Shown: positions 1 through 64,000 of the stretch, in pieces
How positions within the stretch are numbered: position 1 is the first letter of the stretch
Layout of the letters: each line of letters begins with the position of its first letter
The notes under the pieces: model-generated
What the model was told of the DNA's origin: nothing
The model's input: the letters and a program-made list of their open reading frames with translations, nothing else
The model's database searches: none
Source: Maridesulfovibrio sp.
GTDB taxonomy: Bacteria; Desulfobacterota; Desulfovibrionia; Desulfovibrionales; Desulfovibrionaceae
Assembly (NCBI RefSeq): GCF_963678865.1
Contig: NZ_OY787459.1
Coordinates: 3,402,501-3,466,500 of the forward strand
Direction of reading: 5' to 3'
Length of the DNA: 64,000 nucleotides
Made by a program: the position numbers and the translations under genes

Positions 1-1143
1 GAGTTTATTACTTTGTGTTGCGTAGTCTTCATGGCTGTTTGCAATATTTCCGTTTACTACAGCCTGAATGTTTATCTGCTGGGTCTAGGATTTACGAAAA
101 CTGTTTCAGGCTTCTTGATAAGTGTCTATTCGCTGTCCGGTATGCTTATGTATCTTACGGTCAGTAGTTTGATTACTGCCGGAAATGCTTACCGATTCAT
201 GTTTGCGGGTATGGTGCTGGTGAGTCTGTGCGGTGGCGGTTATCTTTGTATGCACGATTTTTGGCCGCTTTTGCTGCTGCGCATAGGTCAGGGGGTAGGC
301 ATATTCATGGTCCTTGCCCCCTGCGTGGCCATTCTTGTTTCCATGGTCAGTCAGGAAAACGTGGGGTCGGCATTCAGTTTGTATTCTACGGCCCTGTTAC
401 TTCCCTATGCTGTAATGCCTCATGTCTCAGAACAGTTGGGGCCTTTTGTAGATGGTCCTGAATTGATTTATGCCGCAACAGCCGGACTTATTCCGGTGGC
501 TTTTCTACTGACCTTGTTTCTCCGTTTCCGTACTTCCGGTATGAAAAAAAATGGACAGGAAACGATGAGAGATATTTCTACCCGTGAATCCTATGCCAAT
601 CTTTCGCGCTTGAAAATTATCTCTGTGCTGGCAGTTAACGGTGTGTATTTCATGATTTTTACCGGGCTGTTTTTTCTGTTTCAGGATTTTGCCCATTCTA
701 GGGGAGTGGTCCGGGCCGGATACTTCTTTTCGTTACAGATGGGCGTGATGATCGCCATCCGTTTATTCGGCGGAACTCTTTTTGACCGTTTTTCAAAGCG
801 TGCGCTGATCGTGACTGCCTTTGTCTTTACGGCTGGCGGTTTTATCCTGCTCAACGGGTTGCACGATGAAGGCATGCTGTTGCCGGTAGCCGTGATTTTC
901 GGGATAGGTATGGGACTAAGCGCTCCGGCTTTGAATTCTCTGATGTTTGTGGTCAGTGAACCCCGTTTTCGCAGCTTTAATGTAAATATGATGATGTTTA
1001 CCGTGCATATGGGATCTTTTTTCGGACCGTTGCTTGGTGGAATTGCGGTTGATTCAATCGGGTATAACGGTTTTTGGGATATTGCTGCTGCAGGGACATT
1101 GGGCACGGCTTTGGTTTTTATGTTGCTGGGCAGGGTCAAGTAA
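1..1143 (+). CDS. MFS transporter, 5' end missing
   Basis: This is the C-terminal part of a major facilitator superfamily permease, a polytopic inner-membrane secondary transporter whose substrate cannot be read from sequence. The frame is open to base 1 with no credible start (only a TTG at 13), so the true start lies outside the window. The product shows alternating hydrophobic helices in two halves separated by a charged cytoplasmic loop near residues 175-195. The second half has the MFS loop signature GGTLFDRFSKR, followed by helices rich in Gly and Ala. About 376 residues are present; a complete MFS protein has roughly 390-420, so little is missing. The next gene starts 57 bp downstream on the same strand and could be co-transcribed. 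Family confident, substrate unknown. Confidence 0.85.
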   Translation, partial: EFITLCCVVFMAVCNISVYYSLNVYLLGLGFTKTVSGFLISVYSLSGMLMYLTVSSLITAGNAYRFMFAGMVLVSLCGGGYLCMHDFWPLLLLRIGQGVGIFMVLAPCVAILVSMVSQENVGSAFSLYSTALLLPYAVMPHVSEQLGPFVDGPELIYAATAGLIPVAFLLTLFLRFRTSGMKKNGQETMRDISTRESYANLSRLKIISVLAVNGVYFMIFTGLFFLFQDFAHSRGVVRAGYFFSLQMGVMIAIRLFGGTLFDRFSKRALIVTAFVFTAGGFILLNGLHDEGMLLPVAVIFGIGMGLSAPALNSLMFVVSEPRFRSFNVNMMMFTVHMGSFFGPLLGGIAVDSIGYNGFWDIAAAGTLGTALVFMLLGRVK

Positions 1144-1200
1144 TTCTGTTCTGGCTTGATTCAGTAAATGCCGTTAAGTTGAAGGGTAAAGGGGTTGTGT

Positions 1201-1644
1201 ATGTCTGATATGGATATGATCTTTATGGAAGAGGCTTACAAGCTGGCGAAGAAAAGTTTTGATGAAGGCGGCTTGCCGATAGGAGCTGTGCTGGTTCGTG
1301 ATGGTGAAATTATAGGCAGCGGTCATAATCAGCGGGTACAGAAGGGGGATCCCATCGCTCACGGCGAGATGGACTGCATCCGCAATGCCGGGAGGCAGAA
1401 GACCTATAGGGATTTAACCATTTATACTACCTTGTCCCCATGTATGATGTGCTCCGGAACAATTGTGCAGTTCGGCATTCCTCGTGTTGTCATCGGTGAA
1501 AATCGCAACTTCGGCGGTAACGAGGAGTTTTTGAAATCCAGAGGAGTACAGGTAACTGTTTTGGATCACCCGAAATGCATCGAATTAATGGAAAGACTGA
1601 AAGCCGAAAAGCCCGCACTCTGGGCGGAGGATATTGGGGAGTAG
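1201..1644 (+). CDS. yeast-type cytosine deaminase (nucleoside/base deaminase family)
   Basis: A 147-aa zinc-dependent deaminase of the CDA/tRNA-adenosine deaminase fold. The zinc motifs are visible: HGE near residue 54 (His ligand and catalytic Glu) and PCMMC near residues 80-84 (two Cys ligands). The protein resembles eukaryotic (yeast Fcy1-like) cytosine deaminase more than bacterial TadA: after HGE comes a CIRNAGR segment, then TTLSPCMMCSG, a GIPRVVIGEN stretch and a C-terminal WAEDIGE, all matching my recollection of the yeast enzyme. The expected reaction is cytosine to uracil in pyrimidine salvage. ATG at 1201 is chosen over an upstream TTG because purine-rich GAAGGG/GGGG precedes it. 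TadA or guanine deaminase remain alternatives. Confidence 0.8.
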   Translation: MSDMDMIFMEEAYKLAKKSFDEGGLPIGAVLVRDGEIIGSGHNQRVQKGDPIAHGEMDCIRNAGRQKTYRDLTIYTTLSPCMMCSGTIVQFGIPRVVIGENRNFGGNEEFLKSRGVQVTVLDHPKCIELMERLKAEKPALWAEDIGE

Positions 1645-1713
1645 TCTGTTGTTCCTGATTTATGGGAAGATGTTTTAATGGGTCAATTTACCCTGTTGTA
1701 GAGTTTGTCTATT

Positions 1714-1751
1714 TATTGACCGGCTGTTTTTGAAACAGCCGGTCAAAGTTT
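1714..1751. terminator. bidirectional Rho-independent terminator
   Basis: A long perfect stem (1716-1730 with 1733-1746) built on TTGACCGGCTGTTT is followed by a T run on the plus strand and preceded by A/T-rich sequence on the minus strand. It lies between the convergent deaminase and ferredoxin genes and can serve both. Confidence 0.8.
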
Positions 1752-1752
1752 T

Positions 1753-1938
1753 TTAATCGCCGGTATTGTCACTGATAATTGCATTGAAACCGCATTCGGC
1801 TTCGCATGCACCGCAATCAATGCAGTTGTCATTTATTTCATAATAATTGGTACCGGCGGCATGGATGATTGCCTCTGAAGGACAAGCGCTTTGACATGCA
1901 CCACAAAACTGGCATTCATCCGGGTCTATTTTACGCAT
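1753..1938 (-). CDS. 2[4Fe-4S] ferredoxin
   Basis: A 61-aa bacterial ferredoxin, a small cytoplasmic electron carrier. Two cysteine clusters are visible: CQFCGACQSACP (CxxCxxCxxxCP) near residues 9-20 and CIDCGACEAECG in the second half. Each provides three ligands to one cubane and one to the other. The second motif ends in Cys-Gly rather than the usual Cys-Pro, a common variation. Length is typical for the short clostridial-type class. An AAGGAGATT ribosome binding site precedes the ATG at 1938. It is monocistronic, with a terminator just downstream, so its redox partner cannot be inferred from context. Confidence 0.93.
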   Translation of the reverse strand: MRKIDPDECQFCGACQSACPSEAIIHAAGTNYYEINDNCIDCGACEAECGFNAIISDNTGD

Positions 1939-2341
1939 TCTAATCTCCTTAAAACTACATTAATGTTAAATGTCTTTTGTCTTGGCGTTAATCTGTCGAT
2001 TCAGATTTACACTTTTGGGTGTAGTGGTGTCAATATGAAGGTTTTACATCTCGCGCTAAGACGTATAATGTCATTCTAGTCGCTGTGAGTGGTTGTGTTC
2101 AGGCTTATAGGGGGTAGATTTTGGTCAGACATGCTTAAGAAAGTTTATTCTTGCCTGTTTTTCATATTTCGTAAAAAAAAATGAATTATGGCGTGTTTGC
2201 TTGTCTGACTTTGGCGAATTTGAAAAATATCCTTTAGATGCAATCTTGATTCATTTTGTCACTATGATTAGTTTTTTGCGTAGAAAATGGGCATCTGTTG
2301 GCGCCCAACTATATTTTGTAAATGTTCAAGTCAGGTAGCAT
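1939..2341. other. A/T-rich intergenic region without a recognisable gene
   Basis: About 400 bases between the ferredoxin and the next small gene. Its left edge must contain the ferredoxin promoter. A short inverted repeat (GTTGG at 2297-2301 with CCAAC at 2305-2309) lies upstream of the next ORF. I see no convincing coding sequence. Confidence 0.5.
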
Positions 2342-2548
2342 ATGTGTTTAAATTCCATACAGGTTCCTATTTTTAAAAAGTTTAGTAAGGCAATGAATCT
2401 TGATGTTGATTCTTATATCTATGAATATTCTCTGGAATTTATAGGTGTGCGTAGAAATGCTCTTGAGGAGCTCAGTGAGCAGGAAGGGGATGTCTGGATC
2501 AACAAGGCTTATGTTGATTCGTTGAAGGATGTAGATTTAGGGTGTTGA
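2342..2548 (+). CDS. small hypothetical protein, 68 aa
   Basis: I do not recognise this protein. It is soluble and mildly acidic, with a Lys/Phe-rich N-terminal segment and an acidic helical C-terminal half (ALEELSEQEGD, then VDSLKDVD). It has no cysteine motif, signal peptide or membrane segment. The ribosome binding site is poor (AGGTAGC just before the ATG), which lowers confidence. It stands alone between A/T-rich spacers and is followed by two hairpins. Confidence 0.4.
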   Translation: MCLNSIQVPIFKKFSKAMNLDVDSYIYEYSLEFIGVRRNALEELSEQEGDVWINKAYVDSLKDVDLGC

Positions 2549-2649
2549 AAATATCATAGAGCTTAGAGTTTCATCCGCTCCAAATATTAAAAAGCTTAGT
2601 GTGGTTCTTCTAAAAACGGTTTTATATCTATCAAGCATAAGGTCTCGGG

Positions 2650-2672
2650 CTGCAGATAAGTGTTATCTGCAG
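2650..2672. repeat. perfect 10-bp inverted repeat
   Basis: CTGCAGATAA at 2650-2659 pairs perfectly with TTATCTGCAG at 2663-2672 around a 3-nt loop. No T run follows, so it is either an RNA hairpin at the 3' end of the small gene's transcript or a protein-binding palindrome. Confidence 0.6.
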
Positions 2673-2684
2673 CGTAATTGGAAA

Positions 2685-2726
2685 GGCTGAACTTGCGTAT
2701 GTCTAAGTGCGCAGTTCAGCTTTTTT
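2685..2726 (+). terminator. Rho-independent terminator
   Basis: A GCTGAACT-GCG stem (2686-2697) pairs with GCGCAGTTCAGC (about 2709-2720) and is followed directly by six T residues. It would end transcripts from the small gene at 2342-2548. Confidence 0.75.
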
Positions 2727-2808
2727 ATCTTTCTGATCTCCAGCCCATTTTCAATCGTCTGCAGGGCCGGACCCAGTAGACGATGGCTCTTTGTTAGGGA
2801 TAAAGAAA

Positions 2809-2838
2809 GCCCCCGAAATACACATCTTTTCGGGGGCC
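2809..2838 (-). terminator. terminator of the TRAP transporter operon
   Basis: GCCCCCGAAA (2809-2818) pairs with TTTTCGGGGGC (2827-2837). On the minus strand the stem is followed by a T-rich tract, 26 bases after the dctM stop codon. Confidence 0.8.
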
Positions 2839-2863
2839 TTGATTGAATTTAAGTTCATACCTG

Positions 2864-4153
2864 CTAAGGTGAATAAAGCCCTGCCCAGACAGGCAGGTAC
2901 AGGGAGAGAATCGGCAGGCAGGAGAGAATTATCAGTACAATGAAGTCCATAGCCACATAGGGAATGGCTTCCTTGGCTATTTCGTCCACTTCACATCCGG
3001 CAAGGTTGGCTGCTGTAAACAGGTTAACCCCTACAGGTGGGGTCGCCTGACCTATAGCCAATGCTGAGATGAAAATAACACCGTAGAAAACCGGGTCGAT
3101 GTTGAATGCGCTCAGCACCGGGATGAGTATCGGCATAACCAGATAGGATATGGAAATGGCATCAAGCAGCATTCCCAGACCGAACAGGAGCAGGTTGACA
3201 AGAATGATCATGACCACTGCGTTGGGGGATACCTTGATAATGAAGTCTGCAAGGGTGTCGATTACTCCGGTAACGGATGCCGCCCAAGTGAAAATTCCTG
3301 CAAAAGCGACAATAAACATGATTACCGAGCTGGTGACGGCAGAGTCTACAAGGATTTCCATCAGATCTCGCCAACTGATGGACCGATAGATGACCACTGC
3401 TACGAAAAGACTGTAGAACACAGCTACTACGGCAGCTTCTGTCGGTGTAAACACGCCTGTGTATATTCCGCCCAGAATTACCATCGGAGCAAGAAGTGCC
3501 CAGAATGATTTTCTCAAAGCGGTCATCAGCTCCGCAAAGCTGCCGCGTTTGCTCAGTCCCCGGTATCCACGTTTGTGTGAAATGTACCATGCCACCACAA
3601 TGGTTCCGATCCCGGTGAGGATGCCGGGAATGATACCGGCAACAAAAAGTGCAGAAACAGAAACGGAAGTGATGTTGCCGTAAATAATGAAGGCGATGGA
3701 AGGCGGGATGATGATGGACAGGTCCGAAGCGTTGGCAATGGTCGCTCCTGCAAAGGCTTTGTCGTAACCGTTCCTGAGCATGGGAGCCATTAGAATCATG
3801 CCCACAGCAGCAGTTGTTGCCGGACCTGAGCCGGACATGGCCCCCCAGAACATGCAGGTCAGCACCGCTACGATGGAGAGACCTCCTGTGGCCCGGCCCA
3901 CCAGCAACTCAAAAAAAGAGGCAATGTGCGCCGCAATCCCTGCCCGTTGAAGGATAACACCCGCCAATACAAAAAACGGAATTGCCAGCAGAGGAAACGA
4001 AGCGATACCCGAGGCGAAGTTCACCCCGAGCATTTCCGCTCCCAGATCAAAATAAATAATGGTGGCAACAGCGGAAACACCGAGAGATGTTCCAATGGGA
4101 GCCCCTATGATCATGAGAGCAAAAAAGAGGACCAGAATAAGTATAAATTCCAT
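2864..4153 (-). CDS. dctM: TRAP transporter large permease DctM
   Basis: A 429-aa integral membrane subunit of a tripartite ATP-independent periplasmic transporter, the channel-forming part that drives solute uptake with an ion gradient. The sequence is a near-continuous series of hydrophobic helices. DctM-family features include the GSGPATTAAVG segment near residue 110, a PPSIAFIIYG stretch near 150, FTPTEAAVVA near 232 and GQATPPVGVNLF near 365. Length is normal. It starts 1 bp after dctQ ends, so the two are translationally coupled, and a terminator lies 26 bp downstream. The substrate is not readable; DctP-type systems carry C4-dicarboxylates or other organic acids. Confidence 0.95.
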   Translation of the reverse strand: MEFILILVLFFALMIIGAPIGTSLGVSAVATIIYFDLGAEMLGVNFASGIASFPLLAIPFFVLAGVILQRAGIAAHIASFFELLVGRATGGLSIVAVLTCMFWGAMSGSGPATTAAVGMILMAPMLRNGYDKAFAGATIANASDLSIIIPPSIAFIIYGNITSVSVSALFVAGIIPGILTGIGTIVVAWYISHKRGYRGLSKRGSFAELMTALRKSFWALLAPMVILGGIYTGVFTPTEAAVVAVFYSLFVAVVIYRSISWRDLMEILVDSAVTSSVIMFIVAFAGIFTWAASVTGVIDTLADFIIKVSPNAVVMIILVNLLLFGLGMLLDAISISYLVMPILIPVLSAFNIDPVFYGVIFISALAIGQATPPVGVNLFTAANLAGCEVDEIAKEAIPYVAMDFIVLIILSCLPILSLYLPVWAGLYSP

Positions 4154-4154
4154 A

Positions 4155-4664
4155 TTATTCTTCCCCTTCCCGACCGTTCAGCTTGTTCATTGCATCACGG
4201 TATATTCCCCTGAATATGAAAATGGAAAACAACGGCAGTCCGGCGTAATAAATCCAGACCGGAATATCCAGTGAAGCGGACCGGGCCTGAAACAGGGTTA
4301 TCTCGTCATAGATGGCCTGAATCATGAACCAGTTGAGCACCAGAAACAATCCTGCGGCCAGCAGGGAGTAAATGAGCACAGAAGCCTTCTGCAGCTTTTT
4401 GGGAAAGTGGTTGAAAAAAGTTACCATGCCGAGGTGTTCACTGCGCTCAAAAGCGATCCCGATCCCGATTATGGTGATCCAGACAAAAAGGTTGATGGTG
4501 ATTTCCTCAGTGGCGGCAAGGGAGAAATGAAATATATAGCGGCTCAGGACATTAATGAAAGCAATCAGTACCATGACTGCCATAAAAATTGCTACCAGCC
4601 AGTGATCAAGCCGATAACCGAACAATAACTTCTTCACAGGTAAACTCCCGGATTCGAATTCCAT
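4155..4664 (-). CDS. dctQ: TRAP transporter small permease DctQ
   Basis: A 169-aa small membrane subunit with four predicted helices (about residues 22-42, 55-75, 95-118 and 140-158). It carries the DctQ signature region INVLSRYIFHFSLAATEEI followed by a WITIIGIGIAFERSEHLGM segment. DctQ bridges the binding protein and the large permease. It lies between dctP and dctM on the minus strand, with a 95-bp hairpin-containing gap to dctP and a 1-bp gap to dctM. Confidence 0.93.
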   Translation of the reverse strand: MEFESGSLPVKKLLFGYRLDHWLVAIFMAVMVLIAFINVLSRYIFHFSLAATEEITINLFVWITIIGIGIAFERSEHLGMVTFFNHFPKKLQKASVLIYSLLAAGLFLVLNWFMIQAIYDEITLFQARSASLDIPVWIYYAGLPLFSIFIFRGIYRDAMNKLNGREGEE

Positions 4665-4685
4665 TGCAGAACCCGATTATAGGGC

Positions 4686-4710
4686 TGCCCCGAAAATGAA
4701 TTTCGGGGCA
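4686..4710 (-). promoter_or_regulatory. intercistronic hairpin between dctP and dctQ
   Basis: TGCCCCGAAA (4686-4695) pairs perfectly with TTTCGGGGCA (4701-4710) around a 5-nt loop. It lies 50 bp after the dctP stop with no T run. In binding-protein operons such a stem commonly stabilises the upstream message, so that periplasmic DctP is made in excess over the membrane subunits. That role is inferred. Confidence 0.65.
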
Positions 4711-4759
4711 GACATGATTGGAAACAAAACTTGGGGGGCAAAATAGACCCCTGCGAAAC

Positions 4760-5830
4760 CTAGCGGCCCATGTCGGCCTTGGCTTTTTCGTAAACTTCAG
4801 GTCCGATCTTTTTGACCCATTTGTCGTAGACCGGGAGAGTGGCTTCTTCAAACGCCTTCAGTTCTTCGGGAGTAAGAGTATGAACTTCCATACCTTTACC
4901 CTGCATGAATGCGATGGGATCAGGTACTTCCATGGTGTAGTTGAATTCGTTTTTCAGGATATTCAGGGATTTGTCTCCGTCCAGTCCGGCACGGCACAGG
5001 GCGGTTTCAAAGCGTCCGGCTTCTTTAGCCGCTTCCATGATCTGTTCCTGAATTTCTTTAGGGAAGGCTTTCCATTCGCGCTGGTTCCAGTAGATAATCA
5101 GTGGATCGGCAAGGTAGTTCCACATGGTTACGTACTTGTGGTATTGGTAAATCTGAACCGGAATCAGCACACCCACAGGGTTTTCCTGACCGTCCACAAC
5201 TCCCTGCTGGAAGCCCGCAACAGCATCACCCCAGTTCATGTTTACCGGGTCGGCACCAAGCTGGCGAAAGGTGTCGATGAACAGTGGGTTACCCACAACG
5301 CGGATACGCAGTCCTTTCATATCTTCAGGTTTTTTTACGAGCACCTTTGAGTTGGTCAGCTGACGGAAACCGTTTTCTGCCCAAGCCAGAGGTTGGAGGC
5401 GTTTTTTCTCCATGGCTTGAAAAATACTTTTACCTGCTTCCCCGAACTTGACCTTGTCCATTGATTCGAAGTCATTGAGAAAGAAAGGAAGATGAAAAAT
5501 ATTGGCCTCAGGAATGACCGGGCTGATGTTGATGGTGGAGTCCATTGCGCAGTCAATTACGCCTTTGGCTACCATCTGAGAACTTTTAAGCTGTGCCCCC
5601 TTAAGTAGTGCGGACCCGAAATAGGGTTTGATGTTGATCTGGCCGTGGGTTTTTTCCTTGACCAGTTCCGCGAATTTGGTGGCGCCCATACCCCAGTAGA
5701 ATTTGGGGCCCACAGTCACCTGCATTTTGTATTCTTTTTTAAATTTGGCAGCATTGGCGGAAACCGCCATCATCATAACCATAGCGGTAAGGGCTACAGC
5801 AACCTTGAAAATACGTTTAAAATCAAACAT
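4760..5830 (-). CDS. dctP: TRAP transporter substrate-binding protein DctP
   Basis: A 356-aa periplasmic solute receptor. Residues 1-27 form a classical signal peptide (basic start, VALTAMVMMMAVSA, cleavage near ANA-A). The mature protein shows DctP-family landmarks: GLRIRVVGNP near residue 173, which carries the conserved substrate carboxylate-binding Arg, then GVVDGQENPVG near 213 and a C-terminal aromatic/charged helix region. Length is slightly above the usual 330. It is first in the dctPQM operon. The region upstream (5831-5950) must contain the promoter. Confidence 0.95.
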   Translation of the reverse strand: MFDFKRIFKVAVALTAMVMMMAVSANAAKFKKEYKMQVTVGPKFYWGMGATKFAELVKEKTHGQINIKPYFGSALLKGAQLKSSQMVAKGVIDCAMDSTINISPVIPEANIFHLPFFLNDFESMDKVKFGEAGKSIFQAMEKKRLQPLAWAENGFRQLTNSKVLVKKPEDMKGLRIRVVGNPLFIDTFRQLGADPVNMNWGDAVAGFQQGVVDGQENPVGVLIPVQIYQYHKYVTMWNYLADPLIIYWNQREWKAFPKEIQEQIMEAAKEAGRFETALCRAGLDGDKSLNILKNEFNYTMEVPDPIAFMQGKGMEVHTLTPEELKAFEEATLPVYDKWVKKIGPEVYEKAKADMGR

Positions 5831-5964
5831 GTACCAACTCTCTGCATCAGTAAGTTAATGTTGAGTGACATCCGTGTCCTTCCGGCCATGGACAGCTCAA
5901 CCAAAGCTATATGTAAACTGGAGTTGCCCCGCAAAACTGTGGAGTTCATGTGATTAATGAAGGG

Positions 5965-6192
5965 ATGTCTTTTCACAAGGAACACCGGACACGACAAAAA
6001 AGACGTGATGACGAAATCACGCGAGTTGAATCCGCAAGATATCGGCTGCAGGGCAGACTCTCAGGTAAACCTGGAATGGATCAAGTTGGAGCGACTGAAG
6101 GTATTGAGAGACTTTCAGAACTGATCGAAACAAAATGGGAAATGTTGCAGGAAATTTACCTGATAAAAGTTGCAGGATATCACCATAAGTAA
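5965..6192 (+). CDS. possible small hypothetical protein, 75 aa
   Basis: A weakly supported ORF divergent from dctP. ATG at 5965 has GAAGGG upstream. The N-terminal half is very basic (KEHRTRQKRRDDE) and the C-terminal half looks like an amphipathic helix (GIERLSELIETKWEMLQ). I do not recognise it; it may be a gene remnant or chance. The remaining intergenic sequence to 6602 is A/T-rich and shows no other gene. Confidence 0.25.
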   Translation: MSFHKEHRTRQKRRDDEITRVESARYRLQGRLSGKPGMDQVGATEGIERLSELIETKWEMLQEIYLIKVAGYHHK

Positions 6193-6602
6193 GAACAAAT
6201 GTCTAGTTTTTTAGGTTTGATGAAACAAAAGCATCAAAACGTTTCAAATCATTTTAAACCTCAATTACAGATGGCAATGCTAAAAAATATGAATCAACGT
6301 TATCGAATATATCCAAACGCAGGTTATTGAGACTCCGGTTCAATGGGGTTATCTTGCTCAAGCAGTAATCTTATGGAATGTTAAGTGTAATCAAAGCTAA
6401 GTGGTAATGCCGTGGCTCAGGTGGGCACTGTTTTGAATAATTCACCCTTCAGAAAAATAATTACGTTTTTTAAACTCTTAATTCGGAAAGCTATGCTGTC
6501 GGGTTACGTCGGCGTTGATTAGTAAAATTCCGGTAGATTTAAATGTTGTGGTTGGGGGGATGAATGCCCCATACAAATAGAAAAAATGCATTATTATAAA
6601 GG
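6193..6602. other. A/T-rich intergenic region
   Basis: About 400 bases before the glycosyltransferase gene with no gene, stable hairpin or repeat that I can support. An AAAGG ribosome binding site for the next gene lies at the right edge. Confidence 0.5.
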
Positions 6603-7787
6603 ATGAAAATGAAATATTATCTTGGGTTATGCGCAATCGCAAAAAACGAGACTAAATATCTGGAAGAATGGGTAAGATACCATTTGGGTATTGGTGTCGA
6701 ACATATTATTCTTTTTGACAATGATAGCGACATTCCTGTTTCAGAAACATTGAAAGACTGGATATCAGCAGGTGCAATAACAGTCATCGAAGCTCCGGGG
6801 GCTTGTAAACAACTTCCGTGCTACGAGACGGCATTATCTAAGTTTGGAGCACAATTCTGTTGGCTTGGCTTTATTGATCTGGATGAATTTATTGTCACAA
6901 AAAATCAGATGAGTCTTCCTGAATTTTTATTGGCATACGAACCATATGGCGGATTAGGAGTCAATTGGGTCTGCTTTGGATCTTCAGGATATATTGAAAG
7001 CCCCGACGACTATGTAATACGGGCATATAAACTGCGTCTACCGGATGAACATAACAAGAATCTTCATATCAAATCTATCATACAACCATCAAAAGTTAAG
7101 AGCATTGCTTCCAATCCGCACTCTTTTTTGTTTAAGGAAGGTTTTTTCGCGGTCAATGAATTGAAACACCCTATTCCTGCCGGATCAGCCTTTTCCTATT
7201 TTACAAATGAATTAATACAAATAAATCACTACGTAACAAGATCACGTGAAGATTATATTGCAAAAATTAAACGGGGAAAAGCCGACAGAGAATCAGAACC
7301 GCCATCAGTAATAAATGAACCTTTTGAAGGTGAAGTCTCCGATAATTCTAACAAAAAACAATTATTCCATTTGTTGAGGACAAAGGACCTGTCTCCCAGA
7401 GAATTTCTTGAGAATAGTATTTTTCATCAGAATACCTTTTTATCAGAGTCAGACTTAATAACACAACTTGCCAGACTTGTAGCCCAACAAAAAATTACCG
7501 ACGCCATACCGCTTATACTCAGACTGTCCTTGACTGTTTCTGAGGAGAAATCTCTGCCAGTAAAATTAAAAATTCTTAATATTCAAAAACGGTTTGGTGC
7601 TGTAATTGAACTGTCTGAACATTTTTTTAAAACTCATTATTCAAGGGAAATAGTGAAAGAATACCGTTTTGCGGTTAAAAATATTGGTGATAGTAATAAT
7701 GATATAAAAATCGAAAACATAGAGAGATTAATTAACTTTTTGTATGGTTATCATGGAGATGTTCCCAACTCAGAAGCATTTCGTTGA
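6603..7787 (+). CDS. family-92-like (DUF23/GT2_4) glycosyltransferase
   Basis: A 394-aa cytoplasmic glycosyltransferase. The N-terminal domain carries the GT92/Glyco_tranf_2_4 pattern: GLCAIAKNETKYLEEWVRYH at residues 9-28, then GVEHIILFDNDS near 31-42, and the metal/sugar-nucleotide motif FIDLDEFI near residue 96. A downstream HYVTRSREDYIAKIKRG segment resembles the conserved C-terminal block of the catalytic domain. The last 120 residues are helical and probably an accessory region. Acceptor and donor are unknown; surface polysaccharide or protein glycosylation are the usual roles. The gene is A/T-rich compared with the chromosomal genes on either side and stands alone, which hints at acquisition. 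GGATG precedes the start. Confidence 0.8.
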   Translation: MKMKYYLGLCAIAKNETKYLEEWVRYHLGIGVEHIILFDNDSDIPVSETLKDWISAGAITVIEAPGACKQLPCYETALSKFGAQFCWLGFIDLDEFIVTKNQMSLPEFLLAYEPYGGLGVNWVCFGSSGYIESPDDYVIRAYKLRLPDEHNKNLHIKSIIQPSKVKSIASNPHSFLFKEGFFAVNELKHPIPAGSAFSYFTNELIQINHYVTRSREDYIAKIKRGKADRESEPPSVINEPFEGEVSDNSNKKQLFHLLRTKDLSPREFLENSIFHQNTFLSESDLITQLARLVAQQKITDAIPLILRLSLTVSEEKSLPVKLKILNIQKRFGAVIELSEHFFKTHYSREIVKEYRFAVKNIGDSNNDIKIENIERLINFLYGYHGDVPNSEAFR

Positions 7788-7891
7788 TGTTGGTAAGACT
7801 GATAATTACGAGCAACTCTCCATATGGGATAAATAAGTGTCTATTTGCGTTTAGCCACTTAGGATATTGTTTTGATGCGTAAAGTTTTCGG

Positions 7892-8584
7892 CTAGGATAA
7901 TTGAATCCAGTTTTTTAAAATCAGGTCGTTTTGTTTAAATTCATCTGGAGAAACGTCGGTCCGGCAATGGATTTCTTCAAATAACGGATCTTTTTTTCTA
8001 ATATCTTCCGTAAATTCGAATACATCATAATATGTAAAGTCCGGGTGGAATTGAACTCCCCAGATTTTTTCCCCTCTTACCTGAAATCCGTGAATAGTAC
8101 ATCTGTCTGAAGTTGCCGTAATCTCGAACCTGTCATCTAGATCGAACACCTCATCATAATGAAAAACCGCTGATTTCAGGGAGCCAACCGTATGGAAAAT
8201 CTGGTTGTCGGATAATTTTATGTTTGTCCATCCAATTTCCGGGGTTGACGACTTTCGAACATGGTTTTTCCCGATTATGTGCCTGACCAAAAACTGATGC
8301 CCAAAACATATACCTAGGATGGATTTATTCTTCGACATGAAGTGATCGATAATAGCGTCTAGTCTAGGATACCAAGAACATTCTTCCATGGCACTTTCCG
8401 TGGAGCCCGAGATAAGCAAGTGCGTATAGTCATTTAAGTTGTGACTATCAGCCAAATTACTCAGGTGGATTGTGTCATATTTTATATCAATGGTTTCAAA
8501 TACCTCGGCTATTCTTTGATCAAAACTTTTTTTTAATGATTGTTCAAAGAGAAGATTGAGGACAAGAACATGTTTAGTGTGCAT
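7892..8584 (-). CDS. class I glutamine amidotransferase-like protein
   Basis: A 230-aa protein with the GATase-1 (GMP synthase GuaA N-domain/YfeJ-like) fold. The nucleophile elbow ILGICFGHQFL places the catalytic Cys at residue 93, and the His loop WGVQFHPDFTYYD puts the catalytic His at 180. The usual third residue is Glu in an HPE motif; here the position is Asp (HPD), which could alter or abolish glutaminase activity. No synthetase domain is fused and none lies beside it. Possible roles are hydrolysis of gamma-glutamyl compounds or a non-enzymatic relative. The start ATG at 8584 follows an AGAGAGCCCCCTG leader. Confidence 0.75.
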   Translation of the reverse strand: MHTKHVLVLNLLFEQSLKKSFDQRIAEVFETIDIKYDTIHLSNLADSHNLNDYTHLLISGSTESAMEECSWYPRLDAIIDHFMSKNKSILGICFGHQFLVRHIIGKNHVRKSSTPEIGWTNIKLSDNQIFHTVGSLKSAVFHYDEVFDLDDRFEITATSDRCTIHGFQVRGEKIWGVQFHPDFTYYDVFEFTEDIRKKDPLFEEIHCRTDVSPDEFKQNDLILKNWIQLS

Positions 8585-8707
8585 CAGGGGGCTCTCTAAA
8601 TAGGATAAGCTTCGGAGAAGGAGTTGAATGATAGTTATACCGGGGAAATCGTCCGTTTAATTTTTTTCGATATCCAAAAAATAAAAATATAGCAATTTGA
8701 ACGGTTG

Positions 8708-8740
8708 AAAGGGTCGGCCTACGATTGGGCCAACCCTTTT
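8708..8740 (-). terminator. terminator at the end of the MCP remnant
   Basis: AAAGGGT (8708-8714) with ACCCTTT (8733-8739) and inner GGCC pairs form a stem with poly-A/T flanks. It overlaps the last codons of the chemotaxis-receptor remnant on the minus strand. Confidence 0.65.
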
Positions 8741-9265
8741 TTTACATGTGGAATATGTTCTTCCGATGCGGCGGCAATGGCCTGAACCATTTCCGTAGTG
8801 GAATTGATCATATCTATAATTCCGCCGATGGCTAGTCCTGCTTCGCCAGCAAGCTCTGTGCTGCTTTCAACCACTTTGGATGTTTTTTCCATTCTGTTGA
8901 TAGAGTTGGACGTGCCACCCTTTGACGCATAGCCTCCTCGGCTTTTCGAGTGGCTTCTTGTGCCTGAATAGCTTTATCTTCAGTTTCTTCTGTTTTGGCC
9001 GTTATTTCAGCTAGATTATTTCGCAGGGTCGCAGCCATGGAATTTAGGGCAGACTGAAGTTGAGCTGTTTCATCATTACCATTTGCAGCAAGATCTATGT
9101 CAAAATTTCCGTTTGTTATCTGAGTCGCTGCTTTTACACTTTCCTAAAGAGCTTTCGAGATGCGATTTGAAAGGAGAATAGCCAGCCCTGCTGCCGCAGT
9201 ATGGAAAGCAAGGCAACTGCTATGTATATTCTGGTAGTATTTGAAATGGTTTTATCCATTTGAAC
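8719..9265 (-). pseudogene. methyl-accepting chemotaxis protein remnant
   Basis: Reading the minus strand from 9265 gives a second transmembrane helix (TTRIYIAVALLSI, then AAAGLAILLSNRIS), a HAMP-like segment (ESVKAATQITNGNFDIDL) and a coiled coil (MAATLRNNLAEITAKTEE). In another frame follows a signalling-domain piece (MEKTSKVVESSTELAGEAG, then AIAAASEEH). The lesions are a frameshift inside the membrane helix, an in-frame TAG where Gln is expected after ISKAL, a deletion plus frameshift near 8920, and loss of the C-terminal methylation helix. The sensor domain is absent: the reading frame stops where the element-end repeat at 9280 begins. This is a dead receptor gene, probably broken by past integration events. 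The 68-aa ORF at 8832-9038 is part of it. Confidence 0.8.
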
Positions 9266-9279
9266 GACATTATTTTTTG

Positions 9280-9350
9280 GGTCAACAATTTTTCAGCGGT
9301 GTTACAGGGGGGGGGGAACCTGTTTGGGTCACCAAAAGGTTTACCGGAAT
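9280..9350. repeat. decayed element left-end repeat (copy LE1)
   Basis: Starts GGTCAACAATTTTTCAGCGG and ends near GGTTTACCGGAAT. It matches, with substitutions and an expanded G run, the left-end repeat at 14986-15050 and 17464-17528. A downstream GGGGCTCG (about 9380) also matches the flank of the 17464 copy. No tRNA fragment is recognisable to its left, so it looks like the oldest end. Confidence 0.7.
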
Positions 9351-9474
9351 GGTATGCCCTTTTTTGGGAGTGATCATGGGGCTCGAAGGCGGTGTTGAGT
9401 ACTCTTCTCTATAGCGAAGCCATATTGGCAACTTTGGTTCAATCAAAGATTGCATAGAAATAGAGATCGTTGGA

Positions 9475-10731
9475 TCATTTAAGCAATTCTTGAATGGATA
9501 GTTGTTTTTTAGCTAATTCGCTGCATTTGGGAGCATCATTCTCGACCAGACTTACAATAGTGCTATCAAGCCTACTTTCATTTTTCATCTTTGTCAGTAT
9601 GGATAACGATTGTTCCAGCGACATACCCTTACGATAGGGTCTGTCCTGTAGCAGGGCTTGAAAGACATCTGCGACCGCAATTATTCTCGCGGGCAGGGGA
9701 ATTTTCCCTTTTTCAGGATGGAATGGATAGCCAGTTCCAATGTCGTTTTCGTGGTGGTAGGCTGCCCAGAGGGCTATCTCTTCAAGGCCGGTAACAGGGC
9801 GTAAAATTTCAAATGTCTCGTAGCTGTGTTGGTTGATTATTGCTCGTTCAGTGGGGCTTAACGGTCCTTTTTTTTCAAGGATATTGTCTGGAATATGTAA
9901 TTTTCCTATGTCATGGAGATATGCTGCTATTTCAATTTTATCTACTACAATGTCGGGTAGGCCATATTTTATTGCAATATGTCGCGATAGATTTGCAACT
10001 CCATATGAGTGCTGGACAGTGAATGAACTCTTTTGGTCAATAATGTATGAAAAGATTTTTGCAAGTTGTTTTAAATCTGCCAATGATATAATTTTAGTGG
10101 ATTCCAATGATCCCATTTCCCATGCAAACTTTTCTATATGTCTATCTTCAAGTGAAAGCCAAAAGGCTTCAGCCTGTGAAATATCTAAGAATGTTTTTAC
10201 AAATTCAGGATTGAAATAGGTGTTAGACTTTTCTGCGATGCTTTTTTTGATAGTTTCAATGTGAAGAAGTATGTTCTTTTCGTAGTATGGAGCTGCTGTA
10301 ATATCTATTCTGTCTGCAATAAAAATGAGATTGGCTACTCTTTTGTCGAAAATTGTGGTCTCTGCATGCTGTAGCTCTTCCCACGGAGTGTGATGATATA
10401 ATATAGGAATGGCCATTTTTTTTAATGGTTCGAAATGTGATAACAAATCGTGTCCTATGCGGCAGTGTAGTCCGGATTGCTCCCAGTCAAAAAGGTTTGC
10501 CAAATAGGAGTGAACAGTATCAGAGGATACGCCGCAATCGTGAAGTAATCCAAGCTCATATATGAAAAAAAGATTTTCGTCGCTGAAATTCAAAGCTTTT
10601 GCCATTTGCAAAGCAATATAGCCAACCCGTTTGCCGTGATTGGTGTCATTCATGCCCACTAAACTGACGGCATTTTCTATTGCCAACACCATTTGGCGAA
10701 GATCCACTGAAATTGTCTCTGGATAATCCAT
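9475..10731 (-). CDS. tandem HD-domain protein with C-terminal HD-GYP
   Basis: A 418-aa cytoplasmic protein with two HD phosphohydrolase domains. The first (about residues 30-165) has GLLHDCG and a YHHTPWEE motif. The second (about 240-400) is an HD-GYP domain with AAYLHDIGK, YHHENDIGTGYPF, then IPLPARIIAVADVFQALLQD and RPYRKG. HD-GYP proteins typically hydrolyse cyclic di-GMP. The metal residues H, HD, HH and D are all present, although the usual HHExxDGxGYP has Ile in place of the Asp before GTGYP. No receiver or sensor domain is fused. It lies between two element-end repeats (9280 and 10931), so it may be cargo of an old fourth element. Confidence 0.8.
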   Translation of the reverse strand: MDYPETISVDLRQMVLAIENAVSLVGMNDTNHGKRVGYIALQMAKALNFSDENLFFIYELGLLHDCGVSSDTVHSYLANLFDWEQSGLHCRIGHDLLSHFEPLKKMAIPILYHHTPWEELQHAETTIFDKRVANLIFIADRIDITAAPYYEKNILLHIETIKKSIAEKSNTYFNPEFVKTFLDISQAEAFWLSLEDRHIEKFAWEMGSLESTKIISLADLKQLAKIFSYIIDQKSSFTVQHSYGVANLSRHIAIKYGLPDIVVDKIEIAAYLHDIGKLHIPDNILEKKGPLSPTERAIINQHSYETFEILRPVTGLEEIALWAAYHHENDIGTGYPFHPEKGKIPLPARIIAVADVFQALLQDRPYRKGMSLEQSLSILTKMKNESRLDSTIVSLVENDAPKCSELAKKQLSIQELLK

Positions 10732-10930
10732 AAGATTCTTCTTAGCTGATTTATAGGTTTGGTTTTAATAATTCTATCAAAAACACAATGTGGGGGGAAG
10801 TTAAAATAAAAGTGTTCTTGTGTTTGTCTAATTTAGGTAGAAGGGTACGAAAAAACAATAATATAGTTAGATTATGCCCAAGTCGTATTGTTTTGTGGGA
10901 AAAAATGACTTTGGATATTTATAATATGAG

Positions 10931-11004
10931 TAACCAGAGGTTCACCAAAATGTTGACACCCAAAAATAAAAGGACCAATCAGCGGTATGCTAACTGGTCC
11001 TTTT
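10931..11004 (-). repeat. element right-end repeat with tRNA-Pro terminator (copy RE1)
   Basis: Contains GGTTCACCAAAATGTTGAC (to 10957) followed by a hairpin, AAAAGGACCA at 10968-10977 with TGGTCCTTTT at 10995-11004. It closely matches the segments at 17276-17353 and 32445-32523. On the minus strand the hairpin sits just downstream of the tRNA 3' fragment and has the form of the tRNA-Pro terminator. Confidence 0.8.
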
Positions 11005-11021
11005 ACTTGGATTTTATGATG

Positions 11022-11066
11022 TTCGGAGCAGGAGGATTTGAACCCCCGGCATCTTGCTCCCAAAGT
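11022..11066 (-). repeat. tRNA-Pro(UGG) 3'-half fragment (attachment-site copy 1)
   Basis: Matches the intact tRNA-Pro gene (32540-32616) from its 3' end through the T arm to the anticodon loop (ending CCCAAAG on the plus strand), then diverges. One base in the CCA end differs (GTTCGG instead of GGTCGG). It is the expected product of integration into the tRNA anticodon loop and the leftmost clear copy. Confidence 0.88.
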
Positions 11067-11178
11067 CGTTTGCGAATGTTGCAACCGTTTAATTCATTGA
11101 ATAATTTTTCGAATTGGGGACATTTTTTTGGGGATTTTTGGGAGGTTTTGGGGGTGAATGGTTCCCCGTGGAATTCAA

Positions 11179-11466
11179 CTAAAGTTGTCGTTCCACATCC
11201 ATGCTTTGATGCAAAATCCTGCTGATTATGACTGTGTTCTTAGCAATGTGATAAAAAATTAGATGTTTCCCTACCGGATATTTACGGTAGCCATTTCGGA
11301 TATGATCGCAATTCACACCAAGTCTATAATTCTCTGCAAGCATATGGAAGGTCGAATCCATTTGGGTCAGATAGTCATTGCGCTGTGCGGTCCCCCATGT
11401 CTTTTGAGTGTATCGCGCAATGTTTTTCAAGTCAGCATAAGCTTTATTGGTTAACTTGAAATTCAT
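11179..11466 (-). CDS. ParE/RelE-superfamily toxin
   Basis: A 95-aa toxin of a type II toxin-antitoxin module. ParE-like features: the N-terminal KAYADLKNIARYTQKTWG helix, the central YRKYPVGKHLIFYHI strand pair and the C-terminal IISRILHQSMDVERQL. ParE family members usually poison DNA gyrase, while RelE relatives cleave mRNA; the pattern RILHQ-MD favours ParE. Its ATG directly abuts the stop of the upstream parD, giving tight coupling. It lies 113 bp from tRNA fragment 1, in the same position and orientation as the ParE of element B. Confidence 0.88.
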   Translation of the reverse strand: MNFKLTNKAYADLKNIARYTQKTWGTAQRNDYLTQMDSTFHMLAENYRLGVNCDHIRNGYRKYPVGKHLIFYHIAKNTVIISRILHQSMDVERQL

Positions 11467-11697
11467 CTAGCGATCCAATTCTTCCATAATGCTTTCAAGC
11501 GAGTAGTCGGAAAGACCGCTTTCCTCTCCTTCCCGTAGTGCCTGTCGCAGGGCTTTTAATTTGGTCTCTCTTTCTTCAAGGAGTCTCAGTCCTGCACGTA
11601 TTGTCTCGCTTGCGGAATTGAAGCGACCGGATTTTACCTGATCGGTGATAAAAGTATCAAAATGTTCGCCGAGTGTTACGCTGGTATTTTTTTGCAT
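11467..11697 (-). CDS. ParD-type antitoxin
   Basis: A 76-aa antitoxin with an N-terminal ribbon-helix-helix (SVTLGEHFDTFITDQVKSG) and the family signature GRFNSASETIRAGLRLLEE. The acidic C-terminal tail (about residues 50-76) should wrap the toxin. ATG at 11697 is chosen because AGGGAGG lies just upstream; a longer in-frame ORF to 11778 lacks a ribosome binding site and adds a non-conserved leader. ParD normally represses its own operon by binding the promoter. Confidence 0.9.
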   Translation of the reverse strand: MQKNTSVTLGEHFDTFITDQVKSGRFNSASETIRAGLRLLEERETKLKALRQALREGEESGLSDYSLESIMEELDR

Positions 11698-11967
11698 GGT
11701 GGCCTCCCTTGTTTGGATATACTTATAAATAATATTTGTTGGTATTGTTGGCAAGGAGGAGAGTTTCTTCGGAAACATTGGGTCGATCTCGTATGAGGTC
11801 GGCCCTTTTCTTTTTGCCTGCGGCGGGTGGTGACGGGATTAAGTGCTAGTCCTTACTCTGATCATAAATTTTTTGAGTTCGTGGCTGTCGGGTTCCGACC
11901 ATGAAAAAATGAAGAATTGAGTATTTGGTGACACGGGTGTGCCGAGGGCGGAGTGGGGTCTCCTGTG
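11698..11967. other. parDE promoter region and spacer
   Basis: About 270 bases upstream of parD, with a short stem near 11765-11815. The promoter and ParD operator of the module should lie close to 11700-11760. I see no additional gene. Confidence 0.4.
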
Positions 11968-12405
11968 CTATGTGTGCTTTTTCTCGGAAGGGCAAACTTG
12001 GTGCTGAGGATCAAACCATAATATCTGAAAAATATTTCCTTTCAATATTCCCCAAAGTCGAGGTTTTCCACCGAACCTTAATCGATACAGAGCATCAACT
12101 TTTATTTTCAATGTGTTCAGTCTTGCTTGTGCTCGTGGAACTAATCGGCCAACAGGGACGGCATGATTATATTGTTGTTTTTCATGAAATATTTCGGCTA
12201 TAGTCTGTTTTTCATATGCATGTAGTTTGTCTGCATACCTATTCAAATGTTTGGGTAAAGAAGTCCACGGAGATTCAGGTGCTTGGTCCATCAAGTTAAA
12301 GTGCCATGAAATATGGCTATCCAAAATTTGTTCTGGATTTTCTGAAAATTTAACCGTTTTGGACGGTGTGGGATTTTGGTTAATTTTAGCTGTTTTCTTC
12401 GCCAT
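11968..12405 (-). CDS. putative toxin partner of Panacea antitoxin (PanT-like)
   Basis: A 145-aa protein encoded 3 bp downstream of a Panacea-domain gene. The N-terminal half is helical (residues 25-90). The C-terminal part reads LYRLRFGGKPRLWGILKG, then FQILWFDPQHQVCPS and KKHT, a strand-rich pattern of Arg-rich hairpin plus WFDPxH that recalls ParE/RelE-like compact toxin folds. In Panacea systems the neighbouring gene is the toxin and can be of many unrelated folds, so context supports a toxin. The sequence alone does not prove activity. Confident as a gene, moderate as a toxin. Confidence 0.6.
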   Translation of the reverse strand: MAKKTAKINQNPTPSKTVKFSENPEQILDSHISWHFNLMDQAPESPWTSLPKHLNRYADKLHAYEKQTIAEIFHEKQQYNHAVPVGRLVPRAQARLNTLKIKVDALYRLRFGGKPRLWGILKGNIFQILWFDPQHQVCPSEKKHT

Positions 12406-12408
12406 CTT

Positions 12409-12837
12409 CTAAAGACCACTATAGTATTCAGCCATAGCGCTTTGAGTAATTTCCGTATTACAAGAAGAACCATCAGGGCATCCTGCCCTTGCGTCGAGCC
12501 AAGGTTTTTCTAAGTGAGTCAAAGCTACTAACCATTGAGCACTTTTGTCTCCGTATGTTTTTAAAACGGAGTCTATAGTTTCTTTCTCGTCAGCGGATAG
12601 ATTGGAAGAATTTCCATCTTCTATGAGATTTATCTTAAATTGTCCTCTGTGTTTAGCAAACAGAGAAGGCACAACAGGACCATTCGCCCAAGCTTGTATT
12701 GGTTCGGCGAAAAGCGGTGCTTCATCCCAAACTAATGACCAAGCTTGACTATAATATACAAGTTTTTGCAGTTTTATCGTGGTGAGTTCTTTTTTTTGCT
12801 CTAAAATATATGCTGCAACATCAAGACAATTTGCCAT
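12409..12837 (-). CDS. Panacea-domain (DUF4065, SocA/GepA-like) antitoxin
   Basis: A 142-aa protein matching the Panacea/DUF4065 family: LDVAAYILEQ at the N-terminus, TIKLQKLVYYSQAWSLVWDE near residues 20-40 and the hallmark FAEPIQAWANGPVVPSLF near 43-60. This family contains hyperpromiscuous antitoxins that directly neutralise diverse toxins. ATG at 12837 is preceded by a strong AAAGGAGGAGG; the longer ORF start at 12867 lacks one. The antitoxin gene is first and the putative toxin follows after 3 bp, the usual type II order. The gene is divergent from the Rhs fragment, only 45 bp away. Confidence 0.88.
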   Translation of the reverse strand: MANCLDVAAYILEQKKELTTIKLQKLVYYSQAWSLVWDEAPLFAEPIQAWANGPVVPSLFAKHRGQFKINLIEDGNSSNLSADEKETIDSVLKTYGDKSAQWLVALTHLEKPWLDARAGCPDGSSCNTEITQSAMAEYYSGL

Positions 12838-12881
12838 GACTTCCTCCTCCTTTATTTTCCTATTCATTAATTAGGCCTCGC

Positions 12882-13979
12882 ATGTTGATAAGTCAATACG
12901 AATGCCTGTCCAATGGTCAACTCTGTAAGGTTATTCTGCCTGGTGGTCGGATCATTGAATACGTTTGTGATAAACGTGGTGTGCGCATTGCTAAGAAAAT
13001 TAACGGTAAGATTGTTGAAAAGTATAAATGGAAAGATTTCAGCACACTTGAAGCAATTACTGACAGTAAGGGTAAGAATAAGTGGACCTTCAATCATGAT
13101 GAAGAAGCAAGCCAGATCGTCGCGGTCTTTGAAGGGAAGACGTATTATTTAGCGAGGGATCAAGTCGGATCAGTTTTTATGGTTGCTGATGATCAAGGAA
13201 ATGAGCTAAAGAAAATTATCTATGATTCGTTTGGAAATATATTAACAGATACATACAAACAATTTCATCTGCCGCTAGGTTTTGCCTCCGGACTTAATGA
13301 TAAGGATACCGGGTTGGTTCATTTCGGTTTTCGGGAGTATGATCCTGAAGTAGGGCGTTTCACTGCCCAAGATCCGCTTGGGTATGGCGGTGGTGATGTA
13401 GATGTTTATGGGTATTGTCTGGATGATCCGATCAATTTTAATGATGCAATGGGATTGGAGGCTGGTGGAATTTGGGGAACAACTCCTAGAAGAGAAGATG
13501 TTAAAATTTATTATATATGGAAAGCGAATGAGGGAGCGTGTGATACTTGTGTAAAAAAGAATGGAGAAGTGTTTGAAACTCCGGCAACAGAACGACCTCA
13601 TCCCAATTGTAAATGCCAGCAGATTGAATTTACTAGGTGGAAAGAGTGCTCTGAATGGAAGTTTATTAAAGAGCTTAAAACCTTAACTTACGAACTTGTT
13701 CGTGTTCATTTTTCTGATTTAACAGCAAATACCGGGCTCGCTACATGGCACAGGAAATATCTTGCTGAAGAAGGACGCACGGTGAAAAAAATTCGGGAAG
13801 TCGGCGATGGACCGGTGGAACAGTTGTCGGAAAAAGAAGAAACACGAATCGTAAGGAAAATGGAGGTGCGCACTGTACCTGCGTTTAGATTTACTGGGGG
13901 AGTAGATGCAGGAGATGGAGATGTGGGATCAACGACAAACCCATGGACTGGTGAAGGTGTCCCGATTCCTAAAAGGTAG
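12882..13979 (+). CDS. orphan Rhs/YD-repeat C-terminal fragment with toxin tip
   Basis: A 365-aa ORF equal to the last part of an Rhs protein. It has YD-type repeats (GQLCKVILPGGRIIEYVCD, GVRIAKKINGKIVEKY), the end of the Rhs core (YLARDQVGS, LVHFGFREYDPEVGRFTAQ, DPLGYGGG) and then a variable C-terminal domain of about 175 residues. That tip has a likely zinc site, ACDTC with HPNCKC 31 residues later, as in MuF-like domains of polymorphic toxins. The shell-forming N-terminus (over 1000 residues) is absent: the ORF begins 45 bp from the divergent Panacea gene, leaving no room. It is either a dead remnant or an orphan tip that is active only after recombination into a full rhs gene. Confidence 0.7.
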   Translation: MLISQYECLSNGQLCKVILPGGRIIEYVCDKRGVRIAKKINGKIVEKYKWKDFSTLEAITDSKGKNKWTFNHDEEASQIVAVFEGKTYYLARDQVGSVFMVADDQGNELKKIIYDSFGNILTDTYKQFHLPLGFASGLNDKDTGLVHFGFREYDPEVGRFTAQDPLGYGGGDVDVYGYCLDDPINFNDAMGLEAGGIWGTTPRREDVKIYYIWKANEGACDTCVKKNGEVFETPATERPHPNCKCQQIEFTRWKECSEWKFIKELKTLTYELVRVHFSDLTANTGLATWHRKYLAEEGRTVKKIREVGDGPVEQLSEKEETRIVRKMEVRTVPAFRFTGGVDAGDGDVGSTTNPWTGEGVPIPKR

Positions 13980-14616
13980 TTTTTTATTGTGTTTGCTGTT
14001 TGTTCTAACTGATATTGCCTTTGGGGCTGAAGATTTAGATCGTAATGCTACCATGTTCTTAGGCCCACCGATGGGGCAGTCCCTTACCTTAAAAGGGCAA
14101 GATGGCAGTATTACTAGTCGTTTCTGTAGTTCTGTTTCTGATGGTGTCTTTTATATTGAGGAAAGAACAAGGTTGCCCGCTAGGAAGATACAGCTGAATG
14201 GTATTAATTTGTCCAAATATCCGGCAGATGTAATTAAGATTATGAAAGGAGAGAAGGATATCGTTAATAATTATACCTTGAGGGCTGATGGGCCGAGAAT
14301 AGTTGGCAGAAGCCTTACATTCAAAGGCGAAGAGGGTGTTCTTGCTGATTTTGAAAAACAGCAATGGACCCAGAATGGAAAGTCAAATGGTGTAGAAGTC
14401 AGTATTGATTGTAAAATTGTAAAGTACAGCAAAAAAGTTATCTTGGGAAAGTTGAGAACATTGGTCCATGTCGAATCTGCATATATTGCTGATGGGGTTA
14501 CGTACAAGGAGCTGGCTATTATTGCTTCCGGTTTATGGGTTATTTATCGTGAAGCATTGTCTCCCGGGGCACCTATTGTCTTGATTAATCTTGAAGAAGA
14601 TTTGAACTTTAAATAA
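13921..14616 (+). CDS. putative exported immunity protein for the Rhs tip
   Basis: A 231-aa protein whose start overlaps the 3' end of the Rhs fragment by about 59 bp in another frame, a typical toxin-immunity arrangement. A signal-peptide-like segment (FLKGSFLLCLLFVLTDIAFG) lies near residues 15-35, so the mature protein should be periplasmic or lipid-anchored. ATG at 13921 is chosen for the AGGAG upstream; GTG at 13951 or 13957 would place the signal sequence nearer the N-terminus. The rest is strand-rich and unrecognised. The immunity role rests on position only. If right, the toxin would act in or through the periplasm. A terminator follows. Confidence 0.55.
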   Translation: MWDQRQTHGLVKVSRFLKGSFLLCLLFVLTDIAFGAEDLDRNATMFLGPPMGQSLTLKGQDGSITSRFCSSVSDGVFYIEERTRLPARKIQLNGINLSKYPADVIKIMKGEKDIVNNYTLRADGPRIVGRSLTFKGEEGVLADFEKQQWTQNGKSNGVEVSIDCKIVKYSKKVILGKLRTLVHVESAYIADGVTYKELAIIASGLWVIYREALSPGAPIVLINLEEDLNFK

Positions 14617-14624
14617 AATAGCTC

Positions 14625-14654
14625 AAAGCCAGTCTCCCCGGAGGCTGGCTTTTT
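14625..14654 (+). terminator. Rho-independent terminator
   Basis: AAAGCCAGTCTCC (14625-14637) pairs with GGAGGCTGGCTTTTT (14640-14654). It ends the Rhs-tip/immunity transcript. Confidence 0.85.
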
Positions 14655-14850
14655 ATTATGGGGGCGTCTTGCTTTCCTGCCAAGTGTGCTGATGGTAATA
14701 ATGTATTTGGGTAGAAAATGTAGCTTGAGTCTATATGTCTGAAAATATGTATTAAAATTGTGGTGTGGCCTACATCGATACTTAGGCAATCTCACCTCGT
14801 TTTGTTTCACATTTTTCAAAAAGTCCCCAATTGAGTCCCCAACAACGAAA

Positions 14851-14882
14851 AAGCCCTTACGTAAAGTATAACGTAAGGGCTT
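14851..14882 (-). terminator. terminator beside tRNA-Pro fragment 2
   Basis: AAGCCCTTACGT (14851-14862) pairs perfectly with ACGTAAGGGCTT (14871-14882). On the minus strand it is followed by a T run. It takes the place of the GGACCA terminator seen beside the other tRNA copies, so the right end of element A has a different origin. Confidence 0.75.
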
Positions 14883-14890
14883 GAATTTAC

Positions 14891-14936
14891 TGGTCGGAGC
14901 AGGAGGATTTGAACCCCCGGCATCTTGCTCCCAAAG
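14891..14936 (-). repeat. tRNA-Pro(UGG) 3'-half fragment (attachment-site copy 2)
   Basis: Matches the intact tRNA from its CCA end through the T arm to the anticodon loop (CCCAAAG), then diverges. It marks the junction of elements A and B. Confidence 0.9.
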
Positions 14937-14985
14937 AACGAAGTTTACACCATAGTCCTTGAAATAATTAAACTTTATTTTTATT

Positions 14986-15050
14986 GGTCAACATTTTTTC
15001 AGTGGTGTTATAGGGGTGTTGAACCTCTTTGGTTCACCAAAATGTTGACC
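14986..15050. repeat. element left-end repeat (copy LE2)
   Basis: Begins GGTCAACATTTTTTCAGTGG and ends ACCAAAATGTTGACC. GGTCAACATTTT and AAAATGTTGACC form a 12-bp perfect inverted repeat at its edges. It is identical over 65 bp to 17464-17528. It lies 50 bp inside the tRNA fragment, where integrase arm-type sites would be expected. Confidence 0.85.
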
Positions 15051-15124
15051 TGAATTTGGGGTGCTGATTTTAAATTTCATGCACCCTTGATGATGCTGGT
15101 TTTCAAATTGTGATGTCGAATAAA

Positions 15125-15424
15125 CTATTCTGTGGGCAAATTAGATTTAATGTCCATCCTCTGGTGCAGCACGCCGATGATATCAATATGAGTTTGGCTG
15201 ATCAGGTAAAAGACAACATGCTTGTTTACTGAGATAGAATGATATCCGGGTTTAATTTCCGGTCTGCTTCGTCCAAGTTCAGGATTTGCGAGTAAACTTT
15301 TCAGTCGTGTTTCTATATCCATGAGATATGAATCCGCCTTGGCTTCACCCCATGTTTCGAAACTGTATTTCCATATGTCTTTCAGGTGCTCCTTGGCAGC
15401 AGGGGTAAAGCGGATTTTACGCAT
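15125..15424 (-). CDS. ParE-type toxin (second module)
   Basis: A 99-aa ParE/RelE-superfamily toxin. Features: N-terminal IRFTPAAKEHLKDIWKYS, central NPELGRSRPEIKPGYHS and KHVVFYL strands, and C-terminal IIGVLHQRMDI. The GVLHQRMD ending is characteristic of ParE. It overlaps the end of its parD by 8 bp, so translation is coupled. It is clearly a different ParE lineage from the one in element A, yet occupies the same position about 190 bp from the tRNA fragment. Confidence 0.92.
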   Translation of the reverse strand: MRKIRFTPAAKEHLKDIWKYSFETWGEAKADSYLMDIETRLKSLLANPELGRSRPEIKPGYHSISVNKHVVFYLISQTHIDIIGVLHQRMDIKSNLPTE

Positions 15425-15674
15425 CGCTTTCGAGTTTTGCTTCTTTGATGATGTCCGGGATGGTGGAATCTGTGAAATTACCGCTTTTGGCCTGCTCTTC
15501 GCCTACAGCCAGCTTTTTTTGCATGGCTTCGATTTTCATCATATTTACAAGGTCTTCGTTGGTGATCATAAACCTTAAAGCTTCGCGGATAACTTCGCTG
15601 GCATTATTGTAATGTCCGGATTGGACTTTGCTTTTAACCTGCGCTTCCAGTTCGGGAGTAAGTGAAATGTGCAT
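15417..15674 (-). CDS. ParD-type antitoxin (second module)
   Basis: An 85-aa antitoxin with an N-terminal ribbon-helix-helix (MHISLTPELEAQVKSKVQSG) and the ParD signature HYNNASEVIREALRFM. A long acidic helical tail follows (residues 45-85). A TTGTACAAAGGAGG-like leader gives a strong ribosome binding site before ATG 15674. It is expected to autoregulate the module and neutralise the ParE encoded immediately downstream. Confidence 0.92.
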   Translation of the reverse strand: MHISLTPELEAQVKSKVQSGHYNNASEVIREALRFMITNEDLVNMMKIEAMQKKLAVGEEQAKSGNFTDSTIPDIIKEAKLESDA

Positions 15675-15960
15675 GGTTCCTCCTTTGTTGAGGTAAATAT
15701 AAGGATGGATACAAGGATTGTCAAAGTTTGGAGGGTGTAGCTGGGGCCAGATTTATAGTGCTTGCTTTAATTTAATTAAAAATAATTAAGCCTTGACTGT
15801 GATATTTTAAGGAGTAAATTTTAGGGGCATTTGATGTGTCTGCCTTGATGTTAGTAAATCCAATCCTTGCTCAAGCTAGATGTTTTTAATGAGCTTGTCT
15901 TAGCCTTCTTTATTCTGAAGGCTATTTTTGGAATTAACTAATAAAAAATAGGTAATTATA
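15675..15960. other. spacer with a terminator-like hairpin
   Basis: About 285 bases. AGCCTTC (15902-15908) pairs with GAAGGCT (15917-15923) and is followed by ATTTTTG, a terminator-like stem or leader attenuator ahead of the 65-aa gene. The parDE promoter must lie near 15690-15760. No other gene is seen. Confidence 0.45.
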
Positions 15961-16158
15961 ATGATTGAAATAGACATATTGAGTGCAATACTGTCGGACC
16001 CTGATTTATTTAAGTTTACGGTTTCTGCAATCACTGTCAACAGGTTGATAAGCACTGTCGATAAATGGCTTGATATAAAAAAATATCGAGGTCGTTTTGA
16101 GGAGATGAAACTAAAACTTGAACATGGTCTACAGGACTTTGTGCCAGCATCAGCATAA
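15961..16158 (+). CDS. small hypothetical protein, 65 aa
   Basis: I do not recognise this protein. It begins MIEIDILSAILSDPDL, has a hydrophobic FTVSAITVNRLIS stretch (about residues 19-31) too polar for a confident membrane helix, then a basic helix (DKWLDIKKYRGRFEEMKLK). It lies upstream of the 307-aa gene, separated by a perfect hairpin, and may form a small operon with it. Only its position suggests that the two work together. Confidence 0.45.
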   Translation: MIEIDILSAILSDPDLFKFTVSAITVNRLISTVDKWLDIKKYRGRFEEMKLKLEHGLQDFVPASA

Positions 16159-16162
16159 AGTT

Positions 16163-16185
16163 GGAGGGAGAATATTTCTCCCTCC
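16163..16185 (+). promoter_or_regulatory. intercistronic perfect hairpin
   Basis: GGAGGGAGAA (16163-16172) pairs perfectly with TTCTCCCTCC (16176-16185), with no T run after it. It lies between the 65-aa and 307-aa genes and may be a processing or attenuation stem. Confidence 0.6.
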
Positions 16186-16230
16186 TCTAATAAATAATAT
16201 GTTTACGCATACTGAATATGAGTTAATAAG

Positions 16231-17154
16231 ATGGATAGTAAAAGTGAGATAGACTACTGGCAAACTAGGTATAATCTTCCACACATAGGGCATCTTTCTT
16301 TGGAGGCATTGGAAGCTCGTTTGGATGACCTTTTGATGAATTTTGGTCGTCAGATAAGAAATGGAAAGCCTGTTTTACTCTCTCCTCGTGGGGGAACTAG
16401 ATTTACCCTATTGCTTGAACAAACTATGCAAGAGTTTAAAAGGCGTAAAGTAGTAATTGCTGGCTCAAAAATTTTTGATATTCCACATGTTGTTGATGAA
16501 AATTCAATCCTGTTAGATGAACAGCTTGAAGCTATATCTCAACAATATTCTGGTAGAATATTGGTCAAGTATGGAAAAAAAGAGCATGTTCAAGACATGC
16601 TCGATAGAGGTTCTTTCTTAGTTTCTCCAGCATCATATTATGATGATGAATCCTTAAATATTGCCGTGAAAGATAATGAATTGGAACGGAAAAATTTGGT
16701 TTCTTCTCATGGTGTAGAGATTAATGTTTTAAACGGGGATGGTTCAAAAGGGGAGTCTATACAGCCAATCGGACCAATTGAATATCGTTCAATAATTGAA
16801 ACGAATTATTATGTCTGGTGTGGTAGCGACTTGTTACAAAGTCGTTTGTTCACTGATTTTGAATGTGATGCATGCTTGGTAGTTACTGAACCTAAGATTT
16901 TTATTGAGAAGATATTAGATGCAGTCCTTTCGGTTCGGTGCGGGTGGGCTGATGGTTATCAAATGATTTCATATTATGATCCCCTTGAGTATCCCAGTAA
17001 AGACGTAGATCCATTAGGCTATAAGCATTTTAGGTATTGGTATCAATCAGAACATCGTTTGATCTGGTTGCCGCCGGAGAACGTAGACAAATTGGAAAGG
17101 ATATTTGTTGAGGTTGGTCCTCTTCATGATTTAGCTGAAATTGTTACGGTTTAG
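16231..17154 (+). CDS. unrecognised 307-aa accessory protein
   Basis: I do not recognise the family. The protein is soluble, with an N-terminal helical region (LEALEARLDDLLMNFGRQI), a predicted alpha/beta middle and an aromatic C-terminal third (FRYWYQSEHRLIWLP, then FVEVGP). A central block, KYGKKEHVQDMLDRGSFLV followed by SPASYYDDESLN, loosely recalls the start of DUF2971-type proteins seen in defence islands, where a Tyr is followed by a gated helix, then SPxxxxD. That resemblance is weak. It is the largest cargo gene of element B, beside a ParDE module, so a defence or conflict role is plausible but unproven. Confidence 0.5.
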   Translation: MDSKSEIDYWQTRYNLPHIGHLSLEALEARLDDLLMNFGRQIRNGKPVLLSPRGGTRFTLLLEQTMQEFKRRKVVIAGSKIFDIPHVVDENSILLDEQLEAISQQYSGRILVKYGKKEHVQDMLDRGSFLVSPASYYDDESLNIAVKDNELERKNLVSSHGVEINVLNGDGSKGESIQPIGPIEYRSIIETNYYVWCGSDLLQSRLFTDFECDACLVVTEPKIFIEKILDAVLSVRCGWADGYQMISYYDPLEYPSKDVDPLGYKHFRYWYQSEHRLIWLPPENVDKLERIFVEVGPLHDLAEIVTV

Positions 17155-17275
17155 GCCCAATGATCATACAATTATGATTTGCGTGCTTTATTGATTATCA
17201 ACCAAGATATTGTCCCTTCCAACATTTCTTAAACACCATTATTATAGTACCTTAATCACTTTCCTCCAACACTTT

Positions 17276-17353
17276 GGTCAACCAGAGGTTCACCAGAATG
17301 TTGACATCCAAAAAATAAAAGGACCAATCAGCTATACGCTAAATGGTCCTTTT
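17276..17353 (-). repeat. element right-end repeat with tRNA-Pro terminator (copy RE3)
   Basis: Contains GGTCAACC then AGGTTCACCAGAATGTTGAC, followed by a hairpin (AAAAGGACCA at 17317-17326 with TGGTCCTTTT at 17344-17353). It is closely similar to 32445-32523, and the similarity extends left to about 17240, so elements B and C share this end. Confidence 0.85.
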
Positions 17354-17368
17354 ACTTGGATTTTTAAG

Positions 17369-17416
17369 TGGTCGGAGCAGGAGGATTTGAACCCCCGGCA
17401 TCTTGCTCCCAAAGCA
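17369..17416 (-). repeat. tRNA-Pro(UGG) 3'-half fragment (attachment-site copy 3)
   Basis: Matches the intact tRNA from CCA to just past the anticodon loop (CCCAAAGCA). It is the junction of elements B and C. Confidence 0.9.
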
Positions 17417-17463
17417 TGGTAAAATTGCTATAACAGTTGAAATAATTGAGCTTTATTTTGCTT

Positions 17464-17528
17464 GGTCAACATTTTTTCAGTGGTGTTATAGGGGTGTTGA
17501 ACCTCTTTGGTTCACCAAAATGTTGACC
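17464..17528. repeat. element left-end repeat (copy LE3)
   Basis: Identical over 65 bp to 14986-15050, including the 12-bp terminal inverted repeat GGTCAACATTTT / AAAATGTTGACC. It lies 48 bp inside tRNA fragment 3. Confidence 0.88.
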
Positions 17529-17651
17529 GGAATAGTGGTCAATTTTTCTCACTGATTCTGGGGCTCGTGATTTTATGAAAACCGTATTTATCGTATTTGA
17601 AGAAATAGAAAAATAATGTGTGAACGAGTTCCTCGTATTGAGTTTCTTTGC

Positions 17652-18338
17652 CTAGTTTTCCTGCATATCTACCCATAAATGGTGTAAAGTAATAATTGAA
17701 TCATTTGTTCTTAAGTGTTCAGATTTTATTCGAGCAGTCCTTTTGTCAACGTCGCTCTCAAGTTTTGACAACTTTTCATCAGCAGACCACGCAAGGTCAC
17801 TGGAGGTTGTTGTTAATTCGTCAATGTATCCATTTATTGTATTATGAAAATGCAAAAAGCTGTCTCGCTGAACATAGCCAATCATCCCTGCTACGTTTTG
17901 ATCAGCACCGTGAAGTCTCAATTTATATCGCTGAATACCACCGGAAGCTTTGTCCTCGCCTGTTACATACTCGCGTTTTCTAGACGATGAAGGAGCTGGA
18001 AGTCGTTTAGCTTCAAATGTGGTTATAACTTCATACTTTGAGTGATAAGTCCCGGCAGAAATGAGCTGTTTTGTTGGCTTTGCAGCCATATCAACTCGGC
18101 GTCGGGATGCTTGATGTTGCTCGTGATGAAAAAGAAAAGCCTCCTCACCAGCAGCTTCTGCATTCAGAAAAGTGCAGAACTGCTCATTCAACAACTCTTC
18201 AGCTTCAACAGTCTTATCTCTTTCTAAGTCATCCCGCCAAAGAGAAAGACTGCTGTACACAAAGTCTATTACCCGATTTATTAGGAGGTTTTTTAGATAG
18301 GAGGGAGGTTTACCTACTTTTGCATTCAACTCAATCAT
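17652..18338 (-). CDS. restriction-system partner protein, putative nuclease subunit
   Basis: A 228-aa protein encoded immediately after the methylase gene (ATG one base beyond its stop). The centre reads YEVITTFEAKRL, a strand with an E-x-K pair as in PD-(D/E)xK nuclease cores, then ASGGIQRYKLRL and NVAGMIGYV. I associate the pattern F/E-x-KR, GIQRY, GMIGY with small proteins encoded beside restriction enzymes. The N-terminus is helical and the C-terminus may form a coiled coil. ATG at 18338 (GGAG upstream) is preferred over an internal ATG in the methylase at 18365. Likely the cleavage subunit of the system; the assignment is inference. Confidence 0.6.
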   Translation of the reverse strand: MIELNAKVGKPPSYLKNLLINRVIDFVYSSLSLWRDDLERDKTVEAEELLNEQFCTFLNAEAAGEEAFLFHHEQHQASRRRVDMAAKPTKQLISAGTYHSKYEVITTFEAKRLPAPSSSRKREYVTGEDKASGGIQRYKLRLHGADQNVAGMIGYVQRDSFLHFHNTINGYIDELTTTSSDLAWSADEKLSKLESDVDKRTARIKSEHLRTNDSIITLHHLWVDMQEN

Positions 18339-18339
18339 G

Positions 18340-21174
18340 CTAGTGGTCTCCGTCCAAAACATCACTTAAGACATCGTCTGCGTCCTTCAGTGCTGTTGAG
18401 CGTATCCAATAACGAAGACGGTCTGGCTTTATAAAGATGAGCATGTCTTCATCATATAGACGAATGATACGAGTTGTATAAAATGTTTCGCTATGCGACT
18501 TGAAAATTGCTGATTTTATTTTTTCAGACCAACCATCATCAATTAATTTCTTAGTGGCATTTCCTTCAAAAGAAAATGCTTGAAACAGGAGTCCGTTAGA
18601 TGCTTCACTCCCACATACAGAGACTTTTGGAAAGACACTTCTTAGCACTCTCAGAAATGTTGCTTGGTAAGTATTCAGTGCGGTTTTATCTACACTAGAA
18701 GTTAATAATTTTGAAGTCTGTCCGCGGCGTACATATTCTGCAAGGTAGTCATTTATATCATGAATGATTTCTTCTTCCCACGGAGCCAAAGCCCATTCAT
18801 TGTCTACTGGCCATGGTAGTCGGCAGATTTCACTCATAAGAGGAGCGGTGGCTTTACCTACAAGAATTTGAGAACCCAAAAGGAAACAGCTAGCTTTTAG
18901 TTTCCTTCGGTTAGAAATAAAAAAATTGCGGAATTGTTGCAACTGAGCAGAATGTTGCGGTTGTCCATAGATTCCAATAATTTTGTCTTTGTAAGCCAAA
19001 GCCCCTTCATCCCAATAAGCGCAAGGCAGATTTGCGTTCTCTTTGATTAAGACAAGTGGGCCACGAAATCTTTCTTCAGAATATGGTGTGTCGAACAACT
19101 TTGCCTTTACGGTACTAAGTAAACACGGATCAATTGCGTCTGATTTAAACGTTGTTGTTTCAAGTAATTGTTTTCCTGTAAGCCAACTTGCATGATGTTT
19201 GGCTTTTTTATCACCTGCAATATACCCTTCGCCTAATTTACAACCTATCCTAGCAACTTCATCTGATAGTGTTGGTAACTGACTTAATTTTTTGGCTAGA
19301 TTAAGGGCTCGTCCTCCACCAAGCAAATTTGCTCTCCATATCCAATGAATGCTACGAGCATCGTCCAATGATACATAATGATGGTCATAATAATCAAGCT
19401 CAAAACTGATGCGTCCTTTTGCTGTCTGTGTTCTACGAAACGTCCAGTGCTTTATCCTGTGATCTTCATCGGGATTTTTTGAAGTAACTAATAAAGCGAC
19501 AATCTTAGGATCTGCTCCTTCAAATAAACCTCTAATTGAAACAAAATCTAAAACGGTATCGATTTGGACCGATTCAAAAAGTTCTGCACGAAACTGTTGA
19601 GTTTTCTCGTTATAAAGCACACCAGCCGGTTGAATTAGGCAGGCTTTTCCTGACTTAGCTAAATATGACTGACAGCATCGTTTCAAAATGTAGTAAGCAA
19701 TTTGTTTGTCTGGAATGGACTCCATGCTCTCTAACGATTGGCGCATGGCAGTGGTCATTTTAGATTTAAATGGAGGGTTGCCTATGATGACATCGAACCC
19801 TTTAGCACCTGACGTCTTTTGAATTGCTCGAGAAATCGCATGGGCGAAATCGCCTACGAATAAATTCTGCTCTATCATTGTATCAAAACGCAGATCATTC
19901 CATATGATTTCAGGTTGAAGGGCATCGCAAATAGCCAAAGCTAAACTAAAGGCTGTTAAATGCACTGCTTCTTCTTGGATTTCAATCCCAAAAATTGTAT
20001 TTTTTAAAAGCTTCTTTAGTATTTGTGGCGTAGGTCTTTTCCAATTATTTTTAGAAAGCCAAGCATAAATGAGCCTTCGAAATGCAGCCACAAGGAAAAC
20101 ACCTGATCCACATGTTGGATCAAGAACAGTCTCATCGCCTTGAATATTTTTTAGAGGCAAAATCTGATCTAAAAGCAAATTGACAAGAAATGGTGGCGTA
20201 AACACAGCTCCATTGTCTTTGTCTGCAAAATATTGATATATGTGACTCAAAACTTCTACCGGGATGTGTTTGAAAGAATATATGTCCCAGAAGTAGAGTT
20301 GGCCCTTCGAGTCATAGTTTGCTTCAACGACTTCTGCCAGTTTGCGAAGTGTGCTCTCGTCAATTACCATTGCGTCTTGATCAAGAGTGAAGATGTCCCC
20401 ATTGAATTTATTTTGTAATGCCAGAAACATCTTTCGAACACTATCAACGTTTGCAGATTTTAATACGTCTAAAAAGGATGTAGCGTTTTCGTGATATGTT
20501 GAAAACCAATTACGAAATGCAGAGGGGAAAACTCCCCTGTCTTCGAGGTATTTAATAAGAAGCGTTAAGAGTAAAAGGCGACGAGCTGCAGGATTTTTTG
20601 AACCTTCTAGTTTTCTATCCGCCATCTTAACTTTATCGATCAAGACTTTATGTGCAGCATTATCACGATCTATTAAATGAAGATTACGTTTGTCTTCCCA
20701 AAAGGTTCCATCCGCAAGCCGGTATGATGAATACTGGTCAAACTGACATTGATCTAATCCTGTTGCAATATCACCAATTATTTCGATTCGTTCAGCGGGA
20801 GAATATTTCCATTCATTTTTGTTCGTTACTGTTTTTCCAGCAGCACAGGAAAATATGTCAACGTGGTTGTTCCAGTCAACATACAGCAGGGGGGTTGCGC
20901 CACTCAGCCACAGTTCGTGATGCAAATCTTTAATCTGATCTTGCGAAAAAGTTTCATCTGCATTTACGACGACATATGCAGCAACTTGAGATGAACGACC
21001 ATCAGAAAATCTTCTAAAGAAAATGTAGTCAATATTCGAGCACAAAAAATACGCTTGACGAATAGCTATTTGTTCGTCAAGCGGCAATAAAGTCGATGGT
21101 GAATTTGACACCTTTTCGAGCCCTGGAGGAGCTGTCTCTTGTGTTAAGTGAAGGTTTGCAAGATACTGGTTCAT
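18340..21174 (-). CDS. N6-adenine DNA methyltransferase, Eco57I/type IIG-like
   Basis: A 944-aa restriction-modification protein. Methylase motifs: motif X FTPPFLVNLLLDQIL (about 325-339), motif I VLDPTCGSGVFLV (350-362) and motif IV VIIGNPPF (462-469), the NPPF tetrad of N6-adenine enzymes. An N-terminal domain of about 300 residues precedes it, and a C-terminal target-recognition-like region of about 400 residues follows (ending LRYWIRSTALKDADDVL). The layout resembles type IIG enzymes, but I do not see a clear PD-(D/E)xK nuclease in the N-terminus; the neighbouring 228-aa protein may supply it. Expected role: defence of the element or host against foreign DNA. Start ATG 21174. Confidence 0.85.
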   Translation of the reverse strand: MNQYLANLHLTQETAPPGLEKVSNSPSTLLPLDEQIAIRQAYFLCSNIDYIFFRRFSDGRSSQVAAYVVVNADETFSQDQIKDLHHELWLSGATPLLYVDWNNHVDIFSCAAGKTVTNKNEWKYSPAERIEIIGDIATGLDQCQFDQYSSYRLADGTFWEDKRNLHLIDRDNAAHKVLIDKVKMADRKLEGSKNPAARRLLLLTLLIKYLEDRGVFPSAFRNWFSTYHENATSFLDVLKSANVDSVRKMFLALQNKFNGDIFTLDQDAMVIDESTLRKLAEVVEANYDSKGQLYFWDIYSFKHIPVEVLSHIYQYFADKDNGAVFTPPFLVNLLLDQILPLKNIQGDETVLDPTCGSGVFLVAAFRRLIYAWLSKNNWKRPTPQILKKLLKNTIFGIEIQEEAVHLTAFSLALAICDALQPEIIWNDLRFDTMIEQNLFVGDFAHAISRAIQKTSGAKGFDVIIGNPPFKSKMTTAMRQSLESMESIPDKQIAYYILKRCCQSYLAKSGKACLIQPAGVLYNEKTQQFRAELFESVQIDTVLDFVSIRGLFEGADPKIVALLVTSKNPDEDHRIKHWTFRRTQTAKGRISFELDYYDHHYVSLDDARSIHWIWRANLLGGGRALNLAKKLSQLPTLSDEVARIGCKLGEGYIAGDKKAKHHASWLTGKQLLETTTFKSDAIDPCLLSTVKAKLFDTPYSEERFRGPLVLIKENANLPCAYWDEGALAYKDKIIGIYGQPQHSAQLQQFRNFFISNRRKLKASCFLLGSQILVGKATAPLMSEICRLPWPVDNEWALAPWEEEIIHDINDYLAEYVRRGQTSKLLTSSVDKTALNTYQATFLRVLRSVFPKVSVCGSEASNGLLFQAFSFEGNATKKLIDDGWSEKIKSAIFKSHSETFYTTRIIRLYDEDMLIFIKPDRLRYWIRSTALKDADDVLSDVLDGDH

Positions 21175-21379
21175 GGCTATTTTTGTAGGAGATTTAAAGG
21201 ACTATGTCATCTTGTTTTTTCTGCCATAAGTTTATTTGGATTTTAGTTCATTGTTCTGGCAAACAAAAAACTTTTTTCGTAGGGTGTCCATATTTTAACA
21301 TTATTCCCTCCAACCTGATCCACAGAATCACCCAAAAAATCACCAGCCCCTCGTGACCAAATCAAACTAATCAGGATAA

Positions 21380-21420
21380 CCTTCAATTTTCATGATTATT
21401 TAACAATATGAAATTGAAGG
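21380..21420 (+). promoter_or_regulatory. inverted repeat that covers a ribosome binding site
   Basis: CCTTCAATTTTCAT (21380-21393) is nearly complementary to ATGAAATTGAAGG (21408-21420). The right arm includes part of the GAAGGAG ribosome binding site of the gene at 21431. It could be a translational switch or a regulator operator. Confidence 0.55.
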
Positions 21421-21430
21421 AGATTTACTG

Positions 21431-21829
21431 ATGCACGGACTTGACGATTCACTGTTCAACGTACTCTTTTCGTATACTCGGAAACAAGCAATCGAAGATG
21501 GAAATTTAATCGATGTGACCGAACAGGCTAAACAGACCGGATTCAAGGTTTCAGTAGCGGTGTCGCTGAACCTGTATGCGAAATACATCACTCCACCAAG
21601 CGGACTTGAAGGCGAAGGGCAGTCCGTTACTGGTAGGCTTCACGATCTATTAACCATGTGCTTGTTGGCGATGCAGGATAAGCTGGACCAGAGCAGGATA
21701 AGCTTTCAGGTCTTATTTTTAATGCAGTCACAGCCGAGGACCCTTGAAGAAGTAGAAGTGATCTGCCAGTGCGGGCCAGACGATGATATGAAGCCCTGTA
21801 TTACTCTGATGCTGCCGGATGATGATTAG
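21431..21829 (+). CDS. DUF6573 family protein
   Basis: A 132-aa cytoplasmic protein of a family found mainly on plasmids and integrative elements. Features: an N-terminal SYTRKQAIEDGNLIDVTEQA block (residues 14-33), the GFKVSVAVSLNLY segment, a GRLHDLLTMCLLAM helix near residues 68-81 and an acidic C-terminus ending CGPDDDMKPCITLMLPDDD. Its molecular role is not established to my knowledge. A strong GAAGGAG site precedes ATG 21431, within an inverted repeat. Confidence 0.8.
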   Translation: MHGLDDSLFNVLFSYTRKQAIEDGNLIDVTEQAKQTGFKVSVAVSLNLYAKYITPPSGLEGEGQSVTGRLHDLLTMCLLAMQDKLDQSRISFQVLFLMQSQPRTLEEVEVICQCGPDDDMKPCITLMLPDDD

Positions 21830-21908
21830 CTCGCGGGTAAAATGAATAAACAGGACGGAAAAGCGTTCTGTGTTATTTTTGGGGATTTGGGGCTGGTTGT
21901 CTCAGTAA

Positions 21909-22232
21909 CTACCGAGAAATGATCCGAGTGATACCGTAAAGCTGGCGCAGGGTGTTATTGTCAGCTTTGGAAATATAGTCGCTCATGAGTTTTCGTAGGT
22001 CTTCTGTGGACAACTGGAACTCTGCGGTATCAAACAGCTCGGCTACTGATACACCAAGTGCCAGTCCTATTTTTCCCAGAACATTGATGGTCGCATTGGC
22101 CTTCCCACGCTCTACATCTCCTAAATACTGCACAGATATTCCGCACAGTTCAGCAAGCTTGTCCTGTGTCAGTCCTTGAGATTTTCTCAACGATTTCAAA
22201 TGTTCACCAAATACGCTTTGCAAGTCGTTCAT
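21909..22232 (-). CDS. XRE-family transcriptional regulator
   Basis: A 107-aa repressor-type protein. An N-terminal Cro/CI helix-turn-helix occupies residues 7-65: LKSLRKSQGLTQDKLAELCG, then SVQYLGDVERGKANATINVL. A short C-terminal helical domain (residues 75-107) probably mediates dimerisation. It is divergent from the LamG-flagellin gene, with about 215 bp between them, so it is a candidate regulator of that gene or of the element. GAGGATACA precedes ATG 22232. Confidence 0.9.
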   Translation of the reverse strand: MNDLQSVFGEHLKSLRKSQGLTQDKLAELCGISVQYLGDVERGKANATINVLGKIGLALGVSVAELFDTAEFQLSTEDLRKLMSDYISKADNNTLRQLYGITRIISR

Positions 22233-22449
22233 TGTATCCTCCAGATGTAAACCTAAAGGATAGACGAGAATACTGAGTTTAAAAATAAAGTATGGACTTC
22301 TTTTTGCAGATAAACATCAACTATAGACGATGTTTCGACCTAAGATGTCGACTGAAGCGTTGTTTTTCGTTGGTTTGATGAGCTTTCTGGAACTGGAATT
22401 GGAGTGTGAGCAAGGAAATTATTTCCTGTGTAGCTGGAGTGGATAAAGA

Positions 22450-23958
22450 ATGAGCTTGACCATAAATCATAATCTGATGGCGGGTAGTGCTGCCCGTAAT
22501 CTGAGTACCCACTATGTAGAGTTGGGTACATCAGTACGGAGACTGTCTTCAGGACTGCGAGTAGGAACAGCAGCAGATGATGCAGCTGGCCTTGCTGTGC
22601 GTGAGTTGATGCGCTCAGATATTAGGTCAATTAACCAAGGGATCAGAAATGCCAACGATGCGGTATCCATGATCCAGACTGCCGATGGAGCATTGCAGGT
22701 CATTGATGAAAAGCTGATCCGGTTGAAGGAGCTGGCTACACAGGCTGCAACGGGTACGTACAATGCTGATCAGCGACAGATAATCGACTCAGAGTTTCAG
22801 GCTATGAAAGCTGAGATTGATAGGATCGCAAAAGCAACCGACTTCAATGGCATTTATTTACTTAAAGGTGGGATAAGTTCTGAATATCTCGTGCCGGAAT
22901 ATCTGTCTGACGACTTTATGCATTTCACCTTTAATGGGACATATACTGGCGAACATGGCGAAGTTTCCTCGCCGTTAACAACAGCATCGTTTACAGGGAG
23001 CGGACCGGAAGGGAGTAGTGCCGTTCGGGTTGTTAATAATTCGGTATCGCTCCCAGAAGTTGATTGGACGACTTTTGGAAACGAAGCGACTCTATCAATC
23101 TGGGTCAATGAAGAGAATATTGTCAGTCCTTTTCAGAATTCCTATGTGACGTTTAACGGTGGTTTTGTTCATATGCACCGGGATGGGGGCAACCTCCAGT
23201 ACAAGATAGGCAACAATACGCTGACAGTTCCATTCGATAACGCAGATAGGGGGCAATGGGTTCAGCACACGATGGTTTTAGATGCAGACCATTTCAGCGC
23301 ATATCAGAATGGTGAACTCGTTGCTCAAACCAGCACTGTGACACCAGTTGGAACACCAGCAGTTCTTCGCCCAACGGAGAATGCAATTGCTAGAAACTAT
23401 TGGAGTCATAGCCCTACTGACCGGCGACAAGCAGCCAGAACAACCGGAAGCTTTGACGACTTGAGATTCTACACAAAAGCTCTGGATGAAGAAGGCGTTG
23501 AGCAATTAAACAACTATACTCCTGAAGGGGATCATGAATTTGCGACAGAAGAGCAGGACCTTCTAGTCCACTTCGGGCCGGGTAACGACAGCGCAGAAGA
23601 CTATTATGGTGTCGGTATCGGTTCAGCGACTACAGATTCATTGGGCATTTCATCAACTGGCGTGAATACCCAAGAACGTGCTCAAAATGCTCTGGAAGTA
23701 ATTGATGATGCCATGATCAAGAAAGATAAGATCAGAGCTCATCTGGGAGCCATGCAGAATCGGCTGGAGAATACGATAACCAACCTATCCATTCAGGCCG
23801 AGAACTTACAAGCATCCGAATCCAGAATATCCGATGTTGATGTGGCAACAGAAATGACCGAGTTCGTGCGCCGACAAATTTTAACTCAATCCGCTACTGC
23901 TATGCTGGCCCAAGCCAATAGTCTACCGAAGATGGCTATGCAGCTGATTGGCGGGTAG
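22450..23958 (+). CDS. flagellin with an inserted LamG-like jellyroll domain
   Basis: A 502-aa flagellin-family protein. Residues 1-140 are a standard N-terminal D0/D1 region (NLSTHYVELGTSVRRLSSGL, AADDAAGLAVRELMRSDIRS, DFNGIYLL). Residues 400-502 are the matching C-terminal region (AHLGAMQNRLENTITNL, SRISDVDVATEM, ending AMQLIGG). Between them, about residues 153-357 form a LamG/concanavalin-like domain: SIWVNEEN, then RGQWVQHTMVLDADHFSAYQ and SFDDLRFYTKALDEEGVEQL. An HFGPGNDSAEDYYGV stretch typical of Desulfovibrio flagellins follows. The domain would be displayed on the outer face of the filament, possibly binding glycan. No signal peptide, as expected for type III export. GGAG precedes the ATG. 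Confidence 0.88.
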   Translation: MSLTINHNLMAGSAARNLSTHYVELGTSVRRLSSGLRVGTAADDAAGLAVRELMRSDIRSINQGIRNANDAVSMIQTADGALQVIDEKLIRLKELATQAATGTYNADQRQIIDSEFQAMKAEIDRIAKATDFNGIYLLKGGISSEYLVPEYLSDDFMHFTFNGTYTGEHGEVSSPLTTASFTGSGPEGSSAVRVVNNSVSLPEVDWTTFGNEATLSIWVNEENIVSPFQNSYVTFNGGFVHMHRDGGNLQYKIGNNTLTVPFDNADRGQWVQHTMVLDADHFSAYQNGELVAQTSTVTPVGTPAVLRPTENAIARNYWSHSPTDRRQAARTTGSFDDLRFYTKALDEEGVEQLNNYTPEGDHEFATEEQDLLVHFGPGNDSAEDYYGVGIGSATTDSLGISSTGVNTQERAQNALEVIDDAMIKKDKIRAHLGAMQNRLENTITNLSIQAENLQASESRISDVDVATEMTEFVRRQILTQSATAMLAQANSLPKMAMQLIGG

Positions 23959-24043
23959 AGCAGACTGGTCTTGAAGAACAACTCCACTTTTCCCCTATAT
24001 GTGAAAATTTGAAAATGGTCTTGCTTAGTTTTCTGACTTGTTT

Positions 24044-24553
24044 GGGACCTCGGCTGTTTGCTCGGTTTTAATGTAAGATATAGTTTAGTAATTGACTTTA
24101 AAAATAATCTATAGACTATATTTAGGTTGGTTGCTATAAACTATATCCTAGTATTTGATCATGAAAAACGCTTTTAGTTTGTATTTTCGGAAATGTTTTG
24201 TCACAGAGGCGTGTTGTTTTCGAATACCAAATAATAGATATATAATCAATAAAAGGAGGTGTTTATGGATACCAAGACATGTCACAAGTGTGGTGCTGAA
24301 AACCTGTTGAAACAGAAGAATTGTTATAATTGTGGAGAGAAGCTTTCGGTTGGCTCCAATATTCTGTATCTGTTCAAAATTGGTGCTATCATTCTGGTCG
24401 GTTATGTAGTGGCTAAATTGTTTGGCTTTAGCTAATGGTATGGTGATCTCCCAGAACTTGGATGTTTTGGGAGAAGCCATTTGTTTTATTGTATTGAACG
24501 GCAGGTTGGCTGGCCTGTTTGCTCTTCGTGAATCGTCCGGGACCTCGGCTGTT
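24044..24553 (+). repeat. 15-bp direct repeat flanking a small gene
   Basis: GGGACCTCGGCTGTT occurs at 24044-24058 and again at 24539-24553. The interval contains only the 56-aa zinc-ribbon gene. The outer flanks show limited further similarity (TGTTTGCTC). It may be a trace of a cassette insertion or a duplication. Confidence 0.6.
24265..24435 (+). CDS. zinc-ribbon membrane micro-protein, 56 aa
   Basis: Residues 5-25 hold two CxxC pairs (CHKCG and CYNCG) forming a zinc ribbon. Residues 33-55 are a single hydrophobic helix (LYLFKIGAIILVGYVVAKLF) that should anchor the protein in the inner membrane with the ribbon in the cytoplasm. A very strong AAAAGGAGGTG ribosome binding site lies 5 bases before the ATG. 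The function is unknown. It sits just downstream of the flagellin gene between two copies of a 15-bp direct repeat. A weak inverted repeat (24448-24473) follows. Confidence 0.75.
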   Translation: MDTKTCHKCGAENLLKQKNCYNCGEKLSVGSNILYLFKIGAIILVGYVVAKLFGFS

Positions 24554-24882
24554 ACTGCTTAATAGATGGTTGGCTATTCCGGTTTCTGTGGTGTTCATGA
24601 TAACGGCAGCTTCACTGAATCAGGGCCACTGTCCAGTTTCCTAGATCCAAATCCCCGGCCCGACCCCACCGCCAGCTCCTGCTCCAGCGTCCATTAAAAT
24701 CCTTCGCACAAAACAGCCCCTTCCTGCGCATTTTAAAATTTTTATGATGGTTTGGTTATCCCCTGAAATTAAAACCTTGGAAACTTGGAATGTACGATTT
24801 GGAAGTATATTTTATCTAGAGCTGGTACGTGCTTTTCTCCTGAAATCTAAAGATATTATATTTAAAACATCAGGAGGCTAGT
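24554..24882. other. spacer with a C-rich patch
   Basis: About 330 bases without a gene. A C-rich, higher-GC stretch around 24640-24725 contrasts with the A/T-rich surroundings. The strong AGGAGG site for the next gene lies at 24871-24877. Confidence 0.4.
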
Positions 24883-25338
24883 ATGGCTAAAAAGCAGAAT
24901 GAAAATGTAGAAGTTAAGGCGAAGAAAGGTTTCACAGAGTCCCGTTACAATCCGACCCTGCTGCGGCAGATGTGTGAGAATAACGTGGACGCTGCAACTG
25001 CCAAGCAGAAGCTGGGCCTTAGCTCTCTACAGAGTTTGAGGCAACATCTTATGCGCCTCAGCGTGACTGATAACCAGCTACGGACACTACCGGAATTGTA
25101 TTCGCGTTCCAGCAGTACAATCAGAATCGGTAAGTATGGCCTGAAACTATCTGCTAAGAAGCTGGAGAGTCTCGGAGACTTCCCGGTAGGCTCAGAGTTT
25201 ACCGTTGAAGTTGAAGATGGAAAGATCATTCTTGAAATGATTTCCGCAGGCGGTGCCGAGGACCCGGCAGATGATGCTGTTACCGATCATAAAGGCGAAA
25301 GCGGAACTGAAGCACCTGAAGAAGCCAGTGAAGCTTAA
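24883..25338 (+). CDS. AbrB/SymE-like protein, 151 aa
   Basis: I do not recognise the full family. Residues 15-75 are helical and basic (KKGFTESRYNPTLLRQMCEN). Residues 80-118 read TIRIGKYGLKLSAKKLESLG, then FPVGSEFTVEVEDGKIILEM, the pattern of a SpoVT/AbrB-type swapped-hairpin barrel also used by SymE. This suggests a DNA-binding regulator or antitoxin-like protein. The last 30 residues are acidic and disordered. The ribosome binding site TCAGGAGG is strong. It is followed by its own terminator, so it is monocistronic. Confidence 0.55.
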   Translation: MAKKQNENVEVKAKKGFTESRYNPTLLRQMCENNVDAATAKQKLGLSSLQSLRQHLMRLSVTDNQLRTLPELYSRSSSTIRIGKYGLKLSAKKLESLGDFPVGSEFTVEVEDGKIILEMISAGGAEDPADDAVTDHKGESGTEAPEEASEA

Positions 25339-25343
25339 CGAAA

Positions 25344-25378
25344 TGGAGTCACAGCAAATAATATGTTGTGGCTCCGTT
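25344..25378 (+). terminator. Rho-independent terminator
   Basis: GGAGTCACAGCA (from about 25344) pairs with TGTTGTGGCTCC (to about 25365) and is followed by a T-rich tract. It ends the 151-aa gene's transcript. Confidence 0.7.
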
Positions 25379-25960
25379 TTCTATTTTTGCAGCAGTGGTA
25401 CCCTGAAGCTGAACGTGCGAGAATGTCTACCAGCCAAATTTGATGGACCCCATCAAAAAATTGCATGACAGTTATTTCAAAACTATCCGCATGGACAATT
25501 CAGACTGGTCCAGAGATGGACTCTGGCGTATCGCTGATGAATCTCCAGACTAATAACCCTTTGGGGTAGTCCTTCCTTCTTATAGAATCCATCCTTATCT
25601 CGATATTTTTTTAGCCATGACGAACCCGCAGCAGTGACAACGCACAGTGTTTTTTCTTGCGTTGATTATTGTTCACGGTGCGTAGTTTTGGCTATCTCAT
25701 ACAGTATGAAATACTTGTTTCATGCCGTACCTCATTTTATTTTAAAAATTTTAATATGGATATGACGTACGTGTAAGCCAGCTCAGTTGGCTTGAGAAAA
25801 AACATCTTATCATACATCGCCATTCATCATTCAAAAAAAGTAAGCAATTTAAGCAACTTGAGACAAAAGTGGTCATCTTAATCAGTTCTGATTTAATTGT
25901 TTGTAATGACTGACTTTTTTTTGGAAATGAATCGAGTATGAGCAAAAAATAGGAGAAGTC
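25379..25960. other. long spacer with a possible gene remnant
   Basis: About 580 bases. A 36-codon ORF at 25443-25553 (MDPIKKLHDSYFKTIRMDNS at its start, then a Trp-rich stretch) reads like protein but has no ribosome binding site, so it may be a fragment of a lost gene. The rest (25560-25950) is A/T-rich and holds no gene I can support. An AGGAGAAG site for the next gene is at the right edge. Confidence 0.4.
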
Positions 25961-26836
25961 ATGGATTATGTACCTGTAGCGGAAAAGATCTTGAAGCATG
26001 TGATTAACAATGGCCTCGAAGGCAGAGTTGATGAGCTGGTTTCAAGTGATCTTGATGAACAATCTCTACTGGCCTCATTGTCTGAGGTCTTCACTGAGAT
26101 TGAACAGAGTCTGGGTAGAACTGCACTTATTGATGATATTGCGAAAGCAATCCTGAGTGTCTTATCTGGAAAGATATTACTCAAGGCCAAACAGTTGATT
26201 GGTCATGGCAAATGGAGGTTCTATGCAATGGAGCATTTCGATATGAATGAACATGAAAGAAATATTCGCATGAAAGCTGCAAGCATTATAGGGATTGAAA
26301 ACTATTTCTTTCTAGGCTGGAAAAGAATCTCAGCTTTAACTCAAGCAACAAAGAGATCAAAACAACCTGATCCATTCAAAGAAATTGTGAAAAATATAAG
26401 TTACACAATTGATCCATATCATCCAGATGATTTTGAGCACTTTAATACTCTGGTAAATGGATACATCATCTGGGCCAATAAGATTGGCAACCTGAAGAAT
26501 AAAATAAAATTTGAACAGATTGTTGATGCAGTTGAATGTGAAGTTGAATTTGATGGTGCATTTATTAAGAGACTTGAAAAGTCTAATAATCCTGCCGTTT
26601 CATTATACAACTATATTGACTTTGAAACTGTTAAAGCAACTACTCATTGCACTCGTAACGTAAAGTCAAAAAGAAGAGAACTAGCAACCCTTATTAACAA
26701 ATTATCTTTTGTGGGTTCAATGGTCATTGAAAATGCTGATGATTATTTGAAAAAGGTAACTATTGATAGTCTTGATAAATGTGCTGGGGTTGTGAATAAA
26801 CTGCTTGATATGAAACGTACTGAATTAGGAGTTTAA
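25961..26836 (+). CDS. unrecognised 291-aa protein upstream of the TGT/DpdA-like gene
   Basis: I do not recognise it. It appears almost wholly alpha-helical, with no membrane segment. Notable stretches are GHGKWRFYAMEHFDMNEHER (about 87-106), which faintly recalls DUF3102-type phage proteins, and a C-terminal coiled-coil-like region (KSKRRELATLINKLSF). A strong AGGAGAAG site precedes ATG 25961. The next gene begins 1 bp after its stop, so the two form one operon and are probably functional partners. A role as specificity or DNA-recognition partner of the downstream base-exchange-like protein is speculation. Confidence 0.6.
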   Translation: MDYVPVAEKILKHVINNGLEGRVDELVSSDLDEQSLLASLSEVFTEIEQSLGRTALIDDIAKAILSVLSGKILLKAKQLIGHGKWRFYAMEHFDMNEHERNIRMKAASIIGIENYFFLGWKRISALTQATKRSKQPDPFKEIVKNISYTIDPYHPDDFEHFNTLVNGYIIWANKIGNLKNKIKFEQIVDAVECEVEFDGAFIKRLEKSNNPAVSLYNYIDFETVKATTHCTRNVKSKRRELATLINKLSFVGSMVIENADDYLKKVTIDSLDKCAGVVNKLLDMKRTELGV

Positions 26837-26837
26837 T

Positions 26838-27773
26838 ATGCGTTTTTTTCAAAGTTCTATTACAACGGCAATTGTCTCAGAGCTTCGTATTCTTGCTCCT
26901 GATCTGAGGGTCAATGCCTTGCGTTCTTATAGAACAGATGGACCTGAAACACTAAGACTTTTAGAATCTGGCTTGGTTCAAACAGAAGATCATATCTTAG
27001 ATTCAGGAGTCTGGGGTTTGACCCAAGGGACATTGAAACACAAGAGCAATGTCAAAATTTATGCAAAGTCCTTGATGCGCATTGGCAGTAAGTTTCGCTT
27101 CTATATGAATTTCGATGAAGTCTTCATGGATGAAGGCACTGAAGAGTTCGATGATAAGGCCATCGCAACCAACCTGAAGAATCAGAAATATCTTGAAGAT
27201 CAAGGCTTGAATCCTGTTCCAGTCATTCACAGTCTGGATGATGATGAAATTGGCTATTACATCGATATTAAAGAAGCTAAGGGGTATGAATACATAGCAA
27301 TTGGTTCAACTCAAGCCAAAGTCCAAAAAGAACGTAAGAAGTTGGAAAAAGCTATCGATCGCTTGTATGCGGCAGGCTACAAGATTCATCTATTCGGAGT
27401 CGGTAGCTACAAGAATCTGACAGGTTTGAAGATATGGTCTTGTGATGCATCTTCATTTGCACAATGGGCCAGTTGTGGAAGAGTTGTGTTTCTTTCCGAA
27501 CAGCAGAGCACTAAGAAGGAGATCACATTTTCCTTTCTGTCTCACGATGATGCTGGTAATCCTGTTGAAGATTTTATTGATGACCATAAAGAAGGCTCTG
27601 CAATACTTGCTGAATATCAAAAGAAGATTCTTGATCCGCTGGGTTTGAATATTGGAACGCTGTATTCAGACCCAATTTCAAGGATGCTTGCGAATTGTTA
27701 CTACTACTGCCAGCTTGAAAAGGTTCTGACTGAAGAGCAAATCAAAGCTGGAGTGAAATTCAACGAGTGGTAA
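26838..27773 (+). CDS. tRNA-guanine transglycosylase/DpdA-superfamily protein
   Basis: A 311-aa protein with a TGT-like TIM-barrel pattern. LDSGVWGLTQG (54-64) matches the strand bearing the first catalytic Asp. A repeated beta-alpha layout follows (VPVIHSLDDDE near 127-137, YEYIAIGSTQ near 150-159). KIHLFGVGSYKNL (182-194) and WSCDASSFAQW (200-210) match the HxFG and S-x-DSxxW ends of the TGT barrel. TGTs swap guanine for a 7-deazaguanine in tRNA, while DpdA relatives do so in DNA. At 311 aa it is short for either and lacks the C-terminal four-Cys zinc site of bacterial Tgt. It is co-transcribed with the 291-aa gene; a terminator follows. Substrate unknown. Confidence 0.65.
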   Translation: MRFFQSSITTAIVSELRILAPDLRVNALRSYRTDGPETLRLLESGLVQTEDHILDSGVWGLTQGTLKHKSNVKIYAKSLMRIGSKFRFYMNFDEVFMDEGTEEFDDKAIATNLKNQKYLEDQGLNPVPVIHSLDDDEIGYYIDIKEAKGYEYIAIGSTQAKVQKERKKLEKAIDRLYAAGYKIHLFGVGSYKNLTGLKIWSCDASSFAQWASCGRVVFLSEQQSTKKEITFSFLSHDDAGNPVEDFIDDHKEGSAILAEYQKKILDPLGLNIGTLYSDPISRMLANCYYYCQLEKVLTEEQIKAGVKFNEW

Positions 27774-27781
27774 TATTATCT

Positions 27782-27818
27782 GGTGGGGAAGAATTTTTTC
27801 GATCTTCCTCACCTTTTT
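27782..27818 (+). terminator. Rho-independent terminator
   Basis: GGTGGGGAAGA (27782-27792) pairs with TCTTCCTCACC (27803-27813), with one mismatch, followed by TTTTT. Confidence 0.75.
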
Positions 27819-27844
27819 ACGTTTTAGGTCTTGATTATGTAATT

Positions 27845-27889
27845 GGTAACGGCAGAACCAACAGGTCATTCATCGGTCTTGCCGTTACC
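27845..27889. repeat. 10-bp stem hairpin upstream of the replicase
   Basis: GGTAACGGCA (27845-27854) pairs perfectly with TGCCGTTACC (27880-27889) around a 25-nt loop that itself contains an ACC/GGT pair. It has no T run. It is a candidate structured RNA or replication-origin element. Confidence 0.55.
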
Positions 27890-27961
27890 GCCCACAGCTT
27901 TTCGATTGCTACGTATCTATTATATCTTTAAAAATTTGCCACATCCTCAAAGTACAAGACC

Positions 27962-28042
27962 AGCTCATTCTGAAAATGCTTCTGGACAATCCTGAATCAG
28001 ACTAGCTCATCCTGAAAATGCTTCTGGACGATTCTGATTCAA
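27962..28042 (+). repeat. two tandem direct repeats (iteron-like), about 42-bp period
   Basis: Copies at 27962-28000 and 28004-28042 both begin AGCTCAT-CTGAAAATGCT and contain TTCTGGAC. They differ at only a few bases. A weaker third unit seems to follow near 28047-28068. Their position about 100 bp upstream of a replication initiator gene suggests an origin or an autoregulatory site. Confidence 0.65.
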
Positions 28043-28138
28043 CATGCCTCAGCCTGATGACCGTTCTGCGTTGAACTCTTTTAATAATACAATTAGTTAA
28101 AGATATAAATGGGATAAATCCAGAACAGGAGGAATCCC

Positions 28139-29188
28139 ATGAAAATAGTTGGGCCAGAAGAACGTTTGTATAGACATTTAAGTCCACGTCCCAGAGCTGC
28201 TGATGACAAGAAAGGTCCGTGGTATATTTACGGAAAAGATCAAGCTCTGACGTACAGATTTATTCAACTTCCAAATCAGAAACGGAAATATATATGTTTG
28301 GATTTGGACTATGAAATGGCCGGTGCCAGATGGATGGATGAAGTCATGCTGGAACCGACCATTACCATAATTAATCCAGAGAACACTCATGCCAAGTACA
28401 TGTTTGAACTCAAGAGTCCTGTACTGTTTCCATTAGCAAATGGGAATAGTGCCAGTTGGATAAGCCAGAAAGCTATCCGGTTCTATCACAACGTCAAGAA
28501 AGGTTTGGATGCAGTTCTTGACGGTGATACTGGATACACAGGACATGCGATAAACAATCCGTTTAATCCGCACTGGAAAGTTCACTGGAGAGATATTCAA
28601 TACGATCTTCAAGAGTTGTCAGAATATATTCCGTATGAGCATAAAGAGTTCGTTTTGCCTGATGATGAAATCTGCGAAGGTCGTGAGAAGCTAATGTTTC
28701 ATCACTGCCGGAAGATCGCGTACCGTATGGTGAAGAACTATTCGACCTTTGAAGACTTCCGTGCTGCCGTTGAAAAACTTGTCTTAGATTTTTATCATAA
28801 CACAGCTAAGCTTATTGAAAGTGATCATGAATTAACCATCACAGAAGCTTACAGTGTCATCAAATCGATTAGCAACTGGACTTGGAATAAGAAAAATGAT
28901 CCCAATTTCAAGCAGTATATGTATAACCGTGGAGCGATGAATTTAGGCTCCATTGGATATGATCTGCCGGAAGATGAGCTTGAGCAGGAACGTAAACATC
29001 GTCAGTCCATTGGTGCTCACTACACAAATCGTCAGCAGGTTAATAAAACTCGTCATAAAATATTGAATGCTATTACAACCTTGAAAGCAAACGGAGAAAA
29101 AGTAACACGAAAAAAGATCCACAATATCACTGGTCTTGGACAATCAACTTTAAATAACTATAAAACCATCATCAATGACAATAAATAA
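28139..29188 (+). CDS. ColE2-type plasmid replicase (Rep with PriCT-like region)
   Basis: A 349-aa replication initiator/primase. The N-terminal catalytic block follows the ColE2 replicase pattern: a YICLDLDYEMAGARW stretch with the acidic DLD pair (55-57), PTITIINPENTHAKYMFELK (73-92) and then KSPVLF. CEGREKLMFHHCRKIAYRMV (about 181-200) resembles the PriCT region (gRN-lF--cR--aY). The C-terminus (about 300-349) looks like a helix-turn-helix for origin binding (KVTRKKIHNITGLGQSTLNNY spans it). Family enzymes prime replication at their own origin. A GGAGGAATCC site precedes ATG 28139. Direct repeats and a hairpin upstream may be the origin. Confidence 0.78.
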   Translation: MKIVGPEERLYRHLSPRPRAADDKKGPWYIYGKDQALTYRFIQLPNQKRKYICLDLDYEMAGARWMDEVMLEPTITIINPENTHAKYMFELKSPVLFPLANGNSASWISQKAIRFYHNVKKGLDAVLDGDTGYTGHAINNPFNPHWKVHWRDIQYDLQELSEYIPYEHKEFVLPDDEICEGREKLMFHHCRKIAYRMVKNYSTFEDFRAAVEKLVLDFYHNTAKLIESDHELTITEAYSVIKSISNWTWNKKNDPNFKQYMYNRGAMNLGSIGYDLPEDELEQERKHRQSIGAHYTNRQQVNKTRHKILNAITTLKANGEKVTRKKIHNITGLGQSTLNNYKTIINDNK

Positions 29189-29692
29189 TATCTATATTAT
29201 ATAAAAGTCTAATCAATAATACCTATTAACTTTAGTGTTATAATGTATCGTTAATTACTTTATATATATGATATATAAATTGAATTTTGTGTATATCGTA
29301 TATTATTAATATATTAATTACCAATTATATATATTATATTTACCATCTTCCCACCACCTCCCCCTATTCTTTTCGCCACTATCTAATAAAGCATTTGGGC
29401 ATTTTTTATAGTCTGTACTGAGTCTGATGAATGAGAATAAAGAACTATTTCTTTTTATTATGTTGATTAGTCTGCTTAGAATTATATTTAGTAACATATT
29501 ATAAAGATATATAGTACCAATGTTGACCAGTGTAGCTACATCTTTAACATTGGAGGTGCTATGGAAGATGCTAAAAGTAAAAGTCATTCAAATACTTTTG
29601 CGGATAGTTAGATCACCATTGACCCGTGAAATGCTTAAGTCTGCTTTAATCGTATTCATACGAAGAAAAGTATAATTGGGCATTATCTGAAG
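29189..29692. other. very A/T-rich region with a 16-codon leader ORF
   Basis: 29190-29340 is almost pure A/T with ATAT runs, suitable for strand opening near the replicase gene. At 29561-29611 a 16-codon ORF (MEDAKSKSHSNTFADS) follows a strong GGAGGT. Its ribosome binding site is partly within an inverted repeat (CCAATGTT at 29517-29524, AACATTGG at 29546-29553). It may be a leader peptide. No larger gene is supported. Confidence 0.4.
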
Positions 29693-29726
29693 AAGGCTGC
29701 TCTTCATGGGCAGTCTTTTCTTTTTT
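29693..29726 (+). terminator. Rho-independent terminator
   Basis: AAGGCTGC (29693-29700) pairs with GCAGTCTT (29710-29717, with a G-T pair), followed by a T-rich tract. It lies downstream of the 16-codon leader ORF. Confidence 0.6.
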
Positions 29727-29981
29727 ACGTTCTTAGCTCTTTTGAACGGCAAGTCTTCTGCACCGTCAGCCTCGTCATCTACTTTGAACCAATAGAGATA
29801 TTGGTATCCACCGAACCAAAGTACGTTTTTTAGGAAAATCGTACATTTAGGTGTTCAATCCAAAAAAATCTACGAACTTGAACGGTTTACAGGCGAAGCT
29901 GAAAATTCAGTTTCATCCGTGCCGTTTTGAATGTTTGGTTTTACCATTTTAAAAACAATTTCGTACATTAAAGGAGGAGAA

Positions 29982-30539
29982 ATGCGAGTAGAGCCTATCC
30001 GGTCGAAGAAGGACATTAAGAACATCAAGCGGCTGTTGCAGGACCATCCCCGGAATCTGCTGCTGTTCGTGATGGGCATTAACTCAGGGCTGAGAACGCA
30101 GGATATTCTGACATTGCGCGTTAAGGATATGCTGGACCAAAAGGTCGGTGACCGGATCGTGGTCACTGAGAAGAAAACCGGAAAACAGAATGTCATTATC
30201 ATCAACAAAGAAATCGCAAAATCCTTTCAGAACTATCTAGAGCATTGCCAGCCACATGAAGGTCAATTCCTATTCATGAGTCGCAAAGGCAAAAACTACC
30301 CCATCACCACCTACAGAGTCACAGGGCTCATGAAAGAATGGACCAGTGCAATTAACTTGAAGGGAAATTATGGCGCACATAGCTTACGGAAAACTTTCTG
30401 CTATCAGCAGCGGGTTGAATTCGGTATCCCATGGGAATTATTAAGCAAACGTCTTAACCACTTTAGTCCTCGAACGACCCAAATTTATATAGGCGTCCAA
30501 AATTCTGAAGTGGAGGAGATTCTGCTGAACAACATCTAG
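29982..30539 (+). CDS. minimal tyrosine recombinase (catalytic domain only)
   Basis: A 185-aa site-specific recombinase. The catalytic set is complete: Arg38 in GINSGLRTQDIL, Lys65 in TEKKTGK, His133 and Arg136 in GAHSLRKTF, His160 in LNHFS and Tyr169 in TTQIYIG. It lacks the N-terminal core-binding (SAM-like) domain of normal integrases. The start is set at ATG 29982 because AAAGGAGGAG precedes it; the ORF extends 17 codons further upstream without a ribosome binding site. It may resolve element dimers or act with the full-length integrase. A terminator follows. Confidence 0.85.
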   Translation: MRVEPIRSKKDIKNIKRLLQDHPRNLLLFVMGINSGLRTQDILTLRVKDMLDQKVGDRIVVTEKKTGKQNVIIINKEIAKSFQNYLEHCQPHEGQFLFMSRKGKNYPITTYRVTGLMKEWTSAINLKGNYGAHSLRKTFCYQQRVEFGIPWELLSKRLNHFSPRTTQIYIGVQNSEVEEILLNNI

Positions 30540-30550
30540 ACTGGCTCGTA

Positions 30551-30583
30551 GGAGCATCTGCATACCAGTTTTGCAGGTGCTCC
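30551..30583 (+). terminator. hairpin terminator of the minimal recombinase gene
   Basis: GGAGCATCTGCA (30551-30562) pairs with TGCAGGTGCTCC (30572-30583), followed by T-rich sequence. It resembles the GGAGCA stem after the main integrase (32231-32252). Confidence 0.75.
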
Positions 30584-30643
30584 TAGTCTTTTGGTGTAAT
30601 CAGAAGATAATTTATCAAAATGACATTTTAGCAGAACAAGAAA

Positions 30644-30800
30644 GTGTTTGGGTTGAGAATCGTAAGTTTTAAATAGTTAGATGTCTTTTATTTTAATTGG
30701 TTAATGATCAGAATTAAGTTTTGAGTGTCGTTTTTTGGGGTGCTAGTTCATAACGAAATTGAAGCTGTTCAAGTAGAAGTGTGTTTGAGAAGTGTTTGAG
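30644..30800 (+). repeat. GTGTTTGAG direct repeats upstream of the excisionase-like gene
   Basis: GTGTTTGAG occurs at 30781-30789 and 30792-30800, one helical turn (11 bp) apart. A related GTGTTTGGG lies at 30644-30652. The helical phasing suggests binding sites for a regulator or for Xis/Int. Confidence 0.45.
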
Positions 30801-30937
30801 GTGTATATGATTAGATGATGAATCATAGCTAATACTCAAAATGACTATAAGTGCTCAATTTAAAAAGCTATACATGGAAAATTGAGGCTGCTATAACTAG
30901 AGTCATGAGCGAAAATTACACCCCAGAGGGACCATAC

Positions 30938-31144
30938 ATGACAACTCAGGCAGCCGCAGAATATGCGGACTATTCCTATGATCATTTTCGGGGTCTGGTG
31001 AAAAAATATCAAATACCCAGACGCGGGCCGAACAATAATCGTTTCGCTGTGTCTGACCTTGATCGTTGGATGAGCAACCCGAACTCCTTTTGTGAAGCAT
31101 CTGTTCCCACAAGGACTAGGAAGATCAAAAAAGTGAATATGTAG
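30938..31144 (+). CDS. excisionase-like helix-turn-helix protein
   Basis: A 68-aa MerR/HTH_17-type DNA-binding protein: TTQAAAEYADYSYDHFRGLV, then the wing KKYQIPRRGPNNNRFAVSDL and DRWM. This is the fold used by many excisionases. ATG 30938 has AGAGGG 8 bases upstream; ATG 30905 or a GTG at 30851 would give longer forms without a ribosome binding site. The basic tail ends RTRKIKKVNM. It is 7 bp upstream of the integrase on the same strand, the usual xis-int order, so it probably directs excision of element C. Confidence 0.75.
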   Translation: MTTQAAAEYADYSYDHFRGLVKKYQIPRRGPNNNRFAVSDLDRWMSNPNSFCEASVPTRTRKIKKVNM

Positions 31145-31151
31145 GAGTAAT

Positions 31152-32180
31152 ATGAGTACACATCAACGTAAGAACGGTACTTGGTTTGTCCGTTATCGTG
31201 AAAATGGTAAGCAGGTGAACCATACCTGTGGCAAAGGTGAAGCTGGTCGCCTTGAAGCAGAACGCCTAGATGCAGAGATCAAGGCGAAAAAGGACCTCGC
31301 TAAAACTGAAGTCTTGGTGTTCCCGGAAGACCAGAAGAAGATTGAGTATTTTGACGACCTTGCTGTCCAGTACTTTGATGATGTTGCTGCTGACGGATGG
31401 AAGCAGTGGAGAAAGGATTGGAGTGTTCTTCTGGATAACAATCTGACTGAAGAGCTGTCACAGATTCCTATCAGTCGCTTGACCCAGAGTTTCATCGTCA
31501 ATTTGCTGAAGAAGAAATTCAAAGAAGCATCTCCAAGAACCCGTGGTAAGTATGCTCGCTATCTCAAGACCATGTTCAAGTGGGCAGAGGAACGGGGACT
31601 CATTGATAAGAATCCGTTGCAGTTTCTGAAGGGGAAGAAGTATCCCAAGAAGCCTCTGAACATTGATATGGAGACAATCAAGCTTATCAAAGCCGAGGCT
31701 AGTGAGCATCTGGCATTTGCGATTGATATTTTGTGCAATACCGGTGTGCGTACTGGTGAAAGCGAGCTTCTTTCCATGAAGTATAGCGACATCAACTGGA
31801 AGCAATCTTCCATACGGGTGTTCGCCAAGAAGACTAACAGCTACAGGGTACTGCCGCTGAAGCCGGAGTTTTTGGAGAAGCTTAAGGAGAAGCAGAAGAC
31901 TAGTGAATCAGGGTTTCTGGTCGAGTACAAGGGGCGTCCTGTTAAGTCTCTTGGTAATAGTTTCAGAAGGGTTCGTAGAAAGCTGAAACTCAATGAGAAG
32001 ATTGTTTTGTACGATCTTCGCCACTGGTACTGCACCAGCCTGTTATCCGGTGGTGCTCCAGTAAACACCGTGGCGCAGCTCATGGGGCATTCTTCGGCGA
32101 AGATGACTCTGGACGTGTACGGGCATGTCATTCCGGGCGATACTGCCAAGGCTTTGCAATACCTGCCGGACATTGGATAG
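31152..32180 (+). CDS. int: phage-type tyrosine integrase of element C
   Basis: A 342-aa integrase. An N-terminal arm-binding-like region (residues 1-60) is followed by a core-binding SAM-like domain (about 65-165) and a catalytic domain. Catalytic residues: Arg200 in NTGVRTGE, a Lys in KKTNSYR (about 227), Arg290 in LYDLRHWY, His313 in LMGHSS and nucleophile Tyr323 in DVYGHV. The box-II His is Tyr (YDLR), as in many integrases. AGGAG precedes ATG 31152. The gene lies 360 bp from the intact tRNA-Pro, as expected for the integrase that targets it, and may also mobilise element B, whose ends match. Confidence 0.93.
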   Translation: MSTHQRKNGTWFVRYRENGKQVNHTCGKGEAGRLEAERLDAEIKAKKDLAKTEVLVFPEDQKKIEYFDDLAVQYFDDVAADGWKQWRKDWSVLLDNNLTEELSQIPISRLTQSFIVNLLKKKFKEASPRTRGKYARYLKTMFKWAEERGLIDKNPLQFLKGKKYPKKPLNIDMETIKLIKAEASEHLAFAIDILCNTGVRTGESELLSMKYSDINWKQSSIRVFAKKTNSYRVLPLKPEFLEKLKEKQKTSESGFLVEYKGRPVKSLGNSFRRVRRKLKLNEKIVLYDLRHWYCTSLLSGGAPVNTVAQLMGHSSAKMTLDVYGHVIPGDTAKALQYLPDIG

Positions 32181-32230
32181 CTGCTGAAATCAGAACAGAT
32201 TAAATTGACCGCCTATTGCATGCGGTAATG

Positions 32231-32256
32231 GGAGCATCAGAAATGGTGCTCCTTTT
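32231..32256 (+). terminator. Rho-independent terminator of the integrase gene
   Basis: GGAGCATC (32231-32238) pairs with GGTGCTCC (32245-32252), followed by TTTT. Confidence 0.75.
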
Positions 32257-32444
32257 CTTTTATCCAGACAATCCAAAAATTAGCGTTAAACCGGACACCA
32301 TGTCTCAGTTGGTGTTTAAGGGAAGCAGGATATCTTGCAGGAGAGTGTTAGAGGTGGACCTGTAATTAGGGGATGGGGGTCTTCCGCTCATACTCCATTA
32401 AATATCCTTATTACAGTGTCTTAAACACTTTTCTCCAACACTTT

Positions 32445-32523
32445 GGTCAACCCAAGGTTCACCAAAAATGTTGACTACCCAAAAATAAAAGGACCAATCA
32501 GCTATATGCTAAATGGTCCTTTT
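32445..32523 (-). repeat. element right-end repeat with tRNA-Pro terminator (copy RE4)
   Basis: GGTCAACC, then GGTTCACC and ATGTTGAC, are followed by a hairpin (AAAAGGACCA at 32487-32496 with TGGTCCTTTT at 32514-32523). On the minus strand the hairpin is the terminator of the intact tRNA-Pro. It is highly similar to 17276-17353 and 10931-11004. Confidence 0.85.
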
Positions 32524-32539
32524 ACTTGGATTTTTATGA

Positions 32540-32616
32540 TGGTCGGAGCAGGAGGATTTGAACCCCCGGCATCTTGCTCCCAAAGCAAGCGCGCTACCAG
32601 ACTGCGCCATGCTCCG
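32540..32616 (-). tRNA. tRNA-Pro(UGG)
   Basis: A full 77-nt cloverleaf including an encoded CCA. The acceptor stem CGGAGC pairs with GCTCCG; the D arm has GCGC...GCGC; the anticodon stem is CTTGC/GCAAG with loop TTTGGGA and anticodon TGG; the T arm contains GTTCAAATC. It is the attachment target of the island: its 3' half is repeated three times to the left. Because the integrated element supplies its own 3' half, the gene stays functional. Confidence 0.97.
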
Positions 32617-32727
32617 ACTTGTTTCGTGCAGAAAGGGGAAATACTTGAATTGTATTTGGTTGGCAAGAACTAAATGCAATTTTTCCGTTTTTTATTCGTT
32701 CTCCGGTCTTATATATTGTTTAACTAT

Positions 32728-33741
32728 TCAAAATACCCCGCTAATTTTACATCCACAATACTTGCACATTCCTTCTTGCAGGGCTGTCTTTCTGACATCA
32801 AAACCTAATCTTTTAATAACCTCCTCCTTGCAGGAAGGGCAGAATGTTGATGTGTTTTCCTCTCCGGGAACATTGCCGATGTAAACGTATTCCAGACCGG
32901 CATCTCTTCCCGTTTTGCGGGCCCTTTGCAAGGCTTGCATGGGGGTAACCGGGCAATCCTGCAGTTTGTAGTCCGGATGGAAACGTGAAATATGCCACGG
33001 AACTTCTGTGCCAAGCTCTTCGGAGATGAAAGCGGCCAACTGGTTCAGCTCGTCCTGAGAATCGTTTTTGCCGGGTATGAGCAGGGTCGTAACCTCCACC
33101 CACCAGTCGTTTTTTTTCATGTGCTTGAGATTGTCGAGGACAGGACTCAGACGGCCGCCGCAGACATCGCGGTAGAAATCATCATTGAAGGCTTTGAGGT
33201 CGATATTGGCGGCATCAATTAAGCCGGTCAGTTCATCAATGCAGCCCGGGCTTTGGAATCCGTTTGAGACAATGACGTTTTTAAGCCCCTTGGCTTGGGC
33301 TAGGCGGGCGGTGTCCTGCATCAACTCGAAAAATATGGTCGGCTCGGAATAGGTATAGGATATGGAGGCACAGTTATGACTTATTGCCGCTTCTACCAGA
33401 ATTTCCGGGGTTACTTTCTGCCCGGTGATTTCCCGGCCTGTTTTGGGATGCTGGGAAAGGGATGCATTTTGGCAGAATGTGCAAGCGAAATTGCATCCCT
33501 GCGTACCCAATGAAAAAGTGCTGGTGCCGGGCAGGAAGTGGTAAAGCGGTTTTTTCTCAACCGGGTCCACGTTAATGGCTGCAACCAGTTCATAGGTGCG
33601 GGTCAGCAGTTGGCCGTCAACATTTTGCCGCACCCCGCATTTTCCGTGTTCATTTTTGTCGATTATACAGAAATGGCTGCACAGGCGGCATTGCAGCTTA
33701 CCATCGTTGAGGGTTTTCCAGAGTCTGGCCGGATGAAGCAT
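32728..33741 (-). CDS. amrS: AmmeMemoRadiSam-system radical SAM enzyme AmrS
   Basis: A 337-aa cytoplasmic radical SAM protein. The cluster motif CNFACTFCQN (CxxxCxxC) lies near residues 83-92. N-terminal Cys motifs (CRLCSHFC near 18-25) and the C-terminal pairs FCPSC and CKYCGCK probably bind further metal. AmrS-type landmarks include YNEPT-like SYTYSEPTIFFE and NVIVSNGF. The family works with MEMO1 and AMMECR1-like proteins in an incompletely defined modification pathway. Those partners are not in this window. It is convergent with the tRNA region, so it marks the intact right chromosomal boundary of the island. Confidence 0.9.
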   Translation of the reverse strand: MLHPARLWKTLNDGKLQCRLCSHFCIIDKNEHGKCGVRQNVDGQLLTRTYELVAAINVDPVEKKPLYHFLPGTSTFSLGTQGCNFACTFCQNASLSQHPKTGREITGQKVTPEILVEAAISHNCASISYTYSEPTIFFELMQDTARLAQAKGLKNVIVSNGFQSPGCIDELTGLIDAANIDLKAFNDDFYRDVCGGRLSPVLDNLKHMKKNDWWVEVTTLLIPGKNDSQDELNQLAAFISEELGTEVPWHISRFHPDYKLQDCPVTPMQALQRARKTGRDAGLEYVYIGNVPGEENTSTFCPSCKEEVIKRLGFDVRKTALQEGMCKYCGCKISGVF

Positions 33742-33760
33742 GCTGTTCCTTGATTTTAGA

Positions 33761-34027
33761 TCAGGGTTTTATTTCAGGAACCACGAAAATGGGACCTACC
33801 TGCCGGGATTCCTTTTCTTCGTCTTCCTGTTTTGGTTTTACTCGTATCGTATTGGAATCATTGTCCGATTGAATAGTAACTTGGTTGTTGTCTCCTCCTG
33901 TCCCCATTCTGATAGGTTTGCGGTCCTTGGCGGTGTCCTTGTTTATGAATTTAGTCCCCGCAAAGGCATTGCCGCACAGGAGGACTCCCAGAATAATCAA
34001 AGCCGTGAGCAAAGTTTTCTTGTACAT
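33761..34027 (-). CDS. small exported hypothetical protein, 88 aa
   Basis: A signal peptide occupies residues 1-23 (MYKKTLLTALIILGVLLCGN, cleavage near AFA-G). The mature 65 residues are polar and probably disordered (DRKPIRMGTGGDNNQ, then KPKQEDEEKES), ending VGPIFVVPEIKP. No family is recognised. ATG 34027 with GGAGAAAAACC upstream is preferred over 34045. It may be co-transcribed with the downstream amrS (19-bp gap), but no functional link is evident. Confidence 0.65.
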   Translation of the reverse strand: MYKKTLLTALIILGVLLCGNAFAGTKFINKDTAKDRKPIRMGTGGDNNQVTIQSDNDSNTIRVKPKQEDEEKESRQVGPIFVVPEIKP

Positions 34028-34185
34028 GGTTTTTCTCCGTGGCATAGTATAAACTCATATTTGGTCCTGTGCAAACAACGGACCTTTTCTTTTTCCGGTT
34101 GTGGAAAATGGGTGATGTTGTTCCTTGAACTTATGCGGGATTCAGCATATACAGTCCGTTCTTAGAGACTGTTAGGAGAAATAAT

Positions 34186-35232
34186 ATGGCAAGTCGTTCT
34201 GATGCATACAAGGCCGCCGGTGTTGACATTGATGCGGCCAATGATTTTATAGGCCGCATTAAAGGTATGGTGGGTTCCACCTTCACCAAAGGTGTGGTCA
34301 CAGATATTGGCGGGTTCGGCGGGCTGTTCAAGCTTGACCTGACCCAGATGGAAGAGCCCGTACTGGTGGCAGGAGCCGACGGTGTGGGAACCAAACTTAA
34401 ACTCGCTTTTGCTGTGAACAAGCATGATACTATCGGTATCGACCTTGTGGCAATGAGCGTAAACGATATTCTCGTTCAGGGTGCAAAACCCCTGTTCTTC
34501 CTTGACTATTTCGCAACCGGCAAATTGGAGTCCGGTGTGGCTGAAGAAGTCATCGCGGGTGTTGTGGAAGGCTGTAAGCAGTCCGGATGCGCGCTGCTCG
34601 GCGGTGAAACCGCAGAAATGCCCGGATTCTACGCTGACGGCGAGTATGACCTTTCCGGTTTTTGTGTAGGTATGGTGGATAACGCCAAAATCGTTGACGG
34701 ATCTTCCATCACAATCGGGGATTCAATCATCGGTCTGGAATCTTCCGGCATACATTCCAATGGTTATTCACTGGTGCGTAAACTGTTTGATGAGTCCGGC
34801 CTGAAGGCAGATGATCTGCTGCCCGGCACTGACCAGAAAATCGGCGAAGCACTGCTGACCCCCACCCGGATCTACGTTGATGCGGTTCATAACCTTTCCC
34901 GCGACATTGAGATCAAGGGTATGGTTCATGTTACCGGCGGCGGTTTTTACGATAACCTGCCCCGCATCCTGCCCAAGCAGGTTACCGCGGAAATCAACTT
35001 TAATTCATGGGAAGTATCCCCTGTATTCAACTGGCTCAAGGAACAGGGTGATCTGAGCTGGCCTGAAATGCTGCAGATTTTCAATACCGGTATCGGTTAC
35101 ATCCTCGTTGTAGCTAAAGACCGTGAAGAAGATGTGCTTAACAGACTGTCCGGAATGAAAATTAATTCATGGAAGATCGGTGAAATCACCGCCCGTGACG
35201 GAGATTCCGAGCAGGTTAAAGTTAATTTCTAG
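34186..35232 (+). CDS. purM: phosphoribosylformylglycinamidine cyclo-ligase
   Basis: A 348-aa AIR synthetase, which makes aminoimidazole ribonucleotide from FGAM with ATP in purine synthesis. Signatures: YKAAGVDIDAAN at the N-terminus, VLVAGADGVGTKLKLAF near 60-76, the ATP/Mg region GIDLVAMSVNDILVQGAKPL near 85-104, LLGGETAEMPGFY near 140-153 and HVTGGGFYDNLPRILP near 247-262. Length is standard. AGGAGAAATAAT precedes the ATG; a bidirectional terminator follows. Confidence 0.98.
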   Translation: MASRSDAYKAAGVDIDAANDFIGRIKGMVGSTFTKGVVTDIGGFGGLFKLDLTQMEEPVLVAGADGVGTKLKLAFAVNKHDTIGIDLVAMSVNDILVQGAKPLFFLDYFATGKLESGVAEEVIAGVVEGCKQSGCALLGGETAEMPGFYADGEYDLSGFCVGMVDNAKIVDGSSITIGDSIIGLESSGIHSNGYSLVRKLFDESGLKADDLLPGTDQKIGEALLTPTRIYVDAVHNLSRDIEIKGMVHVTGGGFYDNLPRILPKQVTAEINFNSWEVSPVFNWLKEQGDLSWPEMLQIFNTGIGYILVVAKDREEDVLNRLSGMKINSWKIGEITARDGDSEQVKVNF

Positions 35233-35253
35233 TCTTCTGTTTTTGATTAAGTT

Positions 35254-35290
35254 AAAAGCCCTCGGACTTTTTCGTTCGAGGGCTTTTTTT
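35254..35290. terminator. bidirectional terminator between purM and the ydbL-like gene
   Basis: AAAAGCCCTCG (35254-35264) pairs with CGAGGGCTTTT (35277-35287), with a T run after it on the plus strand and A/T sequence on the other side. Confidence 0.85.
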
Positions 35291-35294
35291 CGTG

Positions 35295-35882
35295 CTATTT
35301 TTTAGTCCACTTGCCGCTTTTTGCCTGGATAAACCAGCCTGAAGGGGCGCGTTGCTGCCATTCCTGTGCAAATATGGCTTTTACTTTTTCAAGTTCACTT
35401 CCGGGGATATTCATGGAAGCGGCCACTTCAGTATAAAGCTGGTCGCGGGTGTCATTATCCTGTGCGACAAGTCGGCGCAGTTCGGCGGTCTGCTTGATGT
35501 TCAGACCGTTTTTGCTGATTATCTGCAGATAGCCGTCCTTTGTAATGCCTATGTTGCCGGAATTGTAGTAGGGCACCAGTTTCTTGTGATCGGCGGCGAT
35601 AGTTTGTTTCAAGCCCCGTATTGCCGAGTTGGATTTTTTGTCTATTTCCGCCTTGCTGACCTGGGCATGGGCCTCCTGAGGGCTGAACAAGGCAAGAAAA
35701 TTTTCAAGAGCGGACTGGTCATCCTTGCCTTCCTGCCCGGGGTTGGTCCCGTAGACATCTTCCACAATATCCTCGGCGGCCCGTTCTACCTTGGCTGCCG
35801 GAAAATATATGTTCACTGTCACACAGGCGACAAAGGAAAGAAGGCTGAGAAAGGTTAAAACCTGTGCGGTCTTTTTTAGCAT
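35295..35882 (-). CDS. DUF1318 (YdbL-like) envelope lipoprotein
   Basis: A 195-aa exported protein. The signal sequence ends in a lipobox, LSFVAC (Cys about 20), so it is probably a lipoprotein, with VTVNIYFPAAKVERAAEDIV after it. The C-terminal 100 residues fit DUF1318: GNIGITKDGYLQIISKNGL, then RDQLYTEVAA and a closing GWFIQAKSGKWTKK, as in E. coli YdbL (GKWVRK ending). In E. coli, YdbL works with YdbH and the lipoprotein YnbE in outer-membrane phospholipid transport. Here the lipobox segment may merge the YnbE and YdbL roles (inference). It lies 17 bp after the ydbH-like gene; AGGAG precedes the ATG. Confidence 0.8.
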   Translation of the reverse strand: MLKKTAQVLTFLSLLSFVACVTVNIYFPAAKVERAAEDIVEDVYGTNPGQEGKDDQSALENFLALFSPQEAHAQVSKAEIDKKSNSAIRGLKQTIAADHKKLVPYYNSGNIGITKDGYLQIISKNGLNIKQTAELRRLVAQDNDTRDQLYTEVAASMNIPGSELEKVKAIFAQEWQQRAPSGWFIQAKSGKWTKK

Positions 35883-35899
35883 GTGGAACTCCTGTGCTT

Positions 35900-38011
35900 T
35901 TAGTTGCCGATGACCCGTTTCAGTCTTTTGAGCATGTCTGAAAAGCTGATCAGGTTTTCGGGGTTGCTGTTGATTACATTAATTCCGAATAAAGGCGGTC
36001 TTTTGATAATGTACTCGATACCGTCCTCTCTGATCAAGCCTCGAATCTTGAAGATATCGTCATCAAGTGTGCATTCAAGTCCCAGCCCGGCGTAACCGAA
36101 TTCCTTGAAAAATTGGGAAAACATTCCCACTCCGGCACCGGTCAGTCCGGAACCTGTTCCGATTACCGAGAGGGTGTTTACTGCTTTAAGACTGATGTCT
36201 CCTGATTTGCCGGAACCGGGAGTTGTTTTCGCCAGCAGATGGAAGGACGCGGGCTGATTATAGGCTATGACCAGTTCGTTCAGGTCGAGGTCCATGCGTC
36301 CTGTAATGCGCCCGATATCCAATGCCTGACTGAGCGGTTCAAGATCAAGGTGTCTGAATTTGAAGTCAGCACCATACTGTCGTGAGTCCTCAAAAGGGTT
36401 TTCCGCGAAAATTTCATCAATGGTCATATCTCCACCATATACTTTGCCGAAAAGCTTGCCTGTGGTGGAAAGATGGTCCTTAAGCAGCCAGAATTTAAGA
36501 TCGCCACTGAGCTGTCCATGGATGGGCAGTGATTCCGGGGATAGAGGCAGCAAGTCAATATCTCGGGCAATGATTTTGCCATTCAGTGCAAAATCATCAT
36601 TAAAGGGGTGGCGCATTTTAAGGTCTGAAAAATGCAAGCTGCCGCCGTCGATACCTATAACAGGAATAGTTCCGAATTCAATTGAATTGGATGATACACT
36701 GATCGGAAATGCAAAGTTTTCTATGGTCAGTTTACCTGCTTTAATTTCGTCAAAGCTGATCATGCCGGAGGGTGAATAGGGCAGAGTAATGTCTGCCTGA
36801 GGCAGGAATTTATCATTGAGTGAAAGCATAAAGGGCAGGTCGGCATTAATTCCGCTGAAAGCAGCTTCATCCTTGCTGACTGTGCAATTTTCAAAGCGCA
36901 TATCTCCTGTGAGAACAGTCCGTTGCTTTGTGCCGTTGAATGCGCAGCGCAGGGAGAATATACCGCTGCCGTCCAGACCTTCAAGTGAAAATGGATCAAT
37001 TGCAAAGGTCTTGAACGGAGCAGCCAGATTTGCGGTGTAATACTCCGCTTTGCCGGAAAAAGAAGGGACGTTGAACATATCGTTCAGCAGTGCTTTCACT
37101 TTCAGTTCACCCATTTCTTTCCAGTTAACGAGGCCGTTGAATTTTAGGGAGTCTGTTTTGTCCGGCAGGATTGATTGCACTTCCATTTGCAGAGGGTAGT
37201 TTGTGAGATTTACATAGAAACGGTCATAAAGAGCTTCGCCGGCATTGATATCCATGTTGAGATTCAATTGGCGATTCGTTGCCGGAAAGCTGGCATTAAT
37301 GGTTCCGTCCAAGCTGTCGAGCAATATCATTCCGTCCGGTGAGGCGGCAGATAGAGATGTGAACCCGAGTTTTAATTCCGCTTCAGCTGAATTTTGAATA
37401 TTACGCAAGGCCACATCCAGCGAAAACTGCCCGTCCTTGTCCCAGTTTTCAAAGGCTGGAAAGTTCAGTGCAATGATTCGTTCAAGCAGGGGCAGGGGAT
37501 TTTTAATTTTTAATCGGCAATTGCCATTGCCATTTTTTCCCAGTGAGTATTCCAGCCGGGTGTGAAGTTCCGGCAGGCTTCCGGCCTTGATGTGCAGCTC
37601 ATTAAAGTGTGCTGCACCGGAAACAGGATTGATTGCTCCATTCCCGCTGACGGTCAGGTCCGGGGAGTGCAGCCCGAGTTGGGGAATATCTATTTCAGCT
37701 TTACTTATTGCGAGGGTGAAACGGTTTAATTTGAGAATTCCGTCGCCAAGTTCGAAGATCGAATTTACCGCGATGGGCCCGGATTTGACCGGTCCTTTTT
37801 TATTGAGATATTTACCGCTGAATTTGAATTTTGTTCCATGCAGATGTTCTATATATCCAGCCAGTTCTCCCGCAATTCCAGCCTGCGGAAAATCCACGGA
37901 AAACTGCCAGTTCAGGCCGAAGCCGTGATCTTTTGCAGCTGCCGGCTGCGTAAGGGTGAAGATCAGCAACAACATTAAGTATGCACTGATGAAAATGGGG
38001 CGGCTGTTCAT
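35900..38011 (-). CDS. YdbH-like AsmA-family intermembrane transport protein
   Basis: A 703-aa protein with an N-terminal signal/anchor (PIFISAYLMLLLIFTLTQPA) and a long beta-rich periplasmic body typical of YdbH/AsmA/TamB bridge proteins (repeated strand patterns such as GDGILKLNRFTLAISKAEID). The C-terminal block (SGDISLKAVNTLSVIGTGSG, then FSQFFKEFGYAGLGLECTL and DGIEYIIKRP) resembles the YdbH DctA-like domain. Such proteins are thought to carry phospholipid between inner and outer membranes. ATG 38011 starts the signal peptide; the 64 extra in-frame codons upstream overlap a terminator and are excluded. It is first of a two-gene operon with the ydbL-like gene. Confidence 0.75.
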   Translation of the reverse strand: MNSRPIFISAYLMLLLIFTLTQPAAAKDHGFGLNWQFSVDFPQAGIAGELAGYIEHLHGTKFKFSGKYLNKKGPVKSGPIAVNSIFELGDGILKLNRFTLAISKAEIDIPQLGLHSPDLTVSGNGAINPVSGAAHFNELHIKAGSLPELHTRLEYSLGKNGNGNCRLKIKNPLPLLERIIALNFPAFENWDKDGQFSLDVALRNIQNSAEAELKLGFTSLSAASPDGMILLDSLDGTINASFPATNRQLNLNMDINAGEALYDRFYVNLTNYPLQMEVQSILPDKTDSLKFNGLVNWKEMGELKVKALLNDMFNVPSFSGKAEYYTANLAAPFKTFAIDPFSLEGLDGSGIFSLRCAFNGTKQRTVLTGDMRFENCTVSKDEAAFSGINADLPFMLSLNDKFLPQADITLPYSPSGMISFDEIKAGKLTIENFAFPISVSSNSIEFGTIPVIGIDGGSLHFSDLKMRHPFNDDFALNGKIIARDIDLLPLSPESLPIHGQLSGDLKFWLLKDHLSTTGKLFGKVYGGDMTIDEIFAENPFEDSRQYGADFKFRHLDLEPLSQALDIGRITGRMDLDLNELVIAYNQPASFHLLAKTTPGSGKSGDISLKAVNTLSVIGTGSGLTGAGVGMFSQFFKEFGYAGLGLECTLDDDIFKIRGLIREDGIEYIIKRPPLFGINVINSNPENLISFSDMLKRLKRVIGN

Positions 38012-38065
38012 CTGATGTTTATACACTGCGGATGTCTCGCTGAAAAGCAGGCTGACCCAAAAGAA

Positions 38066-38105
38066 AAAGGAGATTTGATCCAATTGATCAAATCTCCTTT
38101 TTTTT
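38066..38105. terminator. strong bidirectional terminator
   Basis: AAAGGAGATTTGATC (38066-38080) pairs perfectly with GATCAAATCTCCTTT (38086-38100) with a T run on both strands. It ends the EAL-HDOD/kinase/radical SAM operon on the minus strand, so the ydbH-like promoter must lie between 38012 and 38066. Confidence 0.85.
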
Positions 38106-38224
38106 GAGTTTAAATTGACTCCCCAATTAATAAAAGTTTCAGGAGAGTCCAGAGAATCCTTTTTCAAACGGGTTCTTTTCCCCCGGCAGGCCGCCGAAGG
38201 CATTCTTAACAGCGCAAAGTATAT

Positions 38225-39505
38225 CTAAGCTTCTTTTTTTCCGTCCTCAAGATAGGGGTTGAAGTACCCGAAGTTGATCCACGGACATTCATTTTTGATG
38301 CGCTTACGAAAATTGATGAAGCCCATGCCCGGCCCGAATTCATATGGTTCCATCAGTTCCATGTACAGGTCCGGGTCGATGTTCAGGTTGCGCAACTGAA
38401 TAAAATCAAATTTAGTTTCTTTGGCAACTTCCACCAGAGCACTGACTTCAAATTCAGTATCGCTTATCCCCGGAAAAAAGAGGTAGTTCAAGGATACGTG
38501 CAGGCCCAGTTCTTTAGCTTTGGCAATGGTCGCCACTACGTTATCGAATTTGTAGCCCTTGGGGCGGTAGTATGCATTGTAGACCGGTTCGCGCAGGCTG
38601 TTCAGGCTGACTCTGATAGAGTTGAGTCCGGCTGCGGCCAATGGCTCCATTGATTCGGTGATGGAACCGTTAGTGTTGATGTTCACGGTGCCGATGCCGC
38701 CTTCATCTCGGTATTTTTTTATGGCCTCGGCGAGGAGCACGTGTTCGGTAAGCGGTTCACCTTCGCAGCCCTGCCCGAATGAGAATACGGGCCTGCGTTC
38801 ACGCTTGGCGTGGTAATGCATGATTTCGGTGATCTCTTTTGCCGTAGGTGTAAATTTTATACGTTCCTGCGGGGAGGGGAAACCGGATTCCTCCGGCTGC
38901 TCGGAAATACATCCTATGCAGCGGGCGTTGCAGGTGCGGGATGTTGGCAGGGGAGCTTCGAAACGCCCCAGGGCAAGGTTTTTAGCTGCCGGACAGCAGT
39001 AAGTCAGAGCACAGCCTGCCAGATGGCGGACCAGCCTGTTGTCAGGAAATTCCTTCAACATGCGCTGTGCTCCGGCATCAATTTTTTTATTCGGAATATT
39101 AGTGAAAACCTGACGCTTGTCCTCGTCCACTTTTTTGGCGGTGACCCAGAACTTACCGTTGGCATAGCCCACTGCACCATATGAGAACATGGGCAGTACC
39201 GGAGCGTCATCAGTATTGCCGTATGCGGCAAGTCCGGTCAGGGTGTGGCCGGGGCAGGGGAAGGCGGTAACGGCTGTTCCTTCCACCTCAACCACTTCCC
39301 CTGTTTCCGGGTCCAGTCCGATGGGAAAGCGACCGGGAAGCAGGAAAAATTCACTGTCCGGGGGCAGGGGAATGTATTCTTCCGGTTTGGGTTGAAAAAG
39401 TTCATCGCCCCGGCGGCACATCATTTCAAGTTCAGGATGGTCAAATATCTGTCCGTTTTCATCAGCAAAGACAAGCAGCGGACGCGGTTTTTTTTTGGCA
39501 GCCAT
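38225..39505 (-). CDS. radical SAM protein
   Basis: A 426-aa protein. The radical SAM cluster motif is CNARCIGCIS (CxxxCxxC) near residue 190, followed by PVFSFGQGCEGEPL, where a GGEP-like motif is expected, and INTNGSITESMEPL. The N-terminal 180 residues form a separate domain with no clear family, including an ALTYCCPAAKNLALG stretch with a Cys pair. The C-terminus ends acidic. It is last in a minus-strand operon after an EAL-HDOD protein and a histidine kinase (15-bp gap). The substrate is unknown. This family is common in Desulfovibrionales as far as I recall. Confidence 0.8.
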   Translation of the reverse strand: MAAKKKPRPLLVFADENGQIFDHPELEMMCRRGDELFQPKPEEYIPLPPDSEFFLLPGRFPIGLDPETGEVVEVEGTAVTAFPCPGHTLTGLAAYGNTDDAPVLPMFSYGAVGYANGKFWVTAKKVDEDKRQVFTNIPNKKIDAGAQRMLKEFPDNRLVRHLAGCALTYCCPAAKNLALGRFEAPLPTSRTCNARCIGCISEQPEESGFPSPQERIKFTPTAKEITEIMHYHAKRERRPVFSFGQGCEGEPLTEHVLLAEAIKKYRDEGGIGTVNINTNGSITESMEPLAAAGLNSIRVSLNSLREPVYNAYYRPKGYKFDNVVATIAKAKELGLHVSLNYLFFPGISDTEFEVSALVEVAKETKFDFIQLRNLNIDPDLYMELMEPYEFGPGMGFINFRKRIKNECPWINFGYFNPYLEDGKKEA

Positions 39506-39520
39506 TATATCAAGTCCTGT

Positions 39521-40936
39521 TTATTTAATAGGTGGTTTTGGAATTGTTGTGATCAGGGTAGTACCCTTTTCTCTGGACGTTGTGAATGAAATATCTCCGC
39601 CTGAAGCACTGGCTATAAGTCTGGCGCTGTATGTTCCCAGCCCGGTGCCTTTCTTTTTACCATAGGTGGTGTAGCGGTCAAAGAATGTTTCTCGGATGCT
39701 GACCGGAATTTCGCCCATATTGTGGATTTTAGTAATGATGAAGCGGCTGTCTTCATTGATACTGATTGTTATGCTGCTGTTTTCCGGAGCTGCTTCAGCT
39801 GCATTTTTAAGCAGATTTGAAAACATGGTGATTATCAGCGAAGCCTCACCGTAGCAGACGATAGAGTTTTCTTCCTGAATAGGTTCTCCATCCAGCAGGC
39901 TGATAATCTGCAGACTTTTATCTTCCACAAGCTGGCTCAAGTCACCGATGGCGGCATTGATGGCACTGAAAAGGTTGAAAGGATGGGCATCGGCTTTGAG
40001 AGAGCCTGTTTCGAGCCGGATCAATGTCAGCGATGTGTCGATCTGGCGGATCATGCGCTCACTGGTTTTACGCACTATTTCAGCCAAGGTCTGAAATTCG
40101 TCATCAAGTCCGGCTTCAGTCTCTAATATGCGCGACATTCCGACAATATTGGCTGTGGGGGAACGCAGGTCGTGCCTTGCGATACGTTCCATCTCTTCAC
40201 GTAACTGCAATTGCTGGCGTTGTTCCGTGACATCGATGGCCAGCAGCATGAATATGGACGGAGCCACCTGATCCACTGTCAGATCCCAGAATCTTTCGTA
40301 GGCAGAAACCGATTTCAGGAAATGCAGATGGTATGACTCAAGATCATTGAACAGATTTCGGCGAACATCATCTGAAAGCGAAGAAATAAATGGCGGATCC
40401 TGCTTATATTCAAAGGCTGGAAGCTGGGCGTGGGCAGCCTTATTGGCGAGTATTGTTTCCTGTGTCCGGGTACTTATCAACAGAGCCGGAAACGGCAGGC
40501 TCTGCAGGATGAGACCATATAATTTTGCATCATCATCGTGCTTTTTCCTACGGATGTGCTGGGTTTGAAATTTATCAATAAAGGTCAGCAGCTTTTCTTT
40601 GGATGATGATGCCGGGAGGAAAGATACATTATGGAAGTCAAAGAGCGGTTCAAATAAATCCGGGCGTGATGTATCGATTATAAACAGTGCCGGGGCATCT
40701 TCATTTACTTCGCGGATATTGGCAAAAGTCTGAGCGGTATCCTCCTGCTCAGCCATGATAAGCAGGTCGGGTTGCTGGCTGGCGTAGGTGAAAAGTGTCT
40801 CCCGCGGAGAGCGGGTGATGGACACCTCGTGGCCCAGATCGTGCAGTATAGGCATGAGGGTGTGAATCAGCGGATTCTTCCCGGTGATCAGGATGTTCAG
40901 TTTTTCGTATTCGTTTTTGTGGCGCAAGTGCGGCAT
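39521..40936 (-). CDS. sensor histidine kinase with N-terminal receiver-like domain
   Basis: A 471-aa protein with no membrane helix. Residues 12-120 resemble a receiver fold (LNILITGKNPLIHTLMPILH, LLIMAEQ, PALFIID) but lack the usual acidic pocket, so it is a pseudo-receiver. Residues 145-240 are PAS-like. The HisKA box is IARHDLRSPTANIVG, with the phospho-His in RHD. The ATPase part has SNLLKNAAEAAPENS (N box, NAAEA) and GKKKGTGLGTYSARLIAS (G box). It is a soluble two-component kinase between the EAL-HDOD and radical SAM genes; no response regulator is adjacent. AGGAGCAGAC precedes the ATG. Confidence 0.85.
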   Translation of the reverse strand: MPHLRHKNEYEKLNILITGKNPLIHTLMPILHDLGHEVSITRSPRETLFTYASQQPDLLIMAEQEDTAQTFANIREVNEDAPALFIIDTSRPDLFEPLFDFHNVSFLPASSSKEKLLTFIDKFQTQHIRRKKHDDDAKLYGLILQSLPFPALLISTRTQETILANKAAHAQLPAFEYKQDPPFISSLSDDVRRNLFNDLESYHLHFLKSVSAYERFWDLTVDQVAPSIFMLLAIDVTEQRQQLQLREEMERIARHDLRSPTANIVGMSRILETEAGLDDEFQTLAEIVRKTSERMIRQIDTSLTLIRLETGSLKADAHPFNLFSAINAAIGDLSQLVEDKSLQIISLLDGEPIQEENSIVCYGEASLIITMFSNLLKNAAEAAPENSSITISINEDSRFIITKIHNMGEIPVSIRETFFDRYTTYGKKKGTGLGTYSARLIASASGGDISFTTSREKGTTLITTIPKPPIK

Positions 40937-40974
40937 GTCTGCTCCTGTTTTTTAGCTGCTGAAACAGTTTTGAA

Positions 40975-42225
40975 TCAGGATGTTCCGGGAATCTGGAAAA
41001 AAGTATTCGCCCAGCGGTTGGATTCGTAATAGCTTTTGGACACCAGCACCGGGTCCAACTCGAGTTCGTCGAGCAGAAACTCAAGATTTATCCAGTCTCC
41101 GGCCTCAAAGAAAGAGGTAAGTTCCAGATATCTGTTGTAGATATTGTCTTCCCCGCACAGGGCTGCGTTGATTTCATCGCCAAGGGGCAGGTAGCGGGTC
41201 AACTCCCTCATGGGCAGGTCGAACATGGCTCCAAGCAGCGAAAACAAGCCCAGCAGAAACATGGAGTCGGCCGGTAATCCCTTGCCGGATTTCTGAGCTA
41301 AGAGTTGCAGAAATTTAGCCCTTTGAGTTGCAAGCTGCGGCAGTTCCCGGCTTTTTGCTTCGGGAGTAAGGTCGGTGAGCAGGATGACCCGCAGCCAGTT
41401 TTTAAGCATTTTCCAACCGGCCAGAACAAGGGCCTGTTTGATGGAAGTAATTTTCTGGGAAAAACCGAAAGTAGGCGAATTCAGCAGGGTCAACAGCCGG
41501 AAGCTGATGGATACATCATTCTGGAGTGCTTCAGCCAGAGCCTTGAAGTCCGGGTTCGGATCTTCTATGAGCTTGAGGATTTTGAGTTTTACTATCTCTC
41601 CGGAGCGCAGCTTCCTACCTTTTACATTTTCAGGGCGCTTGAAATAAAATCCTTGAAAAAAATCAAAACCCAGCTTTTGGGCCAGATGGTACTGGTCTGT
41701 ATTTTCTACCCGCTTGGCGATAAGCTTGGTGCCGTACTCTTTGCATAGTGCGCAGATGCGCTGAAGTTTCTCTTCATCAGCGGATAAAATGTCGACAATG
41801 ATTGCATCTGCGTATGTGATCAGGAATTCTCCCTGAGGTCTTGCTTCAAAGTCATCGATAGCTATGTAAAAACCGTCTTTGGAAAGTTCTTGCAGCGCTT
41901 TGATCAGGTTGGGGGTGGGAGGTGTTGTTTCAGGAATCTGGACAACTGTTTTCCCCGCAGGCAAGGAGTAAGGAATTTTGTCCATGATGGCTTTATGTGA
42001 AAAATTGACCACCAGCTTGACATTGTCCGGAATTTTTTCGTCCGGTGCTGCACAGATATCAGCTGCTATCCGTAACGTGGCTTTGTAGCTGTCGGAAATT
42101 TCTGCTCTGGTCGCCTCGCTGCTGTTACGAAAAAGCAGCTCATACCCCCACAGGGACTGGTCAGGCATGAGAATCGGCTGCCGTGCGAAGAAGATCTTAT
42201 CGTAAAGCGGTTTTTTACCGGACAT
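40975..42225 (-). CDS. EAL-HDOD signalling protein (YuxH-like)
   Basis: A 416-aa cytoplasmic protein. Residues 8-200 are an EAL-type domain of the YuxH class: FARQPILMPDQSLWGYELLF at the start and AIDDFEARPQG near 118; the canonical EAL metal residues are largely missing (YELLF in place of EAL), so it is probably not a phosphodiesterase. Residues 210-400 are an HDOD domain (LQNDVSISFRLLTLLNSPTF, then TSIKQALVLAGWKMLKNWLR). Such proteins act as regulatory scaffolds in motility or stress signalling. It is first in an operon with the histidine kinase (38-bp gap) and radical SAM protein. Confidence 0.88.
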   Translation of the reverse strand: MSGKKPLYDKIFFARQPILMPDQSLWGYELLFRNSSEATRAEISDSYKATLRIAADICAAPDEKIPDNVKLVVNFSHKAIMDKIPYSLPAGKTVVQIPETTPPTPNLIKALQELSKDGFYIAIDDFEARPQGEFLITYADAIIVDILSADEEKLQRICALCKEYGTKLIAKRVENTDQYHLAQKLGFDFFQGFYFKRPENVKGRKLRSGEIVKLKILKLIEDPNPDFKALAEALQNDVSISFRLLTLLNSPTFGFSQKITSIKQALVLAGWKMLKNWLRVILLTDLTPEAKSRELPQLATQRAKFLQLLAQKSGKGLPADSMFLLGLFSLLGAMFDLPMRELTRYLPLGDEINAALCGEDNIYNRYLELTSFFEAGDWINLEFLLDELELDPVLVSKSYYESNRWANTFFQIPGTS

Positions 42226-42336
42226 ATTAATTGTTCCTGTTCACAGTTTTGTTAAGGAATATATTGTTTTTGATGGAATATCCAGAACTTCACTGTAATG
42301 AGAAGCAATATCATGTGTAGTTGAAGACAAATAAAA

Positions 42337-42364
42337 AGGCGGAACCGCATAAGCAGTTCCGCCT
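42337..42364 (-). terminator. terminator of the rplM-rpsI operon
   Basis: AGGCGGAAC (42337-42345) pairs with GTTCCGCCT (42356-42364). On the minus strand a T run follows, 33 bases after the rpsI stop. Confidence 0.85.
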
Positions 42365-42396
42365 GAATGGTCTTGCGAATATTTTCGCAGTACTTC

Positions 42397-42789
42397 TTAA
42401 CGTTTGGAGTACTGGAATTTTGCGCGTGCGCCAGGCTGACCGTATTTTTTACGCTCTTTCTTACGAGCATCACGAGTCAGGAGACCTGCGCGTTTGAGGA
42501 TAGAACGAAGCTCAGGGTCTATCTCAATAAGTGCGCGGGAGATACCGTGTCTTACAGCCTGAGCCTGACCTGCAACACCACCGCCGTCAGCGTTGACTTT
42601 GATGTCGAATTTGCCGAGGGTCTTGGTCAGTTTCAGGGGCTGCTGAACGATCATCTGCAGGGTTTTACGAGGAAAATAATCTTCGTAAGGTTTGCCGTTA
42701 ACGGTGATTGCACCGGTTCCCTCATAAAGGCGGGTACGGGCAATAGCGTTCTTTCTTCTGCCGGTAGCGTAATTGAAATCTTTACTCAT
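42397..42789 (-). CDS. rpsI: 30S ribosomal protein S9
   Basis: A 130-aa small-subunit ribosomal protein. It starts [20 protein letters not shown] and contains [34 protein letters not shown] and the invariant C-terminal FQYSKR that reaches the P site. ATG 42789 is preferred over an upstream GTG (42801) because GGTGGAG lies just before it. It follows rplM by 18 bp in the conserved rplM-rpsI operon. Confidence 0.98.
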
Positions 42790-42807
42790 TTTTTGCTCCA
42801 CCCTTAA

Positions 42808-43236
42808 TTAGAATTCCAGTACTTTGGGCTGCTGTGCAGTATGCGGATGATCAGTACCAGCGTATACTTTCAGCTTTTTGATCATCTGTCTGCCGAGGCG
42901 GCTCTTGGGGAGCATGCCGCGGACTGCGGTTTCGATGACTACTTCAGGCTTCTTCTCAAGCATAACCTTGAGAGTTCTTTCTTTCAGACCACCGGGGTGG
43001 TTGGTGTGCTTGTAGTAAGTCTTCTGGTCCATTTTGTTGCCGGTAACCTTGATCTTGTCAGCGTTGAGAACGATGACGAAATCGCCTGTGTCAATATGAG
43101 GAGTAAACATTGCTTTGTCTTTTCCTCTGAGTGTGTTGGCGATCTTGGTTGCCAGGCGGCCGAGTACCATATCTTCAGCATCAACTACGAACCATTCGCG
43201 GCTGATGTCTTCTTCTTTAGGAATATATGTCTTCAT
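42808..43236 (-). CDS. rplM: 50S ribosomal protein L13
   Basis: A 142-aa large-subunit protein with the L13 signature set: [28 protein letters not shown]-like [30 protein letters not shown], and the C-terminal [13 protein letters not shown]. First gene of the rplM-rpsI operon. AAGGAGCATTTC precedes the ATG at 43236. Confidence 0.98.
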
Positions 43237-43327
43237 TAGAAATGCTCCTTACATGAAATCTGGGAAGGGGCTTTATACAAGTATTGATTGTTGGATGTCA
43301 AGCTTTAAATAATCCCTTTTTTGCAGA

Positions 43328-45970
43328 CTATGAATCTGCAACCAGTTTCTTGAGGGTTGCGAATGCTTTTTCAATACCAGCGGGGTTGGTGCCTCCGGCC
43401 TGCGCCATGTCGGGCCTGCCGCCACCACCTCCGCCAACCTCAGCTGCAACGGGTTTGATTAATGCACCGGCCTTGAATCTATCGTGCAAGTCCTTGGTCA
43501 CGGCGATAATCAGGGAAACTTTACCGTCATCAACCTTTGCGGCAAGGCAGAATATACCGGAATCCATTTTGGATCTCAGAGCATCGGCCTGATCGCGCAG
43601 GGCTTTGACATTGGTCACTTCGAGTTTGGCTGCGAGAACTTTAACGCCGCCAATCTCTTCTATGGAACTCATCAGGTCTGCACCTGCACCGGAAGCCAGT
43701 TTTGACTGAAGCTTGTCATTGGCCCGGGTCAGTTCCTTCACCTGAGACTGCAGGGCCGCAATTCTGTCGACCAGCTGTCCGGGTGCTGCTTTGAGCATTG
43801 CGGAGGATTTGGATACTTCCTCGCGCTGCTCCTGCAGAAATTTAAGTGAATTCCATCCGGTAGCGGCTTCAATGCGGCGGATACCCGCAGCTACGCCGGA
43901 CTCGGACAGGATTACAAATGTTCCTGCTTCACCGGTAGACTTGAGGTGGGTACCACCACAAAGCTCCATGGATTCACCAGGAATTTCAACAACTCTGACA
44001 ACATCTCCGTACTTTTCGCCGAACAATGCGGTAGCGCCTTTGGCGACGGCTTCGTCATTGCTCATTTCCTGTACGACTACGGGAGTGTCGCCCAGTATAG
44101 CACGGTTTACCTCATTTTCAACCTGACTTATTTCTTCAGGAGTCATGGCTGCAATGTGGGTGAAGTCAAAACGCAGCCGTTCAGGTCCCACCAGTGACCC
44201 GGACTGCTTAACATGGTCGCCCAGAACATTTTTAAGGGCAGCGTGGAGCAGGTGCGTAACAGTGTGGTTACGTTCTGTTGCTGTCCTTGTTTCCGGGGCA
44301 ACCTCAAGCTTGGCTTCCTGATCAATGAGCAGTTCGCCTTCGCTTACGAAAATTTTGGATGCGGTAAGTCCTGCGGAAGCCTTTACGGTTTCCAGTACTT
44401 CTGCATTACCGGTCATGGTGCCGATTGCACCGGTGTCACCCATCTGACCGCCGGACTCTCCGTAGAAGGGAGTTGCGGCAGTGATGATCCAGCCGCCGTT
44501 GCCCTGAGTTATGCGTTCAAGATGTTCGCCTTCTTCGGAAAGCAGGTTGACTATCCGGGATTCGGTTGTCATCTCGGAGTATCCGGTGAAGCTGTTCTTA
44601 AGCCCAGCTTCCAGAACCTGACGGAAGATTGCACCGGTGTTCTTTTCACCGGAGCCCTTCCATGCCGCTTTGGCGCGGTCTTTCTGCTCTTTCATGGCGG
44701 CGTTGAAGCCGTCTTCGTCAACTTCGAAATCTTGTTTCTCAGCAACATCGTTGATGATGTCCAGCGGAAAACCGTAAGTATCGTAGAGTTTGAAAGCAGT
44801 TTCACCGGAAATGATGTTTTTGCCGTCTTTCTTCAGCTCTTCCATTTCCTCTTCAAGGATGATCAGGCCTTTGTCGAGGGTCTGGCTGAAGCGTTCTTCC
44901 TCTTCCTTGACCATGCGGGCCATGAAGTCCTTGTTGCTCAGCAGTTCGGGGAACTGGCCGCTCATTTCTTCCACTACCATTGCGGTTGTTGCGTGGAGGA
45001 AGGGATCAGTAAGGCCGAGCAGACGGCCGAAACGGAATGCGCGCCGGATCAATCTGCGCAGCACGTAACCGCGTCCTTCGTTTGACGGCAGGATCTGATC
45101 GGTGATCAGGAAAGCTATGGAGCGGGAGTGGTCGGCAATGACCTGCAGTGCAGTGTCGATTTCCGCGTCTTCTTTGTATTTAACGCCGGCTTTCTTGGCT
45201 ACAGCCTGAATCATGGGCTGGAATATATCGGTCTCAAAGTTGGACTGTACACCCTGGCAGACCGCAGTGATGCGTTCAAGACCCATGCCGGTGTCAATGG
45301 AAGGACGGGGCAGGGGCACGCGGTTGCCTTCCTCATCCTGATCATACTGCATGAAAACGAGGTTCCAGATTTCAAGGAAGCGGTCGCAATCACATTTGCC
45401 GATGCCGCAGTTGGGTCCGCAGCTCATGTCTTCGCCCTGGTCGATGTGGACCTCGGAGCAGGGACCGCAGGGGCCGGTGTCGCCCATGGACCAGAAGTTG
45501 TCTTTCTCGCCGAGTCGGTAAATGCGTTCAGCCGGGAAGTTTACAACATTCTGCCAGAGTTCGTTGGCCTCATCGTCATCATTGTAAATGGTGACGTAAA
45601 GTTTTTCTTTGGGCAGCCCCAGTTCTTCAGTGAGGAATTCCCAGCAAAATTTAATGGCGTCTTCTTTAAAGTAGTCGCCGAACGAGAAGTTTCCGAGCAT
45701 TTCGAAGAAGGTGTGGTGGCGTGCGGTACGGCCTACGTTTTCGAGGTCGTTATGCTTGCCGCCTACGCGCAGGCATTTCTGCGAAGTGGTCGCGCGAACG
45801 TAATCCCTTTTTTCCTGACCGAGGAAGGTGTTCTTGAACTGGACCATACCTGCGTTGGTAAAGAGCAGGGTCGGGTCGTCCTTGGGAACGAGGGATGAGC
45901 TGTCTACGATTGTGTGACCGTTTTTTTCGAAATACTTAAGGAATCTTTCTCTGATTTCACTGGCCTTCAT
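43328..45970 (-). CDS. alaS: alanine--tRNA ligase
   Basis: An 880-aa class II synthetase that charges tRNA-Ala. Catalytic core landmarks: [14 protein letters not shown] at the start, [32 protein letters not shown] and [13 protein letters not shown]. The editing domain has [20 protein letters not shown] and the CGGTH zinc motif. The C-terminal DHHA1-like domain ends [14 protein letters not shown]. Length is normal. It lies 111 bp downstream of recA on the same strand, an arrangement common in this and other phyla. The long antisense ORFs over it are chance. Confidence 0.98.
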
Positions 45971-46030
45971 GGGCTGTCTCCGTAATAGCTATATCACCGA
46001 AAAGAGGTATTTCCATTCGGTTTTATTCTT

Positions 46031-46054
46031 GGAACCCCACCCGAGCAGGGTTCC
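46031..46054 (-). terminator. hairpin between recA and alaS
   Basis: GGAACCC (46031-46037) pairs with GGGTTCC (46048-46054). On the minus strand it is followed by A/T-rich sequence but not a clean T run, so it may only attenuate read-through from recA into alaS. Confidence 0.55.
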
Positions 46055-46081
46055 TTATAATCTATGCTGAGCCAACTGGCT

Positions 46082-47161
46082 TTACTCTGTCGCACCTGCT
46101 TCGTCAACCTTCTCGTCAACCTTCTCGTCAACGTTCGCTTCATGGTCTTCTTTGAGTCCGAGGTGGATAAGCAGTTTGTCTTCAATCTGCTGGCGCAGTT
46201 CCGGGGTTTCGGCAAGGAACTGACGTACATTTTCCTTGCCCTGTCCCAGACGTTCGGAACCGAAAGCGTACCATGCGCCGGATTTATCCACGATACCGTG
46301 GTCCACGCCGAGGTCAAGAAGTTCACCTTCACGGGACATGCCTGTTCCGTAAAGGATATCGACAAGTGCTTCGCGGAAGGGCGGTGCCACCTTGTTTTTG
46401 ATGACTTTGATCCTTGTCCGCGAACCGAATACCTCATCCTTGTCTTTCAGGGTCTGGATTTTACGGATGTCCAGACGGACCGAGGCGTAGAATTTAAGTG
46501 CGTTACCGCCGGAAGTTGTTTCCGGGCTGCCGTATCCGGTCATTCCGATCTTCATGCGGATCTGGTTGATGAACAGGACTACTGCTTTGGATTTATGGAT
46601 GGTCCCGGTAAGTTTCCGCAGGGCATGGGACATAAGTCTGGCCTGTCCGCCGACTTGTGTCTCGCCCATGTTACCTTCCAGTTCTGCCTGCGGAATAAGT
46701 GCGGCAACAGAGTCGATAATTACGATATCAATGGCTCCGGAACGGACCAGCAGGTCGGTGATTTCCAGGGCCTGTTCACCGTAGTCCGGCTGGGAAATGA
46801 GCAGTTCGTCAGTGTTTACGCCCAGTCTTTTGGCGTATTTGACGTCAAGGGCGTGCTCCGCGTCAACGAATGCAGCGGTTCCGCCCGCTTTCTGGCATTC
46901 CGCAATAACATGCAGGGCCAGAGTTGTTTTACCGGAAGATTCCGGGCCGTATACTTCAGTGATTCTTCCCTTGGGTATACCGCCGATGCCAAGAGCCAGA
47001 TCAAGGCTGATAGACCCGGTTGGAATCACCGGCATATTGTGTGCGGCATCAGAATCAAGACGCATGATGGAGCCCTTGCCGAACTTGCGTTCAATGGTGG
47101 TCAGGGCTGTACTTAAAGCCGCCTTGCGGAGTTCATCGGGATTTACGTTTTTCTTGCTCAT
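46082..47161 (-). CDS. recA: recombinase RecA
   Basis: A 359-aa strand-exchange ATPase and SOS co-protease. Walker [10 protein letters not shown] (about 69-77), VDAEHALD, the [14 protein letters not shown]-like loop L1 region ([20 protein letters not shown]), loop L2 around [20 protein letters not shown] and Walker B IIDSVAAL are all present. The acidic tail has three in-frame 12-bp repeats giving [11 protein letters not shown] (46101-46136). A GGAGATAAA site precedes the ATG. No LexA box of the E. coli type was recognised upstream. Confidence 0.98.
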
Positions 47162-47381
47162 TTTATCTCCATGTAAAGTTGGACGTTCAACGTATCCTGT
47201 TCTTGTTTATCGTCACATGTACAAGGGGTACGGGAGCGGTTGTTCGTCCTTTTGCCCGGATGGGCCGAATTTTCGACACAAAGAGCAAGTGCTTCACATA
47301 TCAAACACACTTTAATAAATCAATGGATTCCGGCCTAGGGATTTTGTTGCGGTTTCCATAAAATGAAGGTACAGCCGCCCC

Positions 47382-48434
47382 ATGAACAAACAGTATGACG
47401 CTTTGGCCCTGTTTTCAGGGGGCCTTGATAGTATATTGGCCTGTAAGGTAATTCAGGATCAGGGATTAAGGGTTCTTGGCCTGCATTTTATCACTCCTTT
47501 TTTCGGTAATCCTGAGAAGATAGAGCACTGGCAGGACATTTACGGGGTTGAAATCATGCCCGTTGATATCAGTGAAAAATATGTCCAGATGATGCTTGAT
47601 GTGCCGGATCACGGCATGGGTAAACTGGTAAACCCATGCGTGGATTGCAAAATCATGATGATCAGCCATGCCAAATCCATGATGGAAGAATTCGGCGCAA
47701 AATTTATTATTTCCGGCGAGGTGACCGGGCAGAGACCCATGTCCCAGCGTCCGCCGACCCTGAACGCAATCCGCAACAGTTCGGAGACAGGGGATATCCT
47801 TCTCCGTCCGCTTTGTGCACAGTCTCAACCTGAGACTGCTGTTGAAAAATCCGGTCTGGTAGACCGTGAGAAGCTGCCAAATATTTTTGGCCGTGGCCGC
47901 AAAACACAGTTGCAGATGGCAAAGGATTACGGTTTCTCTGAAATCCCAACCCCTGCCGGAGGCTGTAAACTCACTGAGCAGGAGAATGCTGCCCGTTATT
48001 TTCCGCTCCTGCAGCGTATGACCGAAGCGGATGTAAACTCCTTTCAACTGGCAACTACCGGACGTCAGTTCTGGGCCGGTAACAAGATGCTTGTTGTAGG
48101 CCGCAACCGTAATGATAATGAGTGTATTGAAGATCTTTACGAAGCTGAGGATTATCTTTTCGAAGTTCGCGGTTTTCCCGGCCCTTTGAGCATAGGGCGT
48201 GCCTTTTGTGATGAGGAATGGATACAGCAGGAGATTCTTGATGCTGCAGCCATGACCGCATCTTTCTCTCCTAAAGCTGTGAAGTCCGGTGAGGAAGTTC
48301 ATGTAGCCATTATCGGACCAGAAGGTGAAATGATTGTAAAAGTGACCCCCAATCGGGAAACTTACTTTGCGCGTCCGACTCTTGATGGATTGAAAGAATG
48401 GAAAAAAGAGCGGGGAGAAGCGAAAGAGAGTTAA
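47382..48434 (+). CDS. PP-loop ATPase, MnmA/ThiI-like putative tRNA thiolation protein
   Basis: A 350-aa protein with an N-terminal PP-loop ATP pyrophosphatase domain: ALFSGGLDSILACKVIQDQG (11-30) followed by LRVLGLHFITPFFG. Cys residues that could carry sulfur occur in NPCVDCKIMM (about 84-93) and PAGGCKLTEQE (about 191-201). The region FIISGEVTGQRPMSQ resembles that of MnmA-type enzymes. The C-terminal 140 residues are a separate domain. It is often annotated as a tRNA-modification thiouridylase-like protein in Desulfovibrionales; the real substrate is uncertain. It is divergent from recA. Confidence 0.7.
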   Translation: MNKQYDALALFSGGLDSILACKVIQDQGLRVLGLHFITPFFGNPEKIEHWQDIYGVEIMPVDISEKYVQMMLDVPDHGMGKLVNPCVDCKIMMISHAKSMMEEFGAKFIISGEVTGQRPMSQRPPTLNAIRNSSETGDILLRPLCAQSQPETAVEKSGLVDREKLPNIFGRGRKTQLQMAKDYGFSEIPTPAGGCKLTEQENAARYFPLLQRMTEADVNSFQLATTGRQFWAGNKMLVVGRNRNDNECIEDLYEAEDYLFEVRGFPGPLSIGRAFCDEEWIQQEILDAAAMTASFSPKAVKSGEEVHVAIIGPEGEMIVKVTPNRETYFARPTLDGLKEWKKERGEAKES

Positions 48435-48579
48435 AAAAGACTCCGGATGCTCTATAATAAAATTTTATTATGACTTGCCGCTTTGCATATATGAAGGGTG
48501 TTTCTGCAGAAGTTCTTTTGAATTTAACAATGACCTGCTATCCTAGCGAACATGTTGTTGTATGAGGTTTTGTTATTTC

Positions 48580-48697
48580 TGTTAGCGAAGCTTGATAAAA
48601 GTTTTTGGTATTCTTAAACCCTTTGCCAAAAGGGTTTAAGCCACCGGAGGCGAAATCTTTTGATCAAAAGCGCGTAGCGCATCAAAAAGGGTTTTAA
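48580..48697 (+). repeat. dispersed leader repeat, copy R1
   Basis: Contains GCGAAGCTTGATAAAAG, a palindromic TTAAACCCTTTGCCAAAAGG-GTTTAA core and CCGGAGGCGAAATC, then a GCGCGTAGCGC inverted repeat. It ends directly at the ATG of the downstream gene (48698). Related copies lie at 52562-52640 (inverted) and 53781-53912. Confidence 0.8.
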
Positions 48698-49645
48698 ATG
48701 CTTTCCAATATATTTTTCTTTGTCCTGAGTATTTTTCTGCTCTGGTTCGGTGCTGATTGGATTGTTGATTCTGCTTCCAAGATTGCCAAGAAATACAAGG
48801 TGGCCGACCTTGTAATAGGTTTGACCATTGTCGCTTTCGGCACATCCGCTCCGGAATTTCTTGTTACCGCTACGGCGGCGTTCAAAGGTCTTTCGGATAT
48901 TTCCCTTTCCAATGTTGTCGGATCCAATATTTTCAACCTCGGTTTTATTCTGGGGCTGATGGCACTGATAAAACCTTTGCCGACCAACAGATCTTTGGCA
49001 ATGCGTGACGCTCCTCTGCTGCTGGCAACCACGGCCATGATTCTGGGGCTGGCTTATTTTGATAAGCTGGACAGAGCTGCGGGAGTTACATTGCTGGCCA
49101 TTCTGGGCGGGTACATAGGTTACCTGCTGGTGCACAGTAAGCGGGCCGCCAATGCCATGTCCGGGATTGTTCCGGAAGTGGAAGAGGATGACGGAACGCA
49201 ACTGAGTTCCAAAGATTGGCTCAAGCTGCTGGTCGGGTTTATAGGAATTGCGCTTGGCGGTGAGTTCATGGTCGATTCCGCTTCAGCCATTGCCCGTCAT
49301 TTCGGGGTTTCAAACTGGGTGATCGGCATGACCATCGTTGCTGCCGGGACTTCGTTGCCGGAGTTGGTTACCTGCCTTGCCGCTTCGCTTAAAGGCCGTA
49401 ATGAAATGCTGCTCGGAAACCTTATCGGCAGTGATTTTTTCAACTTCGCAGGTGTGCTCGGCCTGACCTGCCTGATGCGTCCGCTTGATGTCTCTCCAGA
49501 TGCATTGCCCGGACTGACCTTACTTGTAGGCATGGTCGCGCTGGTGCTTTTTTTCATCCGTACCGGTTGGAAGGTTTCACGCTGGGAGGGTGCTGTCCTG
49601 GTCGCCTTGAGCATAGGACGTTGGGTATTTGATTTTATGAGTTAG
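48698..49645 (+). CDS. calcium/sodium antiporter (CaCA family, YrbG-like)
   Basis: A 315-aa inner-membrane cation exchanger with about ten helices in two inverted halves. Both alpha repeats are visible: FGTSAPEFLVTATAAFKG (about 46-63) with SLSNVVGSNIFNLGF, and AAGTSLPELVTCLAASLKG (about 211-229) with LLGNLIGSDFFNFAG. The conserved acidic and GS/TSxPE residues bind the ions. Length is standard for the bacterial subfamily. The leader contains a dispersed repeat, and AAAAAGGG precedes the ATG. A bidirectional terminator follows. Confidence 0.93.
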   Translation: MLSNIFFFVLSIFLLWFGADWIVDSASKIAKKYKVADLVIGLTIVAFGTSAPEFLVTATAAFKGLSDISLSNVVGSNIFNLGFILGLMALIKPLPTNRSLAMRDAPLLLATTAMILGLAYFDKLDRAAGVTLLAILGGYIGYLLVHSKRAANAMSGIVPEVEEDDGTQLSSKDWLKLLVGFIGIALGGEFMVDSASAIARHFGVSNWVIGMTIVAAGTSLPELVTCLAASLKGRNEMLLGNLIGSDFFNFAGVLGLTCLMRPLDVSPDALPGLTLLVGMVALVLFFIRTGWKVSRWEGAVLVALSIGRWVFDFMS

Positions 49646-49667
49646 TTTTTTATCAAATAAAAAAGCG

Positions 49668-49703
49668 AAAGGCCTGCGGATAATTTTCCGCAGGCCTTCT
49701 TTT
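49668..49703. terminator. bidirectional terminator
   Basis: AAAGGCCTGCGG (49668-49679) pairs with CCGCAGGCCTT (49688-49698) with T runs on both strands, between the convergent antiporter and molbindin genes. Confidence 0.88.
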
Positions 49704-49724
49704 TGAAGCAGATTTTTGCCTGAC

Positions 49725-49931
49725 TTATTTAGCTACCATAACGCTTGTAGCTTTGATCATGGCATTAATCTCTTGGCCTTCTTTGAGACCCATTTTTTCA
49801 ACCGAATGTTTGGTGATGACAGATACGACTTCAACGTTCGGTGCAATCTCAACAACAACTTCAGCATTAACCATGCCGATGGTGAGTTTTTTGATCTTGC
49901 CGGGGATGAGGTTTCTTGCACTAAATTCCAT
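49725..49931 (-). CDS. mop: molybdenum-pterin-binding protein (Mop/TOBE)
   Basis: A 68-aa molbindin of a single TOBE domain: MEFSARNLIPGKIKKLTIGM, then VNAEVVVEIAPNVEVVSVIT and a C-terminal EGQEINAMIKATSVMVAK. Such proteins assemble into hexamers that store molybdate or tungstate. This fits an anaerobe rich in Mo/W enzymes such as formate dehydrogenase. It is monocistronic. An AAGGAGACTATT site precedes the ATG. Confidence 0.95.
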   Translation of the reverse strand: MEFSARNLIPGKIKKLTIGMVNAEVVVEIAPNVEVVSVITKHSVEKMGLKEGQEINAMIKATSVMVAK

Positions 49932-50172
49932 AATAGTCTCCTTCTTTTATAATTAATAATATGCCATCTATGACTTAAATCTTACTTGGTCAAGTAACGA
50001 CTTAAAAAAATTGAAGTCTGTCGCTCTAGTGGAGTGTTTGTTGTTTCAAAAATAACTCTTGTTTTTGGTAATGTCAGAGATCTGCGTCATGTTTTTATAA
50101 TTTCTCGCATTTTATGCCCATCTGACGTATGAATGAAATAAATACAGATAAATTGCCCAGAAGAAGGAGTTC

Positions 50173-51624
50173 ATGATGTCGCAGAGTTCAAGCGGTGCTT
50201 TCAGCCATCCCAAGCCATTTTATCTGCTTTTCTCCGTGGAGATGTGGGAACGGTTCGGTTACTATGGAATGCAGGCCCTTCTGGTTTTATTCATGGTCAA
50301 AAAGCTGGGGTTTACCGACCAGTTGGCAGACCAGACCTTCAGCGCTTTTGCAGCTCTCGTGTATGCTTTTATCTGCGCAGGTGGTTATATTGGTGATAAG
50401 GTTCTCGGTAGCCGCAGGACCATGTTTCTGGGAGCAATTGTCCTCGCTGCCGGATACGCATTGTTAGGCATTAACTGCGAAAAATTTCTTTATCCGGCAC
50501 TTGGAATCATCATTGCCGGGAACGGTCTGTTCAAGGCGAACCCTTCGGCACTGGTTTCCAAGCTGTATGACAAGGGTGACTCCCGAGTAGACGGAGCCTT
50601 CACCTTATATTACATGGCAATCAATATCGGTTCTTTTGCAGCCATGTCGCTTTGCCCGATTATCCAGAAACATTACGGCTGGAATGCAGGTTTTCTGGTC
50701 TGCTTCATCGGTATGCTCATTGCTATCGGCAACTATATTGCCTTTCGCTCTGTTCTGGAGCCCGTGGGCTCGGAGGCAGATTTCGAGCCGTTGAACCTGA
50801 AGAAACTGTTACTGACCTTGATCGGCACGGTGGCTATTGCGGCGATGTCGGCTCTGCTATTGACTCATCTGACTCTTGCCCATGAGTTGCTTTATGCGGC
50901 TCTGCTTGTTGTTGCTGTCCTGTATGTACGTGAGATAATGCGTGCCGAACATCATGAAAAAGCCAACCTTGTCATTTGCTTGATCCTTATGGCCGAGGCG
51001 ATTGTCTTCTTTGCTCTTTACCAGCAGATGCCTACCTCCCTGAACCTTTTCGCGGCGCGAAATGTGGACCCGTATATTTTTGGAATTCCGGTGGAAGCAG
51101 CATCCTTTCAGGCTTTGAACCCATTCTGGATTATGATCATCAGTCCTGTGCTGGCAGTGGTCTATGCCCGTTTGGATAAGGCGGGAAAGGATCTTTCCCT
51201 GCCCGGTAAATTTGCGCTCGGTATGCTTATGTGCTGTGCGGCGTTCATGACTCTTGCTTATGTCGCCAGATTTCAGGCGGATGCCAAAGGATTTGTGTCC
51301 GGTAACTGGCTGGTGATCAGTTACGGTTTTCAAAGTCTCGGTGAGCTTCTGGTCAGCGGGCTGGGATTGGCTATGGTCGCCCGGCTGACTCCGGAACGGT
51401 CCATGGGTTTTATGATGGGGGCGTGGTTTATGTTTCAATCTATAGCCATGGTCCTGGGTGGAGAGATTGCAACCATGGCCAGTGTGCCGGAGCATGGCAT
51501 GACTGCATTGCAGTCTATCGATATTTATGATGATCTGTTCTTCAAGATAGGTGCTGCTACAGGAGCCATCGGGGTGGTTATGGCCGGATTTGTTCCGGTC
51601 CTTAAAAAGTATATTCAGGATTAG
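50173..51624 (+). CDS. proton-dependent oligopeptide (POT/PTR) transporter
   Basis: A 483-aa inner-membrane transporter with about 14 helices. The POT N-terminal signature is present: VEMWERFGYYGMQALLVLFM (the E-x-x-E-R-F-x-Y-Y motif, about 18-37), then GGYIGDKVLGSRRTMFLG, and the second motif FTLYYMAINIGSF near 142-154. These imply proton-coupled uptake of di- and tripeptides. GAAGGAGTTC precedes ATG 50173; a second ATG follows immediately. It is monocistronic. Confidence 0.95.
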   Translation: MMSQSSSGAFSHPKPFYLLFSVEMWERFGYYGMQALLVLFMVKKLGFTDQLADQTFSAFAALVYAFICAGGYIGDKVLGSRRTMFLGAIVLAAGYALLGINCEKFLYPALGIIIAGNGLFKANPSALVSKLYDKGDSRVDGAFTLYYMAINIGSFAAMSLCPIIQKHYGWNAGFLVCFIGMLIAIGNYIAFRSVLEPVGSEADFEPLNLKKLLLTLIGTVAIAAMSALLLTHLTLAHELLYAALLVVAVLYVREIMRAEHHEKANLVICLILMAEAIVFFALYQQMPTSLNLFAARNVDPYIFGIPVEAASFQALNPFWIMIISPVLAVVYARLDKAGKDLSLPGKFALGMLMCCAAFMTLAYVARFQADAKGFVSGNWLVISYGFQSLGELLVSGLGLAMVARLTPERSMGFMMGAWFMFQSIAMVLGGEIATMASVPEHGMTALQSIDIYDDLFFKIGAATGAIGVVMAGFVPVLKKYIQD

Positions 51625-51767
51625 CGGGAGATTTTACCCCGTTTGAATTTGACCGAAAAGCCTTGATTCTGCTGGCTATGATGTTTATTTATACATTTGT
51701 AGCAGAAAACAAATACGGATGTGTTTCATCCTGTTTATGATTAAAAACGATTCCAAGGAGACTAATT

Positions 51768-52499
51768 ATGAGTAGATTCGGTGCAGCCGGTTCCGTAAGT
51801 GCGAGACCGGAAGTCCTTAATGCATTTATGCGCGGCATTTACAGCTGGATGAGCGCGGGCCTTTTGGCAACCGCAGCCGTGGCATGGGTTACTCTTTCCA
51901 CTCCGGCGGTTATGAACCTCGTGCTGGCCCAGAATCCTGAAACAGGAATGATCGCCCCGACCATGCTTTTCTGGGTTGCGGCAATCGGTGAAATCGGGCT
52001 GGTTTTCTATCTGAGCATGCGCATTTCCAAACTTTCATCCGGTGCTGCTACCGGGCTGTTCATGGCCTACAGCGCGTTGAACGGTTTGACCCTTTCCACT
52101 ATTCTGGTGGCCTACACAGCGGCATCTATTTTCCAGACTTTCCTCGTTACCGCAGGAATGTTCGGAGCCATGTCCCTGTATGGCCTGACTACCCGTAAAG
52201 ACCTTACCGGAATGGGGTCGTTCATGATGATGGGCCTGTTCGGTATCCTCATCGCCATGGTGGTGAACTTTTTCATGCAGAGTTCTGCGCTGAGCTTTGC
52301 CGTTTCCATTCTCGGTGTATTCATCTTCGCGGGACTGACAGCTTATGATTCCCAGAAGTTGAAAGATATGGGTGAGTACATTCCCGCTGACGATGCCACC
52401 GCAGTAAGACGCGGCACTATCCTCGGTGCATTGACCCTGTACCTCGACTTTATCAACATGTTCATCTTCCTGCTCCGTCTTATGGGTAACCGCGAGTAG
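51768..52499 (+). CDS. Bax inhibitor-1/YccA family membrane protein
   Basis: A 243-aa protein with seven predicted helices. BI-1 features: an N-terminal FMRGIYSWMSAGLLATAAVA, central GLFMAYSALNGLTLSTILV, then ALSFAVSILGVFIFAGLTAYDSQ with the conserved AYDSQKLK and a C-terminal ALTLYLDFINMFIFLLRLMG. Family members are pH-sensitive Ca leak channels or FtsH-associated proteins. CAAGGAGACTAATT precedes the ATG. A strong terminator follows. Confidence 0.95.
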   Translation: MSRFGAAGSVSARPEVLNAFMRGIYSWMSAGLLATAAVAWVTLSTPAVMNLVLAQNPETGMIAPTMLFWVAAIGEIGLVFYLSMRISKLSSGAATGLFMAYSALNGLTLSTILVAYTAASIFQTFLVTAGMFGAMSLYGLTTRKDLTGMGSFMMMGLFGILIAMVVNFFMQSSALSFAVSILGVFIFAGLTAYDSQKLKDMGEYIPADDATAVRRGTILGALTLYLDFINMFIFLLRLMGNRE

Positions 52500-52523
52500 T
52501 TGAGATAAATAGTACGTTTACAG

Positions 52524-52561
52524 GCACGCTCAAACCCCGTAGGGTTTGAGCGTGCTTTTTT
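52524..52561 (+). terminator. Rho-independent terminator
   Basis: GCACGCTCAAACCC (52524-52537) pairs perfectly with GGGTTTGAGCGTGC (52542-52555), followed by TTTTTT. Confidence 0.92.
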
Positions 52562-52640
52562 AATGCCTCCGGCGGCTTAAACACTTTTCCCAAAAGGGTT
52601 TAAGAATCCCAAAACTTTTTATCAAGGCTTCGTCTGCCAG
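52562..52640 (-). repeat. dispersed leader repeat, copy R2 (inverted)
   Basis: The reverse complement reads CGAAGCCTTGATAAAAAG, then TTTTGGGATTCTTAAACC and AAGCCGCCGGAGGC, aligning with R1 and R3. It lies about 20 bp before lpxK, in the opposite orientation to the other copies. Confidence 0.8.
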
Positions 52641-52659
52641 CTATTTAACGTCGCATTTT

Positions 52660-53739
52660 ATGTTAAAGTTACACCAGCTACAGAATATTCTTAGCCCCAT
52701 TCTGGCCCCAATTTCAAAGGGATACAGTGCGGTCATGTCCCGCCGTGCGGAGAAATATGTGCAGGGTGAATACGAGCGGTTTCGTCCTGAATGTCCATGT
52801 GTTTCTGTGGGGAATATCGGTTCCGGGGGCAGCGGGAAAACTCCCCTTGCGGACTGGCTGCTCAAGTGGGCGGAGCGGGAAGGACTGTTGACTGTTTTGC
52901 TTACACGTGGCTATGGGGCCAAGCCGGCGCAAATGCCGTATCTGGTGAATCGGCTGAGTCCGGTCCATGAGGCAGGTGATGAACCGCTCATGCTTGCTAA
53001 CGGTAATCCTGAGGCTAAGATAGTGGTCGATCCGGTTCGTAAGCGTTCCGGTGCCTGGGCAACGCAGGAATTTCAGCCGGAACTGATGCTGCTTGATGAC
53101 GGATTCCAGCATATGGCGGTGGAGCGCGATCTTGATTTCGTGCTGCTCACTCCTGATGATTTTACAACTGGCTGGGATAAGGTTATCCCCCGTGGCACAT
53201 GGCGGGAGAGTCAGCTGGCACTGCAACGGGCGGATGTTTTTTTCGTGAAGAGCGGCCCGCAGACTTTTAACCAGATGCGCCCGCTGATAGAACAGAAGCT
53301 GGCTCGGTTCGGTAAACCGGTTTTTCAATTTGAACTGAAAGCAAAAGGTCTCAAGCTCCTCGGCACAGGAGAACAGCTCGGCTTTGGAAGTGAAAAATAT
53401 CTGCTTTTTGCCGGAATCGGCAAGCCGGAAATATTGCATGAGGATGCAAAAAAATACATGGGCCGTGCCCCCGAAGAATTTATAATTTTCAAGGATCACC
53501 ACTCATACACAGCACAGGACATGGAATTGATCCGCAGGAAAGCAGCGGCTGCCGGTGCAAAGCGGATTGTTTGTACCCCCAAGGACGTTGTGAAATTGAC
53601 TAAACTCGGCTGTGAAGAATTTTATGTAATTGATCTGGAAGTAGAATTTAAAGAAACCGTTTTTTTTGATGACATAGAAGAAGTCCCCTTTGATAAGTGG
53701 TGGAATAAACAAAGATTAATAGACGCATTTAATAAATAA
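52660..53739 (+). CDS. lpxK: tetraacyldisaccharide 4'-kinase
   Basis: A 359-aa inner-membrane-associated kinase that phosphorylates the 4' position of lipid A disaccharide. The N-terminal hydrophobic/amphipathic segment precedes Walker A in VGNIGSGGSGKTPLADWLL (about 49-67). LTRGYGAKP (about 80-88), the D-D-G-F-Q-H motif in LLDDGFQHMAVERDLD (about 144-159), IPRGTWRE and FKDHHSYTAQD (about 273-283) are all characteristic. The C-terminus extends slightly beyond the E. coli enzyme. It confirms a Gram-negative, LPS-bearing host. The leader contains a dispersed repeat. Confidence 0.95.
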   Translation: MLKLHQLQNILSPILAPISKGYSAVMSRRAEKYVQGEYERFRPECPCVSVGNIGSGGSGKTPLADWLLKWAEREGLLTVLLTRGYGAKPAQMPYLVNRLSPVHEAGDEPLMLANGNPEAKIVVDPVRKRSGAWATQEFQPELMLLDDGFQHMAVERDLDFVLLTPDDFTTGWDKVIPRGTWRESQLALQRADVFFVKSGPQTFNQMRPLIEQKLARFGKPVFQFELKAKGLKLLGTGEQLGFGSEKYLLFAGIGKPEILHEDAKKYMGRAPEEFIIFKDHHSYTAQDMELIRRKAAAAGAKRIVCTPKDVVKLTKLGCEEFYVIDLEVEFKETVFFDDIEEVPFDKWWNKQRLIDAFNK

Positions 53740-53780
53740 AAACGCACGCCTCCCTGAGATGGACGGAACCGAAACAACTA

Positions 53781-53912
53781 AAAAGGTTTTGGGATTCTTA
53801 AACCCTTTTGCAAAATGGTTTAAGCCCCCGGAGGGACTCCCGGTAGGGCCGGTGGAGGCGAAATCAAATCATTATAAAGCGCAATCGCGCATCATATAAT
53901 TAGGAATTTAAA
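53781..53912 (+). repeat. dispersed leader repeat, copy R3
   Basis: Contains GGTTTTGGGATTCTTAAACC, AAAATGGTTTAAGC, CCGGAGG (with a short insertion), GAGGCGAAATC and then a GCGCAATCGCGC inverted repeat. It runs to the rnr start. Same orientation and position as R1 relative to the following gene. Confidence 0.8.
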
Positions 53913-56153
53913 ATGGGAAAAAAAAGAAAATCTAAGAATCCCGGTATGATTAAGCCTTACGAGGCTATGAATGTTTTTAAGCAGAGCCGCAAGCCCCTTT
54001 CCGCCGGTGAACTTGAGAAAAGGCTGGGGCTGACCAAGAGGCATCGCAAATTTGTAAAGAATATACTCAAAGACCTTGTGCGCGAGGGTAAAATCATCAA
54101 GATCGGCAGTGCTTACGGCGTTGTGGAAAAGATGAATATGGTCACCGGAAAGCTGCAGGTTCAGCGTTCCGGGGCGGCATTTCTGCTCCCGGACGATAAA
54201 AACCGCAAAGATATCTACATCCATACCAAAAATCTTCGGGATGCATGGCATGGAGACCGGGTTACCGTGGCGATTACCGGTTCCCATTGGGGCGGCAAAC
54301 GCGAGGAAGGACGCGTGGTGCGTGTTATTGAGCGTGGAAAGCAGGTCTTCCCGGTGCGGGTGATCCGGCCCATGGGCGGTACGGCCCTGCTCTGCAACCC
54401 TACAGACCCGCGTCTGGATTTCGGTATTGTGGTCGAGCCTGAAGAGGCCGTTGCTGACGGGCCTGTACTGGATGATGACGGCAGGGAAATTTATCCTGCC
54501 GAGTCTGCTGAAGCAGCTGTGGATTTTACCCGGATTGCCAGGGGCGATATACTTTTGGTGGCACCGGGTGAACAGATTAATCCTTCTCTTTGGGAAGGGC
54601 GCATTCTGAAAATGCTGGGCGATGAAGACGATGCCATTGTACAGGAAGCAATAGTCAAGGCGAACCACGGCATTCCCACGGCTTTTCCGGGCAAGGTGCT
54701 GGCTGTCGCTGATGCTTTACCGGATGAACCCGAGGAAGATGATTTTGCAGAGCGCGAAGATATGCGCTCCATTCCTTTTGTGACTATCGACGGTGAGACC
54801 GCCAAAGATTTTGACGATGCCGTATTTGTAGAAAAGATCAATAATGGCTACCGTTTGCGGGTGGCTATCGCAGATGTAAGCCATTACGTTGCCATGGACT
54901 CTCCGTTGGACCGCGAGGCCCTTAAGCGTGGTAACTCTTATTATTTCCCCAAGTCCGTGGAGCCCATGTTCCCCGAAGCCTTGAGTAACGGACTGTGCAG
55001 CCTGAACCCTGACGTGAATCGTCTGGCTATGACCGCTACCATAGAGTTTGATAATGCAGGTGCTCCTGTTGGAGCTTCCTTTGTCCCGGCTGTGATTAAG
55101 AGTCACGCCCGCCTGACTTACGAACAGGTCTACAAAGGCGTCATTCTCCGTGAACAGGAGGAGCAGGAAGGTTTGGGAGCACTGCTGCCCATGCTTCAGT
55201 TATGTGAAGAGTTGGCGCGCAAGATCAACAAGCTACGCAAGGAGCGGGGCAGTCTGGAATTCGATCTTCCTGAGCCTGAAATCCTCTTCAATTTGCAGGG
55301 CAGAACTGTAGATATCCGACCCCGTTGTCGCAATTTTGCCCATCAGATTATTGAGGAATTTATGATTGCTGCCAACGAAGCGGTTGCAGAATTTCTGACT
55401 GAAAAAGAACTGGGCTGCCTGTACCGGGTACACCCCGGTCCTGATGAAGAAAAATTGACCAACCTGTTCAAGGTTCTGCGCAAAATCGGCATCAGTAAGC
55501 AGATTCCTGATCCGGTCACCCCGCAGACTTTGCAGGCTGTGATAGCGGATTCAGAAGGAACTGATCAGGAATATCTGGTCAGCCGGCTGCTTCTGCGATC
55601 GATGAAACAGGCCAAATATGAGCCTGATAATGAGGGACATTTCGGGCTGGCTTCAGAATGCTATTGTCATTTTACCTCACCCATCAGGCGTTATGCCGAT
55701 CTGGTTGTTCATCGCTTGCTTAAGGTTGCGCTTGGTGACGGCCATCAGGCTATTCCCGGCCAGAAGCAGTTGGGACGTATCGGCAATGCTATCAGCGGCA
55801 CCGAACGTACAGCCATGGAAGCTGAACGTGAAATTCTGAAACGGCTGACCATCATTTTTCTTAAAGATAAGGTTGGTGAAGAGTTTACCGGGGTTATTTC
55901 ATCAATTGCGGAATTCGGATTCTGGGTGGAATTTCAAGAGGTAATGGCTGAGGGTATGGTCCGGCTTTCCTCGCTGGGTGATGATTATTACACTTTCTGG
56001 GCTGATCGCCAGATGATTGTCGGTGAACGAACAGGGCATGCTTTTCGTTTGGGGCAGAAAGTAACCGTCCGTTTGGAATCGGTCAGCCTTGAGTTGCTTG
56101 AAGCCAACCTTGCTCTGGTCGCAGGGGCCGAAGATTACAAAAAATACGTTTAA
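53913..56153 (+). CDS. rnr: ribonuclease R
   Basis: A 746-aa 3'-5' exoribonuclease that degrades structured RNA. A basic N-terminus (MGKKRKSKNPG) and a helix-turn-helix region (AGELEKRLGLTKRHRKFVKN) are followed by cold-shock domains (DIYIHTKNLRDAWHGDRVTV). The RNB catalytic domain has IPFVTIDGETAKDFDDAVFV (about 289-308, catalytic Asp residues) and GNSYYFPKSVEPMFPEALSN. HCHFTSPIRRYADL-like CYCHFTSPIRRYADLVVHRL lies near 585. The C-terminal S1 domain reads GVISSIAEFGFWVEFQEVMA. The E. coli enzyme has a longer basic tail, absent here. AGGAATTTAAA precedes the ATG. Confidence 0.97.
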   Translation: MGKKRKSKNPGMIKPYEAMNVFKQSRKPLSAGELEKRLGLTKRHRKFVKNILKDLVREGKIIKIGSAYGVVEKMNMVTGKLQVQRSGAAFLLPDDKNRKDIYIHTKNLRDAWHGDRVTVAITGSHWGGKREEGRVVRVIERGKQVFPVRVIRPMGGTALLCNPTDPRLDFGIVVEPEEAVADGPVLDDDGREIYPAESAEAAVDFTRIARGDILLVAPGEQINPSLWEGRILKMLGDEDDAIVQEAIVKANHGIPTAFPGKVLAVADALPDEPEEDDFAEREDMRSIPFVTIDGETAKDFDDAVFVEKINNGYRLRVAIADVSHYVAMDSPLDREALKRGNSYYFPKSVEPMFPEALSNGLCSLNPDVNRLAMTATIEFDNAGAPVGASFVPAVIKSHARLTYEQVYKGVILREQEEQEGLGALLPMLQLCEELARKINKLRKERGSLEFDLPEPEILFNLQGRTVDIRPRCRNFAHQIIEEFMIAANEAVAEFLTEKELGCLYRVHPGPDEEKLTNLFKVLRKIGISKQIPDPVTPQTLQAVIADSEGTDQEYLVSRLLLRSMKQAKYEPDNEGHFGLASECYCHFTSPIRRYADLVVHRLLKVALGDGHQAIPGQKQLGRIGNAISGTERTAMEAEREILKRLTIIFLKDKVGEEFTGVISSIAEFGFWVEFQEVMAEGMVRLSSLGDDYYTFWADRQMIVGERTGHAFRLGQKVTVRLESVSLELLEANLALVAGAEDYKKYV

Positions 56154-56159
56154 ATAAGA

Positions 56160-56190
56160 AAGCCCGCTCAGGTTTTATTGGGCGGGCTTA
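56160..56190. terminator. bidirectional terminator
   Basis: AAGCCCGC (56160-56167) pairs with GCGGGCTT (56182-56189), between convergent rnr and the 99-aa gene. Confidence 0.75.
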
Positions 56191-56211
56191 ATGATTGTAT
56201 CGTAATCGAGC

Positions 56212-56511
56212 TTAGCGGGTGGCAATTTCTTCAAGTCGGCGGGCAATCTTGCAGAATAAGGTCAGCTCACACACTTTTTCATCAATTTCACACTGATATA
56301 TGTCGTCGGCGTCGGCAATGGCGTTGAGTGATTCGTAGACCTTAACCAAAGTTTCGGGGGTGATCCGTCCGCATAGGTTGGTAATCATTTTTTTGAGTTC
56401 AACGGGTGCATCAGCAAGCAATGACAACTCAACTCCGGCATCACCGAAATCGAATTCAAAGTGCTCAACATATTTTGTAGCCAGATTTTTAATAATCAGG
56501 TCATTACTCAT
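56212..56511 (-). CDS. hypothetical protein, 99 aa
   Basis: I do not recognise it. An acidic, helical, soluble protein: SNDLIIKNLATKYVEHFEFD at the start, a central ELKKMITNLCGRITPETLVK and an EKVCELTLFCKIARRLEEIA C-terminal helix with two Cys. ATG 56511 is chosen because TTGGAG lies upstream; 56523 is an in-frame alternative without one. It is divergent from the CI-like repressor gene (about 160 bp between them). The function cannot be inferred. Confidence 0.7.
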   Translation of the reverse strand: MSNDLIIKNLATKYVEHFEFDFGDAGVELSLLADAPVELKKMITNLCGRITPETLVKVYESLNAIADADDIYQCEIDEKVCELTLFCKIARRLEEIATR

Positions 56512-56673
56512 TGATAACTCCAAATACTATATCACCTAACTAGCTACATACATTACTACAAAGGTTTTTTTTTTGAAAGTCTTCTCTGTTTATAAAAATG
56601 GTTGCAGTATCGGTTTGCAGATGTTAAGTATAGATGAACTTTTTAGTTAAACAGTTGTTAATTTGAGGTGCCG

Positions 56674-57330
56674 ATGCAAGCTAAGGATTTTGATTCATTT
56701 TTTGAAAGATTAAAAGAACAGACAGATATTTCCACTCAGGCCCAGTTGGCACGCGAGCTGGGTGTCGGCAGGGCGGCGGTTTCTCTGGTAAAAAAGAAAG
56801 GGGCAGTTCCTCCTCGCTGGATACTTGAACTTTCAGTACGTTATAATCTCGATTCAACCTGGCTGGAGTCCGGAGTAGGCTCTCCCAGGGCGGAAGTTAA
56901 TGCTGCCGAATTTGCTGACGAATTTGCCCGTATCCCCAAGGTTGCGGCCCGCTTGTCTGCCGGTGGCGGTTCATTTGAGACCGGAGCTGAAATTGAAGGT
57001 TTTTATGCTTTTCGCAAGGATTGGATCGGCAGTAAGGGCAACCCCGCAGATATGGTATTAATGGAAGTTTATGGCAACAGCATGGAACCTGAATTGAAAG
57101 AAGGTGACATTGTGCTGCTTGATCAGTCCCGTCAGGATATATTGGCGGGGGGGATTTACGCTGTGGGAGTGGAGGATACTGTCATGGTTAAAAGAGTCGA
57201 GAAACGTCCCGGTCAGGTTGTGCTGCACAGTGACAACAGGGATTATGCCCCAATTCACCTTGGCGGAGATGAATTGGAAAACGTACGTGTTCTGGGACAG
57301 GTTGTCTGGGTTTCACGCGAATATCATTAG
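56674..57330 (+). CDS. LexA/CI-type repressor with S24 peptidase domain
   Basis: A 218-aa self-cleaving-type repressor. Residues 1-65 form a phage-CI-like helix-turn-helix (AQLARELGVGRAAVSLVKKK, then VPPRWILELSVRYNLDSTWL). Residues 95-218 are a LexA/S24 domain with the nucleophile Ser in VYGNSMEPELKEGDIVLLDQ and the general base Lys in DTVMVKRVEKR. A possible autocleavage Ala-Gly lies in RLSAGGGSFE (about 93-102). ATG 56674 has GAGGTG just upstream. No prophage genes are nearby, so it is probably a chromosomal stress or SOS-type regulator. A terminator follows. Confidence 0.88.
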   Translation: MQAKDFDSFFERLKEQTDISTQAQLARELGVGRAAVSLVKKKGAVPPRWILELSVRYNLDSTWLESGVGSPRAEVNAAEFADEFARIPKVAARLSAGGGSFETGAEIEGFYAFRKDWIGSKGNPADMVLMEVYGNSMEPELKEGDIVLLDQSRQDILAGGIYAVGVEDTVMVKRVEKRPGQVVLHSDNRDYAPIHLGGDELENVRVLGQVVWVSREYH

Positions 57331-57355
57331 CTTTTTTATATATAGCGTTTTTAAC

Positions 57356-57382
57356 GGCCTCCTTTGCGGGAGGTCTTTTTTT
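57356..57382 (+). terminator. Rho-independent terminator
   Basis: GGCCTCC (57356-57362) pairs with GGGAGGTC (57368-57375), followed by a long T run. Confidence 0.8.
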
Positions 57383-57558
57383 GGCTTCTGGTTTATAGTA
57401 ACTTGATGTTTGATAAACTATTTGTGTAATTTTGTTGATCTGTGTTTATTTTAGGTTGACATAAGTGTTTTGCTGTGGTTAATTGTTGCTGTCACATGGC
57501 AAAGGGCGCTGGAAGGCGGTTGTTAACCTTAAACGGATTCACGAAACAGGAGTCAGTC

Positions 57559-57726
57559 ATGCAGGAAAGATTTTGCAGGTGCGGTAACCGGGTTATGGTT
57601 CAGTATCACAGCAAAAAGAATGAAGCATGGTTCACCCGTTTCTGGGTTATGGGGAATACCTTCGGCAAGACTATCCGGGTCTGCCCGGTCTGCGGTTCCC
57701 CTCTTAATATAAATAGCCTTAAATAA
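57559..57726 (+). CDS. zinc-ribbon small protein, 55 aa
   Basis: Two metal-binding pairs, CRCG (residues 6-9) and CPVCG (43-47), enclose a basic aromatic region (YHSKKNEAWFTRFWVMGNTF), the pattern of a small zinc ribbon. ACAGGAGTCAGTC gives a good ribosome binding site for ATG 57559; the longer ORF start at 57475 lacks one. Cytoplasmic, no family recognised. The roughly 200 bases before it hold only the promoter region, and 57727-58089 holds no supported gene. Confidence 0.7.
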   Translation: MQERFCRCGNRVMVQYHSKKNEAWFTRFWVMGNTFGKTIRVCPVCGSPLNINSLK

Positions 57727-58089
57727 GATTGCTGCCGGACTTATGCCTGTTTTGCCGGGCATAGGCCGTCTCCCCCTGTCGATGTTTTATCGTCAGGATA
57801 TATTTCAAAATTTCCGCAGGCATCTCCCCTGTTGTCTGCTGGAATACAGCACCGTCTCATCTACACACTTAATCCATCTCTCATCATCATGGCAGGCTGT
57901 CCGTCGGGGGCAGCCTGTCGCATCCCCCTTCATAAGTGCGGTCTGAGCAGTAGAAATTCAGTACGAAAGTAATTTTATGAATGCCGTATCCTCATACATA
58001 TGGTGTCTTGTTCAGGCTGGACCGGAACAGGACAGGCTGATACATATTGCGTGTTTTTCAGCTTCAGGTCTGACTTTTGGGAGGATAAA
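57727..58089. other. intergenic region
   Basis: About 360 bases between the zinc-ribbon gene and the UPF0489 gene. A 67-codon ORF (57743-57946) lacks a ribosome binding site and has an unlikely composition, so it is not called. GGGAGG for the next gene is at the right edge. Confidence 0.4.
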
Positions 58090-58800
58090 ATGGGCGAATG
58101 GATCGTAGATTTTCAGGGGCGCAACCACTCCACAGCAATTAAACTTAATTTTTTGTGGAAGCAGGATAATATCTTTTTTATGGATAACCATCGCGCTGCA
58201 TTGTGGTGCTGGTTGGAAAGTCTTAAGAAGAACGAGAAATTAAATCTGTTTCATGTAGACCGGCATTTTGATGCCTTGTTTTCGAAGCAGGATTATTCCC
58301 ATTTCCCTCATGAAAACTTTGAACGTTTCGGGATCAGTGAGTACCTTGAATGCGGGTATGACAACGATTTTTTTGCGGTTACCCCGCTATTCCGCTGGGA
58401 TAATTATCTGGGGCTGTTCATTGAAAAATATGGTGAGCGCATTGAGAACTGGGCCTTTGCCACTCATGGCAAGGGAACGACGCCGCATGCTGTCCGGTAC
58501 GCAGCTTATGAGCCGTGGGAATTTCCGGCAGCTCTTGGAGGTTTGGAAGGAGACTGGATTTTTAATCTGGATCTGGATTATTTTTTCGGGCGTATGGCAG
58601 ACGGAAAAATGGACCGCCTTTTTACTGATGAATATATCAGGGGCTGGGGTGCCGAGCTTCGTAAAGGGCTGGCTAGAGGTGCTATTAAAACGCTGACTGT
58701 GAGTTTAAGCCCTGAATGTGCTGCCGGATGGGCAGGAGCTGAGGCCGCTCTCGCAGTACTCAATGAAGGGTTGGAAATAGATTTTTCGTTGCCGGAATAG
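58090..58800 (+). CDS. UPF0489 family protein (arginase-fold relative)
   Basis: A 236-aa soluble protein of the UPF0489/C5orf22 family. Likely metal residues appear in NIFFMDNHRAALWCW (about 27-41), NLFHVDRHFDALF (about 51-63) and WIFNLDLDYFF (about 157-167). The DxHxD-like and DxDxF spacing is what links this family to ureohydrolases. Bacterial members in RiPP clusters act as peptide arginases that make ornithine; I see no RiPP precursor or maturase here, so the substrate is open. ATG 58090 with GGGAGG upstream is preferred to 58000. A strong terminator follows. Confidence 0.82.
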   Translation: MGEWIVDFQGRNHSTAIKLNFLWKQDNIFFMDNHRAALWCWLESLKKNEKLNLFHVDRHFDALFSKQDYSHFPHENFERFGISEYLECGYDNDFFAVTPLFRWDNYLGLFIEKYGERIENWAFATHGKGTTPHAVRYAAYEPWEFPAALGGLEGDWIFNLDLDYFFGRMADGKMDRLFTDEYIRGWGAELRKGLARGAIKTLTVSLSPECAAGWAGAEAALAVLNEGLEIDFSLPE

Positions 58801-58805
58801 ATTTG

Positions 58806-58858
58806 AAAACCCAAAGCCCCCATTAATCAGTAAGATTAGCGGGGGCTTTTGGGTTTTT
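58806..58858. terminator. long bidirectional terminator
   Basis: AAAACCCAAAGCCCCC (58806-58821) pairs with GGGGGCTTTTGGGTTTTT (58841-58858), with an inner AATC/GATT pair. It separates convergent genes. Confidence 0.9.
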
Positions 58859-58872
58859 ATAAAGAAGACGAA

Positions 58873-59211
58873 TCAGTCTCTGTTCCAGACTTTGAATTTG
58901 TGGTTGGCGAAGAATTCGGTATAAAGCTCTTCAGCCTTTTCTTTGAATTTATCATCATGCATGATCAGCACGCTCAGCGCTTCATATTTGAAATAGGCTA
59001 CAACATCGTCCCAGTCTATTTCGTCCTTATCATTTTTAAAGCGAAATCCCTGCAGCCCGGGTTCAACCAGTTTTTGCGTCATGGGGTCATCCACACCCGC
59101 AGCTTTGAAAAAGTCGCAAATTTCTTTTTTTACATTATCCGGCCAGTCTGTTTCTCCCAGAGGGATGAGGTCCTGAAATTTATTTTCCTGGCCTTTTTTT
59201 AATATATACAT
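58873..59211 (-). CDS. hypothetical protein, 112 aa
   Basis: I do not recognise it. A soluble acidic helical protein: MYILKKGQENKFQDLIPLGE at the start, a WPDNVKKEICDFFKAAGVDD helix and a C-terminal DDKFKEKAEELYTEFFANHK. ATG 59211 has GGAGACC just upstream and is preferred to ATG 59223. It is alone, convergent with the UPF0489 gene. Confidence 0.7.
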   Translation of the reverse strand: MYILKKGQENKFQDLIPLGETDWPDNVKKEICDFFKAAGVDDPMTQKLVEPGLQGFRFKNDKDEIDWDDVVAYFKYEALSVLIMHDDKFKEKAEELYTEFFANHKFKVWNRD

Positions 59212-59324
59212 TGCGGTCTCCATTTTTCAGTTTCTGACTTTCAAACTGAGTATGAAATAAAAGGAATTGTTTTTCAAGAATATCCAAGTCCCATCTGTAT
59301 AGAATCGTATGTGGAAACCGGAAA

Positions 59325-59375
59325 GACATGAAGCGGACATGAAGTGACATAAAATTGTAACCTTTGCGACATGAA
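59325..59375. repeat. helically phased GACATGAA direct repeats
   Basis: GACATGAAG at 59325-59333 and 59336-59344, a shorter GACAT at 59346-59350 and GACATGAA at 59368-59375. The spacings (11, 10 and 22 bp) follow the helical repeat, as in an activator operator. They lie about 115 bp upstream of the 112-aa gene. Confidence 0.45.
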
Positions 59376-59520
59376 TGGTTTGGTTCATGTGGTACTAATT
59401 ACATCAACAACACTTCTGCATCTCTGAAGAAAATGTACCAGCCTCTTCCCAGCTGTTCCCTCTCCGGTCTTCCCTGACACCCGGACCGGAGGGGGGCACC
59501 GGGAGCCTGCCATATACTTC

Positions 59521-60102
59521 TTACTCCCGCTCCTGATCTGTTTTGATGAACCTGCCGATGATCTGCCCTGTTGCCGGATTGCGGGAGTCATCGTCGAATT
59601 CTGTTTTCAGGAAAGTCAGTGCCGAACAATCCGGTGAGAAGACCAACGTTCTGATCTGTGAATTCCCGCCATGTTCATATTCAATGATGTCGGTTACGTA
59701 AATGGTGTTGCCGGAAATTGTAACCGATCGGCGCACATCGTTTTTATCAAGCAGCCATGTTGTTTCATGATAGTTGCCGTTCTCAGGGATTATGTAGCTG
59801 TCGTAATGACTCTTTTCTCCTTTCTCTCCTGTCAGAATGCGCAGGCTTGCTTCTGCGCGGACCATTTTGCCTTTATAGTGAACCGTAACGTTTCCTTTGT
59901 ACGTTCCTATAAAGCGGGAGTTGTCCTCCTCTTGAATTGTGATTCTTTCGGTGTCCTGCTTTTGTAGCGTCTTTTCTGGTGGTTTGTCCTGAAACAAGCC
60001 GTAGCGCGGACGTTTAAGGTCTTTTAGATGGTCCAATTCCTGCGCTTGGGCAGGATAAATGATGGATAACAGCAGTATAATTGCGATATATGTTATTTTC
60101 AT
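59521..60102 (-). CDS. exported hypothetical protein, 193 aa
   Basis: A signal peptide occupies residues 1-20 (MKITYIAIILLLSIIYPAQA). The mature protein is rich in strands and charged residues (FIGTYKGNVTVHYKGKMVRA, then IYVTDIIEYEHGG and NSQIRTLVFSPD), ending TGQIIGRFIKTDQERE. I do not recognise the family; periplasmic location is expected. ATG 60102 begins the signal peptide and has GCGGAGCTC upstream. It is divergent from the lectin-domain gene with about 80 bp between them, which share a regulatory region. Confidence 0.7.
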   Translation of the reverse strand: MKITYIAIILLLSIIYPAQAQELDHLKDLKRPRYGLFQDKPPEKTLQKQDTERITIQEEDNSRFIGTYKGNVTVHYKGKMVRAEASLRILTGEKGEKSHYDSYIIPENGNYHETTWLLDKNDVRRSVTISGNTIYVTDIIEYEHGGNSQIRTLVFSPDCSALTFLKTEFDDDSRNPATGQIIGRFIKTDQERE

Positions 60103-60183
60103 GCGTAGAGCTCCGCAGTTTTGCTGGAGGGATTTGTTCATTCCATGTATTGTGTATTCATCATAAATTGGAGGACAAAGCTT

Positions 60184-60651
60184 ATGGTTCGGTTTGTTAA
60201 TTCGTTTTTGTTTTTATTGTTTACTGCAGGGCTTTTTGTTTTTGTACCCCATCTTCAGGCTGAAATGAAGATTACTCTTAAGGATGGAAAAGTTATTGAG
60301 GTTCCGGTGGCTGAAAGTGACGTTCAGTCAATTGAATACGGTGCTGTCCAGAATAATGATCCGGAGGTTTTCCCCGAGAAGTCAATAAGAATACAGAGCG
60401 CCAAGTACGGCAATATCAGTTTCGAACTGGAAGGAGAACTCGGCTATAAGCAGTATTTTTGTAATGCAAAAGAGGCATTGCTAAAAAAATGTGATGGTAA
60501 GGATAAATGCCGTATCATTGTCGGTTCCACTTTTTGCGGGGATCCTTATCCGGGTAAGGGTAAATACCTTTATGTGGAATACACCTGCGGTCAGAAAATG
60601 AAACGGGCAAAAAAGTCCCAGACAGAGGTTATGCTCTTGACCTGCCCTTGA
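60184..60651 (+). CDS. exported protein with SUEL-type (galactose/rhamnose-binding) lectin domain
   Basis: A 155-aa exported protein. The signal peptide (NSFLFLLFTAGLFVFVPHLQ) ends near residue 26. After a short strand region (MKITLKDGKVIEVPVAESD), residues 60-140 fit the SUEL lectin pattern: IRIQSAKYGNISFELEGELG, KKCDGKDKCRIIVGS, TFCGDPYPGKGKYLYVEYTC, with the DP-x4-KYL-x-V-Y-C signature and paired cysteines. Such domains bind galactose or rhamnose, mostly in animals; bacterial forms are less common. Ligand binding is inferred. GGAGG lies 9 bases before the ATG. Confidence 0.75.
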   Translation: MVRFVNSFLFLLFTAGLFVFVPHLQAEMKITLKDGKVIEVPVAESDVQSIEYGAVQNNDPEVFPEKSIRIQSAKYGNISFELEGELGYKQYFCNAKEALLKKCDGKDKCRIIVGSTFCGDPYPGKGKYLYVEYTCGQKMKRAKKSQTEVMLLTCP

Positions 60652-60731
60652 TTTGATAGCTGTTTCTTCGGTGGGTCCTATTTTTGCATTCCTAGACGAA
60701 GGCGAAAATTATTCCTGCTGGAGGTTTGCGT

Positions 60732-60905
60732 ATGAGGAACATTTTGGCACTTGGGCTAGTATTGCTCAGTGGCATGTTGCTTTTAAATTCAGGTCTTGAG
60801 GTCTATCATTGCTTTATTCCCAAGAAGATTTCAGAATCTCAACCGGTCCGGTTGGTCCGGATCGAAGGTAAAAATTGCCCCCTTTATTATCCTGAGGGGC
60901 AGTAG
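60732..60905 (+). CDS. small exported protein, 57 aa
   Basis: MRNILALGLVLLSGMLLLNS is a signal peptide or membrane anchor, followed by a short tail with two Cys (VYHCF and GKNCPLYYPEG). TGGAGG lies before the ATG. Its 3' end overlaps the convergent SBP gene by about 92 bp and is followed at once by a strong hairpin. The family is unknown; conservation is unchecked. Confidence 0.5.
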   Translation: MRNILALGLVLLSGMLLLNSGLEVYHCFIPKKISESQPVRLVRIEGKNCPLYYPEGQ

Positions 60906-61683
60906 GCAAAAAACACCCCCCTTCCTGTAATGCAGGGAGGGGGGTGTTTTTTAAAAAATTATTGAAATCATCCAGAAAGGTTGAATTTTTACGGTTAACC
61001 AGCAAGTGAAGTTTGTAGGCATAGAGAGGCTTTTCAAGCATCCTGAAGTCATCCATTGTATGGCTGCTTTCTTTAAGCAGATATGGCAGAGTTGTCTTGT
61101 TACAAATCGCCGCATCCACCCTTTTGTTGTACAAAAGTTCCAAAACAAGTTTTGTTGAGTATACAGGGTGTGTTTTTATAATCCCGTTTGAAAGATATTC
61201 ATCCAGCGGCCCGTATGAGTTGCCATGCAGTACCGCAATGGTTCTGCCGGTCATGTGTTCCAGATCTGATGTTGTAAGCGTAGAATCTCTGCGCACCAGC
61301 AGATGGTCTTCTATGGTCCACATGGGAAGGGATATGTTATATCTTGATTTTGTTTCCTGACTGGTGAACATCGGAGAGGTAAGGGCAAAAGCGTCCGCTT
61401 CTCCGTTATTGATTTGTTTACCTATTCTTGCTCGTGGAAGACATCTATATTCTAATTTATAGTTTGAATACTGTTTCTGGAAATCCTCCAGCATATCAAT
61501 AAATAGTCCGCGCAGGCTTTTTGAGGGTTCATTTTTACTCGTGACAGTGTAGAATGGAGGGAATTTATAGCCGAATATAATTTTTATATGTTGAGTATCG
61601 GTTTGGCCCGCATTTGCCTCGGCACAGGTAAATGCCAAAAGAGTACAGAAAATTAAGATCGTTTTTAGAAAGTTTGTATTCAT
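60814..61683 (-). CDS. periplasmic solute-binding protein (SBP_bac_3 family)
   Basis: A 289-aa exported protein like the polar amino-acid binding family. The signal peptide (NFLKTILIFCTLLAFTCAEA) ends near residue 24. Then IIFGYKFPPFYTV, SLRGLFIDMLEDFQKQY, GEADAFALTSPMFTSQ and TGRTIAVLHGNSYG follow the two-lobe family layout. No transporter genes adjoin, so it may be a stand-alone receptor. ATG 61683 begins the signal peptide; the ribosome binding site is weak. Oddly, the frame runs through a perfect hairpin (60911-60950) that looks like its own terminator, adding about 45 residues (EGGCFLPTAPQ onward) beyond the natural family end. Confidence 0.78.
   Translation of the reverse strand: MNTNFLKTILIFCTLLAFTCAEANAGQTDTQHIKIIFGYKFPPFYTVTSKNEPSKSLRGLFIDMLEDFQKQYSNYKLEYRCLPRARIGKQINNGEADAFALTSPMFTSQETKSRYNISLPMWTIEDHLLVRRDSTLTTSDLEHMTGRTIAVLHGNSYGPLDEYLSNGIIKTHPVYSTKLVLELLYNKRVDAAICNKTTLPYLLKESSHTMDDFRMLEKPLYAYKLHLLVNRKNSTFLDDFNNFLKNTPLPALQEGGCFLPTAPQDNKGGNFYLRSGPTGPVEILKSSWE
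60911..60955. terminator. strong hairpin inside the SBP reading frame
   Basis: AAACACCCCCC (from 60910) with CCTG pairs with CAGG and GGGGGGTGTTT (to 60950), followed by TTT. It ends the 57-aa gene on the plus strand and reads as a terminator on the minus strand too, although it falls within the SBP coding frame. Confidence 0.8.
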
Positions 61684-61738
61684 TCTTTGGCGTAGGTCTG
61701 AGTAATTGTATGTTATATTAAACAGGTGGACCGAGTTT

Positions 61739-62779
61739 ATGTATCCTATTTTTAAATTATTATCAGCAATTTTTTTATTTCTGATTATTCTGGTTGCCGG
61801 GTATTTCTTGATCAAATGGTTTTCGGCTTCCGATTACCGGATCGGGAAAATGAAGCAGGGGCAGGTGATTAAGTTTGAGACAGAATCCAGTATGGATTCC
61901 ACTGAAAAAATGAATCTACGCGTTCTCAGCTATAACCTCGGATTTGCCGCCGGACCCGTGCAGCAGACTCTGGCTGATGAGCATCCGGAATCTTTTTTCA
62001 TTGCTAATCTGGATAAGTTTATTGATCTGGTTAGAGCTGAACAGGCAAATGTTGTTCTTCTGCAGGAGGTGGACCTTGATTCCAAACGTTCCTGGTATAT
62101 GAACCAACTGGAATACATAATGGGCCGTCTGGGCTGGGGATATGCTGCACCGGTGGTGGATTGGGATATGTATTTCCCGTTGCGAAAGGAGCGCAAGATT
62201 ACCAAGGCCACAGTGGTTATCTCTAAATTCCCCATTGTTTCAAATGAGTATGTACAAACCTCCTGCAAGCCTAATTTTGAAAGCATGCTCCTGAACATTT
62301 TTTATTATCCGTTACTTTGGAAGTCCACCATGCAGCGGGTGGGGGTTGAAGTGGGCGGCAAGCGGCTGGACGTCTACAATGTTCATCTTTGTGTGTGGAA
62401 CAGGGCGGCCCGCGTAGCGCAGGCTGAATACCTTTCCAAATGGGTAAACACGGCTAGCTCAGACCTGGATTACATTATAGGTGGAGATTTTAATTTTCAG
62501 GCATACATCAGGGGGACTCCTGTACCTTCGGTCGATTTAGCGAAGGCTCCATTCGTAAACGGATTTCGCGACAACTTAAACGGTAGTAAGGAAATTTTGA
62601 GCAGGCCCGGTGAATCAGCCGGCAGCATTCATCAAAATATTACCTTCGAAGAAAGGAAACATCGTTACGACTTTATCTTTTATTCAGCAGGGATGACCCT
62701 GAAGAATGCAAAAGTAATTACCGGGATAGATGCTTCTGATCATTTCCCTGTGTTTGGAGAGTTCAGTTTTATAGAATAG
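61739..62779 (+). CDS. membrane-anchored endonuclease/exonuclease/phosphatase family protein
   Basis: A 346-aa protein with one N-terminal transmembrane helix (LLSAIFLFLIILVAGYFLI, residues 6-24) and an EEP catalytic domain outside the membrane. EEP motifs: LRVLSYNLGFA (N), VVLLQEVDLDSKR (catalytic Glu), the VYNVHLCVWN strand, IIGGDFNFQA (GDFN) and the final ASDHFPVFGEF (SDH). All the catalytic residues are present. The substrate could be a lipid, nucleic acid or sugar phosphate. ATG 61739 is preferred to 61706; a GGTGGA lies upstream. Confidence 0.88.
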   Translation: MYPIFKLLSAIFLFLIILVAGYFLIKWFSASDYRIGKMKQGQVIKFETESSMDSTEKMNLRVLSYNLGFAAGPVQQTLADEHPESFFIANLDKFIDLVRAEQANVVLLQEVDLDSKRSWYMNQLEYIMGRLGWGYAAPVVDWDMYFPLRKERKITKATVVISKFPIVSNEYVQTSCKPNFESMLLNIFYYPLLWKSTMQRVGVEVGGKRLDVYNVHLCVWNRAARVAQAEYLSKWVNTASSDLDYIIGGDFNFQAYIRGTPVPSVDLAKAPFVNGFRDNLNGSKEILSRPGESAGSIHQNITFEERKHRYDFIFYSAGMTLKNAKVITGIDASDHFPVFGEFSFIE

Positions 62780-62915
62780 ATTGTTTTTTTTGCTGATATA
62801 ATTAATAATTTTGGGTAAGTGTGTTTTACTGTCTGTCCTGACGAAAAAATGTTATAGACATGTTCTACAAATAAAAAACATTATGCTGTGAATTTCTGTG
62901 GGGCGCGGGGGGCCA

Positions 62916-63977
62916 ATGAAAAGAAATTATAGTTGTCTTGCCGTATTCATTTTTTTTGCGTTTTTAGTCTGCTGCTTTGCTTTTGCTCTGCCTGCACAGG
63001 CAAAAGATATCTTAATCGTTCACAGTTACGATCTGGATAATATTTGCGGTGCCCCCCAGCAACAGGGAGTATTGGAAAGTCTGGCCGAGGCCGGCTTCAA
63101 GGCCGGGAAAAATCTCACAGTGCATCAATATGCCATGAACACCAAAAAGGAAAATAACACTCCTGAACTTATGGCGAAGCAGGCTGCAGCTGTTCTTGAA
63201 AAAATCAAAAAAATCACCCCGGATGTTCTGGTGCTGCTTGATGATAATGCTTTCAGGACAGTGGGCCTAAAGCTTGTAGATAGTAAATTTAATATTGTTT
63301 TCAGCGGCATGAACGGTCAGCCGGAAGATTATGACCGCAAAGTGAAGTGGATGGATTCATGGTCGAAGCCGGGCCATAATATCACCGGAGTCTACGAGAA
63401 ACTTCATTTTATAGAAGCCTGCATGGTTCAAAAGAAAATTATACCCGGTCTTGAAAAAATATTGGTGGTTACTGATAATTCTCCAACCGGGAGAGCTGTA
63501 CTGAAACAGGTCCGAAAGGAAATGAACGAGGCCGGCAATGAATTAGGCATTGAATTTCAGATACGCATTGCTTCCACGTGGGAAGAATATGTGGAAATTA
63601 TCAGACAGACCGGTACTGATTCATCCATCGGGACCATTTATCCGGCAGCGACCCTGCTTAAGGACCGCGATGGAAAAAGTCATTCAACATCAGAAATCAT
63701 AAAATGGACCGTTGCCAACTCCATGATTCCGGGAATCCCGCTTAACTATTCCTTTTCCCGGCTGGGAATGCTCGGCGGAGTAGGGGTTGATTTCATTGCT
63801 ATGGGCAGGCAGGCCGGGGTAATGGCCGCAGAAATCCTGAAAGGCTCTGCTCCCGGGGAGATACCGATCGAAGAGGCAGAGCGCTATGCGCTGGTTTTCA
63901 ACTTGAACCGGGCCAAAGAGCTGGGAATGGATATTCCTACCGATATACTGATGGCTGCTGATGTTATTTACAAATAA
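62916..63977 (+). CDS. ABC transporter substrate-binding protein (ABC_sub_bind/TrpX-like)
   Basis: A 353-aa periplasmic protein. The signal peptide (LAVFIFFAFLVCCFAFALPA) ends near AQA-K. The mature part follows the ABC_sub_bind family: ILIVHSYDLDNICGAPQQQG, LEKIKKITPDVLVLLDDNAF, NIVFSGMNGQPEDYD and GHNITGVYEKLHF, then VTDNSPTGRAVLKQV. The C-terminus ends GMDIPTDILMAADVIYK with its stop inside the window. No permease or ATPase is seen before the window ends. ATG 62916 has a G-rich leader upstream. Such proteins are also used as sensor-type receptors. Confidence 0.88.
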   Translation: MKRNYSCLAVFIFFAFLVCCFAFALPAQAKDILIVHSYDLDNICGAPQQQGVLESLAEAGFKAGKNLTVHQYAMNTKKENNTPELMAKQAAAVLEKIKKITPDVLVLLDDNAFRTVGLKLVDSKFNIVFSGMNGQPEDYDRKVKWMDSWSKPGHNITGVYEKLHFIEACMVQKKIIPGLEKILVVTDNSPTGRAVLKQVRKEMNEAGNELGIEFQIRIASTWEEYVEIIRQTGTDSSIGTIYPAATLLKDRDGKSHSTSEIIKWTVANSMIPGIPLNYSFSRLGMLGGVGVDFIAMGRQAGVMAAEILKGSAPGEIPIEEAERYALVFNLNRAKELGMDIPTDILMAADVIYK

Positions 63978-64000
63978 TTCGGATTCGTTTTGCTGAGATG

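Follow-up and report, generated by a model that had tools for sequence, protein, structure and literature searches.

Flagellins carried by mobile elements have been described in print, as far as the available text of the sources goes, from a few enterobacterial cases: the FR-phi prophages, plasmid pBSSB1 and the flkAB islet. In FR-phi, a temperate phage of Enterobacter carries a flagellin with divergent outer domains (FliCP) and, adjoining it, its own regulator (TldR), an RNA-guided TnpB derivative reported to repress the host fliC (PMC13418256). The linear plasmid pBSSB1 of Salmonella Typhi carries fljB-z66 and the adjoining regulator gene fljA-z66; the regulator is described as making the plasmid's flagellin dominant, and FljA-z66 is reported to prevent translation of fliC (PMC2652032). 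The flkAB genomic islet of E. coli, to which unilateral flagellar phase variation is attributed, combines an alternative flagellin with a neighbouring FliC repressor (PMC5422975). A likeness of another kind is offered by the flagellinolysins, in which a foreign globular domain occupies the variable region of a flagellin; that domain is a metallopeptidase, and the accessible portions of the two reports (PMC5595980, PMC7643111) mention neither a mobile element nor an XRE regulator.

The locus described here lies in a 64,000-nucleotide stretch of a Maridesulfovibrio sp. chromosome (the window, meaning the whole stretch of DNA that was analysed). Like FR-phi, it joins a mobile flagellin with a divergent outer domain to an adjoining regulator. 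Unlike FR-phi, it has an XRE-type regulator on an element with a replicase and recombinases, and no TldR (nuclease-dead TnpB) adjoins the flagellin. It shares with pBSSB1 an element-borne flagellin and adjoining regulator, and with the flkAB islet an alternative flagellin on an island; pBSSB1, however, is a linear plasmid that is not integrated at a tRNA gene, and flkAB belongs to a different host. In their presumed mode of working the TldR prophages, the fljBA genes of pBSSB1 and the flkAB islet appear to be the closest known systems, with other regulators or other elements. These precedents had been overlooked in an earlier, sequence-only reading of the window. The foreign domain here is LamG-like rather than a peptidase, and a literature search, mostly of papers outside subscription and with XRE and flagellin not combined, returned no title or abstract opening on LamG-flagellins among the matches listed.

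The flagellin and the element that carries it

The flagellin gene sits on an element of 15.2 kb (17364-32585) that is bounded by tRNA-Pro repeats (Table 1). Copies of the tRNA-Pro 3′ end (repeat family D2, 51 nt, 92-96% identical to the reference copy) start at 11015, 14886, 17364 and 32535; with four such copies between 11015 and 32585, three inserts are apparently stacked at one tRNA gene, and the flagellin element is the one from 17364 to 32585. In an Rfam scan of positions 10500-33000, tRNA was the sole match. With two tyrosine recombinases and, at either end, a direct repeat derived from the tRNA, this is a tRNA-targeting integrative element, in agreement with the sequence-only reading, which had also placed a divergent XRE gene beside the flagellin; the two genes are 217 bp apart. 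A neighbouring insert encodes an Rhs core fragment (window 12882-13979; TIGR03696, 1.3e-18).

Table 1. Features of the flagellin-bearing element, in window positions
Feature	Position	Strand	Basis
Left attachment repeat, copy of tRNA-Pro 3′ end	17364..17414		51-nt direct-repeat family D2
237-aa ORF overlapping 3′ end of IIG gene	17652..18365	-	ORF list
Type IIG restriction-modification-like protein, 944 aa, defence cargo	18340..21174	-	PADLOC REase_MTase_IIG 1.1e-35
DUF6573 protein, element backbone	21431..21829	+	PF20213 1.6e-21; recurs in related elements
XRE/Cro-type HTH regulator, divergent from flagellin	21909..22232	-	PF01381 7.5e-16
Predicted sigma-54-like -24/-12 element (GG-N10-GC) upstream of flagellin	22293..22308	+	In 17/18 cassettes; host RpoN present
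Alternative flagellin, 502 aa	22450..23958	+	Pfam; dN/dS about 0.06-0.08 in D0/D1
Variable insert with LamG/ConA-like domain	22885..23565 (Pfam match 23035-23496)	+	PF13385 1.1e-12; PDB 4qvs 6.7e-10
56-aa zinc-ribbon protein, hydrophobic segment by eye, downstream of flagellin	24265..24435	+	PF12773 1.3e-4, below cut-off
151-aa backbone protein (p24883)	24883..25338	+	Recurs 5′ of int1 in related elements
Two backbone proteins, 291 and 311 aa; second (26838-27773) TGT/DpdA-like	25961..27773	+	phrog_887 2.1e-16 (second); recurrence
Replicase-family protein	28139..29188	+	PF03090 2.1e-21
Tyrosine recombinase int1	29931..30539	+	PF00589 7.7e-22
Tyrosine recombinase int2, adjoining tRNA	31152..32180	+	PF00589 3.4e-20
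Right attachment repeat (32535-32585) overlapping tRNA-Pro(TGG) (32540-32616)	32535..32616	-	ARAGORN, repeats, Rfam tRNA

The 237-aa ORF at the left end has no match in NCBIfam, PADLOC or Pfam, and a literature search on DUF6573, mostly of papers outside subscription, gave nothing. The second of the two adjacent backbone proteins resembles phage TGT/DpdA proteins and recurs in the element family. Relatives of the 56-aa zinc-ribbon protein, found by tblastn, lie downstream of a flagellin at three loci (L044, L066, L105), beside a flagellin fragment at L159 and without a flagellin at L160. No structural phage family of PHROGs was matched by ten window proteins. Three scans of viral contigs gave pattern matches in two (83 and 113 stretches), none of which encodes a relative. 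The flagellin has matches in 12 of 50,697 records of a phage collection and in 189 of 72,556 records of a plasmid collection; a single phage match (28.7% identity) and no plasmid match spans 80% or more of the query. The best matches in both collections are all below 60% identity. PHROGs does hold one family with flagellin-like ends (phrog_16088, 7.1e-50).

The flagellin ORF begins with ATG, and both ends of its product exceed the curated Pfam cut-offs: Flagellin_N (PF00669) at residues 5-140 (E 5.3e-36, 124.2 bits against a cut-off of 26.6) and Flagellin_C (PF00700) at residues 415-500 (E 2e-25, 89.3 bits against 23). By its D0/D1 ends, which are intact as had been claimed, the protein is a bacterial flagellin, predicted to assemble into a filament. 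The ends enclose an insert of about 227 residues (about residues 146-372), inside which Laminin_G_3 (PF13385) matches residues 196-349 (E 1.1e-12, 48.8 bits against a cut-off of 27.6) and spans 146 of 151 profile positions (model positions 4-149). The LamG assignment of the sequence-only reading is therefore borne out, whereas its size of about 205 residues corresponds exactly to neither the 154-residue match nor the insert. A profile of four LamG-flagellin inserts, compared with solved chains, matched 4qvs best (6.7e-10), then 5hon, named as an extracellular arabinanase (2e-7), and tetanus toxin chains (about 1e-4). The Pfam match and the profile match to 4qvs support a jellyroll fold; an AlphaFold2 model from the single sequence without an alignment (pLDDT 42.7) was too poor for the fold to be read.

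The chromosome (4.35 Mb) has nine Flagellin_N matches, which on reading of the sequences are six flagellins and three FlgL-like proteins; about 168 kb separate the flagellin described here from the next one. Four of the six are short host flagellins of 285-294 aa whose D1 halves are 45-53 aa apart, and the other two are long. A second locus at about 3.85 Mb encodes DUF6573, an XRE protein (93% identity), a flagellin of 500 aa and relatives of the recombinases int1 (78%) and int2 (46%), and is 84% identical at the DNA level to window positions 21315-22853. The ends of its flagellin are 83-84% identical to those of the window flagellin; its insert is unrelated to the LamG insert by blastp and follows a conserved hairpin motif, which the LamG insert precedes. 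Over D0/D1 the two flagellins differ by a dN of about 0.11-0.13 and a dS, near saturation, of about 1.5-1.7, a ratio of 0.06-0.08; rows L045 (C-terminus) and L119 (N-terminus) were left out of the dN/dS comparison since their frames were offset and the values meaningless. By this estimate the D0/D1 ends are under purifying selection. The ends of the second locus were not found within 60 kb, which holds no tRNA gene and whose repeats never enclose both the flagellin and the recombinases. Genes of the DndC, DndD/PbeC and SspH/HerA type lie close to it (PADLOC).

Recurrence and transfer across the order

The XRE-flagellin pair recurs across the order Desulfovibrionales, which the sequence-only reading had missed. 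Profile A1, built from seven XRE proteins, matched 61 places in 42 of 348 genomes of the order at E≤1e-22. Among the best 28 of the 61 places, some of which are close relatives of one another, 17 are paired with a divergent flagellin no more than 430 bp away, eight have none in the flank and three are cut by a contig end. The construction of the profile bears on this share of 17 in 25 evaluable loci, since all seven of the profile's rows are among the best 28 and six of them have a flagellin. The spacing is 178-228 bp in 16 of the 17 and 426 bp in G330. At least four of the other 33 places also have a divergent flagellin (G298, G235, G194 and G110, where it is broken in two ORFs). Some copies are decayed: besides the broken one in G110, G001 retains a C-terminal fragment. 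XRE and DUF6573 also occur without a flagellin, for example in G008 and in G010, whose XRE gene contains an internal stop. In a rough control, a contig profile search with the XRE alignment A4 that ran over other taxa and some short contigs, a flagellin was found at none of 79 loci among the matches listed, which are general XRE relatives. Among 297 genomes drawn phylum-wide, profile A4 (limit 1e-26) matched only the window's own genome; other known carriers are missing from the results listed for this draw, which makes it weak evidence for absence elsewhere.

The outer modules of these flagellins vary. All 19 long flagellins that were scanned have both flagellin ends; four have Laminin_G_3, five a weak CopC match, and 15 lack Laminin_G_3 at E≤0.01. 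By blastp their inserts fall into three groups and two singles, groups that may be over-merged through the shared hairpin; LamG is one of several inserts, a point missed by the sequence-only reading. The inserts of the cassette flagellins measure 176-457 aa, except in the truncated G007 (132 aa). One locus (L117, 4108-5976 and 6920-9064) has two long flagellins in tandem, with inserts of different blastp groups and one XRE gene adjoining. Full-length relatives of the LamG-flagellin at E≤1e-72, a limit that reaches close ones only, were found in five of the 348 genomes, and one of these (G283) lacks the LamG part in the alignment, which leaves four. Close LamG-flagellins are thus rare in the order, and the result that the sequence-only reading had named as refuting it, ordinary chromosomal homologues throughout, did not appear. 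Three of the four sit with backbone genes of the window element. The fourth (G057) has no element backbone gene within the surrounding 50-kb stretch; it is adjoined by JetC/JetD-like (Wadjet) genes (L045, 3531-10180).

The element family is wider than the flagellin cassette. Relatives of int1 occur in 54 of the 348 genomes and in 19 of 59 genera. Forty stretches upstream of int1 sites were sampled, excluding sites at contig starts, sites already covered and some others; six are shorter than 15 kb, and the sample is no frequency estimate. Three hold a flagellin or its remnant: a 712-aa flagellin with divergent XRE (L172), a flagellin split in two ORFs (L193) and a C-terminal fragment (L159). 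A 281-aa ORF in L161, 27% identical over 90 aa to the flagellin N-terminus, was not counted because it is far from the backbone genes. The backbone DUF6573 - p25961 - p26838 - Rep - p24883 - int1 - int2 is found repeatedly, though many copies lack parts of it and the gene order varies somewhat; together with the three flagellins in 40 stretches, this makes the flagellin cassette one cargo among others. In 27 flagellin-free elements (alignment A5) the stretch from DUF6573 to p24883 encodes 77 proteins, mostly of replication-type families, with six PADLOC families, and it is for this reason that the flagellin slot is not claimed as a defence slot. Three of the 77 contain a sigma-54-activator-type AAA domain and one matches a single-subunit DNA-dependent RNA polymerase (PF00940, 6.5e-71).

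Further flagellin elements have bounding repeats derived from tRNA-Pro(GGG) in G030, tRNA-Ala in G045 and tRNA-Val in G128. In all, four flagellin-bearing elements other than that of the window are bounded by tRNA repeats and hold an int1 relative. On the G128 element a secretin (L106, 12766-14940; PF00263, 1.9e-46) lies near a LamG flagellin, and on the G045 element a sigma-54-activator-type AAA protein (L069, 9150-10913) lies downstream of the flagellin. RT-Toprim-type reverse transcriptases are found near flagellin cassettes in two genera (L068, 1476-3233, PADLOC 6.1e-130; L070, 429-2225, 1.9e-127).

Between G334 and G024, two genomes of different genera, 29,336 bases (29.3 kb) can be aligned at 99.33% identity, with 178 mismatches and 19 gaps. 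The shared element carries a 688-aa flagellin and ends in both genomes at tRNA-Glu-derived repeats. The G334 flanks (about 2.2 and 2.5 kb) have no G024 match past the tRNA genes and, at the other end, a few short matches including the repeat; G334 also has about 15 kb extra between the element and the tRNA gene. Contamination of an assembly is a less likely source of the identity, given that the element ends exactly at the tRNA sequence in both genomes and that its flanks differ. The alignment is evidence of a transfer between genera of this sister element, as distinct from the window element itself.

The intergenic region

Of 18 intergenic regions between XRE and flagellin genes, 17 contain a GG-N10-GC motif with TTGC[AT], which in 16 of them lies about 49-60 nt from the XRE start, a conserved geometry; the regions are not independent, since several are closely related and the transferred element contributes two of them. 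Region by region, 0 to 13.5% of dinucleotide shuffles score as well or better. By this motif the cassette has a predicted sigma-54 promoter, and the host genome encodes sigma-54 (RpoN). One host flagellin (L002) has a sigma-54-like site, TGGCACGTCATCTGCT; a comparable site is absent at the other three host flagellins. A sigma-28 match reaches 14 of 16 positions for both cassette copies in this genome, a score attained by none of 200 shuffles, and for most other cassettes it is no better than shuffles. Sigma-54 is therefore preferred as the predicted factor, and for the two copies in this genome sigma-28 would also fit.

Nine of the 18 regions contain an inverted repeat, AGCAA-N(10-16)-TTGCT, that appears in at most 0.4% of shuffles per region and in eight of the nine ends in the -12 box. 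This repeat could be an operator; it is missing from both cassette copies in this genome. Exact matches to TATGGACTNNTTTTTGCA in the genome are confined to the two cassettes, and up to two mismatches give nine places, against four for the reversed pattern. None of the seven further places found in this genome search adjoins a host flagellin, so that there is no sign of the XRE protein acting on the host flagellin genes; in this the locus differs from FR-phi, for which repression of the host flagellin is reported (PMC13418256).

Possible roles of the cassette

The reading we favour, and consider probable, is that a filament-remodelling cassette travels as cargo of tRNA-targeting integrative elements in Desulfovibrionales. 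The element would import a flagellin whose D0/D1 ends are compatible with host assembly and whose outer domain is swapped for a large module, here LamG-like. The divergent XRE protein would control the promoter region that lies between the two genes and serves both, and host RpoN would drive transcription of the flagellin from the sigma-54-type promoter. Once expressed, it would copolymerise with the short host flagellins or replace them, and the new filament surface, from which a benefit may arise, would alter what phages, predators or surfaces encounter. More tentatively, such elements may be spreading exchangeable flagellin coats through the order, each with an XRE switch, a sigma-54 promoter and a swapped outer module, in such a way that acquisition of an element would re-coat the filament.

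Other readings of the same locus have to be weighed. LamG/ConA-like folds are often glycan-binding, and the LamG face might serve adhesion, binding polysaccharide or protein on particles, algae or other cells, with the elements spreading for surface specificity rather than phage escape. The arabinanase chain 5hon among the profile matches is consistent with this, and several unrelated inserts would be expected if each had a different target. Against it stands the absence of Laminin_G_3 from 15 of the 19 long flagellins, and we regard adhesion as a possible but somewhat unlikely purpose of the elements.

Doubtful, too, is a role in defence, in which the filament coat would be swapped for the sake of the element so as to exclude flagellum-dependent phages. 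The type IIG gene of the window, the Dnd- and Ssp-like genes beside the second copy, RT-Toprim proteins in the G024 and G003 loci and the JetC/JetD-like genes beside the G057 LamG flagellin all point that way; defence genes, however, are common island cargo, and their proximity to a flagellin is accordingly weak as an argument. Five of ten further neighbours have no PADLOC match at E≤1e-10, and when 93 neighbours were scanned in bulk, no family among those listed accounted for more than two proteins. Phage attachment has been proposed, in the available text, as a selective force on flagellin surface regions (PMC7018530), but the FR-phi authors are reported to have screened 1144 phages without finding a flagellotropic one and to consider phage resistance unlikely as the main reason for their element flagellin (PMC13418256).

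That the element simply caught an ordinary extra host flagellin, mostly silent passenger DNA with no selected function for the element, is improbable: flagellin matches are indeed present in 53 of 58 relatives, usually several in each, and a flagellin or remnant in only three of the 40 sampled stretches (one a fragment, one in two ORFs), but the recurrent XRE-flagellin pairing with its narrow spacing, the conserved promoter geometry, the purifying selection on D0/D1 and cassette inserts so much longer than those of the four short host flagellins speak against it.

Spare flagellins with exchangeable outer domains and a regulator of their own, carried on elements, suggest that mobile DNA can re-coat the filament. 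If the cassette does remodel the filament, it would parallel RNA-guided flagellar remodelling with a protein as the regulator, and replacement of the filament coat would join restriction-like systems among the anti-phage offerings of mobile elements. Strains with and without the element would make selection on flagellin outer domains, whether by phages, adhesion or motility, testable. Given a conserved XRE-flagellin cassette, a recent transfer between genera and unrelated outer modules, flagellar remodelling by mobile DNA would have arisen outside the enterobacteria too.
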